Below, one piece after another: positions 1-64,000 of a stretch of DNA of 64,000 nucleotides (the first letter of the stretch is position 1; the number at the start of each line of letters is the position of its first letter). Under the pieces are notes generated by a model. That model was not told where the DNA came from and did not search any database. It worked only from the letters and a program-made list of their open reading frames with translations. The position numbers were made by a program, and so were the translations under genes. Origin of the DNA: Diacronema lutheri (Eukaryota; Haptophyta; Pavlovophyceae; Pavlovales; Pavlovaceae); the NCBI GenBank assembly GCA_019448385.1, contig JAGTXO010000010.1, forward strand, positions 372,001 to 436,000. Direction: 5' to 3'.

Positions 1-917
1 AGAAACGGCGCCGCATCAGCTGCCGGTGCGGTCTGCTCGCTGATGCGGACGGGCGCAAAGAGGTGGAGATCAACGTCGTATGCGTCGTCATTCGTGTACT
101 GGTGGTGCGACGTGAGGTGCTCGGGGATCCAGCAGAAGACGTTGAAAAGCAGCGGGTGCGCGGTGAATTGGAGCGCAAAGTTGACCCACGGGCGCGTCGA
201 AAGCGTGCTGTGTGTCGCCTCGTGGCACGTCTGCGAGGCGAGGAGCCACGAGCAGAGCGGCAGCAGCGCGATCGCCGGCGCGCTCCCAGCAAACCAACCG
301 GACCAGCACCATGCGGCGAGCGCGAGCGAGAGCCAGATCCGAGCCCAGTGCACAGCGTCCGCCTTGGCCGACTCCGCCGTCGGGAACTCCTCGTCGACGA
401 GCCGCTGCAAATCCCGCGCGAAGGCGCTGCGCCGCAGCACGGGCACGCTGGCACCGTCGCCGCTGATGAGCGGCGCCTCTCCGCGGCGCGCAGCGTCGCG
501 CTCGAAGACGAAGGGCGCGGCGCCGACGACTGCGCTCGGCTCGATCGTCGGCAGCTTGCGCAGGATCGCCTCGGCCCGGCTCGCGCTGCGCAGGTGCACC
601 GAATGGAAGAGCGCGCTCACGTCGCGCCCACGCTGATAGTTGAGCAGCCATGCGCCCCCCGGATGCGCCGCGGCCCAGCCGCCAAGCTCGTACCACTGCC
701 CGTCGATGCGCACGGGCAGAGAGCGCTCGACCGACGATGCCTCTCGCGCGCCGGCGAGGACGATAGCCGGCGCGGCGGCCAATCTGCGCGTCCCAGCGCC
801 GCAAGCTAAGTGCTGCTGCGGCGCGAGCAGCCGGCCTCCCGCGGCGCGCAACGCGTCCGCCGGCAGCACGGCGAGGAGCACCAGGATGTGTCGCTGGATG
901 CTTCCACGCGGCGCCAT
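1..917 (-). CDS. Front-end fatty acid desaturase with N-terminal cytochrome b5 domain (3' end cut by window edge)
   Basis: An open frame without stops runs from an ATG at 915-917 to the left edge, about 305 codons. Residues 1-28 are hydrophobic and resemble a signal or organelle-targeting peptide. A cytochrome b5 domain covers about 65-115, with the haem motif HPGG at 85-88 and a second histidine in FHSVH. The desaturase part has membrane segments near 195-225, a first histidine box HEATH (233-237) and a second box HLTSHH followed by QYTND (268-277). This is the order of front-end desaturases, which insert a double bond between an existing one and the carboxyl end of long acyl chains in the ER or plastid. 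The third (QxxHH) box would lie outside the window, so regiospecificity cannot be judged. The family is clear; the substrate is unknown. Confidence 0.85.
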   Translation of the reverse strand, partial: MAPRGSIQRHILVLLAVLPADALRAAGGRLLAPQQHLACGAGTRRLAAAPAIVLAGAREASSVERSLPVRIDGQWYELGGWAAAHPGGAWLLNYQRGRDVSALFHSVHLRSASRAEAILRKLPTIEPSAVVGAAPFVFERDAARRGEAPLISGDGASVPVLRRSAFARDLQRLVDEEFPTAESAKADAVHWARIWLSLALAAWCWSGWFAGSAPAIALLPLCSWLLASQTCHEATHSTLSTRPWVNFALQFTAHPLLFNVFCWIPEHLTSHHQYTNDDAYDVDLHLFAPVRISEQTAPAADAAPF

Positions 918-944
918 GGCGGTCTGGGAGTCGGGCCTGATTTC

Positions 945-1045
945 GGCCCGAGTTGCGCGCTCTCTTTCGCTCGCTCCGTTTGTCCAGCCTCGGCCCCGTG
1001 CACGCCCCCCCCCTGCTGACCCGCCTGCGGGGGTCATGACTCAGA
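945..1045. repeat. Dispersed ~100 bp repeat, copy 1
   Basis: The core CGTTTGTCCAGCCTCGGCCC followed by a C-rich stretch and CTGCTGACCC recurs almost unchanged near 42450-42540 (same strand) and in reverse complement near 36980-37025. This copy fills the gap between the start of the desaturase gene and the stop of the glycosyltransferase gene. No coding potential or tRNA fold is seen. Confidence 0.6.
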
Positions 1046-2411
1046 TCTCAAAGCGGGTGCGGTCACCCGGCCGCCAGTCGGGCGACGCGGCGAGCGGGCT
1101 GTGCCGACCGGCCGATTCGGTGGAGAGCTCGAGGAGAGGCTCCATGTCATTCGCATCGACCACCCTGCCGAGCAGCGCCTCCTCCGCCATATCGCGCGCG
1201 TAGCGTAGCGCGCGGCGGCCGTAACGGCAGCAGCACAGCAGCGCGACGAGCAGCGCGCACCACCTGTACAACCGGAAGCGGTTGTAGACGAGCACCGCGA
1301 TCGTCGACGTGAGCTCGATGCCCGCCATCGTCCCGTTCACCTCGGCGATGCCCCAGCCGCGCCGGCAGAGCGCCGCGTTGTGCTCGAGCACGAAGGGCGA
1401 GAACGGGGGCACGTCGGTCGTCTTGCGGTGGTAGTAAATCGCCCGCCCGTTCGGAAATCGCTGGACGAGCCCCTTGAGGTGTGTTCCGCGCACCGCCGCG
1501 CCCGTCGAGTCGCGAACGACGCGGTGCCTCCATTGGTATGAGTGGCCCATGCTCGCGTAGCAGAGGATCGAGCAGCACTCGTGCGCCGCCTCGACGGGGT
1601 GCAGCGCGAACGGCTCGTTGGCCATCACCGCCGCGAGCCAGAAAGTCTCCTTGTCGCCGTACACGTACTTGTACGTGACCGAGCGGTTGGCGTTGAGCTC
1701 GAAGAGGTTCGCGATCAGACCCGGGTGGCGGCGACGGTCGAGAAGGACGACGCCAGAGTCCATCACTTCCTTAGTCGAATTCTCCACCGTCGCCTCCTCC
1801 CAGTGGTAGGCCCACTCTTGAGGCACCGACGGCGGCATCGTGGCGCCGAGCAGCCCGCGCAGCCAGCGCTTCCGCGAGCGGTAGAATCGGTGGTCGTTAC
1901 ACGACTTGCAGCGGAGCGATGAGCCCTCGTCGGCGAAAAAGCGCCACTTGGACTGCTCGTCACGGAAGAAGTAGGTGCCCGTCGCGCGGTAGTTGGCCGT
2001 GCGGAAGAGCACCTCCGGGTTCAGCGCAAACCCGATGTCGCCGTCGATCAGGATGAGCTCGTCAAAGTCGGTGAAGCGCGGGATCGCGCCCTTGATCTGC
2101 CAGCCGCGCCACGCCTCGGTGTCCACCACAAAGTCGGCGAGGTCGCGCATCCGCACCCCGCTGAGCCGCGACACCATCCGCCGCCGCTGCGCGTCCAGCT
2201 CCCGGCCCGACTCCCAGACCTCGACCGGCAGTCGGCAGCCGAGCGCGCGCAAGTCCGCGAGCTGCTCGGCGAACGCCCACGGCTGCATCGGCGTGAAGTG
2301 GTCCTCGAGCGCCACCGCGATGCCGCGCCCGCCGCGCACCGCGGGCTGCCCCGCGTTCGCCAACGGGATGGAAGCGATCGCGACCAGGGCCGGGCGCCAT
2401 CGTTGCACCAT
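1041..2411 (-). CDS. Putative mannosyltransferase-like glycosyltransferase, membrane anchored
   Basis: 456 aa from the ATG at 2409-2411; longer readings of the frame begin with GTG, so this is the first ATG. The N terminus ([20 protein letters not shown]) looks like a signal peptide or anchor. About residues 97-140 carry WQIKGAIPR, then a hydrophobic strand into LILIDGDIGF and NPEVLF. That is the DxD nucleotide-sugar site layout of MNN1-type alpha-mannosyltransferases (Pfam Mannosyl_trans3) and related folds. MDSGVVLLD and GDKETFWLAA follow, both usual in that family. A hydrophobic helix near 370-400 with a basic end is a second membrane segment. It should act in the Golgi on glycoproteins or cell-wall glycans. 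Its start codon abuts that of the opposite-strand glycosyltransferase. Donor and acceptor are not determinable. Confidence 0.72.
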   Translation of the reverse strand: MVQRWRPALVAIASIPLANAGQPAVRGGRGIAVALEDHFTPMQPWAFAEQLADLRALGCRLPVEVWESGRELDAQRRRMVSRLSGVRMRDLADFVVDTEAWRGWQIKGAIPRFTDFDELILIDGDIGFALNPEVLFRTANYRATGTYFFRDEQSKWRFFADEGSSLRCKSCNDHRFYRSRKRWLRGLLGATMPPSVPQEWAYHWEEATVENSTKEVMDSGVVLLDRRRHPGLIANLFELNANRSVTYKYVYGDKETFWLAAVMANEPFALHPVEAAHECCSILCYASMGHSYQWRHRVVRDSTGAAVRGTHLKGLVQRFPNGRAIYYHRKTTDVPPFSPFVLEHNAALCRRGWGIAEVNGTMAGIELTSTIAVLVYNRFRLYRWCALLVALLCCCRYGRRALRYARDMAEEALLGRVVDANDMEPLLELSTESAGRHSPLAASPDWRPGDRTRFEI

Positions 2412-3684
2412 GATGGCGCCCGGCACTACGGCCGGCGACGAGGAGCACGCGCCGCTCGTCTCCCGAGGAGAGGAGGGCGAGGCGCTGATGGGCGACACGG
2501 CGGGCCCTGCGGCGCAGCCCGTCTCTGCGCTGGCCCGGCCCGCTACCACGCGCGACCGCGCGCGCGCAGCGCGCTGCGTAGCCGCGCTGGCGCTGGCGCT
2601 CGCCGCGTTGTGCGCAGCCGGCGCGTGGTTCCACTACCGCGGGCGGTGCTACCGACGGCGGTTCGCGTACGCGACGATGCTCACCAAGCATCTGCGCACG
2701 GGCGCCTTCTCGCCCTGTTATAAGGCCGCGCTCGCGCTGCTGCTCCTCAGCTGGCTCGCGACCAACTCCTCATACCCGCTGCTGCTCATGGCGACCGACG
2801 ACCTCGACGACGGGCTGCAGGCGATCGTCGACTTGCGGCCGGGCGCCATTATCCCGATGCGCGTGGAGCAGCTGCAGCAGGACCTCGCGCAGCGCGGCGA
2901 CCTTGGCGCGATGGCGACCAAGCTGCATCTGTGGGAGCTCGGCGCGGCGCGCGACCCGTCCGCGGCGCCCGGCGCTTCGCCGTCGGGCGGCAGCCGCAGC
3001 GCCCGGCGGTCCGGTCCACGGTCCGCGTACGACCAAATCGCGTACTACGACTCGGACCACCTGTTCCTTTCAAACGCGGATCGCATCTTTGACGACTGCG
3101 GCTGCAGCCGGCCCTTCTGCGGCACGTGGGAGGCGCGGATACCTGCGCGAGAGTTCCCGGTCCGATTTGGCAGCCCGCTGCTCGGCAACCGCAGCCGGCA
3201 GCTGATCAACGCGGGCATGCTGGTGATCCGGCCGGAGCCGTCGATCGGCCGTACGTTGCGCGAGTGGTGGGCACGCCGCGCCGAGATCCTCGTCGGCGAA
3301 GACGCGCACTTCGTACTGACTGGAAGCGATCAGACATGGTTCAATTTCATGATGGGCGCCGACTTCACGGTCGTACGCGAGAGCTACAACGTTGGGCATG
3401 TAGGGCGCGCGGCGCTGCTCAATGCAAATGGCACCGATTTCGCGCGCGTTCTCACGCTGGACGGCGCGGCGCGAGACCCGTCCGTCGGCACGGTCGTGCA
3501 CACCAAGCCGTGGCTGCGCGGCCGGTCGGTGGTCGAGACGGCCTTCCATCGCGCTCTGCTCGCACGCTTTGGGACGCCCTACGTGCGCGCGCTGCTGTCG
3601 GACCGTCGGTGCCACCGGGACCGGCCGCGCGAGGTGATGCGCGTGCGGTCCGAGGACCTCGCCAGGCCGAAATTGAAAATGTGA
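2410..3684 (+). CDS. GT8-like (glycogenin/galactinol synthase-type) type II membrane glycosyltransferase
   Basis: 424 aa from the ATG at 2410; an in-frame ATG at 2488 gives 398 aa and would leave room for a promoter. A transmembrane helix lies at about 56-76 after an acidic and then basic tail, giving a type II Golgi topology. The catalytic part starts with [23 protein letters not shown], split here only by description, then [18 protein letters not shown] leads to the DxD motif in YYDSDHLFL near residue 215. A Gly/Ser/Arg-rich insert sits between the last two blocks. [11 protein letters not shown] and GSDQTWFNF are usual GT8 features. It is divergent from the neighbouring mannosyltransferase-like gene and 41 bp upstream of the R1 gene on the same strand. 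Substrate unknown. Confidence 0.75.
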
Positions 3685-3692
3685 AGGCGCGA

Positions 3693-3700
3693 GCGCGAAA
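3693..3700. promoter_or_regulatory. E2F/DP-like site upstream of ribonucleotide reductase
   Basis: GCGCGAAA is the reverse complement of TTTCGCGC and fits the E2F/DP consensus TTTSSCGC. It lies about 25 bp before the R1 start codon, in a 41 bp gap. R1 genes are E2F targets in plants and animals. The assignment is by motif only. Confidence 0.45.
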
Positions 3701-3725
3701 ACGGTGGCCCACTGGTCGTGCCAGC

Positions 3726-6131
3726 ATGTTCGTGGTGAAGCGCGATGGCAGGCACGAGCCGGTCATGTTTGACAAGATTACGGCGCGGATCAAGAAGCTG
3801 TGCTACGGCTTTGACCCGGCGGTGATCGAGCCGGTCATCATCGCGCAGAAGGTGATCGTCGGCGTCTTCAACGGCGTGTCGACCGTGCAGCTCGACGACC
3901 TCGCCGCGCAGACCGCCGCGTACATGACGACGCAGCACCCCGACTACGCGCGGCTGGCGGCGCGGATCGCGGTGTCCAACCTGCACAAGATGACGGACAA
4001 GTCCTTCGCCGCGACGATGCGCAAGCTGCACGAGTACGTTGACCCTAAGACGGGCAAGCGCGCGTCGCTCGTCTCGGACGAGGTCGTCCAGATCATCGAC
4101 GAGAACGCCGCGCAGATCGACGGCTGGATCGTGTACGACCGCGACTTTGAGTACGACTACTTCGGCTTCAAGACGCTCGAGCGCTCATACCTCCTCCGCA
4201 TGCACGGGCAGGTCGTCGAGCGCCCGCAGCACATGCTGATGCGCGTGTCGATCGGGATCCACAAGCGCGACATGGCGTCCGTCCTCGAGACGTACAACTA
4301 CATGAGCGAGCGCTGGTTCACGCACGCGACGCCGACCATGTTCAACGCGGGCACGCCGCAGCCGCAGATGAGCTCGTGCTTTCTCCTCCAGATGCAGGAG
4401 GACTCGATCGCCGGCATCTTCGAGACGCTCAAGCTGTGCGCCAAGATCTCAAAGGCCGCCGGTGGCATCGGCCTTTCCGCGACCGACATCCGCGCGACGG
4501 GCTCGTACATCAAGGGGACGGGCGGGCAGTCGAACGGGCTGGTGCCGATGCTCCGCGTCTTCGACTCGACCGCACGCTACGTCGACCAGGGCGGCGGCAA
4601 GCGCAAGGGCGCGTTCGCGGTGTACCTGGAGCCGTGGCACGCTGACGTCTTTGAGTTTCTCGAGCTGCGCAAGAACACGGGCAAGGAGGAGCTGCGCGCG
4701 CGCGACCTCTTCTACGCGCTATGGATCCCGGACATCTTCATGAAGCGCGTCGAGGCCAACGGCCAGTGGCCGCTCTTCTGCCCGCACGAGTGCCCCGGCC
4801 TCGCCGACTCGTGGGGCGACGCGTTCGAGGCCAAGTTCTGTGAGTACGAGCGCGCGGGCAAGGCCAAGCGCTCCGTGCCGGCGCAGGAGCTGTGGTTTGC
4901 AATCCTCGACTCGCAGATTGAGACGGGCACGCCGTACATGCTCTACAAGGACGCGTGTAACCGAAAGTCAAACCAGCAGAACCTCGGCACGATCCGCTGC
5001 TCGAACCTGTGCACCGAGGTGGTCGAGTATACCGCGCCGGACGAGGTCGCCGTGTGCAACCTCGCGTCGATCGCGCTGCCGCGCTTCGTGCCGGACGATG
5101 GCGGCGCCTTCGACCACGCGCTGCTGCAAAAGATCTCCTACACCGTCGCGCGCAACCTCAACCGCGTCATCGACCACAACTACTACCCCGTCGAGGAGGC
5201 GCGCCGTTCGAACATGCGCCACCGGCCAGTCGGGATCGGCGTGCAGGGCCTCGCCGACGCGTTCATCAAGCTGCGGCTGCCCTTTGATTCGGACGCGGCG
5301 AAGCAGCTGAACCGTGAGATCTTCGAGACGATCTACTTTGGCGCGCTCTCCGCCTCGTGCGACCTCGCCAAGGAGGAGGGCCCGTACGAGACGTACGAGG
5401 GCTCGCCCGTCTCGCAGGGCATCCTGCAGTTCGACATGTGGGGCGTCACGCCGACCGATCGGCACGACTGGGCGGGGCTGCGCGCCAAGATCGCGACGCA
5501 CGGCGTGCGTAACTCGCTGCTCGTCGCGCCTATGCCCACCGCCTCCACCGCGCAGATCCTGGGCAACAACGAGTGCTTCGAGCCGTACACGTCCAACATC
5601 TACACGCGGCGCGTGCTCGCGGGCGAGTTCACCGTCGTCAACAAGTACTTGCTGCGCGAGCTGATGGAGCGGGGGCTGTGGACCGACTCGATCCGCAACC
5701 AGATCATCGCACACAACGGCTCGGTGCAGAACATTCGCGAGATCCCCACCGACGTCAAGGCGATCTACAAGACGTGCTGGGAGATCAAGCAGCGCGACCT
5801 CATCGACATGGCCGCCGACCGCGGCGCGTTCATCGACCAGTCGCAGTCGTTCAACGTCTTCGTGCAGGACGCAAACTACGGGAAGCTCTCGTCGATGCAC
5901 TTTTATTCGTGGAAGAAGGGGCTCAAGACCGGCATGTACTACTTGCGCTCGCGCGGCGCGGCCGAGGCGATCAAGTTCACGGTCGACCAGACGGCGCTCA
6001 AGGCCAAGGACAAGGCCGACAGCGCGCTGCATCCCGCGCCGGCGGTGGACGGGCAGCGCCGGCAGGAGGCGCTCGAGCAGATGGTCTGCTCACTCGAGAA
6101 CAAGGAGGCGTGCCTCTCGTGCGGCTCCTGA
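3726..6131 (+). CDS. RNR1: Ribonucleoside-diphosphate reductase, large subunit (class Ia R1)
   Basis: 801 aa, intronless, starting at the ATG of [13 protein letters not shown]. It reduces ribonucleoside diphosphates to deoxy forms with the R2 subunit in the cytosol. An N-terminal ATP cone (about 1-90) implies dATP feedback. Active-site residues are all visible: Cys of SSCFLL (~218), Asn427, Cys429 and Glu431 in CSNLCTEV, Cys444 in VCNLAS and the Tyr pair in GMYYLR (~738). The C-terminal tail ends CLSCGS, the CxxC shuttle pair. Length matches eukaryotic R1. An upstream frame extension through the previous gene is a chance reading. An E2F-like site precedes the start. The gene is convergent with the proteasome gene on the right. 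Confidence 0.97.
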
Positions 6132-6275
6132 ACGCGTGCGAAGCTGTTGCCGCGATGCGGCGATGTAGCGCTTCAGTGTCCGGGCCGTGTGTCAGAGCGG
6201 CCGAGCTTAGGGCCGGGGTGAGGGCGGAACGGAGGCAGTGACGCAACGCCACACACTGCACGGCGACACAAGCGC

Positions 6276-7346
6276 CTAGTCGTACTTGAGGTCGAACTTC
6301 TCCTGGTGCACGCCCGAGGCGTCGATGACCCAGATGTCGACGTGGTCGCCCGTCGTGATGTCGCGCTCGCCCGCCGACGTGAACGCATCCTTCACGATGT
6401 TGACGACCTGCGCGGCACCCAGCGAGCAAGGGCGCGCGCGCGCGCGCGCACATCAGGCGACGGCACGGCCGTGGGCGGCGCGCCCGGCGCGCGGCGAGCG
6501 GTGGAGACTCCAGCCGACGACGATCGCGCTCCGCGCGCGAAAGGCGCGCGCGCGCCGCCGCTCGGTGCGCCGGCGGCGCGCGCACGTCCTCGCGCGAGAG
6601 ATCGACGTGGAGCGGCGGCGGCTTAGGCTTGTCTTGCTGGTGCTGTCGCTCGAGCAAGTTGTCGAGCACCGGCTGGATCAACTCCTCGGCAGAGCCGTCG
6701 CACGCGACGCGCACGCGCTCGAGGCAGCCGACCACGTCAAACGTGTACACGCAGCCCACGCCTGTGCCGCGCGCGCGCGACCGCCGCGACGCGCCGCGCG
6801 CCGCGCATGTGCGTGGGCGCGCGCGCGTGCGGCGCGCAATGGCCGGGCAAGCGGCTGCATGGTGTAGGATGCGCGCATCCACGCTGCGCGCGCACCGTCC
6901 TCGTCGAGCCCAGCGACGATGTTCTTGGTCAGCAGCGGGAAGAAGCGGCGGCCGTAGAGCATCTGCGAGACGAGCTGCGCGACGGCCGACGTCTTGGGCG
7001 TCTTGCCGTTCTGGTGCTCGTACTGCACCATGCGCGCGCGGAGGAGCTTCTGCAGGTTGAGCGTGTCCGCCTGGCAGTGCCCACCCGTGCCGAGCACCGC
7101 CTTGTCCGTCACCTTGAGGAGCTTGCCCACGTTGCGGCTCTGGATCTGATACCCGACGCTCATGCGCGTGTCGCCCGCGATCACGGCAAAGTCCTTGCCG
7201 CAGATCGCCATCACGGTGCCCGAGTTCATCACATAGGGCGACCACTGGTGCATCGTCGGCCCCGCCGCCGCCGAGCTCGCGCCGTACCCGCTCATCGCCG
7301 CGACGTCTCGCGACATCGTCTCCATGCCGAGCGCGCTTGTGCTCAA
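6276..7346 (-). CDS. PSMB1: 20S proteasome subunit beta type-1 (beta-6), three exons
   Basis: Predicted exons are 7346-6896, 6761-6586 and 6407-6276, giving 252 aa. The introns (6895-6762 and 6585-6408) start GTGCGCG and end CAG; phases agree. Exon 1 carries WSPYVMNSGTVMAICGKDF, ADTR-like GDTRMS, YGRRFFP and GLDEDG. Exon 2 carries VYTFDVVG and LLDN-type LDNLLE. Exon 3 carries VVNIVKDAFTSAGERD and ends KFDLKYD. This follows human and yeast beta-6 closely, including the exon joins. Beta-6 is a structural, non-cleaving ring subunit; no catalytic N-terminal Thr is expected and none is seen. A second Met seven codons in (7325) is an alternative start. Only 36 bp separate it from the divergent lipase gene, so the two must share a promoter. 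Confidence 0.93.
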
Positions 7347-7382
7347 GCGAGCGCGCGTTTGGCGTTTGGACTTCGCCGCACG

Positions 7383-8411
7383 ATGGCCGTCCGCGGCGCA
7401 ACGCGAATGGCGCTCTCACGGGTCGTCCGGCGGCGGGCAACGTTCGGCGCGCTGCACCGCGCGGCGCGACCGTGCGTGGCGGCGGGCCAGTTGCACACGA
7501 GCGCCAGTTTCCCGCTCGCGGCAAACGTCGCGCGCCAGCCGGCGCGGCGCTCGACGGCCGCGGCGAGCGGGCGGAAGGGCGACCTCGCACTCAGCTTTGG
7601 CGGCTCGGGCCTAATGCTCGTGTACCAGGCGGGCGTGGCGTCGGCGTTCCACGCGTGCCCCGATTTCATGGCGCGTGTCGTCCGTGTCCTCGGCACATCC
7701 GGCGGCGCGTGCGTAAGCCTGCTGCTCCTCGCGAGCCCGCAGCTGATCGAGGCGGCGCTCGAGCACTACTGCGCTGGCGCGCTCTTCAAAGGCGCGACGC
7801 TCGCCGACGCGGTTGATCCGACCGAGCGGCTGCTCCCACGCTTCGTCCGCGAGCTCAACCTCCTCCCGCCTGACGCCTACGCCGTCCTCGCCGGCGCGCA
7901 TGGCGGGCCCGTCTTCACCGCGCACGTGACGCCGCTTCGGCTTCCGATTCAAAACGTGGCCATCGGCGACTTCCGCGACAACGACGAGGTGCTCGCGGCG
8001 GTGCGTGCGTCGTGCTGCCTGCATCCGCGCGGGGTCGAGCTGCGCGGCGAGCGCTGCGTCGATGGCGGCCTCTCCGACTCGCTCCCGCTCTGCGAGAACC
8101 CGGCGCTGGACACGGTGACGGTCTCGCCATTCGCGGGCAACGGGATCGACATCGCGCCCGGCCTCGCGGACACGGGCGGCGTGCACCTCGTCACGCCGCG
8201 CGAGGTGCTCAAGCACGAGCGGCTGCTCGAGCGCGGACGCGCGCCACGTCGCCTCGGCAACTGGATCCGCTTCAACCCGTCCGTGACGAACGCGCGCGCG
8301 CTCTTCGACGCGGCGATCCCGCGCGGGCGCGCGCAGGCGGAGCTTCGCTTTGCGGCCGGGCGGCGCGACGGCGCGGCTTTCTTGCAGAGCCTCGGGCATA
8401 GGCCCGGCTAA
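7383..8411 (+). CDS. Patatin-like phospholipase with mitochondrial-type presequence
   Basis: 342 aa from the ATG at 7383. Residues 1-45 are Arg-rich, lack acids and end near LHTSASF, as in mitochondrial targeting peptides. LSFGGSGLMLVYQAG is the oxyanion-hole loop and GTSGG (~105) the GxSxG nucleophile elbow. VDGGLSDSLP (~226) supplies the Asp of the Ser-Asp dyad. It should hydrolyse acyl esters of phospholipids or neutral lipids. The C-terminal third has no recognised domain. The gene is divergent from PSMB1 and convergent, at 41 bp, with the deacetylase gene. Confidence 0.88.
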   Translation: MAVRGATRMALSRVVRRRATFGALHRAARPCVAAGQLHTSASFPLAANVARQPARRSTAAASGRKGDLALSFGGSGLMLVYQAGVASAFHACPDFMARVVRVLGTSGGACVSLLLLASPQLIEAALEHYCAGALFKGATLADAVDPTERLLPRFVRELNLLPPDAYAVLAGAHGGPVFTAHVTPLRLPIQNVAIGDFRDNDEVLAAVRASCCLHPRGVELRGERCVDGGLSDSLPLCENPALDTVTVSPFAGNGIDIAPGLADTGGVHLVTPREVLKHERLLERGRAPRRLGNWIRFNPSVTNARALFDAAIPRGRAQAELRFAAGRRDGAAFLQSLGHRPG

Positions 8412-8452
8412 GACGGCGTCACAAGCCCCTCCTCTCTCTTCCCTTCACGAGT

Positions 8453-9706
8453 TCACGTCGCATGGCCCTGCGCGCGCAGCAGCCCGCAAAGGACATTTCG
8501 CACCGCATCGCCGACAATGTCGAGCATGTAGCCGCCCTCCTGCACCAGCCACGTGGGCAGCCGCGCTTCGGCGAGCACGGCGCCCATGCGCTCAAAGTCG
8601 TCAAGCCGCAGCTTGACGCCCGCCGCTGGTAAATGGACCGGGTCGGCCGCGTACGCGTCGACGCCGAGCGAGACGACGAGCGCCTCGGCGCCGTGGCTCG
8701 AGACAGCGGCGATCGCGCGGCGCAGCGCCTCCTCGTACGTCTCGCCGCCCCCCGTCCCGGCCACGTCCCAGCGGGTGTACGGCGCGAGCGGCGCGCACAA
8801 GGTTGCGCCGACGGCCGTGCCGGCGCCCGTCTGGCTCGCGAAGCCGCTATTAAACGGATATTCGGTCTCGGGGTCGGCGTGCAACGATGCGACGAAGACG
8901 CTCGCGTCCTCGTAGAAGATCGACGCCGTCCCGTTGCCAAAGTGGTAGTCCACGTCGACGATCGCGACGCGGCACGGCGCCTCGGCAACCATCCCGCCCG
9001 CACGCCGGCTCTCCTGGGCGCGCGCCTGCAGTAGGCGCGCCAGAATTGCGGCGCTGTTGAGGTAGCAGAAGCCTCCGACGCTTTGCGCCGTCGCGTGGTG
9101 CCCCGGGTGCGTCACAAGCGCGTAGACGGGGGGCGGCAGCGGCGGGCGTGGCGCGTCGGGCTCGTGCGCCGGCAGGGGGAACGGGACGGCGCTCGCCGCG
9201 GCGCGCACGACGGCGAGATCGGAGAGGAGGGCGTCGCGCAGGCCGTGGAATATGGGAGTGAAGCGATCGACGAGGTAGTAGCACGTTTGCGCGTGCAGCG
9301 CGCTGCCTGGCTGCTGCAGCGCGTCCCTGAACGTCGCGTTGGCCGGCACGAGCGCGGGCACACCGTCATTCATCGTGCGTGCGGCCTCGGGGGCGCCGAC
9401 GGTGTGCTCGTGGAAAAAGTCGGCGCAGCGCCGGTCACCTAGCTCCACCCACCGCTCCCACGCCTTCTCCAAGTAGTCGACGAGGCCCGGCGCGTGCGCG
9501 AGCCGCGCGAGGTCGAGCGTCGGCTCGCGCTCGCCGACCGGCAGCAGGCGAAATTGGGCGGACGCGGCCGGTGCCAGCGCGGCGAGGATTGCCCTTCGAC
9601 GCGCGTAGGGCGAGTTGACGCCGGTCACGTCCGTCGGGAAGCCGTTATCCGTCGCCGCGGCGTCGTCGTCGTTTGCGCAGACGACAATCGCGTGCGCGGC
9701 CGTCAT
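8453..9706 (-). CDS. Histone deacetylase / acetylpolyamine amidohydrolase family protein
   Basis: 417 aa. The arginase-deacetylase fold is shown by THPGHHA (His203-His204, proton relay) and GGFCYLNSAA. DVDYHFGNG (251-259) holds the Zn ligands Asp253 and His255. DPETEYPFNSGF is more typical of acetylpolyamine amidohydrolases than of class I HDACs. SLGVDAYAADP supplies the third Zn Asp and LVQEGGY the transition-state Tyr. The usual HH after DxD reads HF, which does not remove a ligand. No targeting peptide or nuclear signal is evident. The substrate may be an acetylated polyamine or another small amide rather than histone tails. Confidence 0.88.
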   Translation of the reverse strand: MTAAHAIVVCANDDDAAATDNGFPTDVTGVNSPYARRRAILAALAPAASAQFRLLPVGEREPTLDLARLAHAPGLVDYLEKAWERWVELGDRRCADFFHEHTVGAPEAARTMNDGVPALVPANATFRDALQQPGSALHAQTCYYLVDRFTPIFHGLRDALLSDLAVVRAAASAVPFPLPAHEPDAPRPPLPPPVYALVTHPGHHATAQSVGGFCYLNSAAILARLLQARAQESRRAGGMVAEAPCRVAIVDVDYHFGNGTASIFYEDASVFVASLHADPETEYPFNSGFASQTGAGTAVGATLCAPLAPYTRWDVAGTGGGETYEEALRRAIAAVSSHGAEALVVSLGVDAYAADPVHLPAAGVKLRLDDFERMGAVLAEARLPTWLVQEGGYMLDIVGDAVRNVLCGLLRAQGHAT

Positions 9707-9895
9707 TCCGCCGGCCAGCTGCCGTCTGCTGGTCGCAGATCTTTGTGTCGGTCTACCAGTCTGAGACTGCCGAGTCGGCAGGGCGCGCGAGCGCGGTCAA
9801 GGCGCGACAAACGTTGCGAGCAGCGTGGGTCAAGCGACGACACGGGCCACCCCGGCATGCAGCGTGGGCTGCCCAGCAGCAAAGCGGGCCAACGG

Positions 9896-10945
9896 TCAGC
9901 TGAACGGAATCACGCGGAAGCTCACGCCGTTGAGCTCGTCGAACACGTGCACGGCCTCGTCCAGCGAGTTGATCGTGAAGTCCGGGTCCGCACCTCGCAT
10001 GCCCGTGTCACGCCCCATTCGCTTCTTCAAAAAGCACGTGAACATGCTGCTGCGCCGTGCGACCGCGACGAGGTCAAGGCATGATGACACGACGAGCAGC
10101 GATGGCGGGTCGACCTCCAGACGCGCCGCCAGCTCGAGCAGCCCGGCGGCGCTCGCGTCCGCACCGACCACGCTGAATGGCGGCGCGCCCAGCTGCTCGG
10201 CCAGCTGGCGCTGCTCGGCGGCCACCGCGCGGCGCACATCATCCGCGCTCGGCGGTGGCGGGCCGCTCGTCAGGAGCGCGCGCGACGGCCTGAGGACGAG
10301 GGCGCGGAGCATCCCGCGGTTGTCAAGGTACTGCGCGAGGAGCGTCGCGCCTGGCTGCACGCACCATCCGCCGCCGCTCGCCGCATGCCCGGGCGCGCCC
10401 GCGCCGTCCGCACCCATGCCGCCTTTGGCCTTCAGCGTGGCGCGCGCACGCAAGGCGTCGAGCTTCGCCTGATACTTGTCGCGCACGTCCGCCGGCCTTG
10501 CGCCTTGCCCATTTGCGCTCGGCATCTCCGCGCCGAGCGCGTGGCCGGCGCGCGCCAGCGGCGCCACGTGCTCCACGGCCTCGGACGCGAGCTGCTCGCG
10601 TAGCCTTGAAAGCACCACTTCTCGCGGGCCGATAGAGTCGAGGCCGCGCTGCCGAGCAGCGTCGCGCAGCTCATACGTAAGCATCGCACTGAGCGTCTCC
10701 ACCGTCACCTCCTCCACCGGCGCGCTCAGCCGCGAGCTTGAATATCCGTATGTCGCGCTGCCTTGCGGCGGCGTCTCGCCGGCCTCGATGCGCAGCGACT
10801 GCAAGTCGAAGGCGACGGCCTTGCAGCGCAGCGATCGATTCAAGCGCAAGTTGTCCAGCCGCGTCGACAAACATCGACGCGGTACGCCGAGACGGTGGCA
10901 AGCCAGTCGGTCATGTGCGGTTCTCAATAGGCTGGAGAGCGCCAT
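9896..10945 (-). CDS. Organelle-type protein with SAP-like motif and HAD-like C terminus, function unknown
   Basis: 349 aa from the ATG at 10943-10945; longer readings of the frame carry no recognisable sequence. Residues 1-40 are basic and look like a transit peptide. KAVAFDLQSL resembles a HAD motif I strand, but the second catalytic Asp is absent. A SAP-like helix-turn-helix follows (MLTYELRDAARQRGLDSIG), a nucleic-acid-binding motif found in some organelle proteins. The C-terminal part (LAARLEVDPPSLLVVSSCLD, then DPDFTINSLDEAV) resembles the last third of HAD hydrolases, where a phosphatase would be released from its product. This reads as a non-catalytic HAD fold with a SAP insert. It is tandem with the deacetylase gene, 190 bp apart; that gap holds nothing I recognise. 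Confidence 0.6.
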   Translation of the reverse strand: MALSSLLRTAHDRLACHRLGVPRRCLSTRLDNLRLNRSLRCKAVAFDLQSLRIEAGETPPQGSATYGYSSSRLSAPVEEVTVETLSAMLTYELRDAARQRGLDSIGPREVVLSRLREQLASEAVEHVAPLARAGHALGAEMPSANGQGARPADVRDKYQAKLDALRARATLKAKGGMGADGAGAPGHAASGGGWCVQPGATLLAQYLDNRGMLRALVLRPSRALLTSGPPPPSADDVRRAVAAEQRQLAEQLGAPPFSVVGADASAAGLLELAARLEVDPPSLLVVSSCLDLVAVARRSSMFTCFLKKRMGRDTGMRGADPDFTINSLDEAVHVFDELNGVSFRVIPFS

Positions 10946-10978
10946 TTCTGCCGTCTTGCCTCTGCGCTCTGCAGAGGC

Positions 10979-11707
10979 ATGGCGTCGGACGCCAATCTCG
11001 CGTCGGCGTTTGCGGCCATGTTTATCCGCGGCGACGCTCAGCATCCGCTCCGCGGCGAGTTGATGGGGGCGCTGCTCTCGCCCGCCTCCTATGCGGACGC
11101 GGCGCGCCTGGCGCACGGTGCGGCGCGCATAACGCGCTTCGCATGCGGACTCGCGACCGCCCTGCTGAGCGGCTTCTCGGGGCTTGTCCCGTGCGCTGCG
11201 CCACACTCACACAGCGCTCGCGCGCACCCTCGCGCGCGCCGCAGCTACGACCAATTATTCCTCGCACTATCACCATGCGGCGCTCTTTGTGCCGCCCGCG
11301 GCGAGCGGGCAATGGCACGCGAGCATCACGCCTCCCGGCGAACCGCCGCACGCGCCCGTCGGCATTGGCGATTGGGGGCGCGCAGAGGCGTGGCGGCAGG
11401 CCTGCGCGGCCGCATGGGCTAGCTACGCGGCGCAGCATGCGCATCAGCTTCGGTCGAGCCCCGCCTGCGGCCGATTACCGCACGACGCGGCAGCCAAGCG
11501 TGCCCAGCCTTGCAAGACCGACGACGCCGAGCCTACCGTTGCTCGCGCGCGCGCGGCGGAGGCGGGAGAAAGTGGTGCGCGAGTGAGCGATCGCGCGGCT
11601 GCTCAGCAACGCGCTGTGGCTATCGCACGCAGCGACGAGGAGCTCGAGTCGTGTTGGGAGGAAGTTGACGGCGTCGGTGACGACAGCGGTGACGACGGTG
11701 ACGATAC

Positions 11708-11759
<52 letters not shown>

Positions 11760-12689
11760 AGCGACGGCGACAGCGGCGAGGAGGGCGTGGGCGAGAGCGC
11801 GGACCAGGGTGAGAGCGACAGCGAGGAGCATGACGTTGGTTCGCTACGCCGAGCGTGCAGCAGCGACGCCTATCTCCCCGGCCGCGTCACCGATGGTGCG
11901 ACAGCCCCTGTGCCCGGTGGCGTCACCAATGGTGCGACAGCTTTTGTGCCCGGTGGCGTCACCGATGGTGCGAGGGCCCCTGCCGCTGGCGCACCCCCGA
12001 CCACCTCGGCGGCGGACGTGGCGCGCGTGCACCAGCCGGGCGGCGCACTTGGCACGCGTGCCATCAACGACCCTACTGCCGCTGCCGAGCGTGAGCTCGC
12101 GCGTGTAAGCAGCCCTGCCGCAGCATGGCCGCCCGGCGCGCTAGCGGGCTCGCCCGTTGAAGACCTCGAGCTGGAGGCCTTTGGCCCGATCGCCCCGGCG
12201 AACAAGGCGCACGTGTGCGCCGATGCCATCGCGCCAGCGCCCGCGCAGGTCGGCGCGCGCGTGCAGGCCGCCACCGAGCAGCCGGCGCTCGCAGGCTCGC
12301 AGCTCGAGAAGGCACGCGCGAGCGCCATCGCTCTCCTAACGCGGATGGCGGCAGAGTCGACTGCTGCTGCGAGCCAGGACGAGAGCAACGACGCGGGTGG
12401 GAGTCAAGGGGTGGGTGGAGGCGAGGGCCGACCTGCTGGTCCGCTCGCCGTGCCCGCCGCGCCCGCCGCTTTGCGGCCTCAGCGCACGCCCAAGCCGATC
12501 GCCGAGGCGAGCGTCATCGTCGGCTCGCGCGTAATGGTGCGCGCCCGAGGCGAGCACTACGGGCAGGAGGGCGTGGTCGTCGCGCTTGATGGGCCGGACG
12601 CGATCGTGCGCTTTGGCGACGGCGGCGACATCTTGCATAGCGTGATCGAGGTGCTGTCACGGGTGGACATTGTGCTGGTCGACCTTTGA
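10979..12689 (+). CDS. Large acidic, repeat-containing protein with C-terminal KOW/Tudor-like motif, two exons
   Basis: Predicted exons 10979-11117 and 11245-12689 (intron GTGCGGCGC...GCAG, 127 bp, phase 1) give 527 aa. The N-terminal 110 residues (MASDANLASAFAAMFIRGD onward) are compact and Trp/His-containing (GIGDWGRAEAWRQA). The middle is disordered, with an acidic Asp-Gly run and a three-copy 15-residue repeat around VTDGATAPVPGG. The last 55 residues (VGSRVMVRARGEHYGQEG, then VVALDGPDAIVRF) fit a KOW or Tudor-like beta barrel of the kind that binds RNA or protein. The frame change between the two ORFs is explained by the intron. No family recognised. The first exon is 33 bp from the divergent SAP/HAD gene. 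Confidence 0.6.
11709..11774 (+). repeat. (GACGGC)n hexanucleotide run encoding Asp-Gly
   Basis: About ten units of GACGGC, the last with a GACAGC variant, lie inside the coding sequence and make an Asp-Gly run. A multiple of six keeps the frame whatever the length, so it may vary between strains. Confidence 0.85.
11873..11990 (+). repeat. 45 bp in-frame tandem repeat, about 2.7 copies
   Basis: GTCACCGATGGTGCGACAGC and its neighbours recur every 45 bp with a few substitutions, coding for a 15-residue unit V-T-(D/N)-G-A-x-A-x-V-P-G-G. Confidence 0.75.
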
Positions 12690-12718
12690 CTCCATGCTGT
12701 GAGTAAATTCCCATGGAC

Positions 12719-13501
12719 TCACGGGGAAATCATCAGAGTGAGCTCGAGGTGGTCACCGTCGGCAGGGCCGTGCGCACCGGACGCTCTCCTTCTGGCCATG
12801 CCGAGCTCAAAGCGAGCCAGATCTCCGAGCAGCGCATCCGCGACCATGTACTGACCGAGAAGCACCGCTGCGGGCCCCGCCAACGGGCCCTCGATGCGCA
12901 GCCTGCGCTTAAACCAGCGCTTTCGCGCGGTGGTGTCGGCGGCTCCGAGCGGTGGGAGCACGCGCTCGATCACTGCGACGATCAAGCTGCACGTGTTGGG
13001 CCCATCCGGACGCACTGCGCGCGCGAAGAAGTCGGCGGCGTTGACCGCGAGTGCGAGCGTCCGCTGTAAGCGCGCAGCCACGTCGTACACGCCGGCGCCG
13101 CCCGCGTGCTCGGCCGGTGGGTGCGCGTCGCCGCTGCTCAAGAATGCGGCCAAGTCGTCCACGACCAGCAGCCCCGGCGGTGTGCGCATCGTGTGCGCGC
13201 CAGCAAGAAATTGGCGAAGGAGCGTGTCCGAGCCGAGATATTTGAAGTGTATGCGCGAGAGCGCAGCCTCCGTTTCGAGCGTGTCGACCTGCAAACCGTG
13301 CGCTGGGTTGGCGAACGGCGCGCCCTCAAGCGCGGCCGGCGACGGGCAAAGGAAGAGGACCGACTCGCCGGCGAGCGACCGACGCATAGCGTGCGCGAAG
13401 AGGAGCGATCGCGCGACCGACGCGTTCGGGCTCGAGAGCAGCATCGGCTCCGCGCCCGCACCCCCACACTCGCTGAGAACATCCGACCGGCCATCGGCCA
13501 T
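12719..13501 (-). CDS. SWSAP1-like RecA/Rad51-paralogue-type ATPase
   Basis: 260 aa from the ATG at 13499-13501; a longer reading begins with TTG and overlaps the upstream POR stop. The layout follows vertebrate SWSAP1, partner of SWS1/ZSWIM7 in the Shu complex that supports Rad51 recombination. A first beta strand and P-loop position is at MLLSSPNASVARSLL. SVLFLCPSP follows, then ALSRIHFKYLGSDTLLRQFL, the Walker B strand GLLVVDDLAAFL, and a long helix before FFARAVRP and the strand SLIVAVIE. It ends LELTLMISP. The P-loop lacks GKT, so nucleotide binding is doubtful. An E2F-like site lies about 25 bp upstream. Similarity is by pattern, not by search. Confidence 0.5.
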   Translation of the reverse strand: MADGRSDVLSECGGAGAEPMLLSSPNASVARSLLFAHAMRRSLAGESVLFLCPSPAALEGAPFANPAHGLQVDTLETEAALSRIHFKYLGSDTLLRQFLAGAHTMRTPPGLLVVDDLAAFLSSGDAHPPAEHAGGAGVYDVAARLQRTLALAVNAADFFARAVRPDGPNTCSLIVAVIERVLPPLGAADTTARKRWFKRRLRIEGPLAGPAAVLLGQYMVADALLGDLARFELGMARRRASGAHGPADGDHLELTLMISP

Positions 13502-13524
13502 CGTGAGCGGCGCTACAAAGCGTG

Positions 13525-13533
13525 GGCGGGAAA
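13525..13533. promoter_or_regulatory. E2F/DP-like site upstream of the SWSAP1-like gene
   Basis: GGCGGGAAA contains the reverse complement of TTTCCCGC, an exact TTTSSCGC match, 24 bp before the predicted start on the minus strand and inside the 60 bp gap to the POR stop. Confidence 0.42.
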
Positions 13534-13562
13534 GTTGGAAACGGCCTTCCGAAGGCTTGACT

Positions 13563-14795
13563 TCAGGCAAGGCCAACGAGCCTCTCGCTCAGCCTCCACA
13601 GCTCAGCAGCCTTCGCCTCGTCGCGCGCCTCGGCAGAGGGCACGCGCCGCACGAGCGTGTGCTTGCCAGGCGGGTAATCAGAGTAAAAGACGCCGTGCTG
13701 CGACTCGAGCTCGGCCGAAGTCGCCATGAAGTCGATGCAGCCGCCACCGTACTCGGGCGTCTCGGCGAAGCGCGCAATGTTGTTCGCGACGAAGTCGAAC
13801 GCGGCGACAAAGAGCGGCCGCTGGTTGCGGAAGAGGCCCGTGCGCGTGATGAGGCCCGGCGAGAAGGCATTCACGCTCACGCCGCGGCCCGTGCGCTGCA
13901 GCCGGCGGTCGAGCTCGGCCATGAAGAGCATGTTGCAGAGCTTTGAGTCCTTGTACGCCTTGTCCGCATCAAACGCGCCGCCGTCCACCATCTCGAATTT
14001 GCCGCCGCCCGCCAGCGCGGCGCGCAGCCCAGCGAGGTCGCCGAGCGTCGCCTTGGAGCCCACCTGCCCACCGGGTTCCTCTGGGTTGTGCACCTCGGAC
14101 GCAGTCACGACGATGCGCGGCGGCGGACGGGCGGGCTGCGGTGCGATGGCGGGGAGGAGCAGCGCCGTGAGCAGAAAGTGGCCAAGGTGGTTCACGCCGA
14201 TCGTCTCCTCAAAGCCGTCGCTCGTCCGGCGGGGCGCGGTCTGCTGCGTGCCGGGCGCAACGGCCGCGTTGAGCACGAGCACGTCGATGGGCAGCTTGCT
14301 CGCCAGGACCGCCGCCGCGCACCGACGAACGCTCGCGAGCGAAGCGAGGTCGCACTCGAGGCCACGTGCGCTCCCCGCCGACGCGCTGCCCGACGCGGCG
14401 GCCTCGGCGTTGACGATGGCCGCCGCCGCGTCCGCACGAGCCTGCGTGCGGCACGCGAGCGTCACGCTGTGCCCCTCCGAGACGAGCTTGCGCGCCGCCT
14501 CAAAGCCAATGCCACTGTTTGCGCCAGTGATCAGAATGCTGCGCGCCGGGCCCGTGGCCATCGGCGCATCCGCGCCGCGAGCTGCTCGCGGCCACGCGGA
14601 GATGATAGCCGGCACAAACGGCGCTCCGACGATGAGCGCGCGGCGCGTTGGGCCCGACGCAGCCGCGCTCAATGCAGCGCGAGCGGTACGCGGGCGCGCC
14701 GAGAGACTGAGCGCGACGCGTGGCGCATGCGCGAGCGCCGCGCTGCATGCCGTCGCGTGGAGCACCACGAGACACGCCGCCGCGAGACGCGCCAT
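13563..14795 (-). CDS. POR: Light-dependent protochlorophyllide oxidoreductase (POR) or close SDR paralogue, plastid targeted
   Basis: 410 aa. Residues 1-22 form a signal peptide and a Ser/Ala/Arg-rich transit-like stretch follows, the bipartite signal of complex plastids. The NADPH motif is TGANSGIG (90-97), with NHLGHFLLT (202-210) and the catalytic YKDSK (Tyr281, Lys285) followed by LCNML. GLITRTGLFRNQRPLF and the ending WRLSERLVGLA match POR rather than generic short-chain dehydrogenases. It would reduce protochlorophyllide to chlorophyllide using light. Algae with complex plastids often have several POR-like copies, and this one may be specialised. Divergent, at about 50 bp, from the lumenal-protein gene. 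Confidence 0.82.
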   Translation of the reverse strand: MARLAAACLVVLHATACSAALAHAPRVALSLSARPRTARAALSAAASGPTRRALIVGAPFVPAIISAWPRAARGADAPMATGPARSILITGANSGIGFEAARKLVSEGHSVTLACRTQARADAAAAIVNAEAAASGSASAGSARGLECDLASLASVRRCAAAVLASKLPIDVLVLNAAVAPGTQQTAPRRTSDGFEETIGVNHLGHFLLTALLLPAIAPQPARPPPRIVVTASEVHNPEEPGGQVGSKATLGDLAGLRAALAGGGKFEMVDGGAFDADKAYKDSKLCNMLFMAELDRRLQRTGRGVSVNAFSPGLITRTGLFRNQRPLFVAAFDFVANNIARFAETPEYGGGCIDFMATSAELESQHGVFYSDYPPGKHTLVRRVPSAEARDEAKAAELWRLSERLVGLA

Positions 14796-14848
14796 GCTTT
14801 GTTCTCAAAGTTTTGCAAGTTTAAAGTTTGCCCGTCGCCGCGCATTCC

Positions 14849-15610
14849 ATGGCGCTCGCGATGTGGGTCACGGCGGGGTGTGCGGCACACGGCGCGGGCC
14901 CGCCCCGCCTGGAGCTCGGCCGGCGGCCACTCTGCCAAAGGCTGATCCCGGCGCTCACAAGCGCGTTCTGCGCGGCGAGCAGCGCGAACGCCGCGGCGGA
15001 CCTGCACCTGCGCGACCGCGGGAGCAACGCCGGGTCGATTATCACAAAGGATTACTACTACGAGAACGGCGTCCTGCCGCCGCGCAAGCTGCGCCTCGGC
15101 CAGCTGCCAACTGACGAGCCCAAGTTCAACGCGTGGGGTTCGTGCGTGGAGAACTCATGCACGTACGTGCCGCTCCAGCGCAGGTACGAGGGCTACAAAA
15201 AGTACGCTGACGACGTCGCCTTAGGGAGCGCCGCGTTCGCTCAGCTCCGAGCGCGGATCACGGGTGGCGAGTGGGCCTCCGTCTCGGCCGCCGTGGCGCG
15301 CGGTGACGCGGCGACTAATCGGCCCACGGGCCCCGTGTCCAATGCGCTCGTTCGCGCCGTCCTGCTCGGCAACGCGCTGCTCATCTCGGAGAACTCAAAC
15401 GACCAACGCGACGCGCTCCTTGCGCGCTTCTACGTCAACGAGGCGGGCTTTGCCGCGGAAGAGCTGCGAGCGGCATCTGCGGCTGCCGACGCGGGTCGTG
15501 CGCTTGCCGCATGGGAGCTGGGGATGGACTCGTGGCAGTCGTACTTTGAGGTCGTGAACCGTGCGATCGTGCCCAAGGTGGGCAGCAAGTTTGCGCTGCC
15601 AAGCCCGTGA
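14849..15610 (+). CDS. Predicted thylakoid-lumen protein of unknown function
   Basis: 253 aa from the second in-frame ATG; an ATG-less extension to 14828 exists. The N terminus has a hydrophobic signal (MALAMWVTAGCAAHG), an Arg-containing stretch, then a second hydrophobic segment ending SSANAAA before DLHLRD. That is the signal-transit-thylakoid-transfer layout of lumenal proteins in complex plastids. The mature part begins near residue 57 and is mostly helical, with ITKDYYYENGVLPP, CVENSCTYVPLQRRY and a C-terminal helix bundle. Two close cysteines may form a disulphide. It resembles small lumenal photosystem-associated proteins in style only. The head-to-head pairing with POR suggests shared light regulation. 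Confidence 0.62.
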   Translation: MALAMWVTAGCAAHGAGPPRLELGRRPLCQRLIPALTSAFCAASSANAAADLHLRDRGSNAGSIITKDYYYENGVLPPRKLRLGQLPTDEPKFNAWGSCVENSCTYVPLQRRYEGYKKYADDVALGSAAFAQLRARITGGEWASVSAAVARGDAATNRPTGPVSNALVRAVLLGNALLISENSNDQRDALLARFYVNEAGFAAEELRAASAAADAGRALAAWELGMDSWQSYFEVVNRAIVPKVGSKFALPSP

Positions 15611-15661
15611 AACGCCAGGAAGCGTCACGCTGGTTGACCCATCTCTGGTCGCCTCACACAG

Positions 15662-16582
15662 TCACACCGACGCAGACGAGCACGCAGCGCCGATGCGCGC
15701 CGCAACGCACTCGAGCCACCTGGCGTCCTCCTCGCTGAATGCGCCCGCGCGGGGGCTCAGCGCGATTAACGCAGCCTGCGACTGCACTGGCGCGAGTAGC
15801 GCGGCCTGCGCTTGCGTCGCTGGGCCGACCGCGCGCAGCAGCTCGGCTCCGCGCGCGAGGCTAGCGCCATCGCACGCGCCGCTCGGCTGTGCAAAGGCGG
15901 CGAGAAGAAGCGCCGACGCCTTCCCGTTGAGCTGCGCCGGCAAACTGCTTGCACTTGGGCTCACCCACGATGCGAGCAGCGCTCCGCTCGTGGAGACGAG
16001 GAACAGCGCGTCGGCGGCGATCGAATCGAGCGTCGCTCTGCCCGCCCAGCCAAACTCCGCAGCGGCGCGCTCGCCAAGCGTCGAGGCGCTTGCGGCCAGA
16101 TCAAGCGAAGCGAGTGCCTCCGTGCCCGCGTCGACTACCGCGAGCGTCGCCTTACGCTTCTCCGCCGCGCGCCCAGAGGCGGCCGCCGTCGCGCGCTCGA
16201 CGGCGGCCTGCACTAGAGTGTACGCCGCGAGGAAGGCGCCGATCGCCTCGCTCGCCTGCTGCTGCTCGGCGAGGGGCTGTGAGGAGGTGACGTGGTTTGC
16301 AACGATCGCCGCCGAGACGAGCGTCGCCGCCGCGATCCGCAGCCGGTCGCCCTCGAGCCCGGGCACGTAGAAGCCGCCGCCGCGCTCGAGCGCCTTTGCG
16401 GGCCGGCGGTAGAAGCTGCCGGAGACGGGCGGCGGCGCGGTCGCAACGACGCGCGCCGCGTGCGCGTGCGACGGCACTGCGCGCGCGAGCCCGCGCGCCT
16501 GCGCGCCCAACGCGCGCACGCCGGCCGCGCCGAGCAGCGCCGCGAGTGGCGCGAGCACGCGAAGGCCGAGAATCCGCGACAT
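15662..16582 (-). CDS. CCB2/CCB4-like cofactor assembly protein for cytochrome b6 (complex C subunit B)
   Basis: 306 aa. After a hydrophobic N terminus and an Ala-rich transit-like region comes GGFYVPGLEGDRLRIAAATL, a membrane helix, and NHVTSSQPLAEQQQASEAIG. That is the two-helix layout with a S-x-Q-x(n)-LG element seen in CCB2/CCB4 proteins, which attach haem c(i) to cytochrome b6 in the thylakoid. A soluble C-terminal domain of about 180 residues follows, as in CCB4. No other family fits better, but similarity is moderate. The gene is convergent with the lumenal-protein gene at 51 bp and close to POR, making three plastid genes in a row. Confidence 0.5.
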   Translation of the reverse strand: MSRILGLRVLAPLAALLGAAGVRALGAQARGLARAVPSHAHAARVVATAPPPVSGSFYRRPAKALERGGGFYVPGLEGDRLRIAAATLVSAAIVANHVTSSQPLAEQQQASEAIGAFLAAYTLVQAAVERATAAASGRAAEKRKATLAVVDAGTEALASLDLAASASTLGERAAAEFGWAGRATLDSIAADALFLVSTSGALLASWVSPSASSLPAQLNGKASALLLAAFAQPSGACDGASLARGAELLRAVGPATQAQAALLAPVQSQAALIALSPRAGAFSEEDARWLECVAARIGAACSSASV

Positions 16583-16626
16583 CGTTATGGGATATAGCTA
16601 TCTATAGCGTCGCACCCGTCATCAGC

Positions 16627-18747
16627 ATGTCCTATCGCGTCGCGAGCGCATCGTCACATGGGTGGTGGCAGCTCAACTCGGCGGCGGGGCTGCAGCACCC
16701 GCGCTACGCGGCGCACCAGCAGCGCGTGCCGCGCTTGCCCGTGCCGTCCCTTGCCGAGTCGTGCCGCAAATACCTACGCGCCGTCCTCCCGCTCCATACT
16801 TCGGACGCGGCGCGCGATGCGACGCGCGCCGCGGTCGACGCCTTTCAGGCGGCCGGCGGGCCTGGGCCAGCGCTGCACGCCGAGCTGCTTGCGCGCGACG
16901 CGGCGCTGCCGCCCGATTCGTCCTATATCGAGTCGCTCTGGTACGAGTACGCCTACCTCGGTTGCCGCGACCCCATTCCCGTCGCGTCGAACCCGGCGGT
17001 CCTCCTCACCGCCGAGCCATGGGCGCGCGCGTCTCCGCTCTGGCGCGCGGCGACGCTCGTCTCGTCGGTGGCGCGCTGGCAGGTCGCGCTGCGACAGGGC
17101 GAGCTCGCCCTTGACGTCTCCCGCGACGGCTCCGCTCGCTGCATGTCGACCCTGGCACACGTGCTCGGCACGGCGCGCGTGCCGCGGCGCGGATGCGATG
17201 CGTTCACGACGACCGCCACCTCGCGCCACATCGTCGTGCTGCGCAGGGGCGCGCTCTTCCCGGTGGAGGTGATCGACGCGGACGGGCAGCCCATCGCGCC
17301 CACCTCGCTCTTCTCCACGCTCGCCGCCATCCGCGCCGCCGCCGACGAGCTCGCGCGCGCGCCGTGCTCGACGTCGACCGGCGATGCCGTCAGCGCGCCG
17401 GCGCATGCGCCGCTGGCCGCTCCGCCAATGGCCGACCTGACGTGCCTTGGCAGGGACGAGTGGGCGGTGGCGCGCGACGCGCTGCTCGCCGCGTCCGCGC
17501 GCAATGCCAGCTCGCTCCGCGCCGTCGACGAAGCGCTGCTCGTCCTCGTGCTCGAAGTCGACGATGCCCACCACAAGCAGAGCGCCGGTCACGTGACCGC
17601 ATCGGCGGCGCGCGCGCTGCACGACACGCTCATCGCGCCGGCGCCGGCGGTAGAGCCGGCGGCGTCGGCCAACGTGCGTGGCGGCGGAGGCGATAGCGAT
17701 GGCGATGGCGCGCATGCGGTGGCATCGCGATACGCCGATCGGTGGTACGACAAGCTGCAGCTCGTCATCTTCGAGTCCGGCGACGCCGGTTTAAATTTTG
17801 AGCACGCGCCCATCGATGGCGTACAGGTCTTGCGGCTCGCGGAGGACGTGTGCGCGTGGGCGCGAGCGTGTGGGCCACCACCGCCGCTTGCGCCGCGTGG
17901 GGCGACGCCGGTCGCATCCCCGCCGCATGTGCCACTGGCGTGGGATGTGACGCCCTCCGTCGCGGTCGCGATCGCCAACGGCGGGCGCGCGGCGCGCGAG
18001 CTGCGCGCGAGCGTGCGCGCGGCCTCGCTCCGGCTCGACGGCTGGACGTCAGAGCGGAGCCGGCGCGCCGGCGTCGGGCTCGATGCGCTCGTGCAGACCG
18101 CGCTGCAGCTTGCCTACCGCATGGCGCATGGGACGGACGGTCGCCACCCGTCCGTCTACGAAGCGTGTTCGACCGTCGCGTTCCGGCGCGGCCGCACAGA
18201 GGTGATCCGTTCGGCGAGCGCGGAGGCGGTCGCGTTCGCTACGCAAGCAGCGGCTGCGGTCGCCGCGCTGAACGCCGATCTCGTCGCCGCGCAGCACGGC
18301 GCGCGCGCGCCGTCCGACGCGCAGCTGCGCGCGCTCCTCGTGAGCGGGTGCGCAGCGCACTCGGAAGTGACGGCGTGGTGCCAGCAAGGCCTGGGCCACG
18401 AAAGGCACCTCCTCACGCTGCGATCGCTCGCCGTGGAGCGAGTGGCCGGCGCGAGCTCTCCGCCGCTCATCTTTACCGAGCCGGGCTGGGCGCTGCTCAC
18501 GCGGTCGACGCTTTCAACCAGCTGCCTGCGCTCGGCGGCGATTTGCGGCTTTTCATTTGGGCCGGTTGTGCCCGACGGGTACGGCGTTGGGTACGCGTAC
18601 GACAGCACGGGGTTGACCGTCAACGTGACGAGCTACGCGGCTGCCGCGCCACGCGGCGTCGACTGCGAGCTGTACGCCGGGCGGCTGGCCGAAGCGATGG
18701 CCCTGATTGGCCGGCTGCTGGACGGCTTCTTGCCGAGCAAGCTGTGA
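16627..18747 (+). CDS. Choline/carnitine O-acyltransferase family protein
   Basis: 706 aa from the ATG at 16627, single exon. It transfers acyl groups between CoA and carnitine (or choline). The N-terminal LPVPSLAESCRKYLRAVLP is the usual family opening and DPIPVASNPAVLL a substrate-binding region. RHIVVLRRGALFPV follows. The catalytic His393 is in FEHAPIDG, the EHxxxDG type. GVGLDALVQTALQLAYRMAHG and PSVYEACSTVAFRRGRTEVIRS are CoA/carnitine-site blocks, and STLSTS near 625 is the STS motif. An Ala/Gly-rich insert lies before the catalytic block. No membrane segment or clear targeting peptide is seen, so a cytosolic or peroxisomal carnitine acetyl/octanoyl-type enzyme is likelier than CPT1. 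The last residues SKL form a PTS1 peroxisomal signal. Confidence 0.9.
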   Translation: MSYRVASASSHGWWQLNSAAGLQHPRYAAHQQRVPRLPVPSLAESCRKYLRAVLPLHTSDAARDATRAAVDAFQAAGGPGPALHAELLARDAALPPDSSYIESLWYEYAYLGCRDPIPVASNPAVLLTAEPWARASPLWRAATLVSSVARWQVALRQGELALDVSRDGSARCMSTLAHVLGTARVPRRGCDAFTTTATSRHIVVLRRGALFPVEVIDADGQPIAPTSLFSTLAAIRAAADELARAPCSTSTGDAVSAPAHAPLAAPPMADLTCLGRDEWAVARDALLAASARNASSLRAVDEALLVLVLEVDDAHHKQSAGHVTASAARALHDTLIAPAPAVEPAASANVRGGGGDSDGDGAHAVASRYADRWYDKLQLVIFESGDAGLNFEHAPIDGVQVLRLAEDVCAWARACGPPPPLAPRGATPVASPPHVPLAWDVTPSVAVAIANGGRAARELRASVRAASLRLDGWTSERSRRAGVGLDALVQTALQLAYRMAHGTDGRHPSVYEACSTVAFRRGRTEVIRSASAEAVAFATQAAAAVAALNADLVAAQHGARAPSDAQLRALLVSGCAAHSEVTAWCQQGLGHERHLLTLRSLAVERVAGASSPPLIFTEPGWALLTRSTLSTSCLRSAAICGFSFGPVVPDGYGVGYAYDSTGLTVNVTSYAAAAPRGVDCELYAGRLAEAMALIGRLLDGFLPSKL

Positions 18748-18892
18748 ATCATCTGAGCATGCAACAGAAGCTGAGGGACGTGCCGCAGCGCACTCGCCAG
18801 CAGTCCGCACGCCGTGCACGGGCTTCAACGCGTGCGTTTCCGCAATTTGCACTGAAGCCCAGGCATGGCGAGTGAGGACAGTGGGCGCCAAT

Positions 18893-20447
18893 CTACCGCA
18901 CATGCACATGGCGCGCGTCCCGGTTGGACGCGCGCACGTTGGCCGGCTCGGAGCTGGAGAACTGCCTGCGCAGCCTGTTGATGACGATGATCGAACGGAC
19001 GGCGCTGCGCAGCTTGCGCGCCGCGTTGTAGCGCTTGAACTTCCTGCCCGTGCGCCGCAGCGCCGCGGCCGCCCGTGCGCTCAGCGGCGCGCGCACCCGA
19101 CGCATCACGGCGCGCGCGCACAGCGAGCGGGCGGGCAGGAGCGCGGCGCATGCCGCGTGTCCCGTGCCGCATGTCGTGGGCCGCGCGTCGCGGGCCGCGT
19201 GTCGCGTGTCGCGCGCGCGCCCACTTTGCGGCTCGCATGAGGTGGTCGTCGCGCACGTCCGTCGCAACAAGCCACGGATGCGTCAGGAGCTTTGCGGCCG
19301 TCCAGCGACGTTCCGGGTCGATGACAATCATGCGCAGCACAAAGTCGCGCGCCTCGCGCGAGATGGGGCCCCAGTCCTCCGCCTCGAAAACCGGCGGCGC
19401 CGCCGTCACCGCCCGGAATTCCTCGGCGAATGACGCGTTGGGTAGTAGGTTGTACGGTGGGTACCCACACAGGAGGATGTACGTAATGATCCCCATGGAC
19501 CAGATGTCCGCCTGCGTGCCGTAGCCGGCGGGGTTGGCCTTCTCGCCGGCGAGCACCTCGGGCGCCGTGTACCCCGGCGTGCCGCACTGCCTGTGCAGCC
19601 GCTCGCCGTCGGCAATCACCTGCGCGAGGCCCCAGTCGGTGATTTTGATGTTGAGATCCGAGTCGGCGTCAACGAGGAGCAAGTTCTCGGGCTTGAGGTC
19701 GAGGTGGACGACGGAGCGCGAGTGGTAGTAAGCCATTGTCTGGACCATCAGCTTGCACACCTCCTGCGTCAGCCGCTCGGAATATTTCTTTTTGGAGACA
19801 ATCCGATCGAAGAGTTCGCCGCCCGAGCAGAGCTCCTCGCAGAGGACGAGATGCGCCTCGTCCTCGAACACGTTCCATAGCGCGACGATGTGCGGGTGGT
19901 TGAGCATGCGCATGATCGCAATCTCGTTGAGCAGGTTCTTCGTCTCCGACGACGAAAGCCGCGTCTTGTCCACCACCTTGGCAGCGCACGGCAGCCCGCT
20001 CGTCAGGTGGCGCGCGAGATAGACCTTTGCGAAGTGGCCCGAGCCGATCGGCACGCCGTCCTGCTTGTACTCCTCCTCGTACTGCTTGTACGGCTTGGTC
20101 TCGCGCGTGACGAGCGAGCGCTCGCACAGGTCGTGCACACGCCGCGCCTCCGCCGCCGAGTTGAAGAGCAGCACGAGCCGCTTGGGCTTGTCGCCGTCGA
20201 CGTCGCGGCAGACGATCGAGAGGGACACGTGATGGCCGTCGCCGCCACTCTCCTTGATTTCCATCTGCGAAATCATGTCGTACGACTTGGACGTCTTGCC
20301 CGTGCTGCTTGACGCCGCCGGCTTGCGCACAAGGATGTGCAGCCGCTGCGGATCGACGCTCACGTACCTGCTCTGCATCGCGCCAAAGCGATTGCGCTTT
20401 TGCGCCGGCACCTCATCGGGCCGCGGCTGCCGCGGCGTCTCGCCCAT
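18893..20447 (-). CDS. CaMK/DAPK-like protein kinase with N-terminal PH-like domain and basic tail, two exons
   Basis: Exons 20447-19225 and 19043-18893, intron 19224-19044 (GTGGGCGC...GCAG), give 457 aa. A PH-like domain spans about 20-113. The kinase domain has the glycine loop GSGHFAKV (135-142), Lys157 in AAKVVDK, HLDLKPENL with Asp250, DWG in place of DFG (271-273) and CGTPGYTAPEV. HLD replaces HRD, so it is a non-RD kinase as in DAPK/MLCK. The last 50 residues, KFKRYNAARKLRSAVRSI, form a basic amphipathic helix of the calmodulin-binding, autoinhibitory kind. PH plus CaMK order suggests membrane-linked calcium signalling. The exon join K-KFKRYNAARKL matches the usual CaMK tail. Confidence 0.85.
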
Positions 20448-20553
20448 CGCGGCAACGTCGGCGCCTGCGGCAAATGGGCGGGGCGCGCGCGGGCTCAGCG
20501 ACGAGCAGCGCTTGCGGCCGGCGGCCCGAAAACTGTCGCTAGGGTACTAGTCT

Positions 20554-20561
20554 TATAAAAG
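20554..20561. promoter_or_regulatory. TATA-like box upstream of the kinase gene / left edge of tandem array
   Basis: TATAAAAG sits in an AT-rich patch 107 bp upstream of the kinase start. It reads TATA-like on the plus strand and TTTATA on the minus strand. It could also belong to the start of the adjacent repeat unit. Confidence 0.3.
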
Positions 20562-21199
20562 AGTTCGAGTTTTGACAAAGAAAATCAAAAAATGCCTGCG
20601 TGAGAGAGATGAACGATGGCGGGCGCCAGGCGATGGGTCAACCACGAGACGTGTTCTCACGTTGGTATGCTGCCCGCACCACGCTGCAGCAGCGAATTGT
20701 ACGACAAGCACGCGCGTGAGCAGACCGTGTTTTACGCGCAAGGCGATTGTCTCACGCGCGCGAGCGTGGGGCGCCGAAACTGGCCTTGATTGCTGCGCCG
20801 GCAGTGTCTGCACGCTGGCTCAAGCTCCCACGGGGGGAGGGTTCGGAAGAACCATACAAAGCGCACGTCGACGCGCTGCTGCTTCAGCCGCGCGACACAC
20901 GGGCAGCTCGGCAGTGCGATTCGACTCGGCTCGGCGACGCACTCGGCCGCGCTGTGCATGGGCGCGGCCGCGCGCTTCATGCGCGCCTCTCCCGACGAGC
21001 TGATCGACACCGTGCGCGCAGACAGGTGCGCGCGCCGCGGCGCCCCACGCTCGCGCACTGCGTGCGCAGCCGAGATGGCGCGAGATGAACGCTGCACGCG
21101 CCGGCACGGCGCCGTGCCGCGCTCATGCCGATGCTTGCCCCCCCCCCCCCCCCCCCCCCCCTTTCTTTCCCCCGCGCGCGCGCTCTGCCGACTCATATT

Positions 21200-21380
21200 T
21201 TGCGCGCAACTAGGCGAAGCACGTCGAATCGGCCGTCGCCCCGTCAAGGTGCAGGAGGGCCAAATGTCTCCGCCTCCGGGGAGGTGCGCGCAATTAGGCG
21301 AAGTACGTCGACTCGGCCGTCGCCCCGTCAAGGTGCAGAAGGGCCAAATGTCTATGCCTCCGGGGAGGTGCGCGCAGCAG
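21200..21380. repeat. ~90 bp direct duplication inside tandem unit 1 (also 24380-24560 and 27528-27708)
   Basis: Two adjacent copies share GGCCGTCGCCCCGTCAAGGT, AGGGCCAAATGTCT and GCCTCCGGGGAGGTGCGCGC, differing at a few positions. All three tandem units hold the same pair. On the minus strand a 30-residue unit LPGGxDIWPxCTLTGRRP is open through both copies. It may be coding, or a small repeat that was copied along with the unit. Confidence 0.75.
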
Positions 21381-21854
21381 CGGCGAGCATGCGAGCGCGT
21401 TGCAGCAACGGCGAGCGCGCGTTCGCGCGGCGAAGCGCCCCTCACGCGCCATCGCTGTGCGCGCGAACCACGGCGCGCAGGCGTTGCGCTTGCACGCCGC
21501 GAGGTCGAGCGCGGCCATTTTGGTTTTGGCTGCGCTGCGCAGGAGGCCACCGCAAGACGCGCGCTTTCGCTCAGCGCGCTCGTCGCGTGCGTGCCCGACG
21601 CCATCATGCCGGGCAGGCATGCGTACCGCCGCCTCTCCAGCCTCGTGGCAACCAACGCTCGAGGCTGCGGCGCTCCGGCGCTCCGGCTGGCGCGGCCGGT
21701 GGCGCGGCCGCGCTGCCCACTGGCGCGAGCGAGGTCGCGAGCGCCGAAGCGTCCAAGGCGACACTGCGCGCGTCCGCTCTCGAGCCGCACGCGTTGGCCA
21801 GTCGCCCACGCACCGCCTCGGGCTCCGACACTCGACTGGCATGCACGCGCGCGG

Positions 21855-22470
21855 TCAGCGTCCAAGCACTTCGTCCGCCTCGAGGGCCGGGCGCACCGTC
21901 CCGGCCAGGCCCTCGAGCGGCAGGCCCGTGAGCGCGGCGAGGTCTGCGCACTCCATGCTGATGTCCGCCGGCGACGCGACAGCGAAGCGGCTCGGTTTGT
22001 TACGCGCGACGGGCACGGCGAGGTCGTGCTCTCGGCCGGGCGCGAGCTGGGCGACCACCGCGCGCGCAATGTCCGCGCGCGAGAGCGGCCCGGGCCCGCC
22101 CGGTTTGTACGCGCGCGCGCCGCGCTCCGGCGGCCAGCCCCTCGCGACGAGCAGCGCAGCGGTGCGCACCACGCGGCCCGGCGCCACTCGTCGCTAATGG
22201 CATCCACGCGCGGCCTGGTCGAGGCCAGCCCCCCACTTGCGCCGTCGCCGCCCGCCGTCGCCGCATCCGCCGCGATGCCGCTGCGCGGCGCGAGCCAACT
22301 GGCGGCGAACTGCAGGGACGTGGCCTTCTTGCACGCGCCGCGCGCACGCGGGCCGAGCACGAGCGTGCAGCGCAGTGCGATCGGTGCGGCACCGAGGCGG
22401 CTGATCGCCGCGCGACAGGCGATCGCCGCGCGGGCAGAGCCGCAGAGAGGAGAGCAGATCCCCCAGGATA
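21855..22470 (-). pseudogene. RmlD/MAT2B-like NAD-dependent reductase remains, copy 1
   Basis: Two blocks on the minus strand recall dTDP-4-dehydrorhamnose reductase / MAT2-beta. The upstream block (about 22200-22450) reads AISRLGAAPIALRCTLVLGP, then SLQFAASWLAP and STRPRVDAISDEW. The downstream block (21855-22187) reads RTAALLVARGW, YNPGGPGPLSRADIA, VARNKPSRFAVASPADISME and LTGLPLEGL. The two lie in different frames with no credible intron between them, and no N-terminal Rossmann start (GxxGxxG) was found. All copies share this, so the sequence was probably already broken before the triplication, unless an unusual splice exists. Confidence 0.45.
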
Positions 22471-22584
22471 TGCGCATTCTGGACGAAAGCCGCGAGGGGA
22501 TCCCCCGCAGTCTGTGCAGTCACACGTTCAACCAAGAGCGAACGAAGCGGTGTGCAGCGGTAGGTGCCCTATGGCCCCCGCCGC

Positions 22585-23387
22585 TTACGGTGCGTTTGCA
22601 CGCCCCTTCACCCAGCGCAATGCGCCCATGTCGAACCGGTGCGATTCCTTGAACTGCCGATCGAGGTAAATGACGTCGCCGCGCAGCGACTCGACGCCAT
22701 TCGCCTGCAACGTGCGCACGTTCGCGCTGAGCACGAGGGCCGTAGCCAAGTGGGGCGACGGTGATGTCCCGATGCGCCAGCCAGTTCCGCCAACGTCGGT
22801 GGCACCAGATTGGTGCGGCGAGGCGAGGCGATTCGGGAGCGATCCAAGGTCGTTGATGACGGTAAGTTCCTCGGCCGCCCCGCCGAGGTCATTGAGGTCA
22901 GCTTTGGCCGCCTCTGTGAGCTTGCCTTCGTGAAGCACATCGCGGAGCAGCGTGCGCCATTTGCGCGCCTGCTTCTCGTCCTCCTCCTTGTGCAGCTTTG
23001 CAGACGTCAGCGCAGCCCACAGGGTGTCCACCATGATGCGCGGCTCAAACTGCGCCTTGTACAGCGCGAGCTGCGAGGTCTTGGAGCTGACGCTGAGCTC
23101 CATTTCGCGCTGTGCTTGCGCCAAGAGCGTATTCTTGGCCGCGATGACCTCCGTCGCCAGCACGAGGGCCTGCTCCTTCGCCGCGATGACCTTCTCCGAC
23201 GCCTTCTCCGCCTGCACGATGGCCTGCTCCTTCGCCATCGACGCCTTCTCCGCCTGCACGATGGCCTGCTCCTTCGCCGCGATGACCGTCACAATGCTCT
23301 GCCCGATGTTGCGAACGATGTCCTGATCTGTGATATGCCTGAGCGGATACATGAGCGTCTCGACCAAGATCTCGTAGTCGTGCGGGG
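22585..23387 (-). CDS. Coiled-coil protein, last exon, tandem copy 1
   Basis: A minus-strand exon opens at a strong acceptor: CTAAC, a C-rich tract and CAG at 23390-23388. It reads PHDYEILVETLMYPLRHITDQ, shown here in two parts as PHDYEILVET and LMYPLRHITDQ. A coiled coil follows, built of near-repeats of VIAAKEQAIVQAEKAS (five heptad-like blocks), then KTSQLALYKAQFEPRIMVDTL, a Lys/Glu-rich helix KLHKEEDEKQARKWRTLL and a beta-rich C-terminal domain ending MGALRWVKGRANAP. The upstream exon(s) could not be identified, so there is no ATG here. The C-terminal domain is well conserved in all three copies, which argues for selection. Function unknown. Confidence 0.6.
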
Positions 23388-25038
23388 CTGGGGGGAGGGG
23401 GGGGGGGGTTAGCGCGTCTTAGACAGCGAACCATGCGCTCGTGCGCGGTGCATGCAACGCACCATCCGCATTCGCCGTGGATTTCAGCGGTCGCGTGCCG
23501 AGAGGCGCGCGGCAGCTGTCGCCGTCGCCTTTCTGGGCGAGAATCGCGGCGCGCGGCGTCGCACTGCATGTGCGCGCGGCATGCGGCGATGCACCATTTG
23601 GTCACAACGCGAGCGCGGGGTTAAGTCATGGCGCAACGTAGCGCAGACGCACGCTCCCACGAGAGCGACCGCGCATCACGTGCGCAACTCACCGCCAAAT
23701 GGCCCCAATGCGAACGTCGCGCGCCCGCAGAGCGCGCCGGAATGCAGAGGCCCTCTGCGCGATCGCGAGAAGCATGGCGCGGGGACGGCAGAGCGGCAGG
23801 CAGTGCGCGAGAGAAGGGGACAGCAGCACGGCTCAGGGGTCTTCAGCCGAGGGCGAGGGCCCTTGATCCTCCCCCCTCGCTCCTTACCGCCAAGACCGCC
23901 AAGAGTAGCGCGCCCATTTTGTCCACTGTCGAGGGGTTTTGACAAAAAAATTGGAAAAATTGCCTCCGTGGGTAAGATGGCGGGTGCCATGGCCTGCTTC
24001 TGGCGCAGGAATGAGCCGCACGTCGACGCGCTGCTGCTCCAGCCGCGCGCCACACGGGCAGCTCGGCAGTGCGATTCGACTCGGATCGGCGACGCACTCG
24101 GCCACGCTGTGCGTGGGCGCGGCCGTGCGCTTCATGCGCGCCTCTCCCGACGGGCTGCTCGACACCGTGCGCGCAGACACGTGCGCGCGCCGCGGCGCCC
24201 CACGCTCGCGCACTGCGTGCGCAGCCGAGATGGCGCGTGATGAACGCTGCACGAGCCGGCACAGCGCCGTGCCGCGCTCATGCCGATGCTTGCCCCCCCC
24301 CCCCCCCCCCCCCCCCCCACCCCCCCTTTCTTTCGCGCGCGCGCGCTCTCTGCCGCGCGCGCGCGCGCTCTGCCGACTCATAGTTTGCGCGCAATTAGGC
24401 GAAGCACGTCGACTTGGCCGTCGCCCCGTCAAGGTGCAGGAGGGCCAAATGTCTCCGCCTCCGGGGAGGTGCGCGCAATTAGGCGAAGTACGTCGACTCG
24501 GCCGTCGCCCCGTCAAGGTGCAGAAGGGCCAAATGTCTATGCCTCCGGGGAGGTGCGCGCAGCAGCGGCGAGCATGCGAGCGCGTTGCAGCAACGGCGAG
24601 CGCGCGTTCGCGCGGCGAAGCGCCCCTCACGCGCCATCGCTGTGCGCGCGAATCACGGCGCGCAGGCGTTGCGCTTCCACGCCGCGTGGTCGAGCGCGGC
24701 CATGTTGGTTTTGGCTGCGCTGCGCAGGAGGCCACCGCAAGACGCACGCTCCCGCTCAGCGCGCTCGTCGCATCCGTGCCCGACGCCATCATGCCGGGCA
24801 GGCATGCGTACCGCCGCCTTTCCAGCCTCGTGGCAACCAAAGCTCGAGGCTGCGGCGGCTGGCGCTCAGGCTGGCGCGGCCGGTGGCGCGGCCGCGCTGC
24901 CCGCTGGCGCGAGCGAGGTCGCGAGCGCCGAAGCGTCCAAGGCGACACTGCGCGCGTCCGCTCTCGAGCCGCACGCGTTGGCCAGTCGCCCACGCACCGC
25001 CTCGGGCACCGACACTCGACTGGCATGCACGCGCGCGG

Positions 25039-25655
25039 TCAGCGTCCAAGCACTCCGTCCGCCTCGAGGGCCGGGCGCACCGTCCCGGCCAGGCCCTCGA
25101 GCGGCAGGCCCGTGAGCGAGGCGAGGTCTGCGCACTCCATGCTGATGTCCGCCGGCGACGCGACAGCGAAGCGGCTCGGTTTGTTACGCGCGACGGGCAC
25201 GGCGAGGTCGTGCTCTCGGCCGGGCGCGAGCTGGGCGACCACCGCGCGCGCAATGTCCGCGCGCGAGAGCGGCCCGGGCCCGCCCGGGTTGTACGCGCGC
25301 GCGCCGCGCTCCGGCGGCCAGCCCCTCGCGACGAGCAGCGCAGCGGTGCGCACCACGCGGCCCGGCGCCACTCGTCGCTAATGGCATCCACGCGCGGCCT
25401 GGTCGAGGCCAGCCCCCCACTTGCGCCGTCGCCGCCCGCCGTCGCCGCATCCGCCGCGATGCCGCTGCGCGGCGCGAGCCAACTGGCGGCGAACTGCAGG
25501 GACGTGGCCTTCTTGCACGCGCCGCGCGCACGCGGGCCGAGCACGAGCGTGCAGCGCAGTGCGATCCCTGCGGCACCGAGGCGGCTGATCGCCGCGCGAC
25601 AGGCGATCGCCGCGCGGGCAGAGCCGCAGAGAGGAGAGCAAATCCCCCAGGATTA
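25039..25655 (-). pseudogene. RmlD/MAT2B-like remains, copy 2
   Basis: Same two blocks and same frame relation as copy 1, with a one-base length difference near 25650 relative to it. The downstream block 25039-25371 keeps the NPGGPGPLSRADIA motif. Confidence 0.45.
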
Positions 25656-25734
25656 TGCGCATTCTGGACGAAAGCCGCGAGGGGATCCCCCGCAGTCTGT
25701 GCAGTCACACGTTCAACCGAGAGCGAACCAAGCG

Positions 25735-26537
25735 GTGTGCAGCGGTAGGTGCCCCATGGGCCATGGCCCCCGCCGCTTACGGTGCGCTTGCACGCCCCTT
25801 CACCCAGCGCAATGCGCCCATGTCGAACCGGTGCGATTCCTTGAACTACCGATCGAGGTAAATGACGTCGCCGCGCAGCGACTCGACGCCATTCGCCTGC
25901 AACGTGCGCACGTTCGCGCTGAGCACGAGGGCCGTAGCCAAGTGGGGCGACGGTGATGTCCCGATGCGCCAGCCAGTTCCGCCAACGTCGGTGGCACCAG
26001 ATTGGTGCGGCGAGGCGAGGCGATTCGGGAGCGATCCAAGGTCGTTGATGACGGTAAGTTCCTCGGCCGCCCCGCCGAGGTCATTGAGGTCAGCTTTGGC
26101 CGCCTCTGTGAGCTTGCCTTCGTGAAGCACATCGCGGAGCAGCGTGCGCCATTTGCGCGCCTGCTTCTCGTCCTCCTCCTTGTGCAGCTTTGCAGACGTC
26201 AGCGCAGCCCACAGGGTGTCCACCATGATGCGCGGCTCAAACTGCGCCTTGTACAGCGCGAGCTGCGAGGTCTTGGAGCTGACGCTGAGCTCCATTTCGC
26301 GCTGTGCTTGCGCCAAGAGCGTATTCTTGGCCGCGATGACCTCCGTCGCCAGCACGATGGCCTGCTCCTTCGCCGCGATGACCTTCTCCGACGCCTTCTC
26401 CGCCTGCACGATGGCCTGCTCCTTCGCCGCGATGACCGTCACAATGCTCTGCCCGATGTTGCGAACGATGTCCTGATCTGTGATATGCCTGAGCGGATAC
26501 ATGAGCGTCTCGACCAAGATCTCGTAGTCGTGCGGGG
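25735..26537 (-). pseudogene. Coiled-coil exon, tandem copy 2, truncated
   Basis: Same acceptor and domains as copy 1, with fewer VIAAKEQAI blocks. A C-to-T change turns the Gln codon after VIYLDR into a stop at about 25846, removing the last ~35 residues that copies 1 and 3 keep. It is either a damaged copy or a short isoform. Confidence 0.55.
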
Positions 26538-28185
26538 CTGGGGGGAGGGGGGGGGGGGTTAGCGCGTCTTAGACAGCGAACCATGCGCTCGTGCGCGGTG
26601 CATGCAACGCACCATCCGCATTCGCCGTGGATTTCAGCGGTCGCGTGCCGAGAGGCGCGCGGCAGCTGTCGCCGTCGCCTTTCTGGGCGAGAATCGCGGC
26701 GCGCGGCGTCGCCCTGCATGTGCGCGCGGCATGCGGCGATGCACCATTTGGTCACAACGCGAGCGCGGGGTAAAGTCATGGCGCAACGTAGCGCAGACGC
26801 ACGCTCCCACGAGAGCGACCGCGCATCACGTGCGCAACTCACCGCCAAATGGCCCCAATGCGAACGTCGCGCGCCCGCAGAGCGCGCCGGAATGCAGAGG
26901 CCCTCTGCGCGATCGCGAGAAGCATGGCGCGGGGACGGCAGAGCGGCAGGCAGTGCGCGAGAGAAGGGGACAGCAGCACGGCTCAGGGGTCTTCAGCCGA
27001 GGGCGAGGGCCCTTGATCCTCCCCCCTCGCTCCTTACCGCCAAGACCGCCAAGAGTAGCGCGCCCATTTTGTCCACTGTCGAGGGGTTTTGACAAAAAAA
27101 TTGGAAAAATTGCCTCCGTGGGTAAGATGGCGGGTGCCATGGCCTGCTTCTGGCGCAGGAATGAGCCGCACGTCGACGCGCTGCTGCTCCAGCCGCGCGC
27201 CACACGGGCAGCTCGGCAGTGCGATTCGACTCGGATCGGCGACGCACTCGGCCACGCTGTGCGTGGGCGCGGCCGTGCGCTTCATGCGCGCCTCTCCCGA
27301 CGGGCTGCTCGACACCGTGCGCGCAGACACGTGCGCGCGCCGCGGCGCCCCACGCTCGCGCACTGCGTGCGCAGCCGAGATGGCGCGTGATGAACGCTGC
27401 ACGAGCCGGCACAGCGCCGTGCCGCGCTCATGCCGATGCTTGCCCCCCCCCCCCCCCCCCCCCCCACCCCCCCTTTCTTTCGCGCGCGCGCGCTCTCTGC
27501 CGCGCGCGCGCGCGCTCTGCCGACTCATAGTTTGCGCGCAATTAGGCGAAGCACGTCGACTTGGCCGTCGCCCCGTCAAGGTGCAGGAGGGCCAAATGTC
27601 TCCGCCTCCGGGGAGGTGCGCGCAATTAGGCGAAGTACGTCGACTCGGCCGTCGCCCCGTCAAGGTGCAGAAGGGCCAAATGTCTATGCCTCCGGGGAGG
27701 TGCGCGCAGCAGCGGCGAGCATGCGAGCGCGTTGCAGCAACGGCGAGCGCGCGTTCGCGCGGCGAAGCGCCCCTCACGCGCCATCGCTGTGCGCGCGAAC
27801 CACGGCGCGCAGGCGTTGCGCTTCCACGCCGCGTGGTCGAGCGTGGCCATTTTGGTTTTGGCTGCGCTGCGCAGGAGGCCACCGCAAGACGCGCGCTCCC
27901 GCTCAGCGCGCTCGTCGCATCCGTGCCCGACGCCATCATGCCGGGCAGGCATGCGTACCGCCGCCTTTCCAGCCTCGTGGCAACCAAAGCTCGAGGCTGC
28001 GGCGGCTGGCGCTCCGGCTGGCGCGGCCGGTGGCGCGGCCGCGCTGCCCGCTGGCGCGAGCGAGGTCGCGAGCGCCGAAGCGTCCAAGGCGACACTGCGC
28101 GCGTCCGCTCTCGAGCCGCACGCGTTGGCCAGTCGCCCACGCACCGCCTCGGGCACCGACACTCGACTGGCATGCACGCGCGCGG

Positions 28186-28805
28186 TCAGCGTCCAAGCAC
28201 TCCGTCCGCCTCGAGGGCCGGGCGCACCGTCCCGGCCAGGCCCTCGAGCGGCAGGCCCGTGAGCGAGGCGAGGTCTGCGCACTCCATGCTGATGTCCGCC
28301 GGCGACGCGACAGCGAAGCGGCTCGGTTTGTTACGCGCGACGGGCACGGCGAGGTCGTGCTCTCGGCCGGGCGCGAGCTGGGCGACCACCGCGCGCGCAA
28401 TGTCCGCGCGCGAGAGCGGCCCGGGCCCGCCCGGGTTGTACGCGCGCGCGCCGCGCTCCGGCGGCCAGCCCCTCGCGACGAGCAGCGCAGCGGTGCGCAC
28501 CACGCGGCCCGGCGCCACTCGTCGCTAATGGCATCCACGCGCGGCCTGGTCGAGGCCAGCCCCCCACTTGCGCCGTCGCCGCCCGCCGTCGCCGCATCCG
28601 CCGCGATGCCGCTGCGCGGCGCGAGCCAACTGGCGGCGAACTGCAGGGACGTGGCCTTCTTGCACGCGCCGCGCGCACGCGGGCCGAGCACGAGCGTGCA
28701 GCGCAGTGCGATCCCTGCGGCACCGAGGCGGCTGATCGCCGCGCGACAGGCGATCGCCGCGCGGGCAGAGCCGCAGAGAGGAGAGCAAATCCCCCAGGAT
28801 TATGC
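28186..28805 (-). pseudogene. RmlD/MAT2B-like remains, copy 3
   Basis: Practically identical to copy 2, with the same two blocks in different frames. Confidence 0.45.
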
Positions 28806-28923
28806 GCATTCTGGACGAAAGCCGCGAGGGGATCCCCCGCAGTCTGTGCAGTCACACGTTCAACCGAGAGCGAACCAAGCGGTGTGCAGCGGTAGGTGCC
28901 CCATGGGCCATGGCCCCCGCCGC

Positions 28924-29780
28924 TTACGGTGCGCTTGCACGCCCCTTCACCCAGCGCAATGCGCCCATGTCGAACCGGTGCGATTCCTTGAACTGCCGAT
29001 CGAGGTAAATGACGTCGCCGCGCAGCGACTCGACGCCATTCGCCTGCAACGTGCGCACGTTCGCGCTGAGCACGAGGGCCGTAGCCAAGTGGGGCGACGG
29101 TGATGTCCCGATGCGCCAGCCAGTTCCGCCAACGTCGGTGGCACCAGATTGGTGCGGCGAGGCGAGGCGATTCGGGAGCGATCCAAGGTCGTTGATGACG
29201 GTAAGTTCCTCGGCCGCCCCGCCGAGGTCATTGAGGTCAGCTTTGGCCGCCTCTGTGAGCTTGCCTTCGTGAAGCACATCGCGGAGCAGCGTGCGCCATT
29301 TGCGCGCCTGCTTCTCGTCGTCCTCCTTGTGCAGCTTTGCAGACGTCAGCGCAGCCCACAGGGTGTCCACCATGATGCGCGGCTCAAACTGCGCCTTGTA
29401 CAGCGCGAGCTGCGAGGTCTTGGAGCTGACGCCGAGCTCCATTTCGCGCTGTGTTTTCGCCAAGATCGTAATCTTGGCCGCGATGACCTCATCCTTGCCG
29501 TCGATAGCCTGCTTCTTGTCCGCGATCGAATTCTCCAACGCCTTCTTCGCCAGCACGAGGGCCTGCTCCTTGGCCGCGATGACCTCATCCTTGCCGGCGA
29601 TGGCCTGCTTCTTGTCCGCAATTGAATTCTCCAACGTCTCCGTCGCCAGCACGATGGTCTGCTCCTTGCCCGCGATGACCGTCACAATGCTCTGCCCGAT
29701 GTTGCGAACGATGTCCTGATCTGTGATATGCCTGAGCGGATACATGAGCGTCTCGACCAAGATCTCGTAGTCGTGCGGAG
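28924..29780 (-). CDS. Coiled-coil exon, tandem copy 3, with a different heptad block
   Basis: Acceptor CAG at 29783-29781, then the PHDYEILVETLMYPLRH opening. The coiled coil here is made of LENSIADKKQAIAGKDEVI blocks instead of VIAAKEQAIVQAEKAS, while the C-terminal half is the same as in copy 1. In this copy the frame stays open upstream of the acceptor to 29958, but that reads through the C-rich tract and is probably intron. The swapped coil suggests repeat-block exchange or gene conversion that ended at the coil border. Confidence 0.58.
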
Positions 29781-30344
29781 CTGGGGGGAGGGAGAGGTGA
29801 GCGCGTCTTAGACAGCGTTCCATGCGCTCGCGCGCGGTGCATGCAACGCACCATCCGCATTCGCCGTGGATTTCAGCAGTCGCGTGCCGCGAGGCGCGCG
29901 GCAGCTGTCGCCGTCGCGCTTCTGGGCGAGAATCGCGACGTGCGGCGTCGCCCTGCATGTGCGCGCGGCATGCGGCGATGCACCATGGTCACAACGCGAG
30001 CGCGGGGTAAAGCCATGGCGCAACGTAGCGCAGACGCACGCTCCCACGAGAGCGACCGCGCATCACGTGCGCAACTCACCGCCAAATGGCCCCAATGCGA
30101 ACATCGCGCGCTCACGGAGCGCGCCGGAATGCCGAGGCAACTTGCGCGATGGCGAGAAGCATGGCGCGGGGGCGGCAGAGCGGCAGGCAGGGCGCGAGCG
30201 AGGGGGACAGCAGCAGGCTTGGCCTTTCATTGCCCGCGTACTGCCGTGCTGCTGCCATTTTCTTTCTTTTTTTTCTCCCTAATAATAATGTAGTGCTGAG
30301 CGCCGTCCCCCTCTGAAAGGTGTTCTCTCGAAGAGGCGGGGGGA

Positions 30345-31715
30345 ATGCTCACCGCGCTCCGGCGAGCTAGGCTGCGTGCGCCGGCGCCACGCGTGCAGCT
30401 GTGGCCGCACGCGCGCGACGCTTCGGTCCTTACGTGCGCAGTCGTCGCCGATGCGCGCCTGTCCGCTTCGAGGTTGCCGGCCATGCGGCACGCGCGGCTG
30501 CTGTGCAGGCCGGCGCCGCCTGGCTTTGGCGGCTTCTGGGGCCACGTGCGGCCGCAAAAGGGCCCGCCCGGCCAACCCACCGCGCAGCCTGCCGCCCAGC
30601 CCGCCGCTCAGCCCGTCGTGCGGCCCGCTGGCCAACCTGCCGCGCCAAAGCCGCCCGGTGGCGACGCGAAGGCCATCAAGCCCGAGCCGGCGACCGAGCC
30701 GGCGGCGGGCGGCGGCGGCGGCGCGCCCGGCGGCGGCGCGGGCGGCGGCGGCAACGGCGGGATCGGCGCGGGCCCCAAGTCAGGCGGGCCGTCACCGCCG
30801 CCGCCCGAGCCGCCCTCCGCGTACAACCAGAACGTGCTTCTCGCGCTCATGCTCCTCGTCGCGTTTAACTCATTCACGCGGCCGGGCCCAGACTCCAAGG
30901 AGCTCACGTTCCAGGAGTTCCACGCGAACTTGCTTGCGGCGGGGCTGGTGGACCACATCGTTGTTGTGAACAAATCGCGCGCCAAGGTCTTCCTCCGCTC
31001 CGACGCGCTCGCGCTCGCCGAGGCGGGCGGCGCGGGCGACCTGGGCGGCGCGCTCACTGCCGGCGCGCCCGCGCCAGCGCTCGCCGCGGCGGACGCGCAC
31101 GGGCTCTCGCGCTTCCACTTCTCGATCGGCTCAGTGCAGTCGCTCGAGCGCAAGCTTGAGCAGGCCCAGACCGAGCTGGGCATCCACCAGACAGACTTTG
31201 TGCCCGTGCTCTACGAGACAGAGAGCAGTTGGGCGAATGAGCTGTTCAAGATGGCGCCCTCGCTGGCGATCATCGCGCTGTGGCTGCTATTGCTGCGCGG
31301 CACGGGCGGGCTGGGCGGCGCGGGTGGCGGCGGCGGCGGCGGCGGCGGGCTTGGCGGCGCCGCGCGCAACATCTTTCAGGTCGGCAAGGCCAAGCCGAAC
31401 GTGATCAAGGCGGACAAGAAGCCGGACGTGACGTTCCGCGACGTTGCCGGCTGCGACGAGGCCAAGGGCGAGGTCGCCGAGTTCGTGACCTTCCTCAAAG
31501 AGACGGACAAATTCGCGAAGCTCGGCGCGCGCATGCCCAAGGGCGCGCTTCTCGTCGGCCCGCCCGGCACGGGCAAGACGATGCTCGCCAAGGCGACGGC
31601 GGGCGAGGCGTCTGTACCGTTCCTCTCGATCTCCGGCTCCGACTTCATCGAGATGTTCGTCGGCGTCGGCCCGAGCCGCGTGCGTGACCTCTTCGCGCAG
31701 GCGCGCGCGATGGCG

Positions 31716-31753
<38 letters not shown>

Positions 31754-33267
31754 CCGCAAGCGCGGACGCGGTGGCTTCGCCGGCGGGAACGACGAGCGCG
31801 AGAACACGCTCAACCAGCTGCTCGTCGAGATGGACGGCTTCAACACGACGTCCGGCATCGTGATCCTCGCGGCGACGAACCGCGCCGACATCCTCGACGA
31901 CGCGCTGCTCCGGCCCGGCCGTTTCGACCGGCAGATTCTCGTCGATTTGCCCGACGTCACAGGGCGGCGTGACATCTTCGTCACGCACCTCGCCAAGATC
32001 AAGCTCGGCGTCGACGTCGAGTCGACCGCGCAGACGATGGCGTCGCTCACGCCCGGCTTCTCCGGCGCGGACATCGCGAACGTGTGCAACGAGGCCGCGC
32101 TGCACGCCGCGCGCCAGCAGTCGGACGCTGTCGGGCTTGAGCACTTCCATTCGGCGATCGACCGCGTCGTCGGCGGCCTCGAGAAGAAGACCAAGGTCAT
32201 GTCCGAGCTCGAGCGGACGACGGTCGCGCACCACGAGGCGGGGCACGCGACTGTCGGCTGGTTCCTCGAGCACGCCTCCCCGCTTCTCAAAGTGAGCATT
32301 GTGCCGCGCGGCCGCGCGGCACTCGGCTATGCGCAGTATGTGCCCAAGGAGGCAAAGCTCTCGACCAAGGCAGAGATGATCGACACGATCTGCATGATGC
32401 TCGGCGGCAGGTGGGCGCTGCGCCGGCCGCGCGTGCCGCCGCCGCGCGCGCCGGCCGCCGCGCCGCGCCGTCGCCGCGCCGCGCACATTGCCGTTCGCGC
32501 CGTTCCCGCCGTTCCCGCCGTTCCCGCCGTTCCCGCCGTTCCCGCCGTTCCCGCCGTTCCCGCCGTTCCCGCCGTTCCCGCCGTTCCCGCCGTTCCCGCC
32601 GTTCCCGCCGTTCCCGCCGTTCCCGCCGTTCCCGCCGTTCCCGCCGTTCCCGCCGTTCCCGCCGTTCCCGCCGCTGAGTGCGAACCACCCCACCCGCCGC
32701 GCGCCCCGTCCTCCGCGGTATCTGCCGGTGGCGCCGCGCGCGCTCGCCGCACGCACGCGCAGGATCGCAGAGCGCCTTTTCTTCAACAAGATCACGACGG
32801 GCGCGCAGGATGACCTGCAGAAGGTGACGCGCCTTGCCTACTCGCTCGTAACCACCTACGGGATGAATGATCTGATGGGCAACGTGTCGTACCCGCCAAC
32901 CAAGCCGGGCGACTTTGCGTCGACGCGGCCTTACTCGGAGCAGACGGCCGAGCTCGTTGACCGCGAGGTGCGCGCTCTCGTCGACGGCGCGTACGAGCGC
33001 ACGATGGCGTTACTCACCGACAAGAAGCACCTTGCAAAGAAGCTTGCTGAGCTGCTGCTCGAGAAGGAGGTGATCATGAAGGACGACGTCATCTCCGTGC
33101 TCGGGCCGAGGCCGTGGGCCGAGCTCAACTCGTACGCGGAGCTGACGACGGGCGAGAAGGACGCGCCCCCGCCGCCCCGTGACAACGGGCCTGATCTCAG
33201 GCCCCCGCCCGACGGGTCGTCGCCATCGCCGTCCGTCGCCTCAACCGAGCTGCACAGGCCGCTGTGA
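30345..33267 (+). CDS. AFG3: Mitochondrial m-AAA protease (FtsH/AFG3L2/Yta12 family), two exons
   Basis: Exons 30345-32410 and 32763-33267 give 856 aa. An Arg-rich presequence is followed by a Pro/Ala/Gly-rich linker. A first membrane helix is near 165-180, then the FtsH extracellular domain and a second helix near 308-322. The AAA module has Walker A GPPGTGKT (~405), [15 protein letters not shown] and ATNRAD. The zinc protease motif is HEAGH (~630). The exon join restores [11 protein letters not shown], as in all family members. The C terminus [14 protein letters not shown] is the AFG3 signature. It degrades misfolded inner-membrane proteins as a hexamer facing the matrix. The 352 bp intron contains a large minisatellite. 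Confidence 0.95.
32495..32672 (+). repeat. 9 bp minisatellite (CCGTTCCCG)n, about 20 copies, inside the AFG3 intron
   Basis: CCGTTCCCG is repeated almost without change over ~175 bp. The unit is pyrimidine-rich on the coding strand and ends about 90 bp before the acceptor, so it acts as part of a long polypyrimidine region. A frame reads through it but this is an intron artefact. Confidence 0.95.
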
Positions 33268-33379
33268 CTGCCATGCGCGCCGCGCCAGGCGCGCTCTCGC
33301 CTCTCGGTTCTGACGCTGCTCCCGCCAATGTGCTCTGTACAGTCCTGAAAATACAAACGACGGCGGGGATTCGGACGAA

Positions 33380-34453
33380 TCAGCGGTCGGCGTCGGCACG
33401 GTTGCGCTCTGGCGAGTGCGGCGCGGCGGCGAGGGCGAGGCCGGGCATCCTCCCCGCAAGCAGATAGCACATCGTCGCGACCGCGCAAAAGGGCACGGTG
33501 AGCGCGGGCGCAGCGAAGCTGCCGCACACCGCCTTCGCCGCGCCAAACGCGACGGCTGTCGCCGCGGCGCCGCCTACGGCGAGCGCGGCGGACTGGCGCG
33601 TGGGCGTGAAGAAGACCGCGACGGCGAGCGACGTGAGCGCAGGGTTGAAGCCCCACAGCCCGTGCGCGATCTCCGCCGAGTCGGCGCCGACGAGCGCGCC
33701 GACTGCGCTGCCGGTCGCAGAGCCAACGAGCAGCGCGCCCGCGCACGCCGGAGAGTACGTGGCTGCGACGACGGCGAGGACGGCAGCGCCGCACGTCGCC
33801 GAGTCGGCGACAAAGATCTGCGATACGCCGCGCAGCGGCGCCGACGCGAGCTCCCACGCCGTGGCGGGCGCGGGCGCGGTCGCGCCGACGAGCGGCCTGG
33901 CGTGCAATAGCGCGCACAGCGCGACCGCATTGAACGCGAGCGTCCACTGCGGCACGCGCCCCATGCTCGGGCCGAGCACGGCGGCAACGAAAGGCGAGGC
34001 GGCGGCGCCCACCGCGGTCGCGAGCGGCACGCCCATCGGCCCGACGCCCGCCATGGGCAGGAAGACGGAGAAAGCGCACCCGACAAGACACCCGTTGTAC
34101 GAGGCCAGCCCGTCGGCGCGCGCGGACGAGTCGAGGCGCGCGCCGGCCGAGACGGCGTGCGCGACGGCCGTGCCCATGCTCGCGTACAGCGCGAGCAGCG
34201 GGTCGGCGAGCGAGAGCGCGAAGAGGAGGCCGCCGCCCGTCGCGGCCGAGTTGCAGAAGAGCACCTGCCCAACGCCGCGCAGCATCGCGTCCGCGGCGGG
34301 CGGCAGGTGCGGAGGCGGCGAGCCCGCGTGCGTATCTGCAGGAGGCGAAGGCGCGCGCGCCTCGCCGCTCGCGCCGCGCCGGTGTGCGCACGCCGCGTGC
34401 GGCCACGCTCGCGTCCGCAGCGCGACCGATCGCGAAAAGGCGCGCAACATCAT
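33380..34453 (-). CDS. Urea transporter (SLC14/UT family)
   Basis: 357 aa. A ~55-residue basic, Pro-rich N terminus precedes LRGVGQVLFCNSAATGG, the first family signature. Hydrophobic helices follow in two homologous halves; the second starts LRGVSQIFVADSATCG and contains GLWGFNPALTSLAV, the UT filter region. About ten membrane segments are visible. It is a passive channel for urea, useful to an alga that scavenges nitrogen. Length is as usual for bacterial and vertebrate UTs. The gene is divergent, by 74 bp, from the radical SAM gene. Confidence 0.82.
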   Translation of the reverse strand: MMLRAFSRSVALRTRAWPHAACAHRRGASGEARAPSPPADTHAGSPPPHLPPAADAMLRGVGQVLFCNSAATGGGLLFALSLADPLLALYASMGTAVAHAVSAGARLDSSARADGLASYNGCLVGCAFSVFLPMAGVGPMGVPLATAVGAAASPFVAAVLGPSMGRVPQWTLAFNAVALCALLHARPLVGATAPAPATAWELASAPLRGVSQIFVADSATCGAAVLAVVAATYSPACAGALLVGSATGSAVGALVGADSAEIAHGLWGFNPALTSLAVAVFFTPTRQSAALAVGGAAATAVAFGAAKAVCGSFAAPALTVPFCAVATMCYLLAGRMPGLALAAAPHSPERNRADADR

Positions 34454-34527
34454 AGTTTAAAAGTCTCTTGTCCGGTCGGAAATCGAACGTCGGTCATCAG
34501 GAGGACGGCCGCCCCTTGGCGACGGCC

Positions 34528-35920
34528 ATGCTGGCGCGCCGATGCATCGCGACGCGCGCCGGCCCCAGGCTGGCGGAGGAGGCGGCGGTGGCAGCAGTGG
34601 CGGGGACGCCCTCGGGCGCGCGCGCGGCGCGCGCGATCGAGACGTGGGAGCGCGTCACGCGCAAGCGCGCCGCCCGCCGCGCTCTCGACGACCTCGGCGT
34701 GCCGTCGCTCGCGGACGGGTTGCGAGCCAAGGGCCTCGCGCTGCCCACGCGCACGGCGCTGCCGACGACGCTGCAGGTGAACATCGGATTGACGTGCAAC
34801 CTCGCGTGCACGCACTGCCACGTCGAGTCGTCCCCATCGCGCTCCGAGACCATGTCCGCCGCGACCGCTACGCGCGTGCTCCAACTGCTCGAGGCGACGC
34901 CGTCGATCGAGACGCTCGACATCACCGGCGGCGCGCCCGAGATGCACGCCGCGTTCCCAGAGCTGGTGCGCGGTGCACGCGCGCTCGGTGTGCGCGTCAT
35001 CGACCGGTGCAATCTCACCGTCCTTCATCGCCCGGGAATGGAAGGCATGCCGACCTTCCTCTACGACAACGGCGTCGATGTCGTCGCGTCGCTCCCGTGC
35101 TACTCGGAAGCCAACGTCGAGAAGCAGCGCGGCGACGGCGCGTTTCTCGGCTCGATCCGCGCGCTGCAGCAGCTGAATAGCCTCGGCTACGCTGGTGGGC
35201 CCAGTACACCCGCCGCCAACGCCGCCAACGCCGCCGCCGCTGCCGCCGCGCCGCCGCCGCCGGCTGCGCCGCCGCCGCCGTCGCCGCCCGCGGCGGCCGC
35301 GCTGCGCGCGCGCGGTGCGAGAGCCGATCGCGCGCCGCGGCTCGACCTTGTATACAACCCGGGCGGTGCGTTCCTCCCGCCGTCGCAGTCCGCCCTCGAG
35401 GCCGCGTACCGCGCTAAGCTCGCCGCTGATTGGGGCATCGCTTTTGATTCGCTATTTTGCATGGCCAATATGCCCATCAAACGGTTCGCCGACGAGCTGC
35501 GCGAGGCCGGACAGCTCGGAGCCTACCTGCAACTGCTGCTCGACGCTTTCAACCCGGAAAACCTCAACGCGACCATGTGCCGCTCGATGGTGCACGTGGC
35601 GTACGACGGTGGGCGCACGCTCTGCCCGGCGCGCCCGCCGCAGCCGTGCGCGCGCCGCGGCCGCGCGCGCGCGCGCGCGCGCTGACGTTCGCCGCGGCGC
35701 CCATGCCCGCCGCCGACGCCGGCGCGTGCCGTCCGGCCGGCGCTCGCCCGCAGGCTCGATCCACGACTGTGACTTCAACTACGCGCTCGGCATTCCGCCG
35801 GCCAACCCGCGCAGGCGCACCGTTTTTCAATTGGACTCGAGCTTTGCCGAGATGGCGGACGAGCCCATCGGCTTTGGGCACCACTGCTGGGGATGCGTCG
35901 CCGGCGCAGGCTCCTCCTGA
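34528..35920 (+). CDS. arsS: ArsS-like arsenosugar-biosynthesis radical SAM protein, two or three exons
   Basis: Exons 34528-35608 and 35754-35920 (intron GTGGGCGC...GCAG, 145 bp) give 415 aa from the first ATG. The N terminus is mitochondrial or plastid-like. The radical SAM cluster is CNLACTHCHVE (CxxxCxxC). SIETLDITGGAPEMH, RCNLTVL, ASLPCYSEANVEKQRG and LDLVYNPGGAFLPP follow, all diagnostic of the ArsS/DUF3641 group. That group moves a deoxyadenosyl unit to dimethylarsenite. The last exon has HDCDFN and HHCWGCVAGAGSS, but the terminal Cys-Gly-Gly common in the family is absent. An Ala/Pro-rich block at 35195-35323 starts GTGGGCCC, ends GAG and is a multiple of three; it is either a linker or an unspliced intron. 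Confidence 0.85.
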
Positions 35921-36227
35921 CAGGGGGCCCTGTAGGCGCCCGCAGCCCGTTCCCTCGCTTCGACCCCAAGCTGCGAGGCCGGCGAGCAGCGCACTGCGTG
36001 GCCCGTGCGGCGCCGGCGGGCACTGCACGGGGACGAGCGTCACCGTCGAGCGCGTGCCACCCCGCGAGCCGACGGCAAGCTGCACACCACGGGCCGTGGG
36101 CGCGCGCACGACAGGTGAAAGCGCAGCTTCGGGGCGCTGTGACGACGAAGTTCACGCAGCCGCGCGAATGACGCTCCTGGCGGCAAAACGGGCAACACCC
36201 GCCCGCCAGGCGCTGACAAGCGCGGAT

Positions 36228-36229
<2 letters not shown>

Positions 36230-36299
<70 letters not shown>
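36230..36299 (+). repeat. (TG)n followed by a 58-base poly-G run
   Basis: Six TG units lead into 58 consecutive G (36242-36299) and then a G/A stretch. The assembled length is uncertain because such runs are hard to sequence. Confidence 0.95.
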
Positions 36300-36300
<1 letters not shown>

Positions 36301-36961
36301 GGAGGGGAGGGAGACGATGGTGGTGCAGGGGGCAGAACAGGTCTCTGGCACCACCGAAAAAAAAAAAAAACAAGGAGAACAGGAGCGGGGCGTAGAAATA
36401 CGCCGGTGTTGGTTGTTGGGGTCCCTGGCCCCTCCGCCGCCATTCGACGGTGTACCCCAAAGCCATGCGCACGCGGCGTGCAATCCGGCACGCCCACGGG
36501 CTCGGAGCACGAGCTCCCCGGGCCGACGCGGCTCGGCGAGCGACTCACGGGGCAACGCGGCATGTTGCATGCCGCTCCGCAACCGTCCTCAAGCGCCCAT
36601 CCCACACGGGATGCCCCCACGGGAAAGGCACTCTCGGGTCCACGTCCCACGTCAGACGGCCATGTTTGCCACGCGCGCGTAGGGTGGGTCGCGTACATGG
36701 GAGGGCGGGATGATGGCCCGCAAGGGGCCACCGCCCGGCAAGCCCTGAGGGGAGCCTCGGACGTAGAACTCCTGGCGAGATCCTGTGCGCCGGTACACTG
36801 CGAGCATTGCAGCGCATGTGCGCCGGCAGGATGCTCGAGCTGCGCCGGGTCCCAGCCAACCTCCTCCCCCTTGTCGGCGACCGACAGCCCGCTCACGGAC
36901 CGGGCATCCTCAAACGAGGCGGGGGGGGGGGGGTGTGGATCAACTGGACCCGATCCGGAGG

Positions 36962-37090
36962 CGCTACAAACGTTTAAAATACTAACGACGCTTACAGGCA
37001 GGAGGGGCGCGCACGGGGCCGAGGCTGGACAAACGGATAAAATACTAACGACGCTGTCCGACGGGTCAACAGATGGGGTCAGGAAGTGCG
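36962..37090 (-). repeat. Dispersed ~100 bp repeat, copy 2, partly doubled
   Basis: Reverse complement of the 945-1045 and 42440-42545 core: GGGGCCGAGGCTGGACAAACG. On the plus strand it is preceded by AAAATACTAACGACGCTTACAG, given here as TACTAAC and CTTACAG. A second ATACTAACGACGCT follows at ~37040 with GACGGGTCA. A short relic (AACGGATAAAATA) recurs near 37480. Confidence 0.6.
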
Positions 37091-37609
37091 CAGCGAGGCG
37101 CCAGGCGGAGCAGGCCCAAAGGCCCACTCGCGCCTAGCCACCGCGCGCCGCCGCCCGCGCGCCGCCGCACCGGTGGCCGCCGTCAATCACACCACCGGCC
37201 GACGCGCACGCGCACGCCGAGGCCCGAAGATCGTCGGCGACGACCGCCACCCCCGAGCCGCCGCCTGCCACGTCGCCAAGCCGCCCGCCGCCGCTGCAGA
37301 GCGCGACGCCCGCCGCCAGCGAGCCGCCGCCCTCCCCGCCGCGTCGCAGCCCCCTGCCGCCGCCGCGAAGCGTACCGCCACCCGCCGCCAGCGTGGCAAG
37401 CGCCGCGATGCTGGCCGCGTGGCCGCGCACGCGCGCCCCGCCATCCCCAAACCCACCGACCGGGGCGAAAAGTACGTTGTAAACGGATAAAATAGGGGAG
37501 GAGGACACGATGGCGGAAGGCAGAGTCCTCCTCCTCCTCAAGCCGACGGCGTGCGCGCATCCTTGTCGTGCGCGGCGCGCCTTGAAAAGTGGAAGGGACC
37601 CCGTTCCGT

Positions 37610-39487
37610 TTACAGTAGCCGATCCGCCCACGCGCGCTCGACGTCGCTCGCACGGCGACGCAGCGCAATGGCGGCCGCCGACGCGCCGAGCGCGAGCGCG
37701 GCGGCAGCGCCGAGCGCGGCCGCCGGCGCGATCGGCCAAGCGCGCGTGCGCCACGGCGACCACGCGAGCAGTGTGGCCGCGCCGAACGCGTCGTCGATCG
37801 GCTGCGCTCGCGCCGATCGCTGCGCTTCAACCATCGCAAACGGCGGCCACGCCGCGGCGGCGGCCATGGCGGCGGCGGAGCCGGTGGCGGGGCGCACGCG
37901 TGACACCGCGTCGCTCCTGAGCGCGCGGTGCGCATATACGTGGACCGAGTCGTCGGCCTCCGCCTCTGCGTCGCAGACGCGCGTGAGCGGGATGGCGCGT
38001 GAGTCGAGCGAGTAACACACGCATTCGGGGGGGGTGCCCGCGCCGCGCGGCGACGGGCCGACGGCGAAGAAGTCAAACGCGACGCAGCGTTCGGCGCAAA
38101 GATCGACCGCCGCGCGCCCACGGTGCTTGCGCCCGCCGCCGACGGGCCCGAGGTTGACGACGGCGAGCGAGGAGACGCGCGCCGAGTGGATCGCGACGGG
38201 CAGGTCGGCCATCATTGAGCTGAGGCGCACGCAGCCGAGGTGCTCTGTCGGCGGCAGCTTGAGGCGGTCCGGGTCTGACGAGCCGCCCCCGCACGCGCAG
38301 CAGTGCACCTCCGGATTGTTGTGCGCAGGTCCGGCGAATCGCGAGATGGAGCCGGCCGCGCACCAGCCCTGCACTTCGAAGACGCCGCAGCCGAGCCCGG
38401 TCGGCTCCGTCCATGGCTGTGTGCGCTCACCGTTTGGGCCCGCGCGCACGCCCGAGGGCAGGTCGGTGCACGGGCCGGCAGACCGCGAGAGCAACGGCGC
38501 GGGCGGGCTGAGCGGCGGCGAGGGCGACCACTCGCGCGGCAAGCCGCCGCCGCACGCGCAGCAGTTGCGCTCCGGGTATCCACCGCGCCAACCGCCGTGC
38601 ACGCGCTCGTCGACGACGAGGCCAGCCACGCAATGCCCGCCACGCGCGAGGTCGGCGCAGCCTAGCAGGCCAGGCGAGAGCCAGCGCGGCCGATCATAAC
38701 ACGCCACCGCTTCGGCCCCATCGCTCGCGCCGCCGCTCGCACCGCCGCCACTCGCGCCATGGCCGCTGTCGCCGCCGTCGCCACCGCCGCTGCCGCCGCT
38801 GCCGCCGCTGCGAGCCGGCAGCGCGCCGCCGGCCAGCGCGGCGCGCGTGAACTCGGGTGCAAACGTCTCGTACATGACGAAGCGCGGGTCCGGCTGCGCG
38901 TCCGCCACCTCGTCGCGCGTGCAGCCGTAGCAGAAACCGAGTTCCTGCGAGAAGGCAAAGTACACGAGAAGCGACCCATCCATGCGCGAGCGCGGCAGCG
39001 CGGCGACCGCCGCGCGGCAATCGCGCGGCGACGTGGAGAGCATCGAGGCGGGCCAATGGCGGTCGCCGCAAAAATGGCCAGGGTGGCCGGGTGGCACCGG
39101 CAGCGCGTCAGCCGCCGTATCGGGCGAGCCCGCCACCAGCTCCTGCGCGGCTCGCGCCCGAGGCACGGGCGGAGGCGCGGGCGGCGCGGGCGGCGACGGG
39201 GGCGCGGCAGGCATATCGCGCGGCGGTGGATGCGTCGACAAGTGTGTAGGGGTAGGCGACGGCGGCGCCGCCGAGATGATGTGCAGTCCCTTCCAACGAG
39301 CAGCGCCGGATGGCGCCGTGCCCGTCGTATTGGCGCCCGCGCGGCTCATGAAGAGGGAAAGTGGGCTCCACCCCTCGGCTGCGAGCAGCACAGGCGTCGC
39401 GCCTAGCTGCGCGAGCGATAACGCGCCGCCCACCAACGCGCTCGCCGCCAGCACGGCCGCCACAGCGGCCGCGCACCTCCGACCCAT
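37610..39487 (-). CDS. Cys-rich cell-surface protein with two ShK-like repeats, WSC-like domain and C-terminal membrane helix
   Basis: 625 aa. A signal anchor (about 8-36) is followed by a Pro-rich stalk. A ~90-residue region around CYGCTRDEV comes next, then two repeats, each ending NCCACGGG or HCCACGGG after a spaced C-x-D...W...GC...C pattern (about 263-315 and 340-400). A WSC/PAN-like region follows: HLGCVRLSS, SLAVVNLGP, CAERCVAFDFFAVG, CVCYS. The last 45 residues have one membrane helix and a basic tail. Such CCACGGG repeats are frequent in algal secreted proteins, but I know no function for them. Surface recognition or wall anchoring is possible. The Gly/Ser run near 228-255 is a linker. 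Confidence 0.65.
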   Translation of the reverse strand: MGRRCAAAVAAVLAASALVGGALSLAQLGATPVLLAAEGWSPLSLFMSRAGANTTGTAPSGAARWKGLHIISAAPPSPTPTHLSTHPPPRDMPAAPPSPPAPPAPPPVPRARAAQELVAGSPDTAADALPVPPGHPGHFCGDRHWPASMLSTSPRDCRAAVAALPRSRMDGSLLVYFAFSQELGFCYGCTRDEVADAQPDPRFVMYETFAPEFTRAALAGGALPARSGGSGGSGGGDGGDSGHGASGGGASGGASDGAEAVACYDRPRWLSPGLLGCADLARGGHCVAGLVVDERVHGGWRGGYPERNCCACGGGLPREWSPSPPLSPPAPLLSRSAGPCTDLPSGVRAGPNGERTQPWTEPTGLGCGVFEVQGWCAAGSISRFAGPAHNNPEVHCCACGGGSSDPDRLKLPPTEHLGCVRLSSMMADLPVAIHSARVSSLAVVNLGPVGGGRKHRGRAAVDLCAERCVAFDFFAVGPSPRGAGTPPECVCYSLDSRAIPLTRVCDAEAEADDSVHVYAHRALRSDAVSRVRPATGSAAAMAAAAAWPPFAMVEAQRSARAQPIDDAFGAATLLAWSPWRTRAWPIAPAAALGAAAALALGASAAAIALRRRASDVERAWADRLL

Positions 39488-39583
39488 CCCGAGGGGCGAT
39501 CCCCAAAAAGGGAGAGAGCGCTTTCAGTTTCAGAATCCGGGTGAACGCTCGTTACCCGCGGTCACATTCGTCACGCGGTTCGC

Positions 39584-39591
39584 GCGGGAAA
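39584..39591. promoter_or_regulatory. E2F/DP-like site upstream of the HMG-box gene
   Basis: GCGGGAAA, the reverse complement of TTTCCCGC, lies 37 bp before the start codon and fits TTTSSCGC. Confidence 0.42.
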
Positions 39592-39628
39592 AGCGGAGCC
39601 GGTGGTGGGCTGGTGGCGGTAGGCCGGC

Positions 39629-41431
39629 ATGGGGGAGTTTGACGATGCGGACCTGGACGGCGTGCTCGCAGCCATCGACGTGGACAACGAGATCGCAAAC
39701 CCACAGCTCGACGGCGGCGACGTCAAGTCCAAGTCCAAAAAGTCGCGCGCCAAGGACGCGAAGCCCAAGCGCGAGCCGCCAAAGATGATCCGCGCGCCCG
39801 ACGGCTCGTCGTTCGGCACGTGCGAGGCGTGCGGCAAGCGCTGCGCCGCGGCGATGCTCACGCAGTACGGAGGGTTTGGCCACGAGTGCGAGGAGGTCGA
39901 CCCGACCATCAAGCTCAAGGAGCTCGCCGCCAAGGAGCGTGCGCGGAAGGACGCGGCCAAGGACAAGTTTGACGCTGCAAAGGCAGCTGCACGGCGCGAG
40001 CTCGCTGCGCGCGAGGTGCGGCGCGTCAGGCTGGGCGCCGCGGCGCTCTACGAGCATGATGCTGCCGCACGCTTGCAGCGCGTCCGCAACGCACGCGAGC
40101 GCCGGCGTGCACCGCGCGTCGCGCCGACCAGCGGGCGCGCGCCGCGCCGCCCTCCGCGCGCTGCGGGCGCGCGCGCAGCCGTGCAAGCCCAAATCGTCCT
40201 ACCAGCACTTTTGCGCATGGCGGCGCGCCAGACTCAAGGAGGAAAAGCCCGACCTTGACCCCAAGGTCCTCACGTCCCTCCTCGCCGACGAGTGGGCAAA
40301 GGTGACGGCCGACGGCCGCGTGCGCTGGGAGGCAACCGCCGCGGCGGACAGGGAACTCTACGACGAGCGCATGGCGGCGTGCGCAGGCGACGAGGGCGAG
40401 GCGGTGCGCGCGCGCGATGCGCATCTGCACGCGCGCGCCGCGCACGACCGATCGCGCGTCGCACGCCCGCGAGCTCCGCGCGGCCACGGTCACGCGAACG
40501 CATCGGGGCGATTTGCGCGTCCTATATCTACTTACCGCCGCGCAGGGCGGCGACGAGCACGTCAAGGCCACGGGCGCGCCCAAGGCAAAGCGCACGGCCG
40601 ACGGGAAAGAAGATCCCACCGCCGACGCCAATGCTGACGCTGCCGCCGACGACAGCGCGCCCGCCAAGCCGCGGTACAAGAAGGCGCGAACGGCGTTCTT
40701 CAACTACTGCGCGCACAACCGCGCGCGCGTGCTCGCGGTGCGCGCGCCGCCGCGGCGCGGCACGCGTGCGCAGCCAGCACGCGGTCGCGCGCGGGGCGGC
40801 GCGGCGCGCCCGCGGCGACAACCAAGCGCCGGCGCGCGACTCACGCGCGGCGCGATGCGCGCGCGCGTGGCGCGATGCGCGCGCGCGTGGCGCGACCGCG
40901 GCGGTTGCGGCGGCGTGGGTTCTCGTGCAGGCGGAGCCGGGCATGCGGATGCCAGACGTTGTCAAGGCGCTCTCCGCCGAGTGGCAGGCACTGGACGCGG
41001 CGGGGAAAGCGCCTTTTGTTGCGGAGTATGAGACTGAAAAGGCGCGGCTCGCCGAGAATCCCGAGCTGCTCGCCGTGGCCAAGGCCAAGGCGAAAGGCGG
41101 TGCGAAGCGTAAGCGCGCCGGCGGCGCTGGCGCTGGCAAAGGCAAGACCACCGAGGCAGATACCAACATTGGTGGCGGCGACGCGGACGCGGACGGCGCG
41201 AGCGACGCCGACGGCGAGGATGAGAACGGGGAGGAGGCGGCCGAAACGGAGCCGCCCGATGCGACCGACGATGCGGACGGCGCGGCCGATGGCGACCGCG
41301 ACGAGCGCGCCGCCGTAGCGAGCGGCGAGTCCGGGCGTTGCGATGCTGTGCCGGGCGCACGCGCAAGCAAGCCCGCCGCGCCCAAGGCGCGCAAGGCGCG
41401 CGTCGTCGAGAGCGATGACGAGGACGCGTGA
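39629..41431 (+). CDS. HMG-box (HMGB-like) chromatin protein with two boxes and acidic tail, four exons
   Basis: Predicted exons are 39629-40015, 40179-40403, 40546-40737 and 40931-41431; every exon is a multiple of three. Introns start GTGCGG or GTGCGCGC and end CAG. The product is 434 aa. The N-terminal part is acidic, then Lys-rich, with a CxxC...HxC cluster (CEACGKRC, GHEC) that may bind zinc. Box 1 starts KPKSSYQHFCAWRRARLKEE and continues LLADEWAKV. Box 2 starts KPRYKKARTAFFNYCAHNRA and continues after an intron with VVKALSAEWQAL. The tail is Asp/Glu-rich and ends ESDDEDA. It should bend DNA and help nucleosome assembly. The E2F-like site fits S-phase expression. Confidence 0.85.
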
Positions 41432-41515
41432 CAAACTCTGACAAAAGAAAACTGTCTCCATCTGATTCCGGATCCCCGAATCGCCGCCGTCCGGCGTCCG
41501 CCAAGTGTACGTGAA

Positions 41516-42040
41516 ATGTCGGATCCGGACACCTTTCCCCTGTACGTCGTTGCTACTCGGTTTTCGGAGCGCTCGTGGACGACGAGGGAGCGGGGTTTGA
41601 AGCGAATGCCAGGGCTGCGCGTGGAGAAGCGCGACGCGGGCGAGGTTTCGTTCGACAACCTCGCGCTCGAGGACGGATTGTGCGCGCGCGCGCGCACCGT
41701 CGCGCGCTCTCCTTTGGTCTCGCGGCTGGTGCAGCACCACCCAAGCACGCGCGCAAAAAGTGAGCACCCTGGCTGACTCGGCGCCGGCCCGATGCGCGCC
41801 CCGCCCGTGCGCACGCAGCTGCCCCTCGCAGATCGACGGCACGAGCGTTTTGAGCAACGCGCTGCACATCACGCGCAACGAAGCGGCGTGCACGCAGGTC
41901 TGCTTGCCGGTGGCGCTGGGCGGCTCCATGTTGGCGGCGTCGGGTGTTCGCATGGGCACGTGCTTCGAGCTCGGATTCACAGAGTTTCAAAGGCACGACG
42001 AGCGCGCCGATGGCATCCACTATTTGATGTGGGAGAGATG

Positions 42041-42041
<1 letters not shown>
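41516..42041 (+). CDS. Small protein of unknown function, two exons
   Basis: Exons 41516-41679 and 41819-42041 (intron GTGCGCGCGC...ACGCAG, 139 bp) give 128 aa. It begins MSDPDTFPLYVVATRF and ends IHYLMWER. There is no signal peptide or membrane helix. A compact, slightly acidic, mixed alpha/beta composition (SNALHITRNEAACTQVCLP, GVRMGTCFELGFTEFQ) is unlike shadow frames of this genome, which are Arg/Ala-rich. The phase-correct intron supports it. Family not recognised. It is tandem with the HMG-box gene at 84 bp. Confidence 0.42.

Positions 42042-42072
<31 letters not shown>
42042..42072 (+). repeat. Poly-C run after the small gene
   Basis: About thirty C directly follow the stop codon of the small gene. 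On the minus strand it is a G run. Confidence 0.9.
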
Positions 42073-42074
<2 letters not shown>

Positions 42075-42149
42075 TCGAGACCTTCCAAACGAATCGAGGG
42101 CAGCCCGTCACTACATGCGACGGCCGAGTCAAATGGGCGATGCTCGCCG

Positions 42150-42400
42150 CGCTGCCGCAAAACCAAGAGGTGAAGCGCGCAGTCGTGGCAAGTGCTCGTA
42201 TGGCCGCAGTCGTGGCAAGTGCCCAACGGACCTGACTCCTTGATGAGCGCGCCCGACGGGCGCGAGAGGCAGATCGAGCAGTCAGGCAGGTCCTTTGGGT
42301 CCTTGCGGAACGCGACCGAAGCCTTCAGCGCGCCGGGCGGCTGGCGCTTGCCGTCCTTGCCCTGGGAGGCACGTCTCTCCCGTCCGGCTGCCCGAGTGCC
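42150..42400 (-). pseudogene. RING/zinc-ribbon-like fragment
   Basis: Minus-strand frame reading KASVAFRKDPKDLPDCSICL, then ALIKESGPLG, TCHDCGHTSTCHDCALHLL. The CxxC...CxxCxH...CxxC spacing is that of a RING or zinc ribbon, but the last cysteine pair of a RING is not found and no start or splice sites are clear. The CTTGCCACGACTGCG segment is doubled. It may be the remains of a host gene or an exon of an unrecognised one. Confidence 0.35.
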
Positions 42401-42439
42401 TCTGTGCTTCGCCTGAGACTCTGACTGGCACTTCTTTCG

Positions 42440-42545
42440 GCCTGATGTTGCGTGCGCCCTTTCGCTCGCTCCGTTTGTCCAGCCTCGGCCCCGTGCGCGC
42501 CCCTCCTGCTGACCCGTCTGTAAGCGTCGTTACTATATACGGCGC
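42440..42545 (+). repeat. Dispersed ~100 bp repeat, copy 3
   Basis: TTTCGCTCGCTCCGTTTGTC and CAGCCTCGGCCCCGTGCGCG match copy 1 almost base for base. On the minus strand it is preceded by AACGACGCTTACAG, as at copy 2. Confidence 0.6.
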
Positions 42546-42648
42546 GGTCCGGGCTGGTCCGGCCAGTGTAAGGCTGAGAGTACGACCCGGGTCGTACAAT
42601 CAAGGGTTAAAAGCCAGCCAATGAGCGCTCGAGGGGTCGGGGCGAGGC

Positions 42649-43251
42649 CTATGACGAGCCTAGGACCGAGACACCCTCCTGACCGGCCGATTTGGAGTAG
42701 AATTCGGGGTCGAGCGGGCGCGGCGGACGGAGGGCCCGAGCCGGGCCGACGGAGGGTCCGACCCCGGAATGCGGGCGACCGGAAGGGCTTGGGTGATTTA
42801 CGCCTAGTAGAATAGAATGGCGGATTCCGGGGGGGCTCGCAACTGGCATCGCGCAAGCTGAGGCCCCCTGACTGACCGGACCGCGCCGAGTGCGCGTGCA
42901 CCCCGTGGAGGGCGCGGCCAGTCGGACACTCTTCGCGACTGAGCTCGCCGCGGCATACCGTGCGCTGCGCCGGCGCGCTACTTGCCGTTGGCCGAGCTGC
43001 GGGTGTTGCGCACCGCCGTGTTGCGCAGCCAGCGGCTGGATGCGCCGGTGGCCGGAACCTTGGCGCGCTTTGGCTAAGCGACCTCGGCCTGCACAGACTC
43101 GAACGCGTGCGTAAACTCGAGGCGTTGCAGGTGGCGAGCACGTGAGTTCGCGTAGGAGGTCTTGTACTCGGTGGCCTGACTGTCGACCGACGAGAGCTTG
43201 GGCGAGTTCGGCGGCACGTTGGCTCACTTGGGCTCGGTGCGCGGCTCTGCC

Positions 43252-43284
<33 letters not shown>

Positions 43285-44222
43285 CTTCGGACTCGCTGCC
43301 CGGCTCTGCCTGTGCGGGCGCGATGCACTCGGACTCGATGCCCGGCTCTGCCTTCGTGGGCGCGGTCGCGGGCACGGGCGCGCCCTCGACCCCGTCGCGG
43401 TTGAAGACATCGAACTCGACGCACACGCCGTGGTCCTTGAAGTCGGTGGCCTCGCTGTCGTTCGCGTAAGCCTCGGGCGAACTCGCAACGAGCGACGACA
43501 TCTCGGCGTGGAGCCAGCACATCTCATGCTGCACCGCGTGTTCAGGTTCTCGAGCGCTCCGTTGAAAGAGTCACTCTCACCGAGGCGCTCGCTGCACCAC
43601 ACCAGATAGCCATCGAGCTTGTGAGCGTGCTCGTGCGCCCGTGCGAGGTCCTTGGAGAGCGCGTCGGCGCGCGCGCACATGCCGTCGCATGACTTGGCCG
43701 GTGTCATGCTGTGCTTCCAAGGCCTGGTACTCGGCGTTGAGCGTGTCGTGATCCTCGCGAACGAGCTGCAACCAGCTGCAGCAGCCGCGCGACGCCGCTG
43801 TCGCCGACGATGCGCTGGAGCATGTGGCCCATGAGGTGTGCGCGGCACGTGGCGAGCGCCACATTTTTGCGCAGCAGCGCGAGGATCCGGGCGCCGCGGA
43901 CGAGCCGGCCCATGCACTTGAGCGCGTAGATTCGGCCGCACATGCACGCGCCGACGACCGAGTCGGCGGGCCCGCCGTCGAGCCAAAAGTTGGCCTCGGC
44001 CGCATCGCGGCGGCGGGCGACGCGCTGAAGGATGCGCACGCGGTAGTGCCGGTCGACGAGCAGCTCGTCGCCGAAGATCTCGTCGGGCAGCAGCTCGGAG
44101 ACGTTCTGGGGGTACATGCTGTGCGAGCGTGCACGCGACGAGATCTCGTCGGGCGTGCCGTCCGTTCGTTCAGAGCAGAGCGCGTCGGACCGGCAGACAG
44201 ACGATGCAGCGCGCGAAGGCAC
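42649..44222 (-). pseudogene. Decayed or multi-exon minus-strand gene of unknown family
   Basis: Protein-like stretches lie in successive minus-strand frames. MYPQNVSELLPDEIFGDELL with RHYRVRILQRVARRRDA and MCGRIYALKCMGRLVRGARI is at 44120-43830. A helical stretch (EDHDTLNAEYQALEAQH; ARAHEHAHKLDGYLVWCSER) is at 43770-43560. An acidic part is at 43530-43380, then a Pro/Ala/Glu repeat (43250-43400). The opening (LLPDEIF...) recalls F-box-like or ankyrin-associated openings, but I would not name a family. Frames change without convincing splice sites, so decay is likelier than splicing. Its flank carries dispersed repeats. Confidence 0.4.
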
Positions 44223-44538
44223 CTGCGGCGCGCGGCGTGGCCTCGCGTGCCGTCACGAAGCCGCCTGCGCGCACTGCGGAGGCGGCGAGCGCGACGAGGG
44301 CGGGCGCGGACGAGGTGCTGAGCGGCGTCACGTACGCGCCCTCGCTCGCCGAGCTCGACGCCGCGGCGCTGACGATGCGCGCGGCGTACCACACCGACCG
44401 CCCCTGAGACGATGCGCGGCGCCCGCGGAGGACTGGTCCGTTGGCGCGCAAACCGTGGGCGAAAGGGCGCGAAGCCAACGGCCGTCCGCGCACGTTCAAA
44501 CGCGCGCATACGGGTGGCATCCTCCCACCTTCGGCGCC
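44223..44538. other. Non-coding stretch between the decayed gene and the palindrome
   Basis: A short plus-strand frame (from an ATG at 44204, about 67 codons) is present but has no recognisable feature; otherwise nothing is seen. Confidence 0.4.
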
Positions 44539-44845
44539 GCTTTCTAAAAGGGTGTAGGGTGTAGGGTGTAGGATGCAAAACAAGCCCTCCCCACATTTGG
44601 GCCCGACGTCATTCCTTCTTCGAAGCCGTGACGTTACTCACATACGAGTACCTTTACTTAGTGTAGGATGTATCTATTCTCTAGGTATTTGCATAGTGTA
44701 GGGTGTAGGATAAGTACGGTTATGAAAGTCCCATAGGGGGGAGAAGGAATGACGCTGTGACGAAAGAAGGAATGACGTCGGGCCCAAATGTGGGGAGGGC
44801 TTGTTTTGCATCCTACACCCTACGCCCTACACCCTTTTAGAAAGC
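44539..44845 (+). mobile_element. Non-autonomous TIR element (MITE-like), copy A
   Basis: The ~80 bp terminal inverted repeats begin GCTTTCTAAAAGGGTGTAGG and contain ATGCAAAACAAGCCCTCCCC and GGCCCGACGTCATTCCTTCT. The interior is AT-richer than the genome, with repeats of GTGTAGGAT and an asymmetric core (CGAAGCCGTGACGTTACTCA). No ORF. Both ends point to a cut-and-paste DNA transposon derivative; the target-site duplication is not certain. Confidence 0.8.
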
Positions 44846-45090
44846 GGCGGCGCCTCGGAGCATGGCGGCTCGACAGCATGGCGCCTCGACAGCATGGCGT
44901 CGTCCAGCGTGGCGTCCAGGATGGCGACTGCGCCCGGGCCGTGACGCCGCGACGTCGTTCGGCTGCGTCACGGAGGAGCGCCATCCGTGCGCCACGGAGG
45001 AGCGGCAGGACCACGACGCGGCGTGACGCTGGACGACGCCATGCTGTATAGGCGCCATGCTGTCGAGCCGCCATGCTCTGAGGCGCCGCC
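44846..45090. repeat. Inner palindromic spacer between the two TIR elements
   Basis: The arms, about 65-70 bp, start GGCGGCGCCTCGGAGCATGG on the left; the right arm is its reverse complement with a few changes (GACGACGCCATGCTGT, CGCCATGCTCTGAGGCGCCG). The loop of about 105 bp is less symmetric. The sequence just right of copy B repeats the arm start (GGCGGCGCCTCAGAGCATGG), so the arm predates or moves with the TIR element. Confidence 0.8.
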
Positions 45091-45396
45091 GCTTTTCAAA
45101 AGGGTGTAGGGTGTAGGGTGTAGGATGCAAAACAAGCCCTCCCCACATCTGGGCCCGACGTCATTCCTTCTTTCGTCACAGCGTCATTCCTTCACTCCCT
45201 GTAGGACTTTCGTAACCGTACTTATCCTACACCCTACACTATGCAAATACTTAGAGAATAGATACATCCTACACTAAGTAAAAGTACTCGTATGTGAGTA
45301 ACGTCACGGCTTCGAAGAAGGAATGACGTCGGGCCCAAATGTGGGGAGGGCTTGTTTTGCATCCTACACCCTACACCCTACACCCTTTTAGAAAGC
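45091..45396 (-). mobile_element. Non-autonomous TIR element (MITE-like), copy B, inverted relative to A
   Basis: Reverse complement of copy A over its full length with a handful of substitutions, shown by the core TGAGTAACGTCACGGCTTCG lying at its right end. A, spacer and B together form one ~860 bp inverted repeat. Confidence 0.85.
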
Positions 45397-45499
45397 GGCG
45401 GCGCCTCAGAGCATGGCGCCCGCCCGCTCGAGCCGGACCTCCGCGCAGCCGGACTCGCCCCGCCCCGGGCTGCTCTGGCTGGGCGACGTCGTGCGCGCC

Positions 45500-45985
45500 T
45501 CAGAACGCCGCGCTCGCCACGCGCACGTAGCCCTCGTCCGGGTCCGGCTCGGGCGCCGCGTCGCGCACCGAGCGCGACGCGGCCTCGACGCCCGGCGTTT
45601 CGGCACGCGAGGCGACGGATGCCTCGTCCGGCCGGCCCCACGGCAGCTGCAGCTCGAGCTGGCGCTGGATGATGCGCGGCGTCGCCACGCGCCCGTGCTG
45701 CACCTCGCGACGTCGCGCGCGCACGTAGAGCACGATCGCCACCGAGCCGCTGAGGCCCATCATCGCGCCGAGCAGCACCGAGATTGTGGTCTCATTGTCT
45801 GCTTGGGCGCGAACGGAAAACGCGCGAAGGGTGGCGACGAAGATCGTTGGGTTGGGTTGGGCCACCGGCTCCCGAGGATTGCTTGTGGCGCTCGACTGAC
45901 CGTTGGCCCAGCTTTTTTTTTTCTCGAACCTACTGTGGAGCCGCCTGCAGCGTGATCTCCCGCGCACAACGACCATGGCCGCCAT
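45500..45985 (-). CDS. Possible last exon of a single-pass membrane protein
   Basis: Minus-strand frame with TTISVLLGAMMGLSGSVAIVLYV, cited as TTISVLLGAMMGLSGS and VAIVLYV, a membrane helix followed by a basic stop-transfer RARRREVQ. A polar cytoplasmic tail ends DEGYVRVASAAF. An extracellular-looking ADNET site precedes the helix. It resembles the C terminus of a receptor-like protein whose upstream exons are missing; the region upstream is occupied by the helicase gene. It is either a host-gene remnant cut off by the insertion or a chance frame. Confidence 0.3.
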   Translation of the reverse strand: MAAMVVVRGRSRCRRLHSRFEKKKSWANGQSSATSNPREPVAQPNPTIFVATLRAFSVRAQADNETTISVLLGAMMGLSGSVAIVLYVRARRREVQHGRVATPRIIQRQLELQLPWGRPDEASVASRAETPGVEAASRSVRDAAPEPDPDEGYVRVASAAF

Positions 45986-48350
45986 CGACCTGCGCGCCTT
46001 CGACGCGGCGCTCGTCAACTGCGAGATCGTGAGCACGCGGCCGGTCAAGCCGAGCGAGCAGGCGCGCACGGTCGACAAGCTGACCTACGGGCCGTCGCGC
46101 CGCGCGCTCGCCTTCGTCTCGCCGCCCTGCGTCGTCGACTGGCCCGAGCTCACGGGCGACGGCAACTTTGGCACCATGTACGGGCCGACGGACGTCGACA
46201 AGGCGGCGTACACGGCCGGCGTGACCGACAAGGAGCTGCCGATTGAAGGCGCGCCGCTCGCGCAGATGGACGCCTACTTTGGCGCCCTGCGCGCCATCGA
46301 CGATCAGCGCGTCGAGACGGTGCACGCGCGCCAGAAGGAGCTGCTCAACACGCGCGGCCTCTCGAAGGAGGAGGTGCGCGGCAAGCTCTCGCCCGCCGTC
46401 AAGCCCAAGTACGAGGACGACACGCTCGCGCACACGCGGCTGAACATGTCGACGCGCACGTTCACGTGGGCGGGCTCCGAGCGCGTCGTGCCGCTCGTCG
46501 ACGCGCGGCGCGAACCGGTCGACGAGATCCGGCACGAGGACGTCTGCGCCATCGCCACGCAGCTCGACCGCGTCTACACGGGGCTCACGGGCTCGATGTT
46601 TGGCACCAAGTGGAACGTGTGCGGGGTCATGCTCCTGAAGCGCGCCGAGCAGCGGCCGCAGCCCGGCTCGGACGCCTTCGCCTCGTACGGCGTGCCCGCC
46701 TGGGCCGACACGTTCGACTCCACGGGGCTGTACGTGCCCGACGAGCGCGAGCGCGCGGCGGCGCTCGCGGCGGTGGCCGGTCTGCGCACGGCGCGCGCGC
46801 CGGCCGGGCCGGGCGGGCGCGAGCTCGCGCGCGCGCAGGGCTACCATCGCGCCGAGCGGGCTGCGAGCGCGGCGGCGGCGCGCGCGGCGATGGCCGAGGG
46901 CGGCCAGCAGTGCGCGCTCCACGGCGCGGTCGTCAAATCGGCGCTGCGCGGCGTGGGCAACCGGCTGCATCTTTGCGACGCGCCGGGCGGAACGGGCAAG
47001 ACGTTCGTCGAGCGCGCCATTATCGCCGCCGTGCGCGCGGATGGGCACGCGGTCGTCGTGGGCGCGTCCTCGGGCGTCGCCGCCACGCTGCTGCCCGACG
47101 GCCGCACCTTCCACTTGACCTTCAAGGTGCCCGGCGGTGCCGACTCCGACGGGCAAGCCGTTCAATGGCGTGCCGCGCTCCGAGCGCGGGCGCTCCCTGG
47201 CCGCCGCGGCGGCTGGTCGTGTGGGACGAGGCGCCGATGCAGACGCGGTGCCACCTCGACTCGCCTGATCGGTGTTTGCGCGACGTGACGGGCGTCGACG
47301 AGCGCTTCGGCGGCGAGACGCTGCTGCTCGCCGGCGACTTTCGCCAGTGCTTGCCGGTGGTGCGGCGCGGCTCGCGCGCGCAGATCGTGCGCTCCTGCCT
47401 CAAGTACTCGGCGCCGTGGCAGCACGATCGGCAGCACGCCTTGGTCGAGAACGTTCGCGCCTCGAGCGCGGCGCGCGACACGGGCGACGCGCTCGGCGCG
47501 GGCGAGTGGGCGGAGCTGCTGCGCAGCCCCGGCGACGGCGCCGTTCCCGCGGCGGTGCCGGCGGCCGGGGCCATGCCCGGCGCATTCCCGCTCGATCCCG
47601 TGCAGCTGCCCGAGGCCGTCGGCGGCGTCCCCATCCGCGTGGGCTCGGCCTACCCGACGGAGCTCGTGACGACTTTGTCCACGGCGCGACGTGTTGGACC
47701 GACGACGGCTCGCTGTGCGACCGCGCGGTGCTCTGCGCCAAGCAGACGGACGTGGCGCGGATCAACTGGCTGGCGATCGGCCGCTTCCCGGGCGCGGCGG
47801 CGAGGTGCGCGTCGGCGGACGAGCTGGCGCGACGACGGGGCGGGCAAGCAGATTGCGCGGGCGTCGGTCGAATTCCTCGACTCGCTCGAGCACGCGCAGA
47901 TGCCGCACCGCGTCCTCGACCTGAAGCCCGGGATGGTGGTGATGCTGCCGCGCAACCTCTCGCCCGGCGAGGGGCTGTGCGGCGGCACGCGGCTGATCGT
48001 GCGCGGCGTGCGCGCCGGCGGCCGGCTGCTCGAGTGCGCACGCCCCGGCGCGGCCGCCGGGCGCGACAGCACCGTGCTCGTCGCGCGTGTCGACCACCAC
48101 CCGCCCGACGACGGCACGTTCGCGCTTGTGCGGATGCGCCGCCAGTTCCCCGGTGCGGCCGGCGTAACGAGGCGCAGGGGCAAGCGCTCGGGTGCGCGGG
48201 CGTGTGGCTCGCCGAGCCGTGCTTCACGCACGGCCAGCTCCACGTGGCCGCTTCGCGCGTCGGGCACACGTCGCGCGTCCGCTTTGCGCTCGGCGCGGAC
48301 CTCGTGACGCGCAGCGTCGTCTTCAAAGAGGTGCTCCGCGCGGTCAGCGG
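45975..48350 (+). mobile_element. Pif1/Helitron-type SF1 helicase gene with unusual N-terminal domain, broken
   Basis: It starts at ATG 45975 in a good context (GACCATGG). The first ~280 residues (AFVSPPCVVDWPELTGDGNF, GPTDVDKAAYTAGVTDKEL, later WNVCGVMLLKR) form a compact domain. It recalls ssDNA-binding proteins of large DNA viruses in layout only. The helicase follows, with motif I GGTGKTF, Ia VVVGASSGVAAT, WDEAPM (motif II), LLAGDFRQCLPVV (III), KPGMVVMLPRNLSPGEGLCGGTRLIV and the terminal NEAQGQALG, FTHGQLHVAASRVG motifs of Pif1 and Helitron helicases. Motifs are spread over more than one frame, so the copy looks broken, with about three breaks. No Rep/HUH nuclease was found next to it. 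Known role: 5'-3' DNA unwinding during replication or transposition. Confidence 0.72.
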
Positions 48351-50126
48351 TGGCGAGGCGGCGGCGGCGGCGCTCGCCGCGGCCGCCGTCGCCGCCGCGC
48401 GCGAATGCGCGGCGGCGGCGCGCGGTGGCGGCGAGCGCGGCGGGCGCGGCGCGGACGGCGCGCGCGGCGCCGGCGGCGGGCGGCGCGCTGGCGGCGGGCG
48501 CGCCGCCGGCGCGCGGTGCTGGCCAGCACCCGCCGGCGCGACGCCCGCCGCGCCGCTCGCGCCGACGCGCAGCCGGCGGATGCTCGCCAGCACCGCGCGC
48601 CGCGCGACCGGCCCGCGTACCTGCGCGCCCTTCGCGGGCGCGCAGGGCGGCGCCAATGCGGCCGGCGTGCAGGGGCCTCAAGCCGGCGCGCCGCCCGCCG
48701 CCGCGTGGGTCGCCGCCACGCGCGTGCCGTCGGCGCTGCCGCCGCCCGGCGTCGCGCTCGCGCCGCAGCCGCCGCCGCCGCCGTCGCCGCCGCCTGCCGC
48801 CTGCCGGCAAGCTGGGCAAGCGCGCAGAGGCGGCGACGGCGGTGCGCGATCCGGCGAGCAGGCGGCGCGCCGCCGAGCCGGGGGCGGGCTCCGTGGGCGA
48901 CGAGGCTCGCCCGCCACTGGCACCACTCGCGCGCCGAGCGCGCACAACGCGCGGGAGCCCGCTGCGTGGCCGGACGAAGCTGCGGTCACGGCTGAGGGGC
49001 GGATCCGACACGCCGTGGCCGTACAGCACATCGAGCAGGGAGGCCGTCACATCGACATGAATTTAAGTGCCACATCGAGCACGTGATACCCTGCGGACTG
49101 GCGCCACTCCTGCCGCCCCTCGCGCCGAGCCCGCGGCGCGCGCCGGGCAGTTGTTGCGCGCGCACGCAGCACGCAGCGCGCAGACAAGACGTGAAAAATG
49201 TGTCGCGGCGAGGACGAGGGCGAGCCCCGGCGGCTCGGCGAGGCGTCGCATCTCACACACACAGTGGCGCACTCCGAACGGCCCGGTCCACATTGCGCCC
49301 CCCCCCCCCCCCCCCCCCCCCCCCGCGCGCGCGGCTAGCCGACGCGCCGGCCTCTTGCTCGCGGCTGTAGACCCGGGCGCTGAGGGCCTCGTACATGCCG
49401 GGTGGCCGAGGGACAGAAGCCCGTCTCGGTCACGCTCGTGCAGCGCAAGCGCACTGCGCACGCGCGGCACGCGACCGCGCGCGAGACGGGCCACCGTGCA
49501 GCGCATCGGCCCCCGTCGGCGCCGGGTGCGCCGGGCGGCCGCGCCCTATGCGGCGCGCGGCGTGGAGCACCGAGGGCGCACGGTGCTGGAGGCCAACGAG
49601 CGGGTCAGCTTCACGCGCGCGCACACGCATGTGCGCACGCAGACGCGGCACGTGCACAACCCGCCCGCGCGGCTGAGCGCGCGGGCGGCGCGGCGACCTC
49701 AACTGGCGCGCGTGCACGCTCGCGGCGGCGCGGTTCGAGCGCGTGCATGCGACCGGGCGCGGGTTCCGGCCCGAGCAGCTGCTCGTTGTGTGCGGCAGCT
49801 GGCTGCACCGGTCGCGCGGCGGCGGCCGTGTGCGAGGCAAGCCGCCCGCGCTCGGTGAGGGGCTTGCTTTGGGCGCTGCGCCGGCTCGACATCGCGACGA
49901 CCCTCGTACCCAAGCTGCGGAGATCCAACGGATGCTCGCAGCTGCGCGAGGTGAAGCGGAAGTGCGCCCGCTCCGAGCGCGACGCCCGCCGCGGACGCCG
50001 ACGGCGCGCCGCTGGCCCGGCCGCGGCTGGCGGGCCGCGGCCGGTGCGGCGCGGCACCGGCACGCTGCAGCCGTACGTACGCGCGCAGAGCGCCGGGCGG
50101 TCGCAGCGCGTGGCGGGTGGCGCGGC
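48351..50126. other. Low-complexity region downstream of the helicase
   Basis: An Ala/Gly/Arg-rich and Pro-rich coding-like stretch continues to about 49050. A C run (about 49298-49324) and short His/Arg-rich frames (49560-49700) follow. No domain could be supported on either strand. Confidence 0.5.
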
Positions 50127-50640
50127 GCGATGCCCGCGGCGGCAAGCGTGACTCAGCGCGGCAACGTCGGGAGTGGTGCAGGCGGCGTTGAAGCGAACGA
50201 GAAGGTGGACGCGGCGGCGATGAGCGGCCACGGCCACACCGGCGCGTCACGGCCGCCGCCTCCGTCGCCTCGCGCGCGGAAGCGCGCGCGGCCGGCGCGA
50301 CGGACGACGGCAGGGGCGTCGGCCGTGGCGGGCGTCGTGGGCGCGCCGCGCGCCAGCCACGCCGGCCTAGCCGGGCCGTCGTCGGCGTCGTCGTCGTCGG
50401 CGGCCTCGTCGTCGTCGGCCGGAACGGCGGCGCACTCGGCGCGAAGGAGGCCGACGGCAGCGCCGGCGACGCGCGCGTGTTGCCGCCTGCCGACAAGCTC
50501 GTCGCGCCGTGCGAGCGCGGTGTCGCCGTGTCGCCCTCGGCGGGCGACGTGGCGTGCGGCGCACGCGACGTCGACGCGGCCGCTGCCGCACGGCGGAGCA
50601 GGCGTGGCTGGTGCGGGGGCGGGGGGGGGGGGGGGGGGGG
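50127..50640 (+). repeat. Diverged partial duplicate of the start of the giant gene, ending in a poly-G run
   Basis: From ATG 50129 the frame reads MPAAASVTQRGNVGSGAGG and later ARPARRTTAGASAVAGVVG. It parallels MPMAASVTKGPGVGDGAGS and AAGAADDGGAAVVAGVEG of the gene that starts ~0.8 kb further right. DNA identity is visibly well below 90 percent. It ends in a G run (about 50611-50640). Confidence 0.6.
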
Positions 50641-50812
50641 GTTGGTTGGGGGGTCGGTCGATAAGGTCGCTGGGGACAATCTCCCATCAGAAACTCCCGC
50701 TTAAACAGCCGCTAGGGCGGCCGCGTCCGGCACGCCCAGCGCCGCGACGAGCGCGATGCATTCCACGAGCGCAGTGGTACATCGCTCGCCGTGGGGCGCA
50801 CCACGGGCCTTC

Positions 50813-50820
50813 TATAAATT
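50813..50820 (+). promoter_or_regulatory. TATA-like box upstream of the giant gene
   Basis: TATAAATT in an otherwise very GC-rich region, 107 bp before the first convincing ATG (50927) on the same strand. Confidence 0.4.
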
Positions 50821-50926
50821 TATGAGGCCAAGAGCGACGTCTTATCACACTTTCAAAAGCAGCGGATCAAAAGGCGTCTGCCAATCCGCCCGCGAGGACG
50901 ACCGACGCGGACGACCAGCACGCGCG

Positions 50927-52561
50927 ATGGCGCAGGAGACGACCGGCTCGATGCCCATGGCGGCAAGCGTGACCAAGGGCCCCGGCGTCGGAGATGGCGC
51001 AGGTAGCGACGAAGCGATCAAGGTGGAGGAAACGGCGAAGACGAGCGGCGACGGCTGCACCGGCACGCCTCCTCTGCGCCCGGCCGCGCGCGCGGCCGGC
51101 GCGGCGGACGACGGAGGGGCGGCGGTCGTGGCGGGCGTCGAGGGCGAGCGCGACGCACTCGCCAAGACGGGTGCCGGCGGCTGCGACGACGACGCTCGCG
51201 AGCCGCTGTCGGCCGGCAAGCCCGGCGCACTCGCCGCCGCGGCGACCGTCGGGGGTCTCGGCGAGCTCGTCGGCAGCCTATGCGCGTGGCTGGCGCACGG
51301 CGCGGCTGGTGGCGCCATCGCGGCCATCTCCCCCGGGACGGCCGCGCGCGGAGCAAACGGCACGCCGCAGCGCGCCGAGCCGCCGGCCGCCGGCGATCCC
51401 GTCGCTCCGCACGCGTGCGTCGCCGCTGCGGCGCCCTTGGCGGGCAGCGCGGCGGCGCCGTCGTCGGCCGCGCGCGACGCGCAGCGCGGCGTCGCGGGAT
51501 TCGACGCGGCCGCGCACGCGCACGCGCGCGACGGCAGGCGGGCGGCACGGCGGATGCGCAAGCAAGAGGGGGCGGTGCACAGGGCCTTCCGCAAGTCCCT
51601 CTGGCGCGACGCGACGTTTGTCGAGTTCGTTGAGAAGCTGCGCCCCGACGGCAGCGCGCAGCTGCTCGCGCGCGAGCCCACGCGGCACGCGGCGGCGGTG
51701 CTGTGCGAGCTCGCGCGCGGCCGCGACGGCGCGAGCGGCGCGGCCGGGCTGCTGCACGAGATGAGAGCCGCCGATGCGCGCGCGCGCGAGGCCGCCAAAG
51801 CGGCGGAGGCAGCGCGGCTTGCGCACGGGACGCTGCGCATCGTGGCAACCGTGGCGCTGGGCGGTGCGGTCTTCGCCGGCATGTCAGCGCTGGTCGTTGC
51901 TTGCGCGGCGCGCACGGCGACCGGTGCGCTTTTTGGGGCCCGCCGCCCGCGGGCGGCCGCGCGCGGAGCCGACGACGCGCTCGGCACGCTGCAGCGCGCC
52001 GAGCCGCCGCCCGCCGACAAGGGCAAGCGCAGGCGCGCCAGAGCCAACGACGACCCCGTCGACGCGGCGCGCAAGGCCGTGGGCAAGGCGGAGGGCAACT
52101 GCCGCAAGGCAGCCCGCCGGCTGCACCTCGCTGCACTGGGCGAGGAGGAGGCGCAGCAGCGCGTGCTCGACGCCGAGGCGGCGGAGCAGCTGGCGCGCTC
52201 GCGCGAGCCGGCCGGCGGCTGGGTAGGCAGCGCGCGCGCGCGCGCGCGCCCCGCCGCGCGCGCGCCCGTCGATTGGCGTGCGCGCAGCGCAGAACGGCGC
52301 GCCAGCTCCGTCACCTGCGCGCCGCCGCGCCCGTGCCCCTCGCGCGCAGGGGCGCCCTGCGGACTTGCGGCTGCAACAGGCGCACTTTGGCATTCGCGAA
52401 GATGCCGACGCGGATGTGCGCCGCGCGCACGAGGCGCTGCGCCGGGCGAGACAGGGTGTGGCGTGCGCCAAGGCCAACGTGCGGCAGATGGAGGCGGCGT
52501 TGCTCAACGCGACGCGCTGCGCCACCGCGGTGCTCGCGCCGCGTGGCGTGCCGGAGGGTGA
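50927..52561 (+). CDS. First ORF of the giant Ala-rich gene: coiled coils and a membrane helix
   Basis: It starts MAQETTGSMPMAASVTKGPG. A disordered Ala/Gly region precedes a hydrophobic stretch (LGELVGSLCAWLAHGAAGGA). A helical unit follows (RRMRKQEGAVHRAFRKSLWR, FVEFVEKLRPDG, AVLCELARGRDG), then a strong membrane helix (IVATVALGGAVFAGMSALVV, near residue 310) and a coiled coil (AARKAVGKAEGNCRKAARRL). From about 52225 the frame turns into Arg-rich shadow sequence, while coding character moves to the overlapping ORF. Whether splicing links the two is not settled here. No homologue recognised. Confidence 0.5.
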   Translation: MAQETTGSMPMAASVTKGPGVGDGAGSDEAIKVEETAKTSGDGCTGTPPLRPAARAAGAADDGGAAVVAGVEGERDALAKTGAGGCDDDAREPLSAGKPGALAAAATVGGLGELVGSLCAWLAHGAAGGAIAAISPGTAARGANGTPQRAEPPAAGDPVAPHACVAAAAPLAGSAAAPSSAARDAQRGVAGFDAAAHAHARDGRRAARRMRKQEGAVHRAFRKSLWRDATFVEFVEKLRPDGSAQLLAREPTRHAAAVLCELARGRDGASGAAGLLHEMRAADARAREAAKAAEAARLAHGTLRIVATVALGGAVFAGMSALVVACAARTATGALFGARRPRAAARGADDALGTLQRAEPPPADKGKRRRARANDDPVDAARKAVGKAEGNCRKAARRLHLAALGEEEAQQRVLDAEAAEQLARSREPAGGWVGSARARARPAARAPVDWRARSAERRASSVTCAPPRPCPSRAGAPCGLAAATGALWHSRRCRRGCAPRARGAAPGETGCGVRQGQRAADGGGVAQRDALRHRGARAAWRAGG

Positions 52562-55500
52562 CGAGCAGGCCGCGGCGAGAGAGCAGGCGGCGCTGGACCG
52601 GGAGGCGCCGCCGGCCGCGGAACGCGCGGCGCCGACGGCGCGCTCGCCCTCGGAGCTGCCGTCCGAGTGGGGCCCGCCAGCGGTCGGCCGGCGCCCGACG
52701 CCGCGTGCACTGTCGCACGCCGCGGGGTGCGGGGACGACAACCCGTTTGCGCCGCTCGCAACCGTCAGCGGTGATTGGTCGCCCACGCCGAGCTTGCGCC
52801 CGCCGTCCTCGCCGCCGCGGCAGCCGCCGTCCGACCGCCGCAGCGCGCAGCGTCGCAGCGCGCGCGCGCGGCCGCCGAGGCCGACCGTTTCACCCGAGGA
52901 AGCGCTCGCAGCCGAGCGCCAGGCGCGCGCGCTGTCGGAGCAGGCGGAGCAGAGGCGCGCCAAAAAGGCCGCCGCCAAGGCCGCGCGCCGCGCCGCGCGC
53001 GCCGCCGACAAGCGGACGGCGCGCGTCGTCCACGCGTGCGTAAGCGCCGCCTTGCAGCGCGTCTGCACGAGCGTCGCCACGGGCACGCCGCTCGCCGTGC
53101 TCCGCGAGCGCGCCGAGAGGCCGCGCGCGCCGAAGGCCGCGCCCGCGCCACCACGCCGCGCAGCGGACGGCGGCCGCGCGCTCCGCCACGCGCGCCGTGC
53201 GGCCGATGCGGCGGCGGAGCGCGAGGCGGCGGTGGCGGCCGACGCCGACGAGCGGTTCGAGCGGCAGCCCTCCGCCGCCCGGTTCGACGGCGGCGATGGC
53301 GGCGGAGGCGGCCACGTCGAGGCGAGCGCGCGACCGCGCGCCGGCGAGGCCGGCGAGGCTGGCGCGCACGGCGCGCCTGGCGCAGCGGGGCCCCCGGCGG
53401 CGTCGCTCGCGTCGCGCAGCCCGTGTGATGCGCGGCGCACGGCACGCCTCCCGCACGCACGCGCCGCAGCCACCTACGCAGGCAACGGCGGCTGGGGTGG
53501 CAACGTCGGCGGCGACGTGTGCGGCGATTGTTTCGGCGGCGGCGGCGTCCGTCGCGACGCCTGCGGCGGCGGCGACGCCACCTGCGGCTGCGGCGATGGC
53601 GGCGTCGGTGCTGGCGCTGGCGAGGCCCCTGCACACGGTGCGCCGGCGCGCGCGACGGCGTCGCGCTTGCTGCGCTTGCTCGGCGCGCCACGCGCCGTGC
53701 TCGGTGCGATGGCGCACGCCGCGGCCGTGTTGGCGCGCGGCGTGGCCGCAGCCGTCGCTGGCGTGCGCGCCGCCGCGCGCGCCGTGCGGCGCGCGCGCCG
53801 CCGAGCGCCTTGCGCGCGCCGCACGGCTGCGCGGCGCGCTCGCAGCCCGCCGATGCGCGACGTCGACGGCGCCCTGCGGCCCTCACCGTCCTGGCCGCGC
53901 ACACGCCTCGTCTGCGGCCGGCGCCTCGCGCCTCTGCGCCGCGCGGGCGCGCGCCCGCCGCCCGCACACGCCGCGCCGAGTTCCCGCGCGCGCGCTGCGC
54001 AACCCGACAGCGACGCGCCGGCGTGCGCGCCGCGGCGCTCGGCGCCTGTCGGTGCGCCGCCGCGCGCGCGTGGCCTGTGCGCGGCGCGCGCACGGCGCGT
54101 CCTCGACGTCGCCGGCCGCGCGGCGCGGAGCGCGCGCCTCGGCGCGCGCATCACGCGCCAGCGCACGCCGGGCCCGTCATCGGAGCCCTGCACGGCCGAG
54201 AGCGGCGACGGCGCGGGCGCCGGCGGCATCGGCGCGGCGGCGCCTGGCGCGGCGACGATGCGCGCCACCGGCGCGCGCGCAGCGCGCGCTGCGGCGGCGG
54301 CGGTCGGTGGCGCCTCGCGTCTCGCGCGCCGCGCGATGGCAAGCGCCGCCGCCGCTGCCACCTCCATAGCCGGCGCTGCCGCCTCCACCGTCGCCGCCGC
54401 CGCCGTTGCCATCGGCGCGGCCGTCACGTCACCGGCGTTCGCCGCGGCGCGTGGCATGGCGGCCGCATGCGTCGCTGCCTGCGCCCGCCCCACCGCCGCG
54501 CAGGCGGCCGCGTCGCGCGCGCTCGGCGCGCTCTTCGTGCTCGTCGACGCGGCCGACGCGGCGGGCGACAGCGACGCCGCGCTCGGCGCGCTCGCGGCCG
54601 CGGTCGACGCGACGGAGCTGCGCCCGCCGCCGGCCTTTTGGCGCGCGGGCCGCGCCGCGGCGTACGCACCGCGTCCGCCGCCCCTCAACTCGGCGCGGCC
54701 GCGCTACAACCGGCGCGCGCGCGCACCTAGCCCTCCCGTCGCGGCCGCGCCGCGCAATCTCGAGCGCGCGGTGCGCGAGCTCACGCGCGCCGCGCGCGCT
54801 GAGCGCGAGCGCGCGCCGGCGCCGCGCGGCGCGCGCGGCGGCGTGCTCCACGCGCTGCGCGCGTCGCTCCCCGTGCACGCGCGCGTTGCGCTCGGCACGG
54901 ACGCGGAGCTGCGCGCGGACATTGCCGCGTTCGCGCGCGCGCGCCGCGAGCTGCACAGCTTCACCGACGCCGAGGTGGCGGCGCTCGCGCGCCCGGACGG
55001 GCCGCCGCTGCCCGTGCGGCTCGCGTGCACGGCGGTCGCGCGCGCGCGCGGCGTGACCGTGCTGCTCGACATCGTGCCGCGCGGCGGCGGCGCACCCGAG
55101 CGGCTCGTGTGCCGCGCCCGTCGCCGCGGCGCCGCCACGCGCACGCCACGGCCGACAGCCGCCGTTATCGCGCGCGCGCCTTGCATAGCGGCGCGCGTTG
55201 GCCACACTGAGCCGGCGCGCGCGTGCGCGGGCGGACCGATCGGGGTCGTGCGCCTCCGTTCAGCGCGCCGCCGTTCTTGGCGTGGGGCGCGGCTCGACGT
55301 GCACACCCGCGAGCGGCTGGCCACACCGGTGCCATGCCACGTCGTGGCCTGCGCCGCCGCCTCGGCCATCGGCGCGTGCGTCGCTCGCGCGCGGCTTGGG
55401 CTTGCACGGCTGGCGCGCGCGTGGCCCTGCGCCTCCGCTCCACTAGCCACTGCTGCTGTCGCCTTCGCGCCTGCCGCCGACGGTGTTTTCCCCGCCGCAC

Positions 55501-57475
55501 TAGCCGCTCCTGCATCCGCCTTCGCGCGTGCCGCCGATTTTCCCGCCCCACTAGTTGCTCCTGCATTCGCCTCCGCGCCTGCCACCACCGGCGTTTTCCC
55601 CGCGCCACTAGCCGCTCCCGCTGTCGCGTCCGCGCCTGCCGCCGCGGGCGTGTCTTCCGCCCCACTAGTCGCTGCCGCTGCCGCCCTCCAGGCCGCCTCC
55701 GACGGCGTTTTCCCCGCCCCACTAGTCGCTGCCGCTGCCGCCTTCCAGGCCGCCTCCGACGCCTTTTCCCCCGCTCCACTAGCCGCTGCCGCTGCCGCCC
55801 TCCAGGCCGCCTCCGACGGCGTTTTCCCCGCTCCACTAGCCGCTGCCGCTGCCGCCCTCCAGGCCGCCTCCGACAGCGTTTTCCCCGCCCCACTAGTTGC
55901 TCCTGCATTCGCCTCCGCGCCTGCCACCATCGGCGTTTTCCCCGCGCCACTAGCCGCTCCCGCTGTCGCGTCCGCGCCTGCCGCCGCGGGCGTGTCTTCC
56001 GCCCCACTAGCCGCTCCTGCATCCGCCTTCGCGCCTGCCGCCGATTTTCCCGCCCCACTAGTTGCTCCTGCATTCGCCTCCGCGCCTGCCACCACCGGCG
56101 TTTTCCCCGCGCCACTAGCCGCTGCCGCTGCCGCCCTCCAGGCCGCCTCCGACGGCGTTTTCCCCGCCCCACTAGTCGCTGCCGCTGCCGCCCTCCAGGC
56201 CGCCTCCGACGGCGTTTTCCCCGCCCCACTAGTCGCTGCCGCTGCCGCCCTCCAGGCCGCCTCCGACGCCTTTTGCCCCGCTCCACTAGCCGCTGCCGCT
56301 GCCGCCCTCCAGGCCGCCTCCGACGGCGTTTTCCCCGCGCCACTAGCCGCTGCCGCTGCCGCGTCCGCGCCCGCCGCCGCGGGCGCGTCTTCCGCCCCAC
56401 CAGCCATCGCCGCCGCGCCCGCCGCCAACGCGCGCACCGCCAACGTGCCCGTTGCCAACGAGGCTACCGCCACCGAACCAGCCGCCCTTGAGCTTCCCCT
56501 CCAACCCGCCAACTCGGCGCTGCTTGCGTGGGCGGGCGACGCGGCTGCGCGCCGGCTGGCCGCCGCCGCCGCGAGCGCCGGCCTCCCGCAGGCAGAGGTG
56601 GAGCGCATCGCCAGCGGCGACATGCTCGCCTCAACCGTCGACGCGTGCTGCGAGGTCGTGCTGCGCGTGCACGGGCAGGCCGGCGGCGGGCATGTCTGCC
56701 ACGTGCCGCTCGCCGCGCAACCCGCGGTGTTTCAGGACGACGCCGAGCGCGCCGCGCTGCTGCACCGCCTGCGCAGCGAGGCGACAACGCAGGCTGTCAT
56801 CGGCGTGTGGAGCCCGTCGGACGAGCGCGGCGGCGCGGGCGGTGACGACGGCGCGCAGCTCGCCTCCGGCCATTTCACCGCGTTGCGCCTTGTGCGCGTC
56901 GCGCGCGCGGGCGAGCATCGCTACGACGCGGTGCTCGTCGACACGCTCGCGTCGCCCTGCAGGCAGGCGCTCATGCTCGCCAAGGCGATAACTGCCACGC
57001 TGCACGCGGCGGGTCTCGACATTTCGCGCGTGCGCCGCGCGCTGCTGCTCAACGAGGCGGCGCAGCGTGGCGCGACGTGCGGCCTCGCGATAGTGGGCGC
57101 GCTCAACGACGCGCTCGCCGCGGCGGGCTGCTCGTCCGCGCCGCGCACGTTCAGCGTGGCGGACATGTACGCTGTCGGCGAGCGCCTCCGCGTCGCGCTG
57201 ACCGGCGCGGCCAGCGATCGTGCGCCGGGCGGCGTCTGCGCGGTCACGAGCGCGGTGCGCGGCGGGGGCAGCCCCGATGGCGCCGAAACGCCGCCGCAGA
57301 CGCGCGGCGCCAAGGCCGCCGCTGGCGTCACCGCCGCCGCCACCGCCGCCGCCACGCCGCCGCCGCCCGCGCTGGGCGCCGCCGCCGCCGCCACCGCCGC
57401 CGCCGCCGCTGCTGCCGCCGCCGTGGCCGCGCCGCCACCGCCGCCACCGCCGCCGCCGGCCGGCGACGCGGGCGA

Positions 57476-57551
<76 letters not shown>

Positions 57552-60500
57552 GCCGCGCGCACGTTCTTGAAGCTCGCGCCCAGGGCGCGCGCGGCCGCCT
57601 CGGCGCGTGAGGCGTTGCGCGCCGCGTGTGCGCGCGCGGACGCGGCGGCGTCGTCACACGCGTCGGCGCCGCACGCGCCCGCCGGTGCGCGCCGCCGGCG
57701 GCGCGCGGGCGCAGGCGAGCTGGCGCTCGCGGCTGCGCGCGCGCTCGCCTCGACGGAGCACGGCGATTTGACGGACGACGCGCTCGAGGCCGCCGTCGAG
57801 CAGGAGCTGGGCGACGAGCGCGGCCAACTGCTGCTGTGCACGCGGGGCGCAGCGGCGCAAAGGCCCGCGCTTTGCCGGCTCCTGAAGCACGCGTGCGCGT
57901 CGGCGCGCGCGGCGAAGCGCGCGCAATTCACGGTGTTCGTCGTGCGCGCGGCCACGCGCGGCGAGCGGGGGGGCGCCGCCGCGAGGCGCGTGGACTCGGT
58001 GGTCGAGCTGTCGTGCGCGCTGCACGAGAAGGCGGGCGCGCTCGGCGGCCTCCAGCGCGTCTGTGTGCGTGGCTTCGCCCTCGAGCGCCGCCGGACACTC
58101 GACGCTGGCGCCGAGGCCGGCGCGTCCGCCATCGGCCAGGACGAGCAGGTCGAGGCAGAGGCGGGCGAGGCGTGCGTCGCCGGCGTGACGATGGCCAAGC
58201 AGCTGCGTCAGTTTGCCGAGCAAGCTGCCCGCGACGACGTGCTCTTCCACGTCGCCGTGTCCGAGGCCGACGCCCACGCCCGGCTGGCGCGCGTTGCGGG
58301 TGACGATGTCGGCGCGTACAGCGTCGTGCTCGCAGTCGCCGGGCTCGTCTGGCTGGCCAAGGCCGACGAGGTTGCGCCGGCGGCCGCCCAGCCCGCCGCC
58401 GTGCCGCCCGCCGCCCCGCCTGCTGCCGCCACGTCCGCCGACGCCGAGCGCGACGCCTCGCCTTCCGACCGCCTGCGCGCGCTGACGCTCGCCGTGCGAG
58501 TCGCGCTCGCGCGCGGCGTGCTGCGCCACCTCCTCGCCGACGCGTCGCCGGGCGCGTCCGCGACCGCTGGCGGTAGTTGCGCGACGCCCGTCGAGGCGGC
58601 CACGTCCGCCGCCGCGCCGCCCGCCACGGGCGTCGTGACGAGTGGCGTTGCGGCGGGCGCTGTGGCGGCCGCACCGGCTGCTGCGGGCGGTGCGATGGCG
58701 GGTGCATCGCCCATCACGCGGCCGGCGAAGCGCGCGCGGCGCACGCTCACCGCCGCTCCAGCCGCCTCGGCCGTTGCGGCCGCTGGAGGCGCACGCGCGG
58801 GCGCACGCGGCGCGGCCGGCGCGCCTCGCGCGCGCGCCGCGCGCGCGCCGGCCGAGTACGTCTGGCTTGCCATCGCGCGCCGGATGCTGGCGGCGCGACA
58901 CGCGGCGGCCGCGGGCGGCGACTTTGTCGCGTCGTGCGTCGCCGCGATGCAGGCCGAGTACGGCGACGGCTGTGCCGTCGTCGTCGGCGACGCGCCTGAT
59001 GACGCCTTGGTCGAGGCTGCGGCGGCGGCGCTGCTCGAGGGCAAGCACGCGGCGGTGAGCCTCGGCTGCGTCGACCGGCCGGCGGTGCTCGTCGTGCAGC
59101 GCGCCGTGGACGCGCCCACGTCGCGCGTGCACGGGTGGTGCGCGCACGCGGCGGGCGCCGCCGAGTTTGACGAGGGCGCCGCGCACGGCGTGTTCAACGC
59201 GATCGTCGAGCGCGCGTGGGCGCTGCGTCCGGACCCGGCCGACGGCAGCCCGCCGCCCACGCGCACGTGGGAGGTCGAGCAAATCGCTGGCGACGCGCCC
59301 GACCAGGCGGGCGTGGCCGCGCTGCGCGTGCTCTACGCGCTCGTCGCGGCGCACGGCCGCTACCGCTCGGCCGCCGCGCTCTTTGGCGCGCTCGCGCAGC
59401 TGCACGCGCCCGACGCCGCCGGCGCGCGCGCGGAGGTCGTCGCGGCGGCGTGCGCGGTGCCGCCCGGCGCGCGGCCGGGCGCCGCGCCGGCGGCCGCGCG
59501 GGACGACGCGAGGGAGCGCGCATGGGACGGCGCTCAGATCGCCGCGCTCGCCGTCGGCGCGGACGCTGCGCGCAGGCGTGTCGCGCCCGTGCGCGCGCTC
59601 GTCGACGCGCTCGGCACGCCACCGACCTCGGCGATCACGGGCGGGCCGGCGGTCCGGCTCGCGGGCGCGGGCGACGGCGGCCACGGTGCACGGTGGGTGG
59701 GCGGGCAGGCGGCGACGCCCGCCGAGCAGCTGCCGAGGGAGCTGCTGCGCGCCTACCACGAGGCGGTGCTGTGCGTCACGCCCGGCAGCCTCCAGCTCGG
59801 CCCGGCGGCGCTCGACGCGGTCACGCGGCCGCGCGAAAACGACACGCTGGAAGGCCTCCTCGCGCGCGTCAGCTGGCAGTGCGGCGCGAGGGCGAGCACG
59901 TGCGCCATGCTCGCCACGTTTTCCGAGCAGGCGGGCACCGGCTCGCGCGTCGCGCTCAAGGCCCTCCGCACGAGCTCCGACCTGGCCGGGCTGACGGCGG
60001 CTGCGGTCGGGCAGCAGGCGCCGCAGACGCCGCCGCCGCCGCTTCTCGTGATGCTCGGCCGCTGCCCCAGCCCGCTCGTCGGCGGCGGCCTCTTCCCGCC
60101 CGACCGCGCGACGGGCGAGCCGGCGGTGCACGCGGCGACGTCCGAGCTCGCCGTCGAGCTGCTGCGCGACGCGCGCGCGCTGGCCGGCACGGACGGGCGG
60201 CTCGTCGTGCTGTGCCTCGAGGCGTCCAACCCGCTCTGGTTCTGCCCCAAGGTGCGCGAGCTCGAGCTGCCGCGGACGCGGTCGGACGGCGTGCGCGCGT
60301 CCGGCTGCACCTGCCCTGCGACGTGCAGCGATGCGCGCGGCGCGGCGGGTGGCGCTGCCCGCGGCGCATCGACGCGGCCGGCGGCGCGCGCGATCAACAA
60401 GGCGGTGCTCGACCACTTCGTCGCGCTTTTCGGCCGCGAGGGCTTCGCGACCTTTGAGTTTGCGGGCGGCGGCGAGGCGAGCTGGCTGTGCGACAGCGCG

Positions 60501-61706
60501 GCCGGCACGACGACCGTCGCGGCGTGCGCGTCGCTGCCGCCGCGCATGGGCGATGGGCAGCTGGCCATCCGGCGGCACACGCTCGGCACGGGCGCCGACG
60601 CGCCGGCGCACGCCGTCGTCTCGCTCCGCGTCGCGCACGTGAGCCACGCCATCCGCCGCGCGGCGGACGACGGCGGCGCGCGCGCCGAGCGGATGGCGCG
60701 CGCCGCGCGCGCGTTCTGCGATGTGGCGGCCGCGCTGCGCGTCGACGCGATCCTGGCGGAGGTGCCCGAGGACCGCCCGACGGGCACGCCCTTCCTTGGC
60801 GGGCTGCTCAAATGTTGGGACAAACGCAACGGGAGCTGGACGGCGCCAGCCACGCTCGCGCTCGGAGACGTGCGCGAGGTGGCCAAGCGGACGGCCGACG
60901 CAGCGGCCGGCCGAGCGGACGAGGTCCCTGCGGCTGGCCGTCCGCAGGTCGCGGCGCGCGCGTGCGCTGGCGCGATTGGCGGCGGCGCGGGCGCGGCGGG
61001 CGCCTCGGACGCTGCGCCGCGTGCACTGGCGGGCGCGTCGGGTGCGCGCACGGACGGCGGCCCTGCCGACGCACCGCGCCAGCTGGAGAGCCGCTACGGC
61101 GAGGCGAGCAAGCTCGACCTACCCCAAGATTCCACTACGGGCCGCGTCCTCGACGCTCGCGAGGCCCAGGACCGCGCGCGCGTGCCTGCTGCGCCCGACG
61201 GCACAGCGCTGCGCCGCGTGCTCGACGCCGTCGGCGCGGGCGCGCCCGCGCAGCGCAGCCCGCGCTGGCACGACGAGCGATGGGAGGAGGTCACGGGCAG
61301 CAAGGTTGGCGACGTCGTGAACGACAACGCCGGCGTCGCGCACGAGACGCTCACCGACGAGTACGTGCACCGGCGGCGGCGCGAGGTGCGGACCAAGGCG
61401 ACGACCGCGGGCATCCTCGGCGAGGCCGTCGCGCTGCGCAAGCTGGCGGCCGCGTACGGCATCACCGTCGTGTGCAACCTGCCGATGGTGCGTGCGGACC
61501 CGCACGACAAGAGCGCGCCGTTCGCCTTCTCGCCGGACGGGCTCGCCATCCTCCCCGAAAACAACGAGCAGGTCCTCGTCGAGGTGAAGACGCTCACCAA
61601 GGCGGGCGCCACGGCGCACGAGGACGGGCCGCCGCAGCCGCACCGCGATCAGCTGCAGCTCGGCATGCACGTCCTCGGCGTGAGCAAAGCGCTCTACGTG
61701 CAGTAA
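52278..61706 (+). CDS. Giant ORF with Ulp1-like protease, inactive Ulp1-like and YqaJ nuclease domains
   Basis: 3142 codons, the longest frame in the window. From about 52350: a coiled coil (EALRRARQGVACAKANVRQM), Arg/Ala-rich linkers with Cys/Gly clusters near 53500, and a folded region at 54530-55110 (LFVLVDAADAAGDSDAALGA; ARRELHSFTDAEVAAL). A 57 bp repeat tract follows. A Ulp1/C48-like domain (56500-57210) has His in SGHFTALRL, Asp in AVLVDTLAS, and Gln and Cys in AAQRGATCGL. After a poly-Ala run comes a second Ulp1-like domain (58850-59370) whose QAGVAALRVLYAL lacks the Cys. An unknown domain lies at 59700-60850. At the end is a YqaJ/lambda-exonuclease fold (61258-61706): SPRWHDERWEEVTGSK, GILGEAVALRKL, SPDGLAI and VEVKT. 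It looks like a mobile-element polyprotein; whether still whole is doubtful. Confidence 0.7.
55443..56405 (+). repeat. 57 bp coding tandem repeat, about 17 copies, two subtypes
   Basis: Each unit contains CCACTAG(T/C)CGCTGCCGCTG and GGCGTTTTCCCCGC and codes for 19 residues. Type A is APLVAAAAALQAASDGVFP and type B is APLVAPAFASAPATTGVFP. A block of B-type units occurs twice and is separated by A-type runs, giving a higher-order pattern. One or two units are shortened in frame. Confidence 0.9.
57300..57552 (+). repeat. (GCC)n tract encoding poly-Ala with Pro blocks
   Basis: GCC runs, pure from about 57476 to 57548, join the first Ulp1-like domain to the next helical region. A linker role is likely. 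Confidence 0.9.
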
Positions 61707-64000
61707 CTCAGGCACGAGGACCGGATCGTCGTGCACGTCGTGACGCGCGGCGCCGGCTGGCTTGCATTCGCGCAGCCGAGGGTGCAGGCCTTCTGGGCGC
61801 GCGTCGTCGAGCGGCGCGCGCGGCTCGAGCGCGCGCGCGCCGACCACCCGGCTGCGAGCCGGCGGCACCGGCGGCAGCAGACGCCGGCCGGGCCGCCGCT
61901 CGTGCTCGCGCTGGACGGGCGCATCCCCGCCGCGCGCGCCGCCGCGCTGCACGCCGTCGCGCACGGCACCGCGAGCGCGGCGGCGGTGACGGCGGCGGCG
62001 GCGACGGGCGACGCGACGGCGTTGCAAGACGCGATCGCGGCGCTGCGCGCGCCCGTCGGCAATGCGGCGATCGACAGCGCAGCGCGTGCGGAGCGCGCGG
62101 CCGTCGAGCGGGCGATCGCGTACCTCGGGCAGCCGGCAGGCGACGCCGCCGCCCGCGGCACGGCCGAGGCGGCCGAGGAGGAGAGGACGGTCGACGCCGA
62201 CATCTGCGCGTTGCTGCACCAGCTCGGCGCGAGCGTGGCGCACGTGCACGTCGAGGACGCGGATTGCGTCACGCGTGAGCATTGGGGCGGGGCGGTGCTC
62301 GCTGCAGCGGGCGACCCGTCGAGCGCCCCCGCCATTTCGAGCGTCATCGTCGCGCACATCGTGCGCCTCGCCGGCTTTGGCGTCGAGCTCCCGCAGTCGA
62401 TTCGCGTCGCCCCCAGCACGGCCGACTGGCACGAGGGCTGGCTCGACGTGCAGTGCGTGCTGCTGCGCACGCGCCGGCGCGGGCGGCGCGACGACGACTT
62501 TGTGGCCGTCGTCAGGCGCGGTGGGCGCTGGTTTGCGTGCGAGCCCGGCCGCGCGCGGCGGCTGCAGTGGCGGTCGGTCCTGCGCCGCGCGCGCGGCGGC
62601 GTCGACGGGACCGGCGAGGAGGCGTTCGCGGTCGTCTACGTGCGGCGCGGCGACGCGGCCGGCGACGCGGCTGGCGACGCGCAGGCCGAACGGGCGCGCG
62701 GCGGGCGCGCGCGCAGGCGCACGCGCGGCGGCACGCGCAAGCGCAAGCGCGGCGCCTCCGCCGGGCTCGAGGCGGCCGCGCCCGCCGGCGCGCCGGCGGG
62801 CGCTGCTCACCGCCCGCCCGCCAGGCGTGCCACGGTCGCCGCGCGCACCACGCGCTCTGTGACCGACGCGCGGCACTCGGCGCCTGCCGCCACGGTTGCA
62901 CCTGTCTTCGACTGGCGCGCCGGCCGCCCGCCCCCTGCCGCCGCCGCCGCCGCCAAGCGCGGCCAGGCGCTCGAGCCGGGGCAGTTCGCGCGGCCGCGTG
63001 GGCGCGCGCCATGGGGCAAGGTCTGGGACAGAGTCTCGGGTGCGTGGGCGGACAAGCCGACTGGTGCTGCCGTCGCCGCCGCGCCGCCGCCGCTGCCGCC
63101 CGCCGCCGCGCCGCCGCCCGCCGCCGCGCCGCCGCCCACCGCCGCGCCGCCGCCCGCCGCCGCGCCGCCGCCCGCCGTCGCGCCGCCGCCCGCCGCCGCG
63201 CCGCCGCCGCCGCCGCCACCGGCGGCGCTCGGCCGCCGGCAGCACGTCGGCGCGGGCGGCAGCGCGGCGGGCCGGCGGCTCGCGGCCATCGCACGGCGGC
63301 AGCGCGGCGTGCGCGCGCCGCCGCCCGCCGCGCGCTTCCTCGCCACGCTGCCGCCACCGCCACGCGACGGCCTCGCGCGCACGAGCAAGCAGGCGCGCGC
63401 GAGGCGCAACGCGGACGGACGGCCGGCGCACGCGCGCGCGGCCAACGCGCGCGCCTTCTACCGCGGCGTGGAGCTCGGCGTGCACGCGACGCGCGCCATC
63501 GTCGACGCGCGCCACGCCGACCTGCCGCAGGCCGTCTTCGTGGCGGAGGCGCGGGCGATCGTCGCGCGCTCCGCCGGCGGCGGCGCGCTGCTCGCGCCGG
63601 ACGACGTGCGCGACCTGTGCGACGCGCAGACGGACGCCGATCGCGCTGCGATCTGGGCGTCGGTGGGCGCGCACGAGGCGACGCGCATCTTCGCGCTCGT
63701 CACGCGCAACGCGAGCTTGGCGGGCGCGGCGCTGCTCGTGCTGCACACGCCGGCGGGCGCGCCGGCGCGCGCGCTCGGGCTCCTGGCGACGCGCTCGCGC
63801 GCGCCGTCGACGGGCGCGCCGCGCGACGCGCACAGGGCGCTGGTGCAGCGGTTGGACGTGCTGATGGACGCGATCGCCGCGGCGCGAGGCGCGTCGCCGC
63901 TCGAGCTCGAGCTCGCGCTCGCGCCCGAGCCGCAGAGCGCGTGCAACGCGCGTGCGGCCGCGCTGCTCTGCCTGCAGGCCGTCGCGGACGCGAGCGGCCG
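61707..64000 (+). CDS. Coding-like sequence following the YqaJ ORF, open at the right edge
   Basis: Plus-strand sequence continues with protein-like composition. A helical part is at about 61740-62280 (VQAFWARVVERRARLERARA), then a folded region with LGASVAHVHVEDADCVTREH and WHEGWLDVQCVLLRTRRRGR. A Lys/Arg-rich stretch (62690-62770) and a Pro/Ala repeat (63070-63220) follow. Then comes an Arg/Ala-rich helical part from 63360 to the edge (FYRGVELGVHATRAIVDARH). I recognise no domain. It belongs with the giant gene by strand and composition; its end lies outside the window. Confidence 0.45.

Follow-up and report, generated by a model that had tools for sequence, protein, structure and literature searches.

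A young giant DNA element, abundant in Diacronema lutheri, that encodes a helicase, a YqaJ-type nuclease, a chromodomain and a Fanzor

Introduction

The stretch of the Diacronema lutheri genome analysed here (64,000 nucleotides, hereafter the window) raises the question of what kind of element places a Pif1-type helicase ahead of a giant gene with protease and nuclease features, and of how such an element might spread. A preliminary description of the window had proposed a large mobile element holding a helicase, an Ulp1-like protease and a YqaJ nuclease. We are confident that the window contains one copy, internally rearranged and bearing its own stop, of a giant DNA element, recent and present in many copies in D. 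lutheri. The longer form of this element encodes a helicase, a ubiquitin-specific protease (USP) and a giant Ulp1-like/YqaJ/chromodomain protein leading into a Fanzor, an RNA-guided endonuclease of TnpB/Cas12f type, near the right end. The element bears on the question of what Fanzors do in the mobile DNA of eukaryotes.

Results

Extent, copy number and age of the element

Genome-wide searches covered the D. lutheri assembly (43,492,796 bases in 103 contigs). Five other internal copies, with unrelated flanks, start at window base 42,533 or 42,534, and the right tip of the window copy, which coincides with those of four others, lies outside the window, 4,531 bases after its last base (position 440,531 of contig C86), giving a copy of 26.0 kb. 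The large mobile element with helicase, Ulp1-like protease and YqaJ nuclease of the preliminary description is supported, but its coordinates (45,975-64,000) were not upheld, as the start is 42,534 and the end falls outside the window. A pattern search of the whole genome with one mismatch allowed returned 214 left and 225 right tips, and none for the reversed tip patterns. These tips, at sharp and repeated boundaries, confirm a mobile element in several copies; the outcomes named beforehand as fatal to that claim, the absence of a second copy or a pair of unrelated single-copy host genes, are ruled out by the more than 200 tips. Tip pairing drew on 87 left and 99 right tips, from 100 places listed of each of the two sets, and among the tips listed 56 of 62 pairs fall into size classes near 21.5, 26, 29 and 31 kb (the window copy lies outside the paired set, and one right tip on C27 was paired with two left tips).

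The family amounts to roughly 6 Mb, or 14% of the assembly, and as six copies differ from one another by only 0.1-0.5%, it is young. It adds to the repeat content of the published D. lutheri genome, which the part of that account available to us puts at 22.9%, naming LTR and LINE elements alone (PMC8379373). Contigs C1, C5, C6, C10 and C12 each start 4-6 bases from a right tip, presumably because the assembly broke where the repeat exceeds the length of most reads; a telomere-linked element was considered and rejected, since the starts of C5 and C80 (the two read) carry no telomere repeat.

Table 1. Features of the window copy, in window coordinates.
Feature	Position	Strand	Basis or remarks
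Mobile element, part within the window	42534..64000	+	Five other internal copies; tip counts
Large imperfect palindrome	arms 44,532-44,910 and 45,026-45,403		Arms 95-97% complementary; 115-base spacer
Pif1-type helicase, first frame (N-terminal part, Walker A)	45900..47285	+	Motifs; GGTGKT at 46,986
Pif1-type helicase, second frame (motifs II, III, 2B domain)	46250..48307	+	Profile matches
Pif1-type helicase, third frame (motif VI)	47269..49083	+	Motif; THGQLHVA at 48,225
Segment of ~2 kb marking the 26-kb subfamily	48953..50944	+	Comparison with C5 copy; genome search
Giant reading frame	52227..61703	+	3,159 codons stop to stop (52,227-61,706 with stop)
57-base tandem repeat (19 residues each) within giant frame	55435..56379	+	Repeat search
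Ulp1-like (C48-type) cysteine protease segment	56511..57212	+	H/D/Q/C motif residues
YqaJ/lambda-exonuclease/RecE-type nuclease domain	61257..61703	+	SPDG, EVK and Q motifs; profiles
In-frame stop	61704..61706	+	Window copy only, of five seen there
Continuation of giant frame past the stop	61707..64000	+	Chromodomain, then Fanzor, beyond the window

Internal rearrangement and the ubiquitin-specific protease

Self-matches of the palindrome (Table 1) were also found in the other left-end copies compared. The subfamily segment replaces some 7.7 kb of the 31-kb copy on contig C5, comprising its USP gene and the start of its giant gene, as determined by strict BLAST, since loose BLAST was swamped by base composition. 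Among the best 40 of 274 candidates, its inner 1,601 bases recur at no fewer than 15 places, the window included, at 99% identity or more over the full query. The USP gene of the C5 copy matches Pfam UCH above its cut-off (E 4.3e-8) and is missing from the window copy; a PDB search with its frame gave no meaningful match. Comparison of the C5 copy with one on C4 revealed no clear excess of third-position changes in the helicase and USP blocks.

The helicase

The second helicase frame matches both PIF1 (E 1.8e-24) and Pif1_2B (E 6.2e-13), and the C5 counterpart of the first frame matches PIF1 (E 1.9e-15). The motif set, with II, III and 2B at 47,219-47,948, is that of an SF1B Pif1-type helicase as found in Helitrons, and to this extent the helicase described earlier is substantiated; it is not a gene in one frame, however, as its motifs are distributed over three. 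The displacement is common to the family: both Walker motifs are present in 11 of the 12 loci examined, always 230 nt apart, which is no multiple of three and leaves them out of frame in every case, and motifs II and VI are separated by 1,010 nt (out of frame) in nine of 11 copies, by 1,011 nt (in frame) in one and by 1,033 nt in one. The replicative element run by helicase and exonuclease that had been suggested is a hypothesis at this stage. An AlphaFold model of the helicase N-terminus (pLDDT 35) led nowhere.

The giant frame and its Ulp1-like and YqaJ-type parts

The giant frame bears out the gene of more than 3,000 codons that had been reported, and its G+C content by codon position is 0.82/0.68/0.88. 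On C5 the corresponding frame extends to 4,050 codons, and in the C4 copy (21.4 kb) to 4,089. The stop that ends it in the window, cutting the YqaJ-type domain near its end, is missing from the C5, C80, C11 and C4 copies; the window copy is indeed partly decayed.

The proposed C48 protease fared less uniformly. Its segment holds an H-D-Q-C series spaced 23/41/5, which is Ulp1-like; the pattern, written after the segment had been seen, matches once, compared with 0.03 times on average when the sequence is shuffled. Relative to the C4 copy the block is 75-80% identical with a dN/dS of 0.41, and the H, D, Q and C are kept. The motifs and this one conserved block thus speak for an Ulp1-like protease, but no Pfam match to the Ulp1 catalytic domain appeared within a limit of E 5, in a search where the HMMER filters drop most weak matches. 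An AlphaFold model of the segment (pLDDT 42) was too poor for use.

The nuclease assignment held, on a match to the PHROG RecE-like exonuclease family (E 7.9e-10, PHROG having no curated cut-off), though the other profiles fell below their cut-offs: the NCBIfam lambda-exonuclease family (E 3.7e-5, 23.9 bits against 68.05) and Pfam YqaJ (E 0.022 when the long frame served as query; E 6.5e-4, 20.4 bits against 22, with a short query). SPDG at 61,527 and EVK at 61,572 correspond to the D ... E-x-K catalytic motif of YqaJ/lambda exonucleases. No meaningful match emerged from PDB searches with this part.

A chromodomain and a Fanzor beyond the window

On the same strand and just outside the window lie a chromodomain and a Fanzor that the preliminary description had missed. 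The chromodomain (Chromo, E 9.2e-13) occupies L016:965-1117, or 64,965-65,117 in window numbering, and the Fanzor follows after a fixed frame change, with its first RuvC Asp at L016:2,923 and its zinc-ribbon part running to 3,672. It matches PF07282 above the cut-off (E 4.3e-6, 27.2 bits against 26.3) and misses that of the NCBIfam TnpB profile (12.1 of 100 bits). Its motif, D-X184-TSxxC-X13-C-X25-C-X2-C-X8-RD, fits the Fanzor/TnpB motif as given in the accessible part of the published account, D-X(125,275)-[TS][TS]XX-C4 zinc finger-X(5,50)-RD (PMC3627910). Further Fanzor families occur in the D. lutheri genome (among the best 150 of 306 candidates), and alignment with two of them shows D, E and RDxNxARN to be kept; a profile of the three families matches the Spizellomyces Fanzor 8gkh (E 9.3e-8) as well as IS605 OrfB-type proteins (from E 4.2e-5), Cas12f and the Parasitella Fanzor (E 3.4e-3). 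Single sequences, the element's own and one from another family, found no meaningful match in PDB searches.

YqaJ and chromodomain share a single open frame of 1,851 codons (L025), and also a 3,112-codon frame stretch of the C4 copy, where YqaJ is below cut-off. The Fanzor frame is open in five internal copies of the eight examined; it is broken in the C5 and C80 copies, which lie at contig ends, and the C4 stretch stops inside it. Judged from sequence, one giant protein seems to combine the Fanzor with a chromodomain and a recombination exonuclease. The family thus encodes more than had been described, and the 31-kb copy has a USP in addition; the notion that helicase and exonuclease form the core is not supported. 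The chromodomain-Fanzor part of five copies shows 4 silent and 19 altering changes, no sign of selection between copies, and the predicted RNA fold at the right end is only slightly better than those of shuffled sequences (z -1.8, 5 of 200 shuffles as good).

Tips, junctions and the search for a mobility enzyme

The left tip reads TATATAN... and the right tip ...CCATCTATAC. Junction counts are partly biased, as the left search pattern demanded TATAN and some queries contained tip letters. Left junctions read [C/G]TATATAN in 22 of 22 cases, the final TATA being required by the pattern; free of this bias are the TA that precedes TATA in all 22 left flanks, the TATAC of 18 of 18 right junctions, the TATATA at the left of all five other internal copies, and the right-tip TATAC of the window copy and three of four others (the L019 copy reads TAACG). 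The short repeat TATA(TA)C is present at both tips, and no clear target duplication was seen at the junctions read. Such constancy could suggest a site-specific recombinase element, Crypton-like or of another tyrosine or serine type, that circularises via this repeat. In the C5 copy, however, no sense frame matched a tyrosine or serine recombinase, and an exact-pattern search found no copies joined within 30 bases, which disposes of head-to-tail circles; we find a recombinase element rather doubtful.

Other features of the tips recall a very large rolling-circle element of Helitron type, which would have acquired a Fanzor and whose HUH Rep would be too diverged to be recognised or reside in an unsampled master copy. 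Comparison of the tips revealed no terminal inverted repeats (TIRs), nothing inverted being shared beyond TATA; T or A precedes [C/G/T]TATATA in 26 of 32 junctions, in a G+C-rich genome; and to these may be added the lack of a clear target duplication and the Pif1-type motif set. Fanzor1 is, moreover, known from algal Helitron2 elements, according to the portion of the literature at hand (PMC3627910). Against this, no HUH/Rep or Helitron_like_N match was obtained at E<=0.1 when the 31-kb copy on C5 was scanned in its three sense frames, some of which are broken, the Helitron TC...CTRR ends are absent from the tips, and the lack of head-to-tail copies within 30 bases applies here also. We consider this origin unlikely, if still worth bearing in mind.

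A flip-flop of the tips was rejected as well, the bases around TATATA being uncoupled and CTATATAG common. A joined-flank search for the empty site matched only partly alike repeats, and short flanks compared with the element gave no match that would indicate nested insertion.

Nor did the scan of the C5 copy in its sense frames reveal a match to a DDE transposase, a type B polymerase, or capsid or packaging proteins. A transposase in a broken frame may be missed by such a scan, as the broken Fanzor frame of this very copy was. The element class had been left open for want of a Rep/HUH protein, transposase, polymerase or capsid, and these results give no cause to close it; nor did a literature search find any described element of such gene content. 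Large DNA viruses often carry YqaJ, Pif1 and Ulp1/adenain-like proteases, which would suit a viral origin. Fanzors, too, occur in large dsDNA viruses, as far as the consulted source extends (PMC3627910). That the element derives from a DNA virus or is of Polinton type is nonetheless very unlikely in view of the missing capsid, polymerase and packaging matches in those frames, the lack of any long inverted repeat common to the tips, and the outcome of two IMG/VR scans: the Fanzor matched 89 stretches and the YqaJ part 8, none of which was confirmed as a relative.

Discussion

The failure to find an integrase invites the thought that no member of the family is autonomous, that its movement depends on enzymes from other parts of the genome, and that its genes are cargo. 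The frame break between the two Walker motifs of the helicase, seen in all 11 copies, and the other Fanzor families of the genome would agree with this. On the other side, a frame of more than 4,000 codons is open in copies of two size classes and one of its blocks has the dN/dS of 0.41 noted above, which together suggest recent use of the coded protein, and we deem a wholly non-autonomous family improbable.

The explanation that we favour overall, by a modest measure of confidence, is a giant Fanzor-bearing element that spreads perhaps by RNA-guided cutting and repair. The copies, their ends, and the domains in their order are observed; the mechanism that follows we infer at each step and advance tentatively as a whole. 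An RNA that runs past the right tip into flanking sequence would direct the Fanzor to a TATA-bearing empty site, which the Fanzor would cut; the YqaJ exonuclease might then resect the cut ends, and homologous repair could copy the element into the site, with long-tract synthesis aided by the helicase where this is working or host-supplied. The chromodomain may keep the complex on chromatin, and the proteases may process the giant protein or strip ubiquitin or SUMO. A TnpB-like role for Fanzor in cut-and-copy spread has been proposed, in the portion of that work available (PMC10432273). Copying by repair into cut empty sites would make good the loss of copies; alone, it is no explanation of insertion at some 200 places, and the frames scanned yielded no enzyme for inserting at new places. 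It is doubtful that the element is, in full, a transposase-free RNA-guided homing machine of Fanzor, YqaJ and Pif1, with chromodomain and ubiquitin/SUMO proteases controlling chromatin and repair, that has come to fill about a seventh of the genome. As the apparent combination of Fanzor, chromodomain and exonuclease occurs here in a very young family that numbers about 200 copies, and its host is an alga that can be cultured and is used in aquaculture, the role of the Fanzor is testable.

Among known systems, the Fanzor1-bearing eukaryotic transposons of Bao and Jurka (2013), so far as the accessible sections describe them, are alike in Fanzor motif, zinc ribbon and high copy number, and some similarly lack TIRs and a known transposase; they measure about 2 to 9 kb, however, in contrast to 21-31 kb for the D. 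lutheri element, which adds a helicase, two kinds of protease, a YqaJ nuclease and a chromodomain (PMC3627910). In Auxenochlorella, a green alga rather than a haptophyte, an uncharacterised Fanzor element is the commonest repeat, per the excerpt at hand (PMC12633428). KDZ, EnSpm and Terminon elements resemble ours in exceeding 20 kb and in their large genes, and the available parts of their accounts make no mention of Fanzor, YqaJ or Ulp1 (PMC6431247, PMC12477816). Helitron and Helitron2 share the Pif1-type helicase, the association with Fanzor and the absence of TIRs, whereas the D. lutheri element has no Rep that we found, other tips and a giant protein. The IS200/IS605 elements with TnpB have a comparable RuvC-zinc-ribbon nuclease near the right end and a conserved short left-tip motif; the D. 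lutheri element, by contrast, is eukaryotic and lacks TnpA. It is also more than ten times the size of IS605. On the best reading, it is a larger variant of the Fanzor-bearing elements.

Boundaries, copy number and size of the element

The preliminary description had placed a Pif1/Helitron-type helicase and a giant Ulp1-YqaJ protein in one large mobile element, and a repeated unit with shared limits is indeed what we observe. Five internal copies (those away from contig ends) begin to align at window base 42,533/42,534, the DNA to the left of this start being unrelated among copies, and the window copy and four others end at the same right tip, to within a few bases, 4,531 bases past the window end; the window copy therefore measures 26.0 kb. 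Pattern counts across the genome, with up to one mismatch, gave 107+107 left tips and 120+105 right tips, and none for the reversed controls. Among the matches listed, 62 tip pairs were obtained, with sizes of 21.4-21.6 kb (12 pairs), 26.0-26.9 kb (7), 29.1-29.4 kb (8), 30.5-31.1 kb (29) and 32.2-32.5 kb (2), together with four odd sizes (12.6, 14.6, 35.9 and 37.8 kb). Multiplying the mean over all 62 pairs (28.1 kb) by 214 copies places the family at about 6.0 Mb, or 14% of an assembly of 43,492,796 bases in 103 contigs, a rough estimate in that some tips may sit outside full copies. Searched with the Pfam PIF1 family, the genome gave a match for all 150 scored (the best 150 of 414 candidates), the majority with one identical score, and six copies of the element compared over 6.4 kb diverge by 0.1-0.5%. 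As contigs C1, C5, C6, C10 and C12 start, and C3, C32 and C43 end, within 4-6 bases of an element right tip, the element seems to limit the contiguity of the published assembly. In the sections of the D. lutheri NIVA-4/92 genome paper available to us, 22.9% repeats are given, LTR and LINE elements are named and no word beginning with 'transpos-' occurs (PMC8379373).

In 2-kb steps, G+C content is 74-81% at window 46,000-64,000, within the element, versus 65-73% over the rest of the window. The 3.1-kb repeated units to the left of the window copy are matched again to its right; the one frame of these units that was tested has no Pfam match.

Features of the window, of the 31-kb C5 copy (left to right) and of other loci; L016 continues the window
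Feature	Location	Description
Ribonucleotide reductase large chain	window 3,093-6,128	ordinary host gene
Carnitine acyltransferase	window 16,291-18,744	ordinary host gene
Repeated units, ~3.1 kb	window 20,877-30,219; L016:7113-10000; L017:990-3700	two frames, 570 and 569 codons long
FtsH-type protease	window 30,300-32,810	ordinary host gene
Short abundant repeat, ...CGTTAGT	L049, L050, L053, L054; window 42,430-42,533	adjoins left tip
Extra segment, 26-kb subfamily	window 49,200-50,800	73-80% relatives of parts at >20 other places
Giant frame	window 52,227-61,706, + strand	3,159 codons stop to stop; in-frame stop at 61,704-61,706
Variable-site cluster, Fanzor frame	L016:3071-3164	eleven variable sites in 94 bases
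Further Fanzor families (at least two)	L097, L098, L099, L100, L017:4173-4907, L022:1269-2216	
Leftmost ~2 kb	C5 copy	weak coding signal; palindrome, arms ~378 bases
Pif1-type helicase	C5 copy, right of palindrome region	
Ubiquitin-specific protease	C5 copy, next after helicase	Pfam UCH E 4.3e-8, over cut-off
1,345-codon frame	C5 copy, after ubiquitin-specific protease	Ulp1-like H-D-Q-C series at frame start
4,050-codon frame	C5 copy, after 1,345-codon frame	second Ulp1-like segment; YqaJ/RecE-type nuclease
Chromodomain	C5 copy, before end of 4,050-codon frame or in the frame following	

Gene order, subfamilies and selection

Cys- and His-box-like sequence was recognized by eye in the ubiquitin-specific protease of the C5 copy. 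The Fanzor frame is broken in this copy and was read from internal copies instead, in one of which (L025) the YqaJ nuclease and chromodomain lie within a single open frame of 1,851 codons. The chromodomain frame passes into the Fanzor frame by a single fixed frame change, identical in sequence in seven of eight copies; the eighth, L025, lacks its exact seed, and its two frames are offset alike. On our reading of the sequence this change would be a short GT-AG intron, and possibly the Fanzor is instead a second gene.

The window copy is a member of a 26-kb subfamily, found at 15 places at 99% or more (best 40 of 274 candidates scored). Where the C5 copy has the protease gene and the beginning of its giant gene, this subfamily carries a 2-kb segment with relatives among other repeats. 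This segment is probably another repeat family acquired by the element. The in-frame stop of the window copy is absent from four other copies.

Between the C5 copy and the 21.4-kb C4 copy, the Ulp1-like block has a dN/dS of 0.41 (30.5 silent changes of 176.5 sites, 35.5 altering of 468.5), which supports a coded, once-selected protein; in the helicase and ubiquitin-specific protease blocks of the same pair, a third-position excess is not clear. Across the right 4.5 kb of five near-identical copies, 4 silent and 19 altering changes were counted, 27% silent being expected by chance, so that selection after insertion is not seen.

Identity of the Fanzor

As a single sequence, the element's Fanzor scores 27.2 bits to PF07282 (cut-off 26.3). 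The genome search with PF07282 yielded 148 matches in 150 scored (the best 150 of 306 candidates), and its top 31 rows exceed 31.3-31.5 bits, the usual score of the element's own Fanzor. Six of these rows (L097-L100 and ones in L017 and L022) are two other Fanzor families; at least one other, C29:418955, lies at the distance from a right tip usual for the element's Fanzor and may be a member of its family. Rows scoring the same as L098 list open frames of up to 1,779 codons. When aligned, the element's Fanzor is 27 and 23% identical to the two other families; in comparisons each made with a single locus, E is about 1e-8 for one family and 0.002 for the other. The first Asp, the Glu before a TS/TT motif, Cys residues and RDxNxARN are invariant across all three; Fanzors use a shifted catalytic Glu. 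A search with this alignment places the Spizellomyces punctatus Fanzor 8gkh first (E 9.3e-8), followed by IS605 OrfB-type proteins and Cas12f and then a Parasitella Fanzor (E 3.4e-3), with 18 distinct sequences at E<=1, although two of the three rows are from outside the element and the strength of the profile owes partly to them.

Fanzors of the other families were noted near the element, at 10 kb to the right in the case of the window copy and at 2 kb to the left in that of the C36 copy. Within the variable-site cluster of the element's Fanzor frame, eight sites separate L019 and L021 from the other three copies, a pattern resembling a gene-conversion patch.

Tips, target sites and mechanism

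At the left junctions, TATATA is preceded by C (less often G or T) and followed by C or G (rarely T or A) and then GGCGCGG; the right junctions are CCATC-TATAC, with the next base mostly G. The last left base was C in 46, G in 38, T in 2 and A in 1 of 87 tips among the matches listed, and T or A precedes the C/G/T of the left junction in 26 of 32. By eye, roughly 8 of 37 left flanks terminate in another repeat whose own end is ...CGTTAGT, perhaps through a shared target preference. Where GTTAGT is kept, in three left flanks, the next base is C, whereas copies of the same repeat elsewhere continue with A, once with G, which hints that TATATA arrives with the element and is not derived from the target. 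A search of the genome with the element's flanks found no clean empty site.

A Pfam scan of the C5 copy in its three sense frames, from 1.06 kb into the element onward and with stops read as X, gave no match at E<=0.1 to a recombinase, Rep, DDE transposase, polymerase or capsid, and the frames of internal copies, scanned separately, added none of these. The C5 scan missed the Fanzor because its frame is broken there, so other broken-frame genes can escape as well. Given these limits we grade identity and mechanism apart, holding the former strongly and the latter weakly. The best-supported mechanism is taken from a proposal for TnpB/Fanzor, as outlined in the portion of the paper cited, in which the empty site is cut and the element copied back by repair (PMC10432273). 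Here the Fanzor would make the cut, the element's own exonuclease would suit the resection step, and its own helicase the long-synthesis step. Pif1 helps break-induced replication, and RecE-type enzymes resect ends. Counting against this mechanism, the two Walker motifs of the helicase lie in different frames in all 11 copies that hold both, and the cut-and-repair route alone does not produce insertions at new places.

Relation to known elements

No such element was found in the literature surveyed on Fanzor, YqaJ, Ulp1, Pif1, chromodomain, Helitron and haptophyte or algal giant transposons, though an earlier description may exist beyond it. As far as the excerpts available extend, the nearest known cases are the Fanzor elements of Bao and Jurka and an uncharacterised Fanzor repeat in Auxenochlorella.
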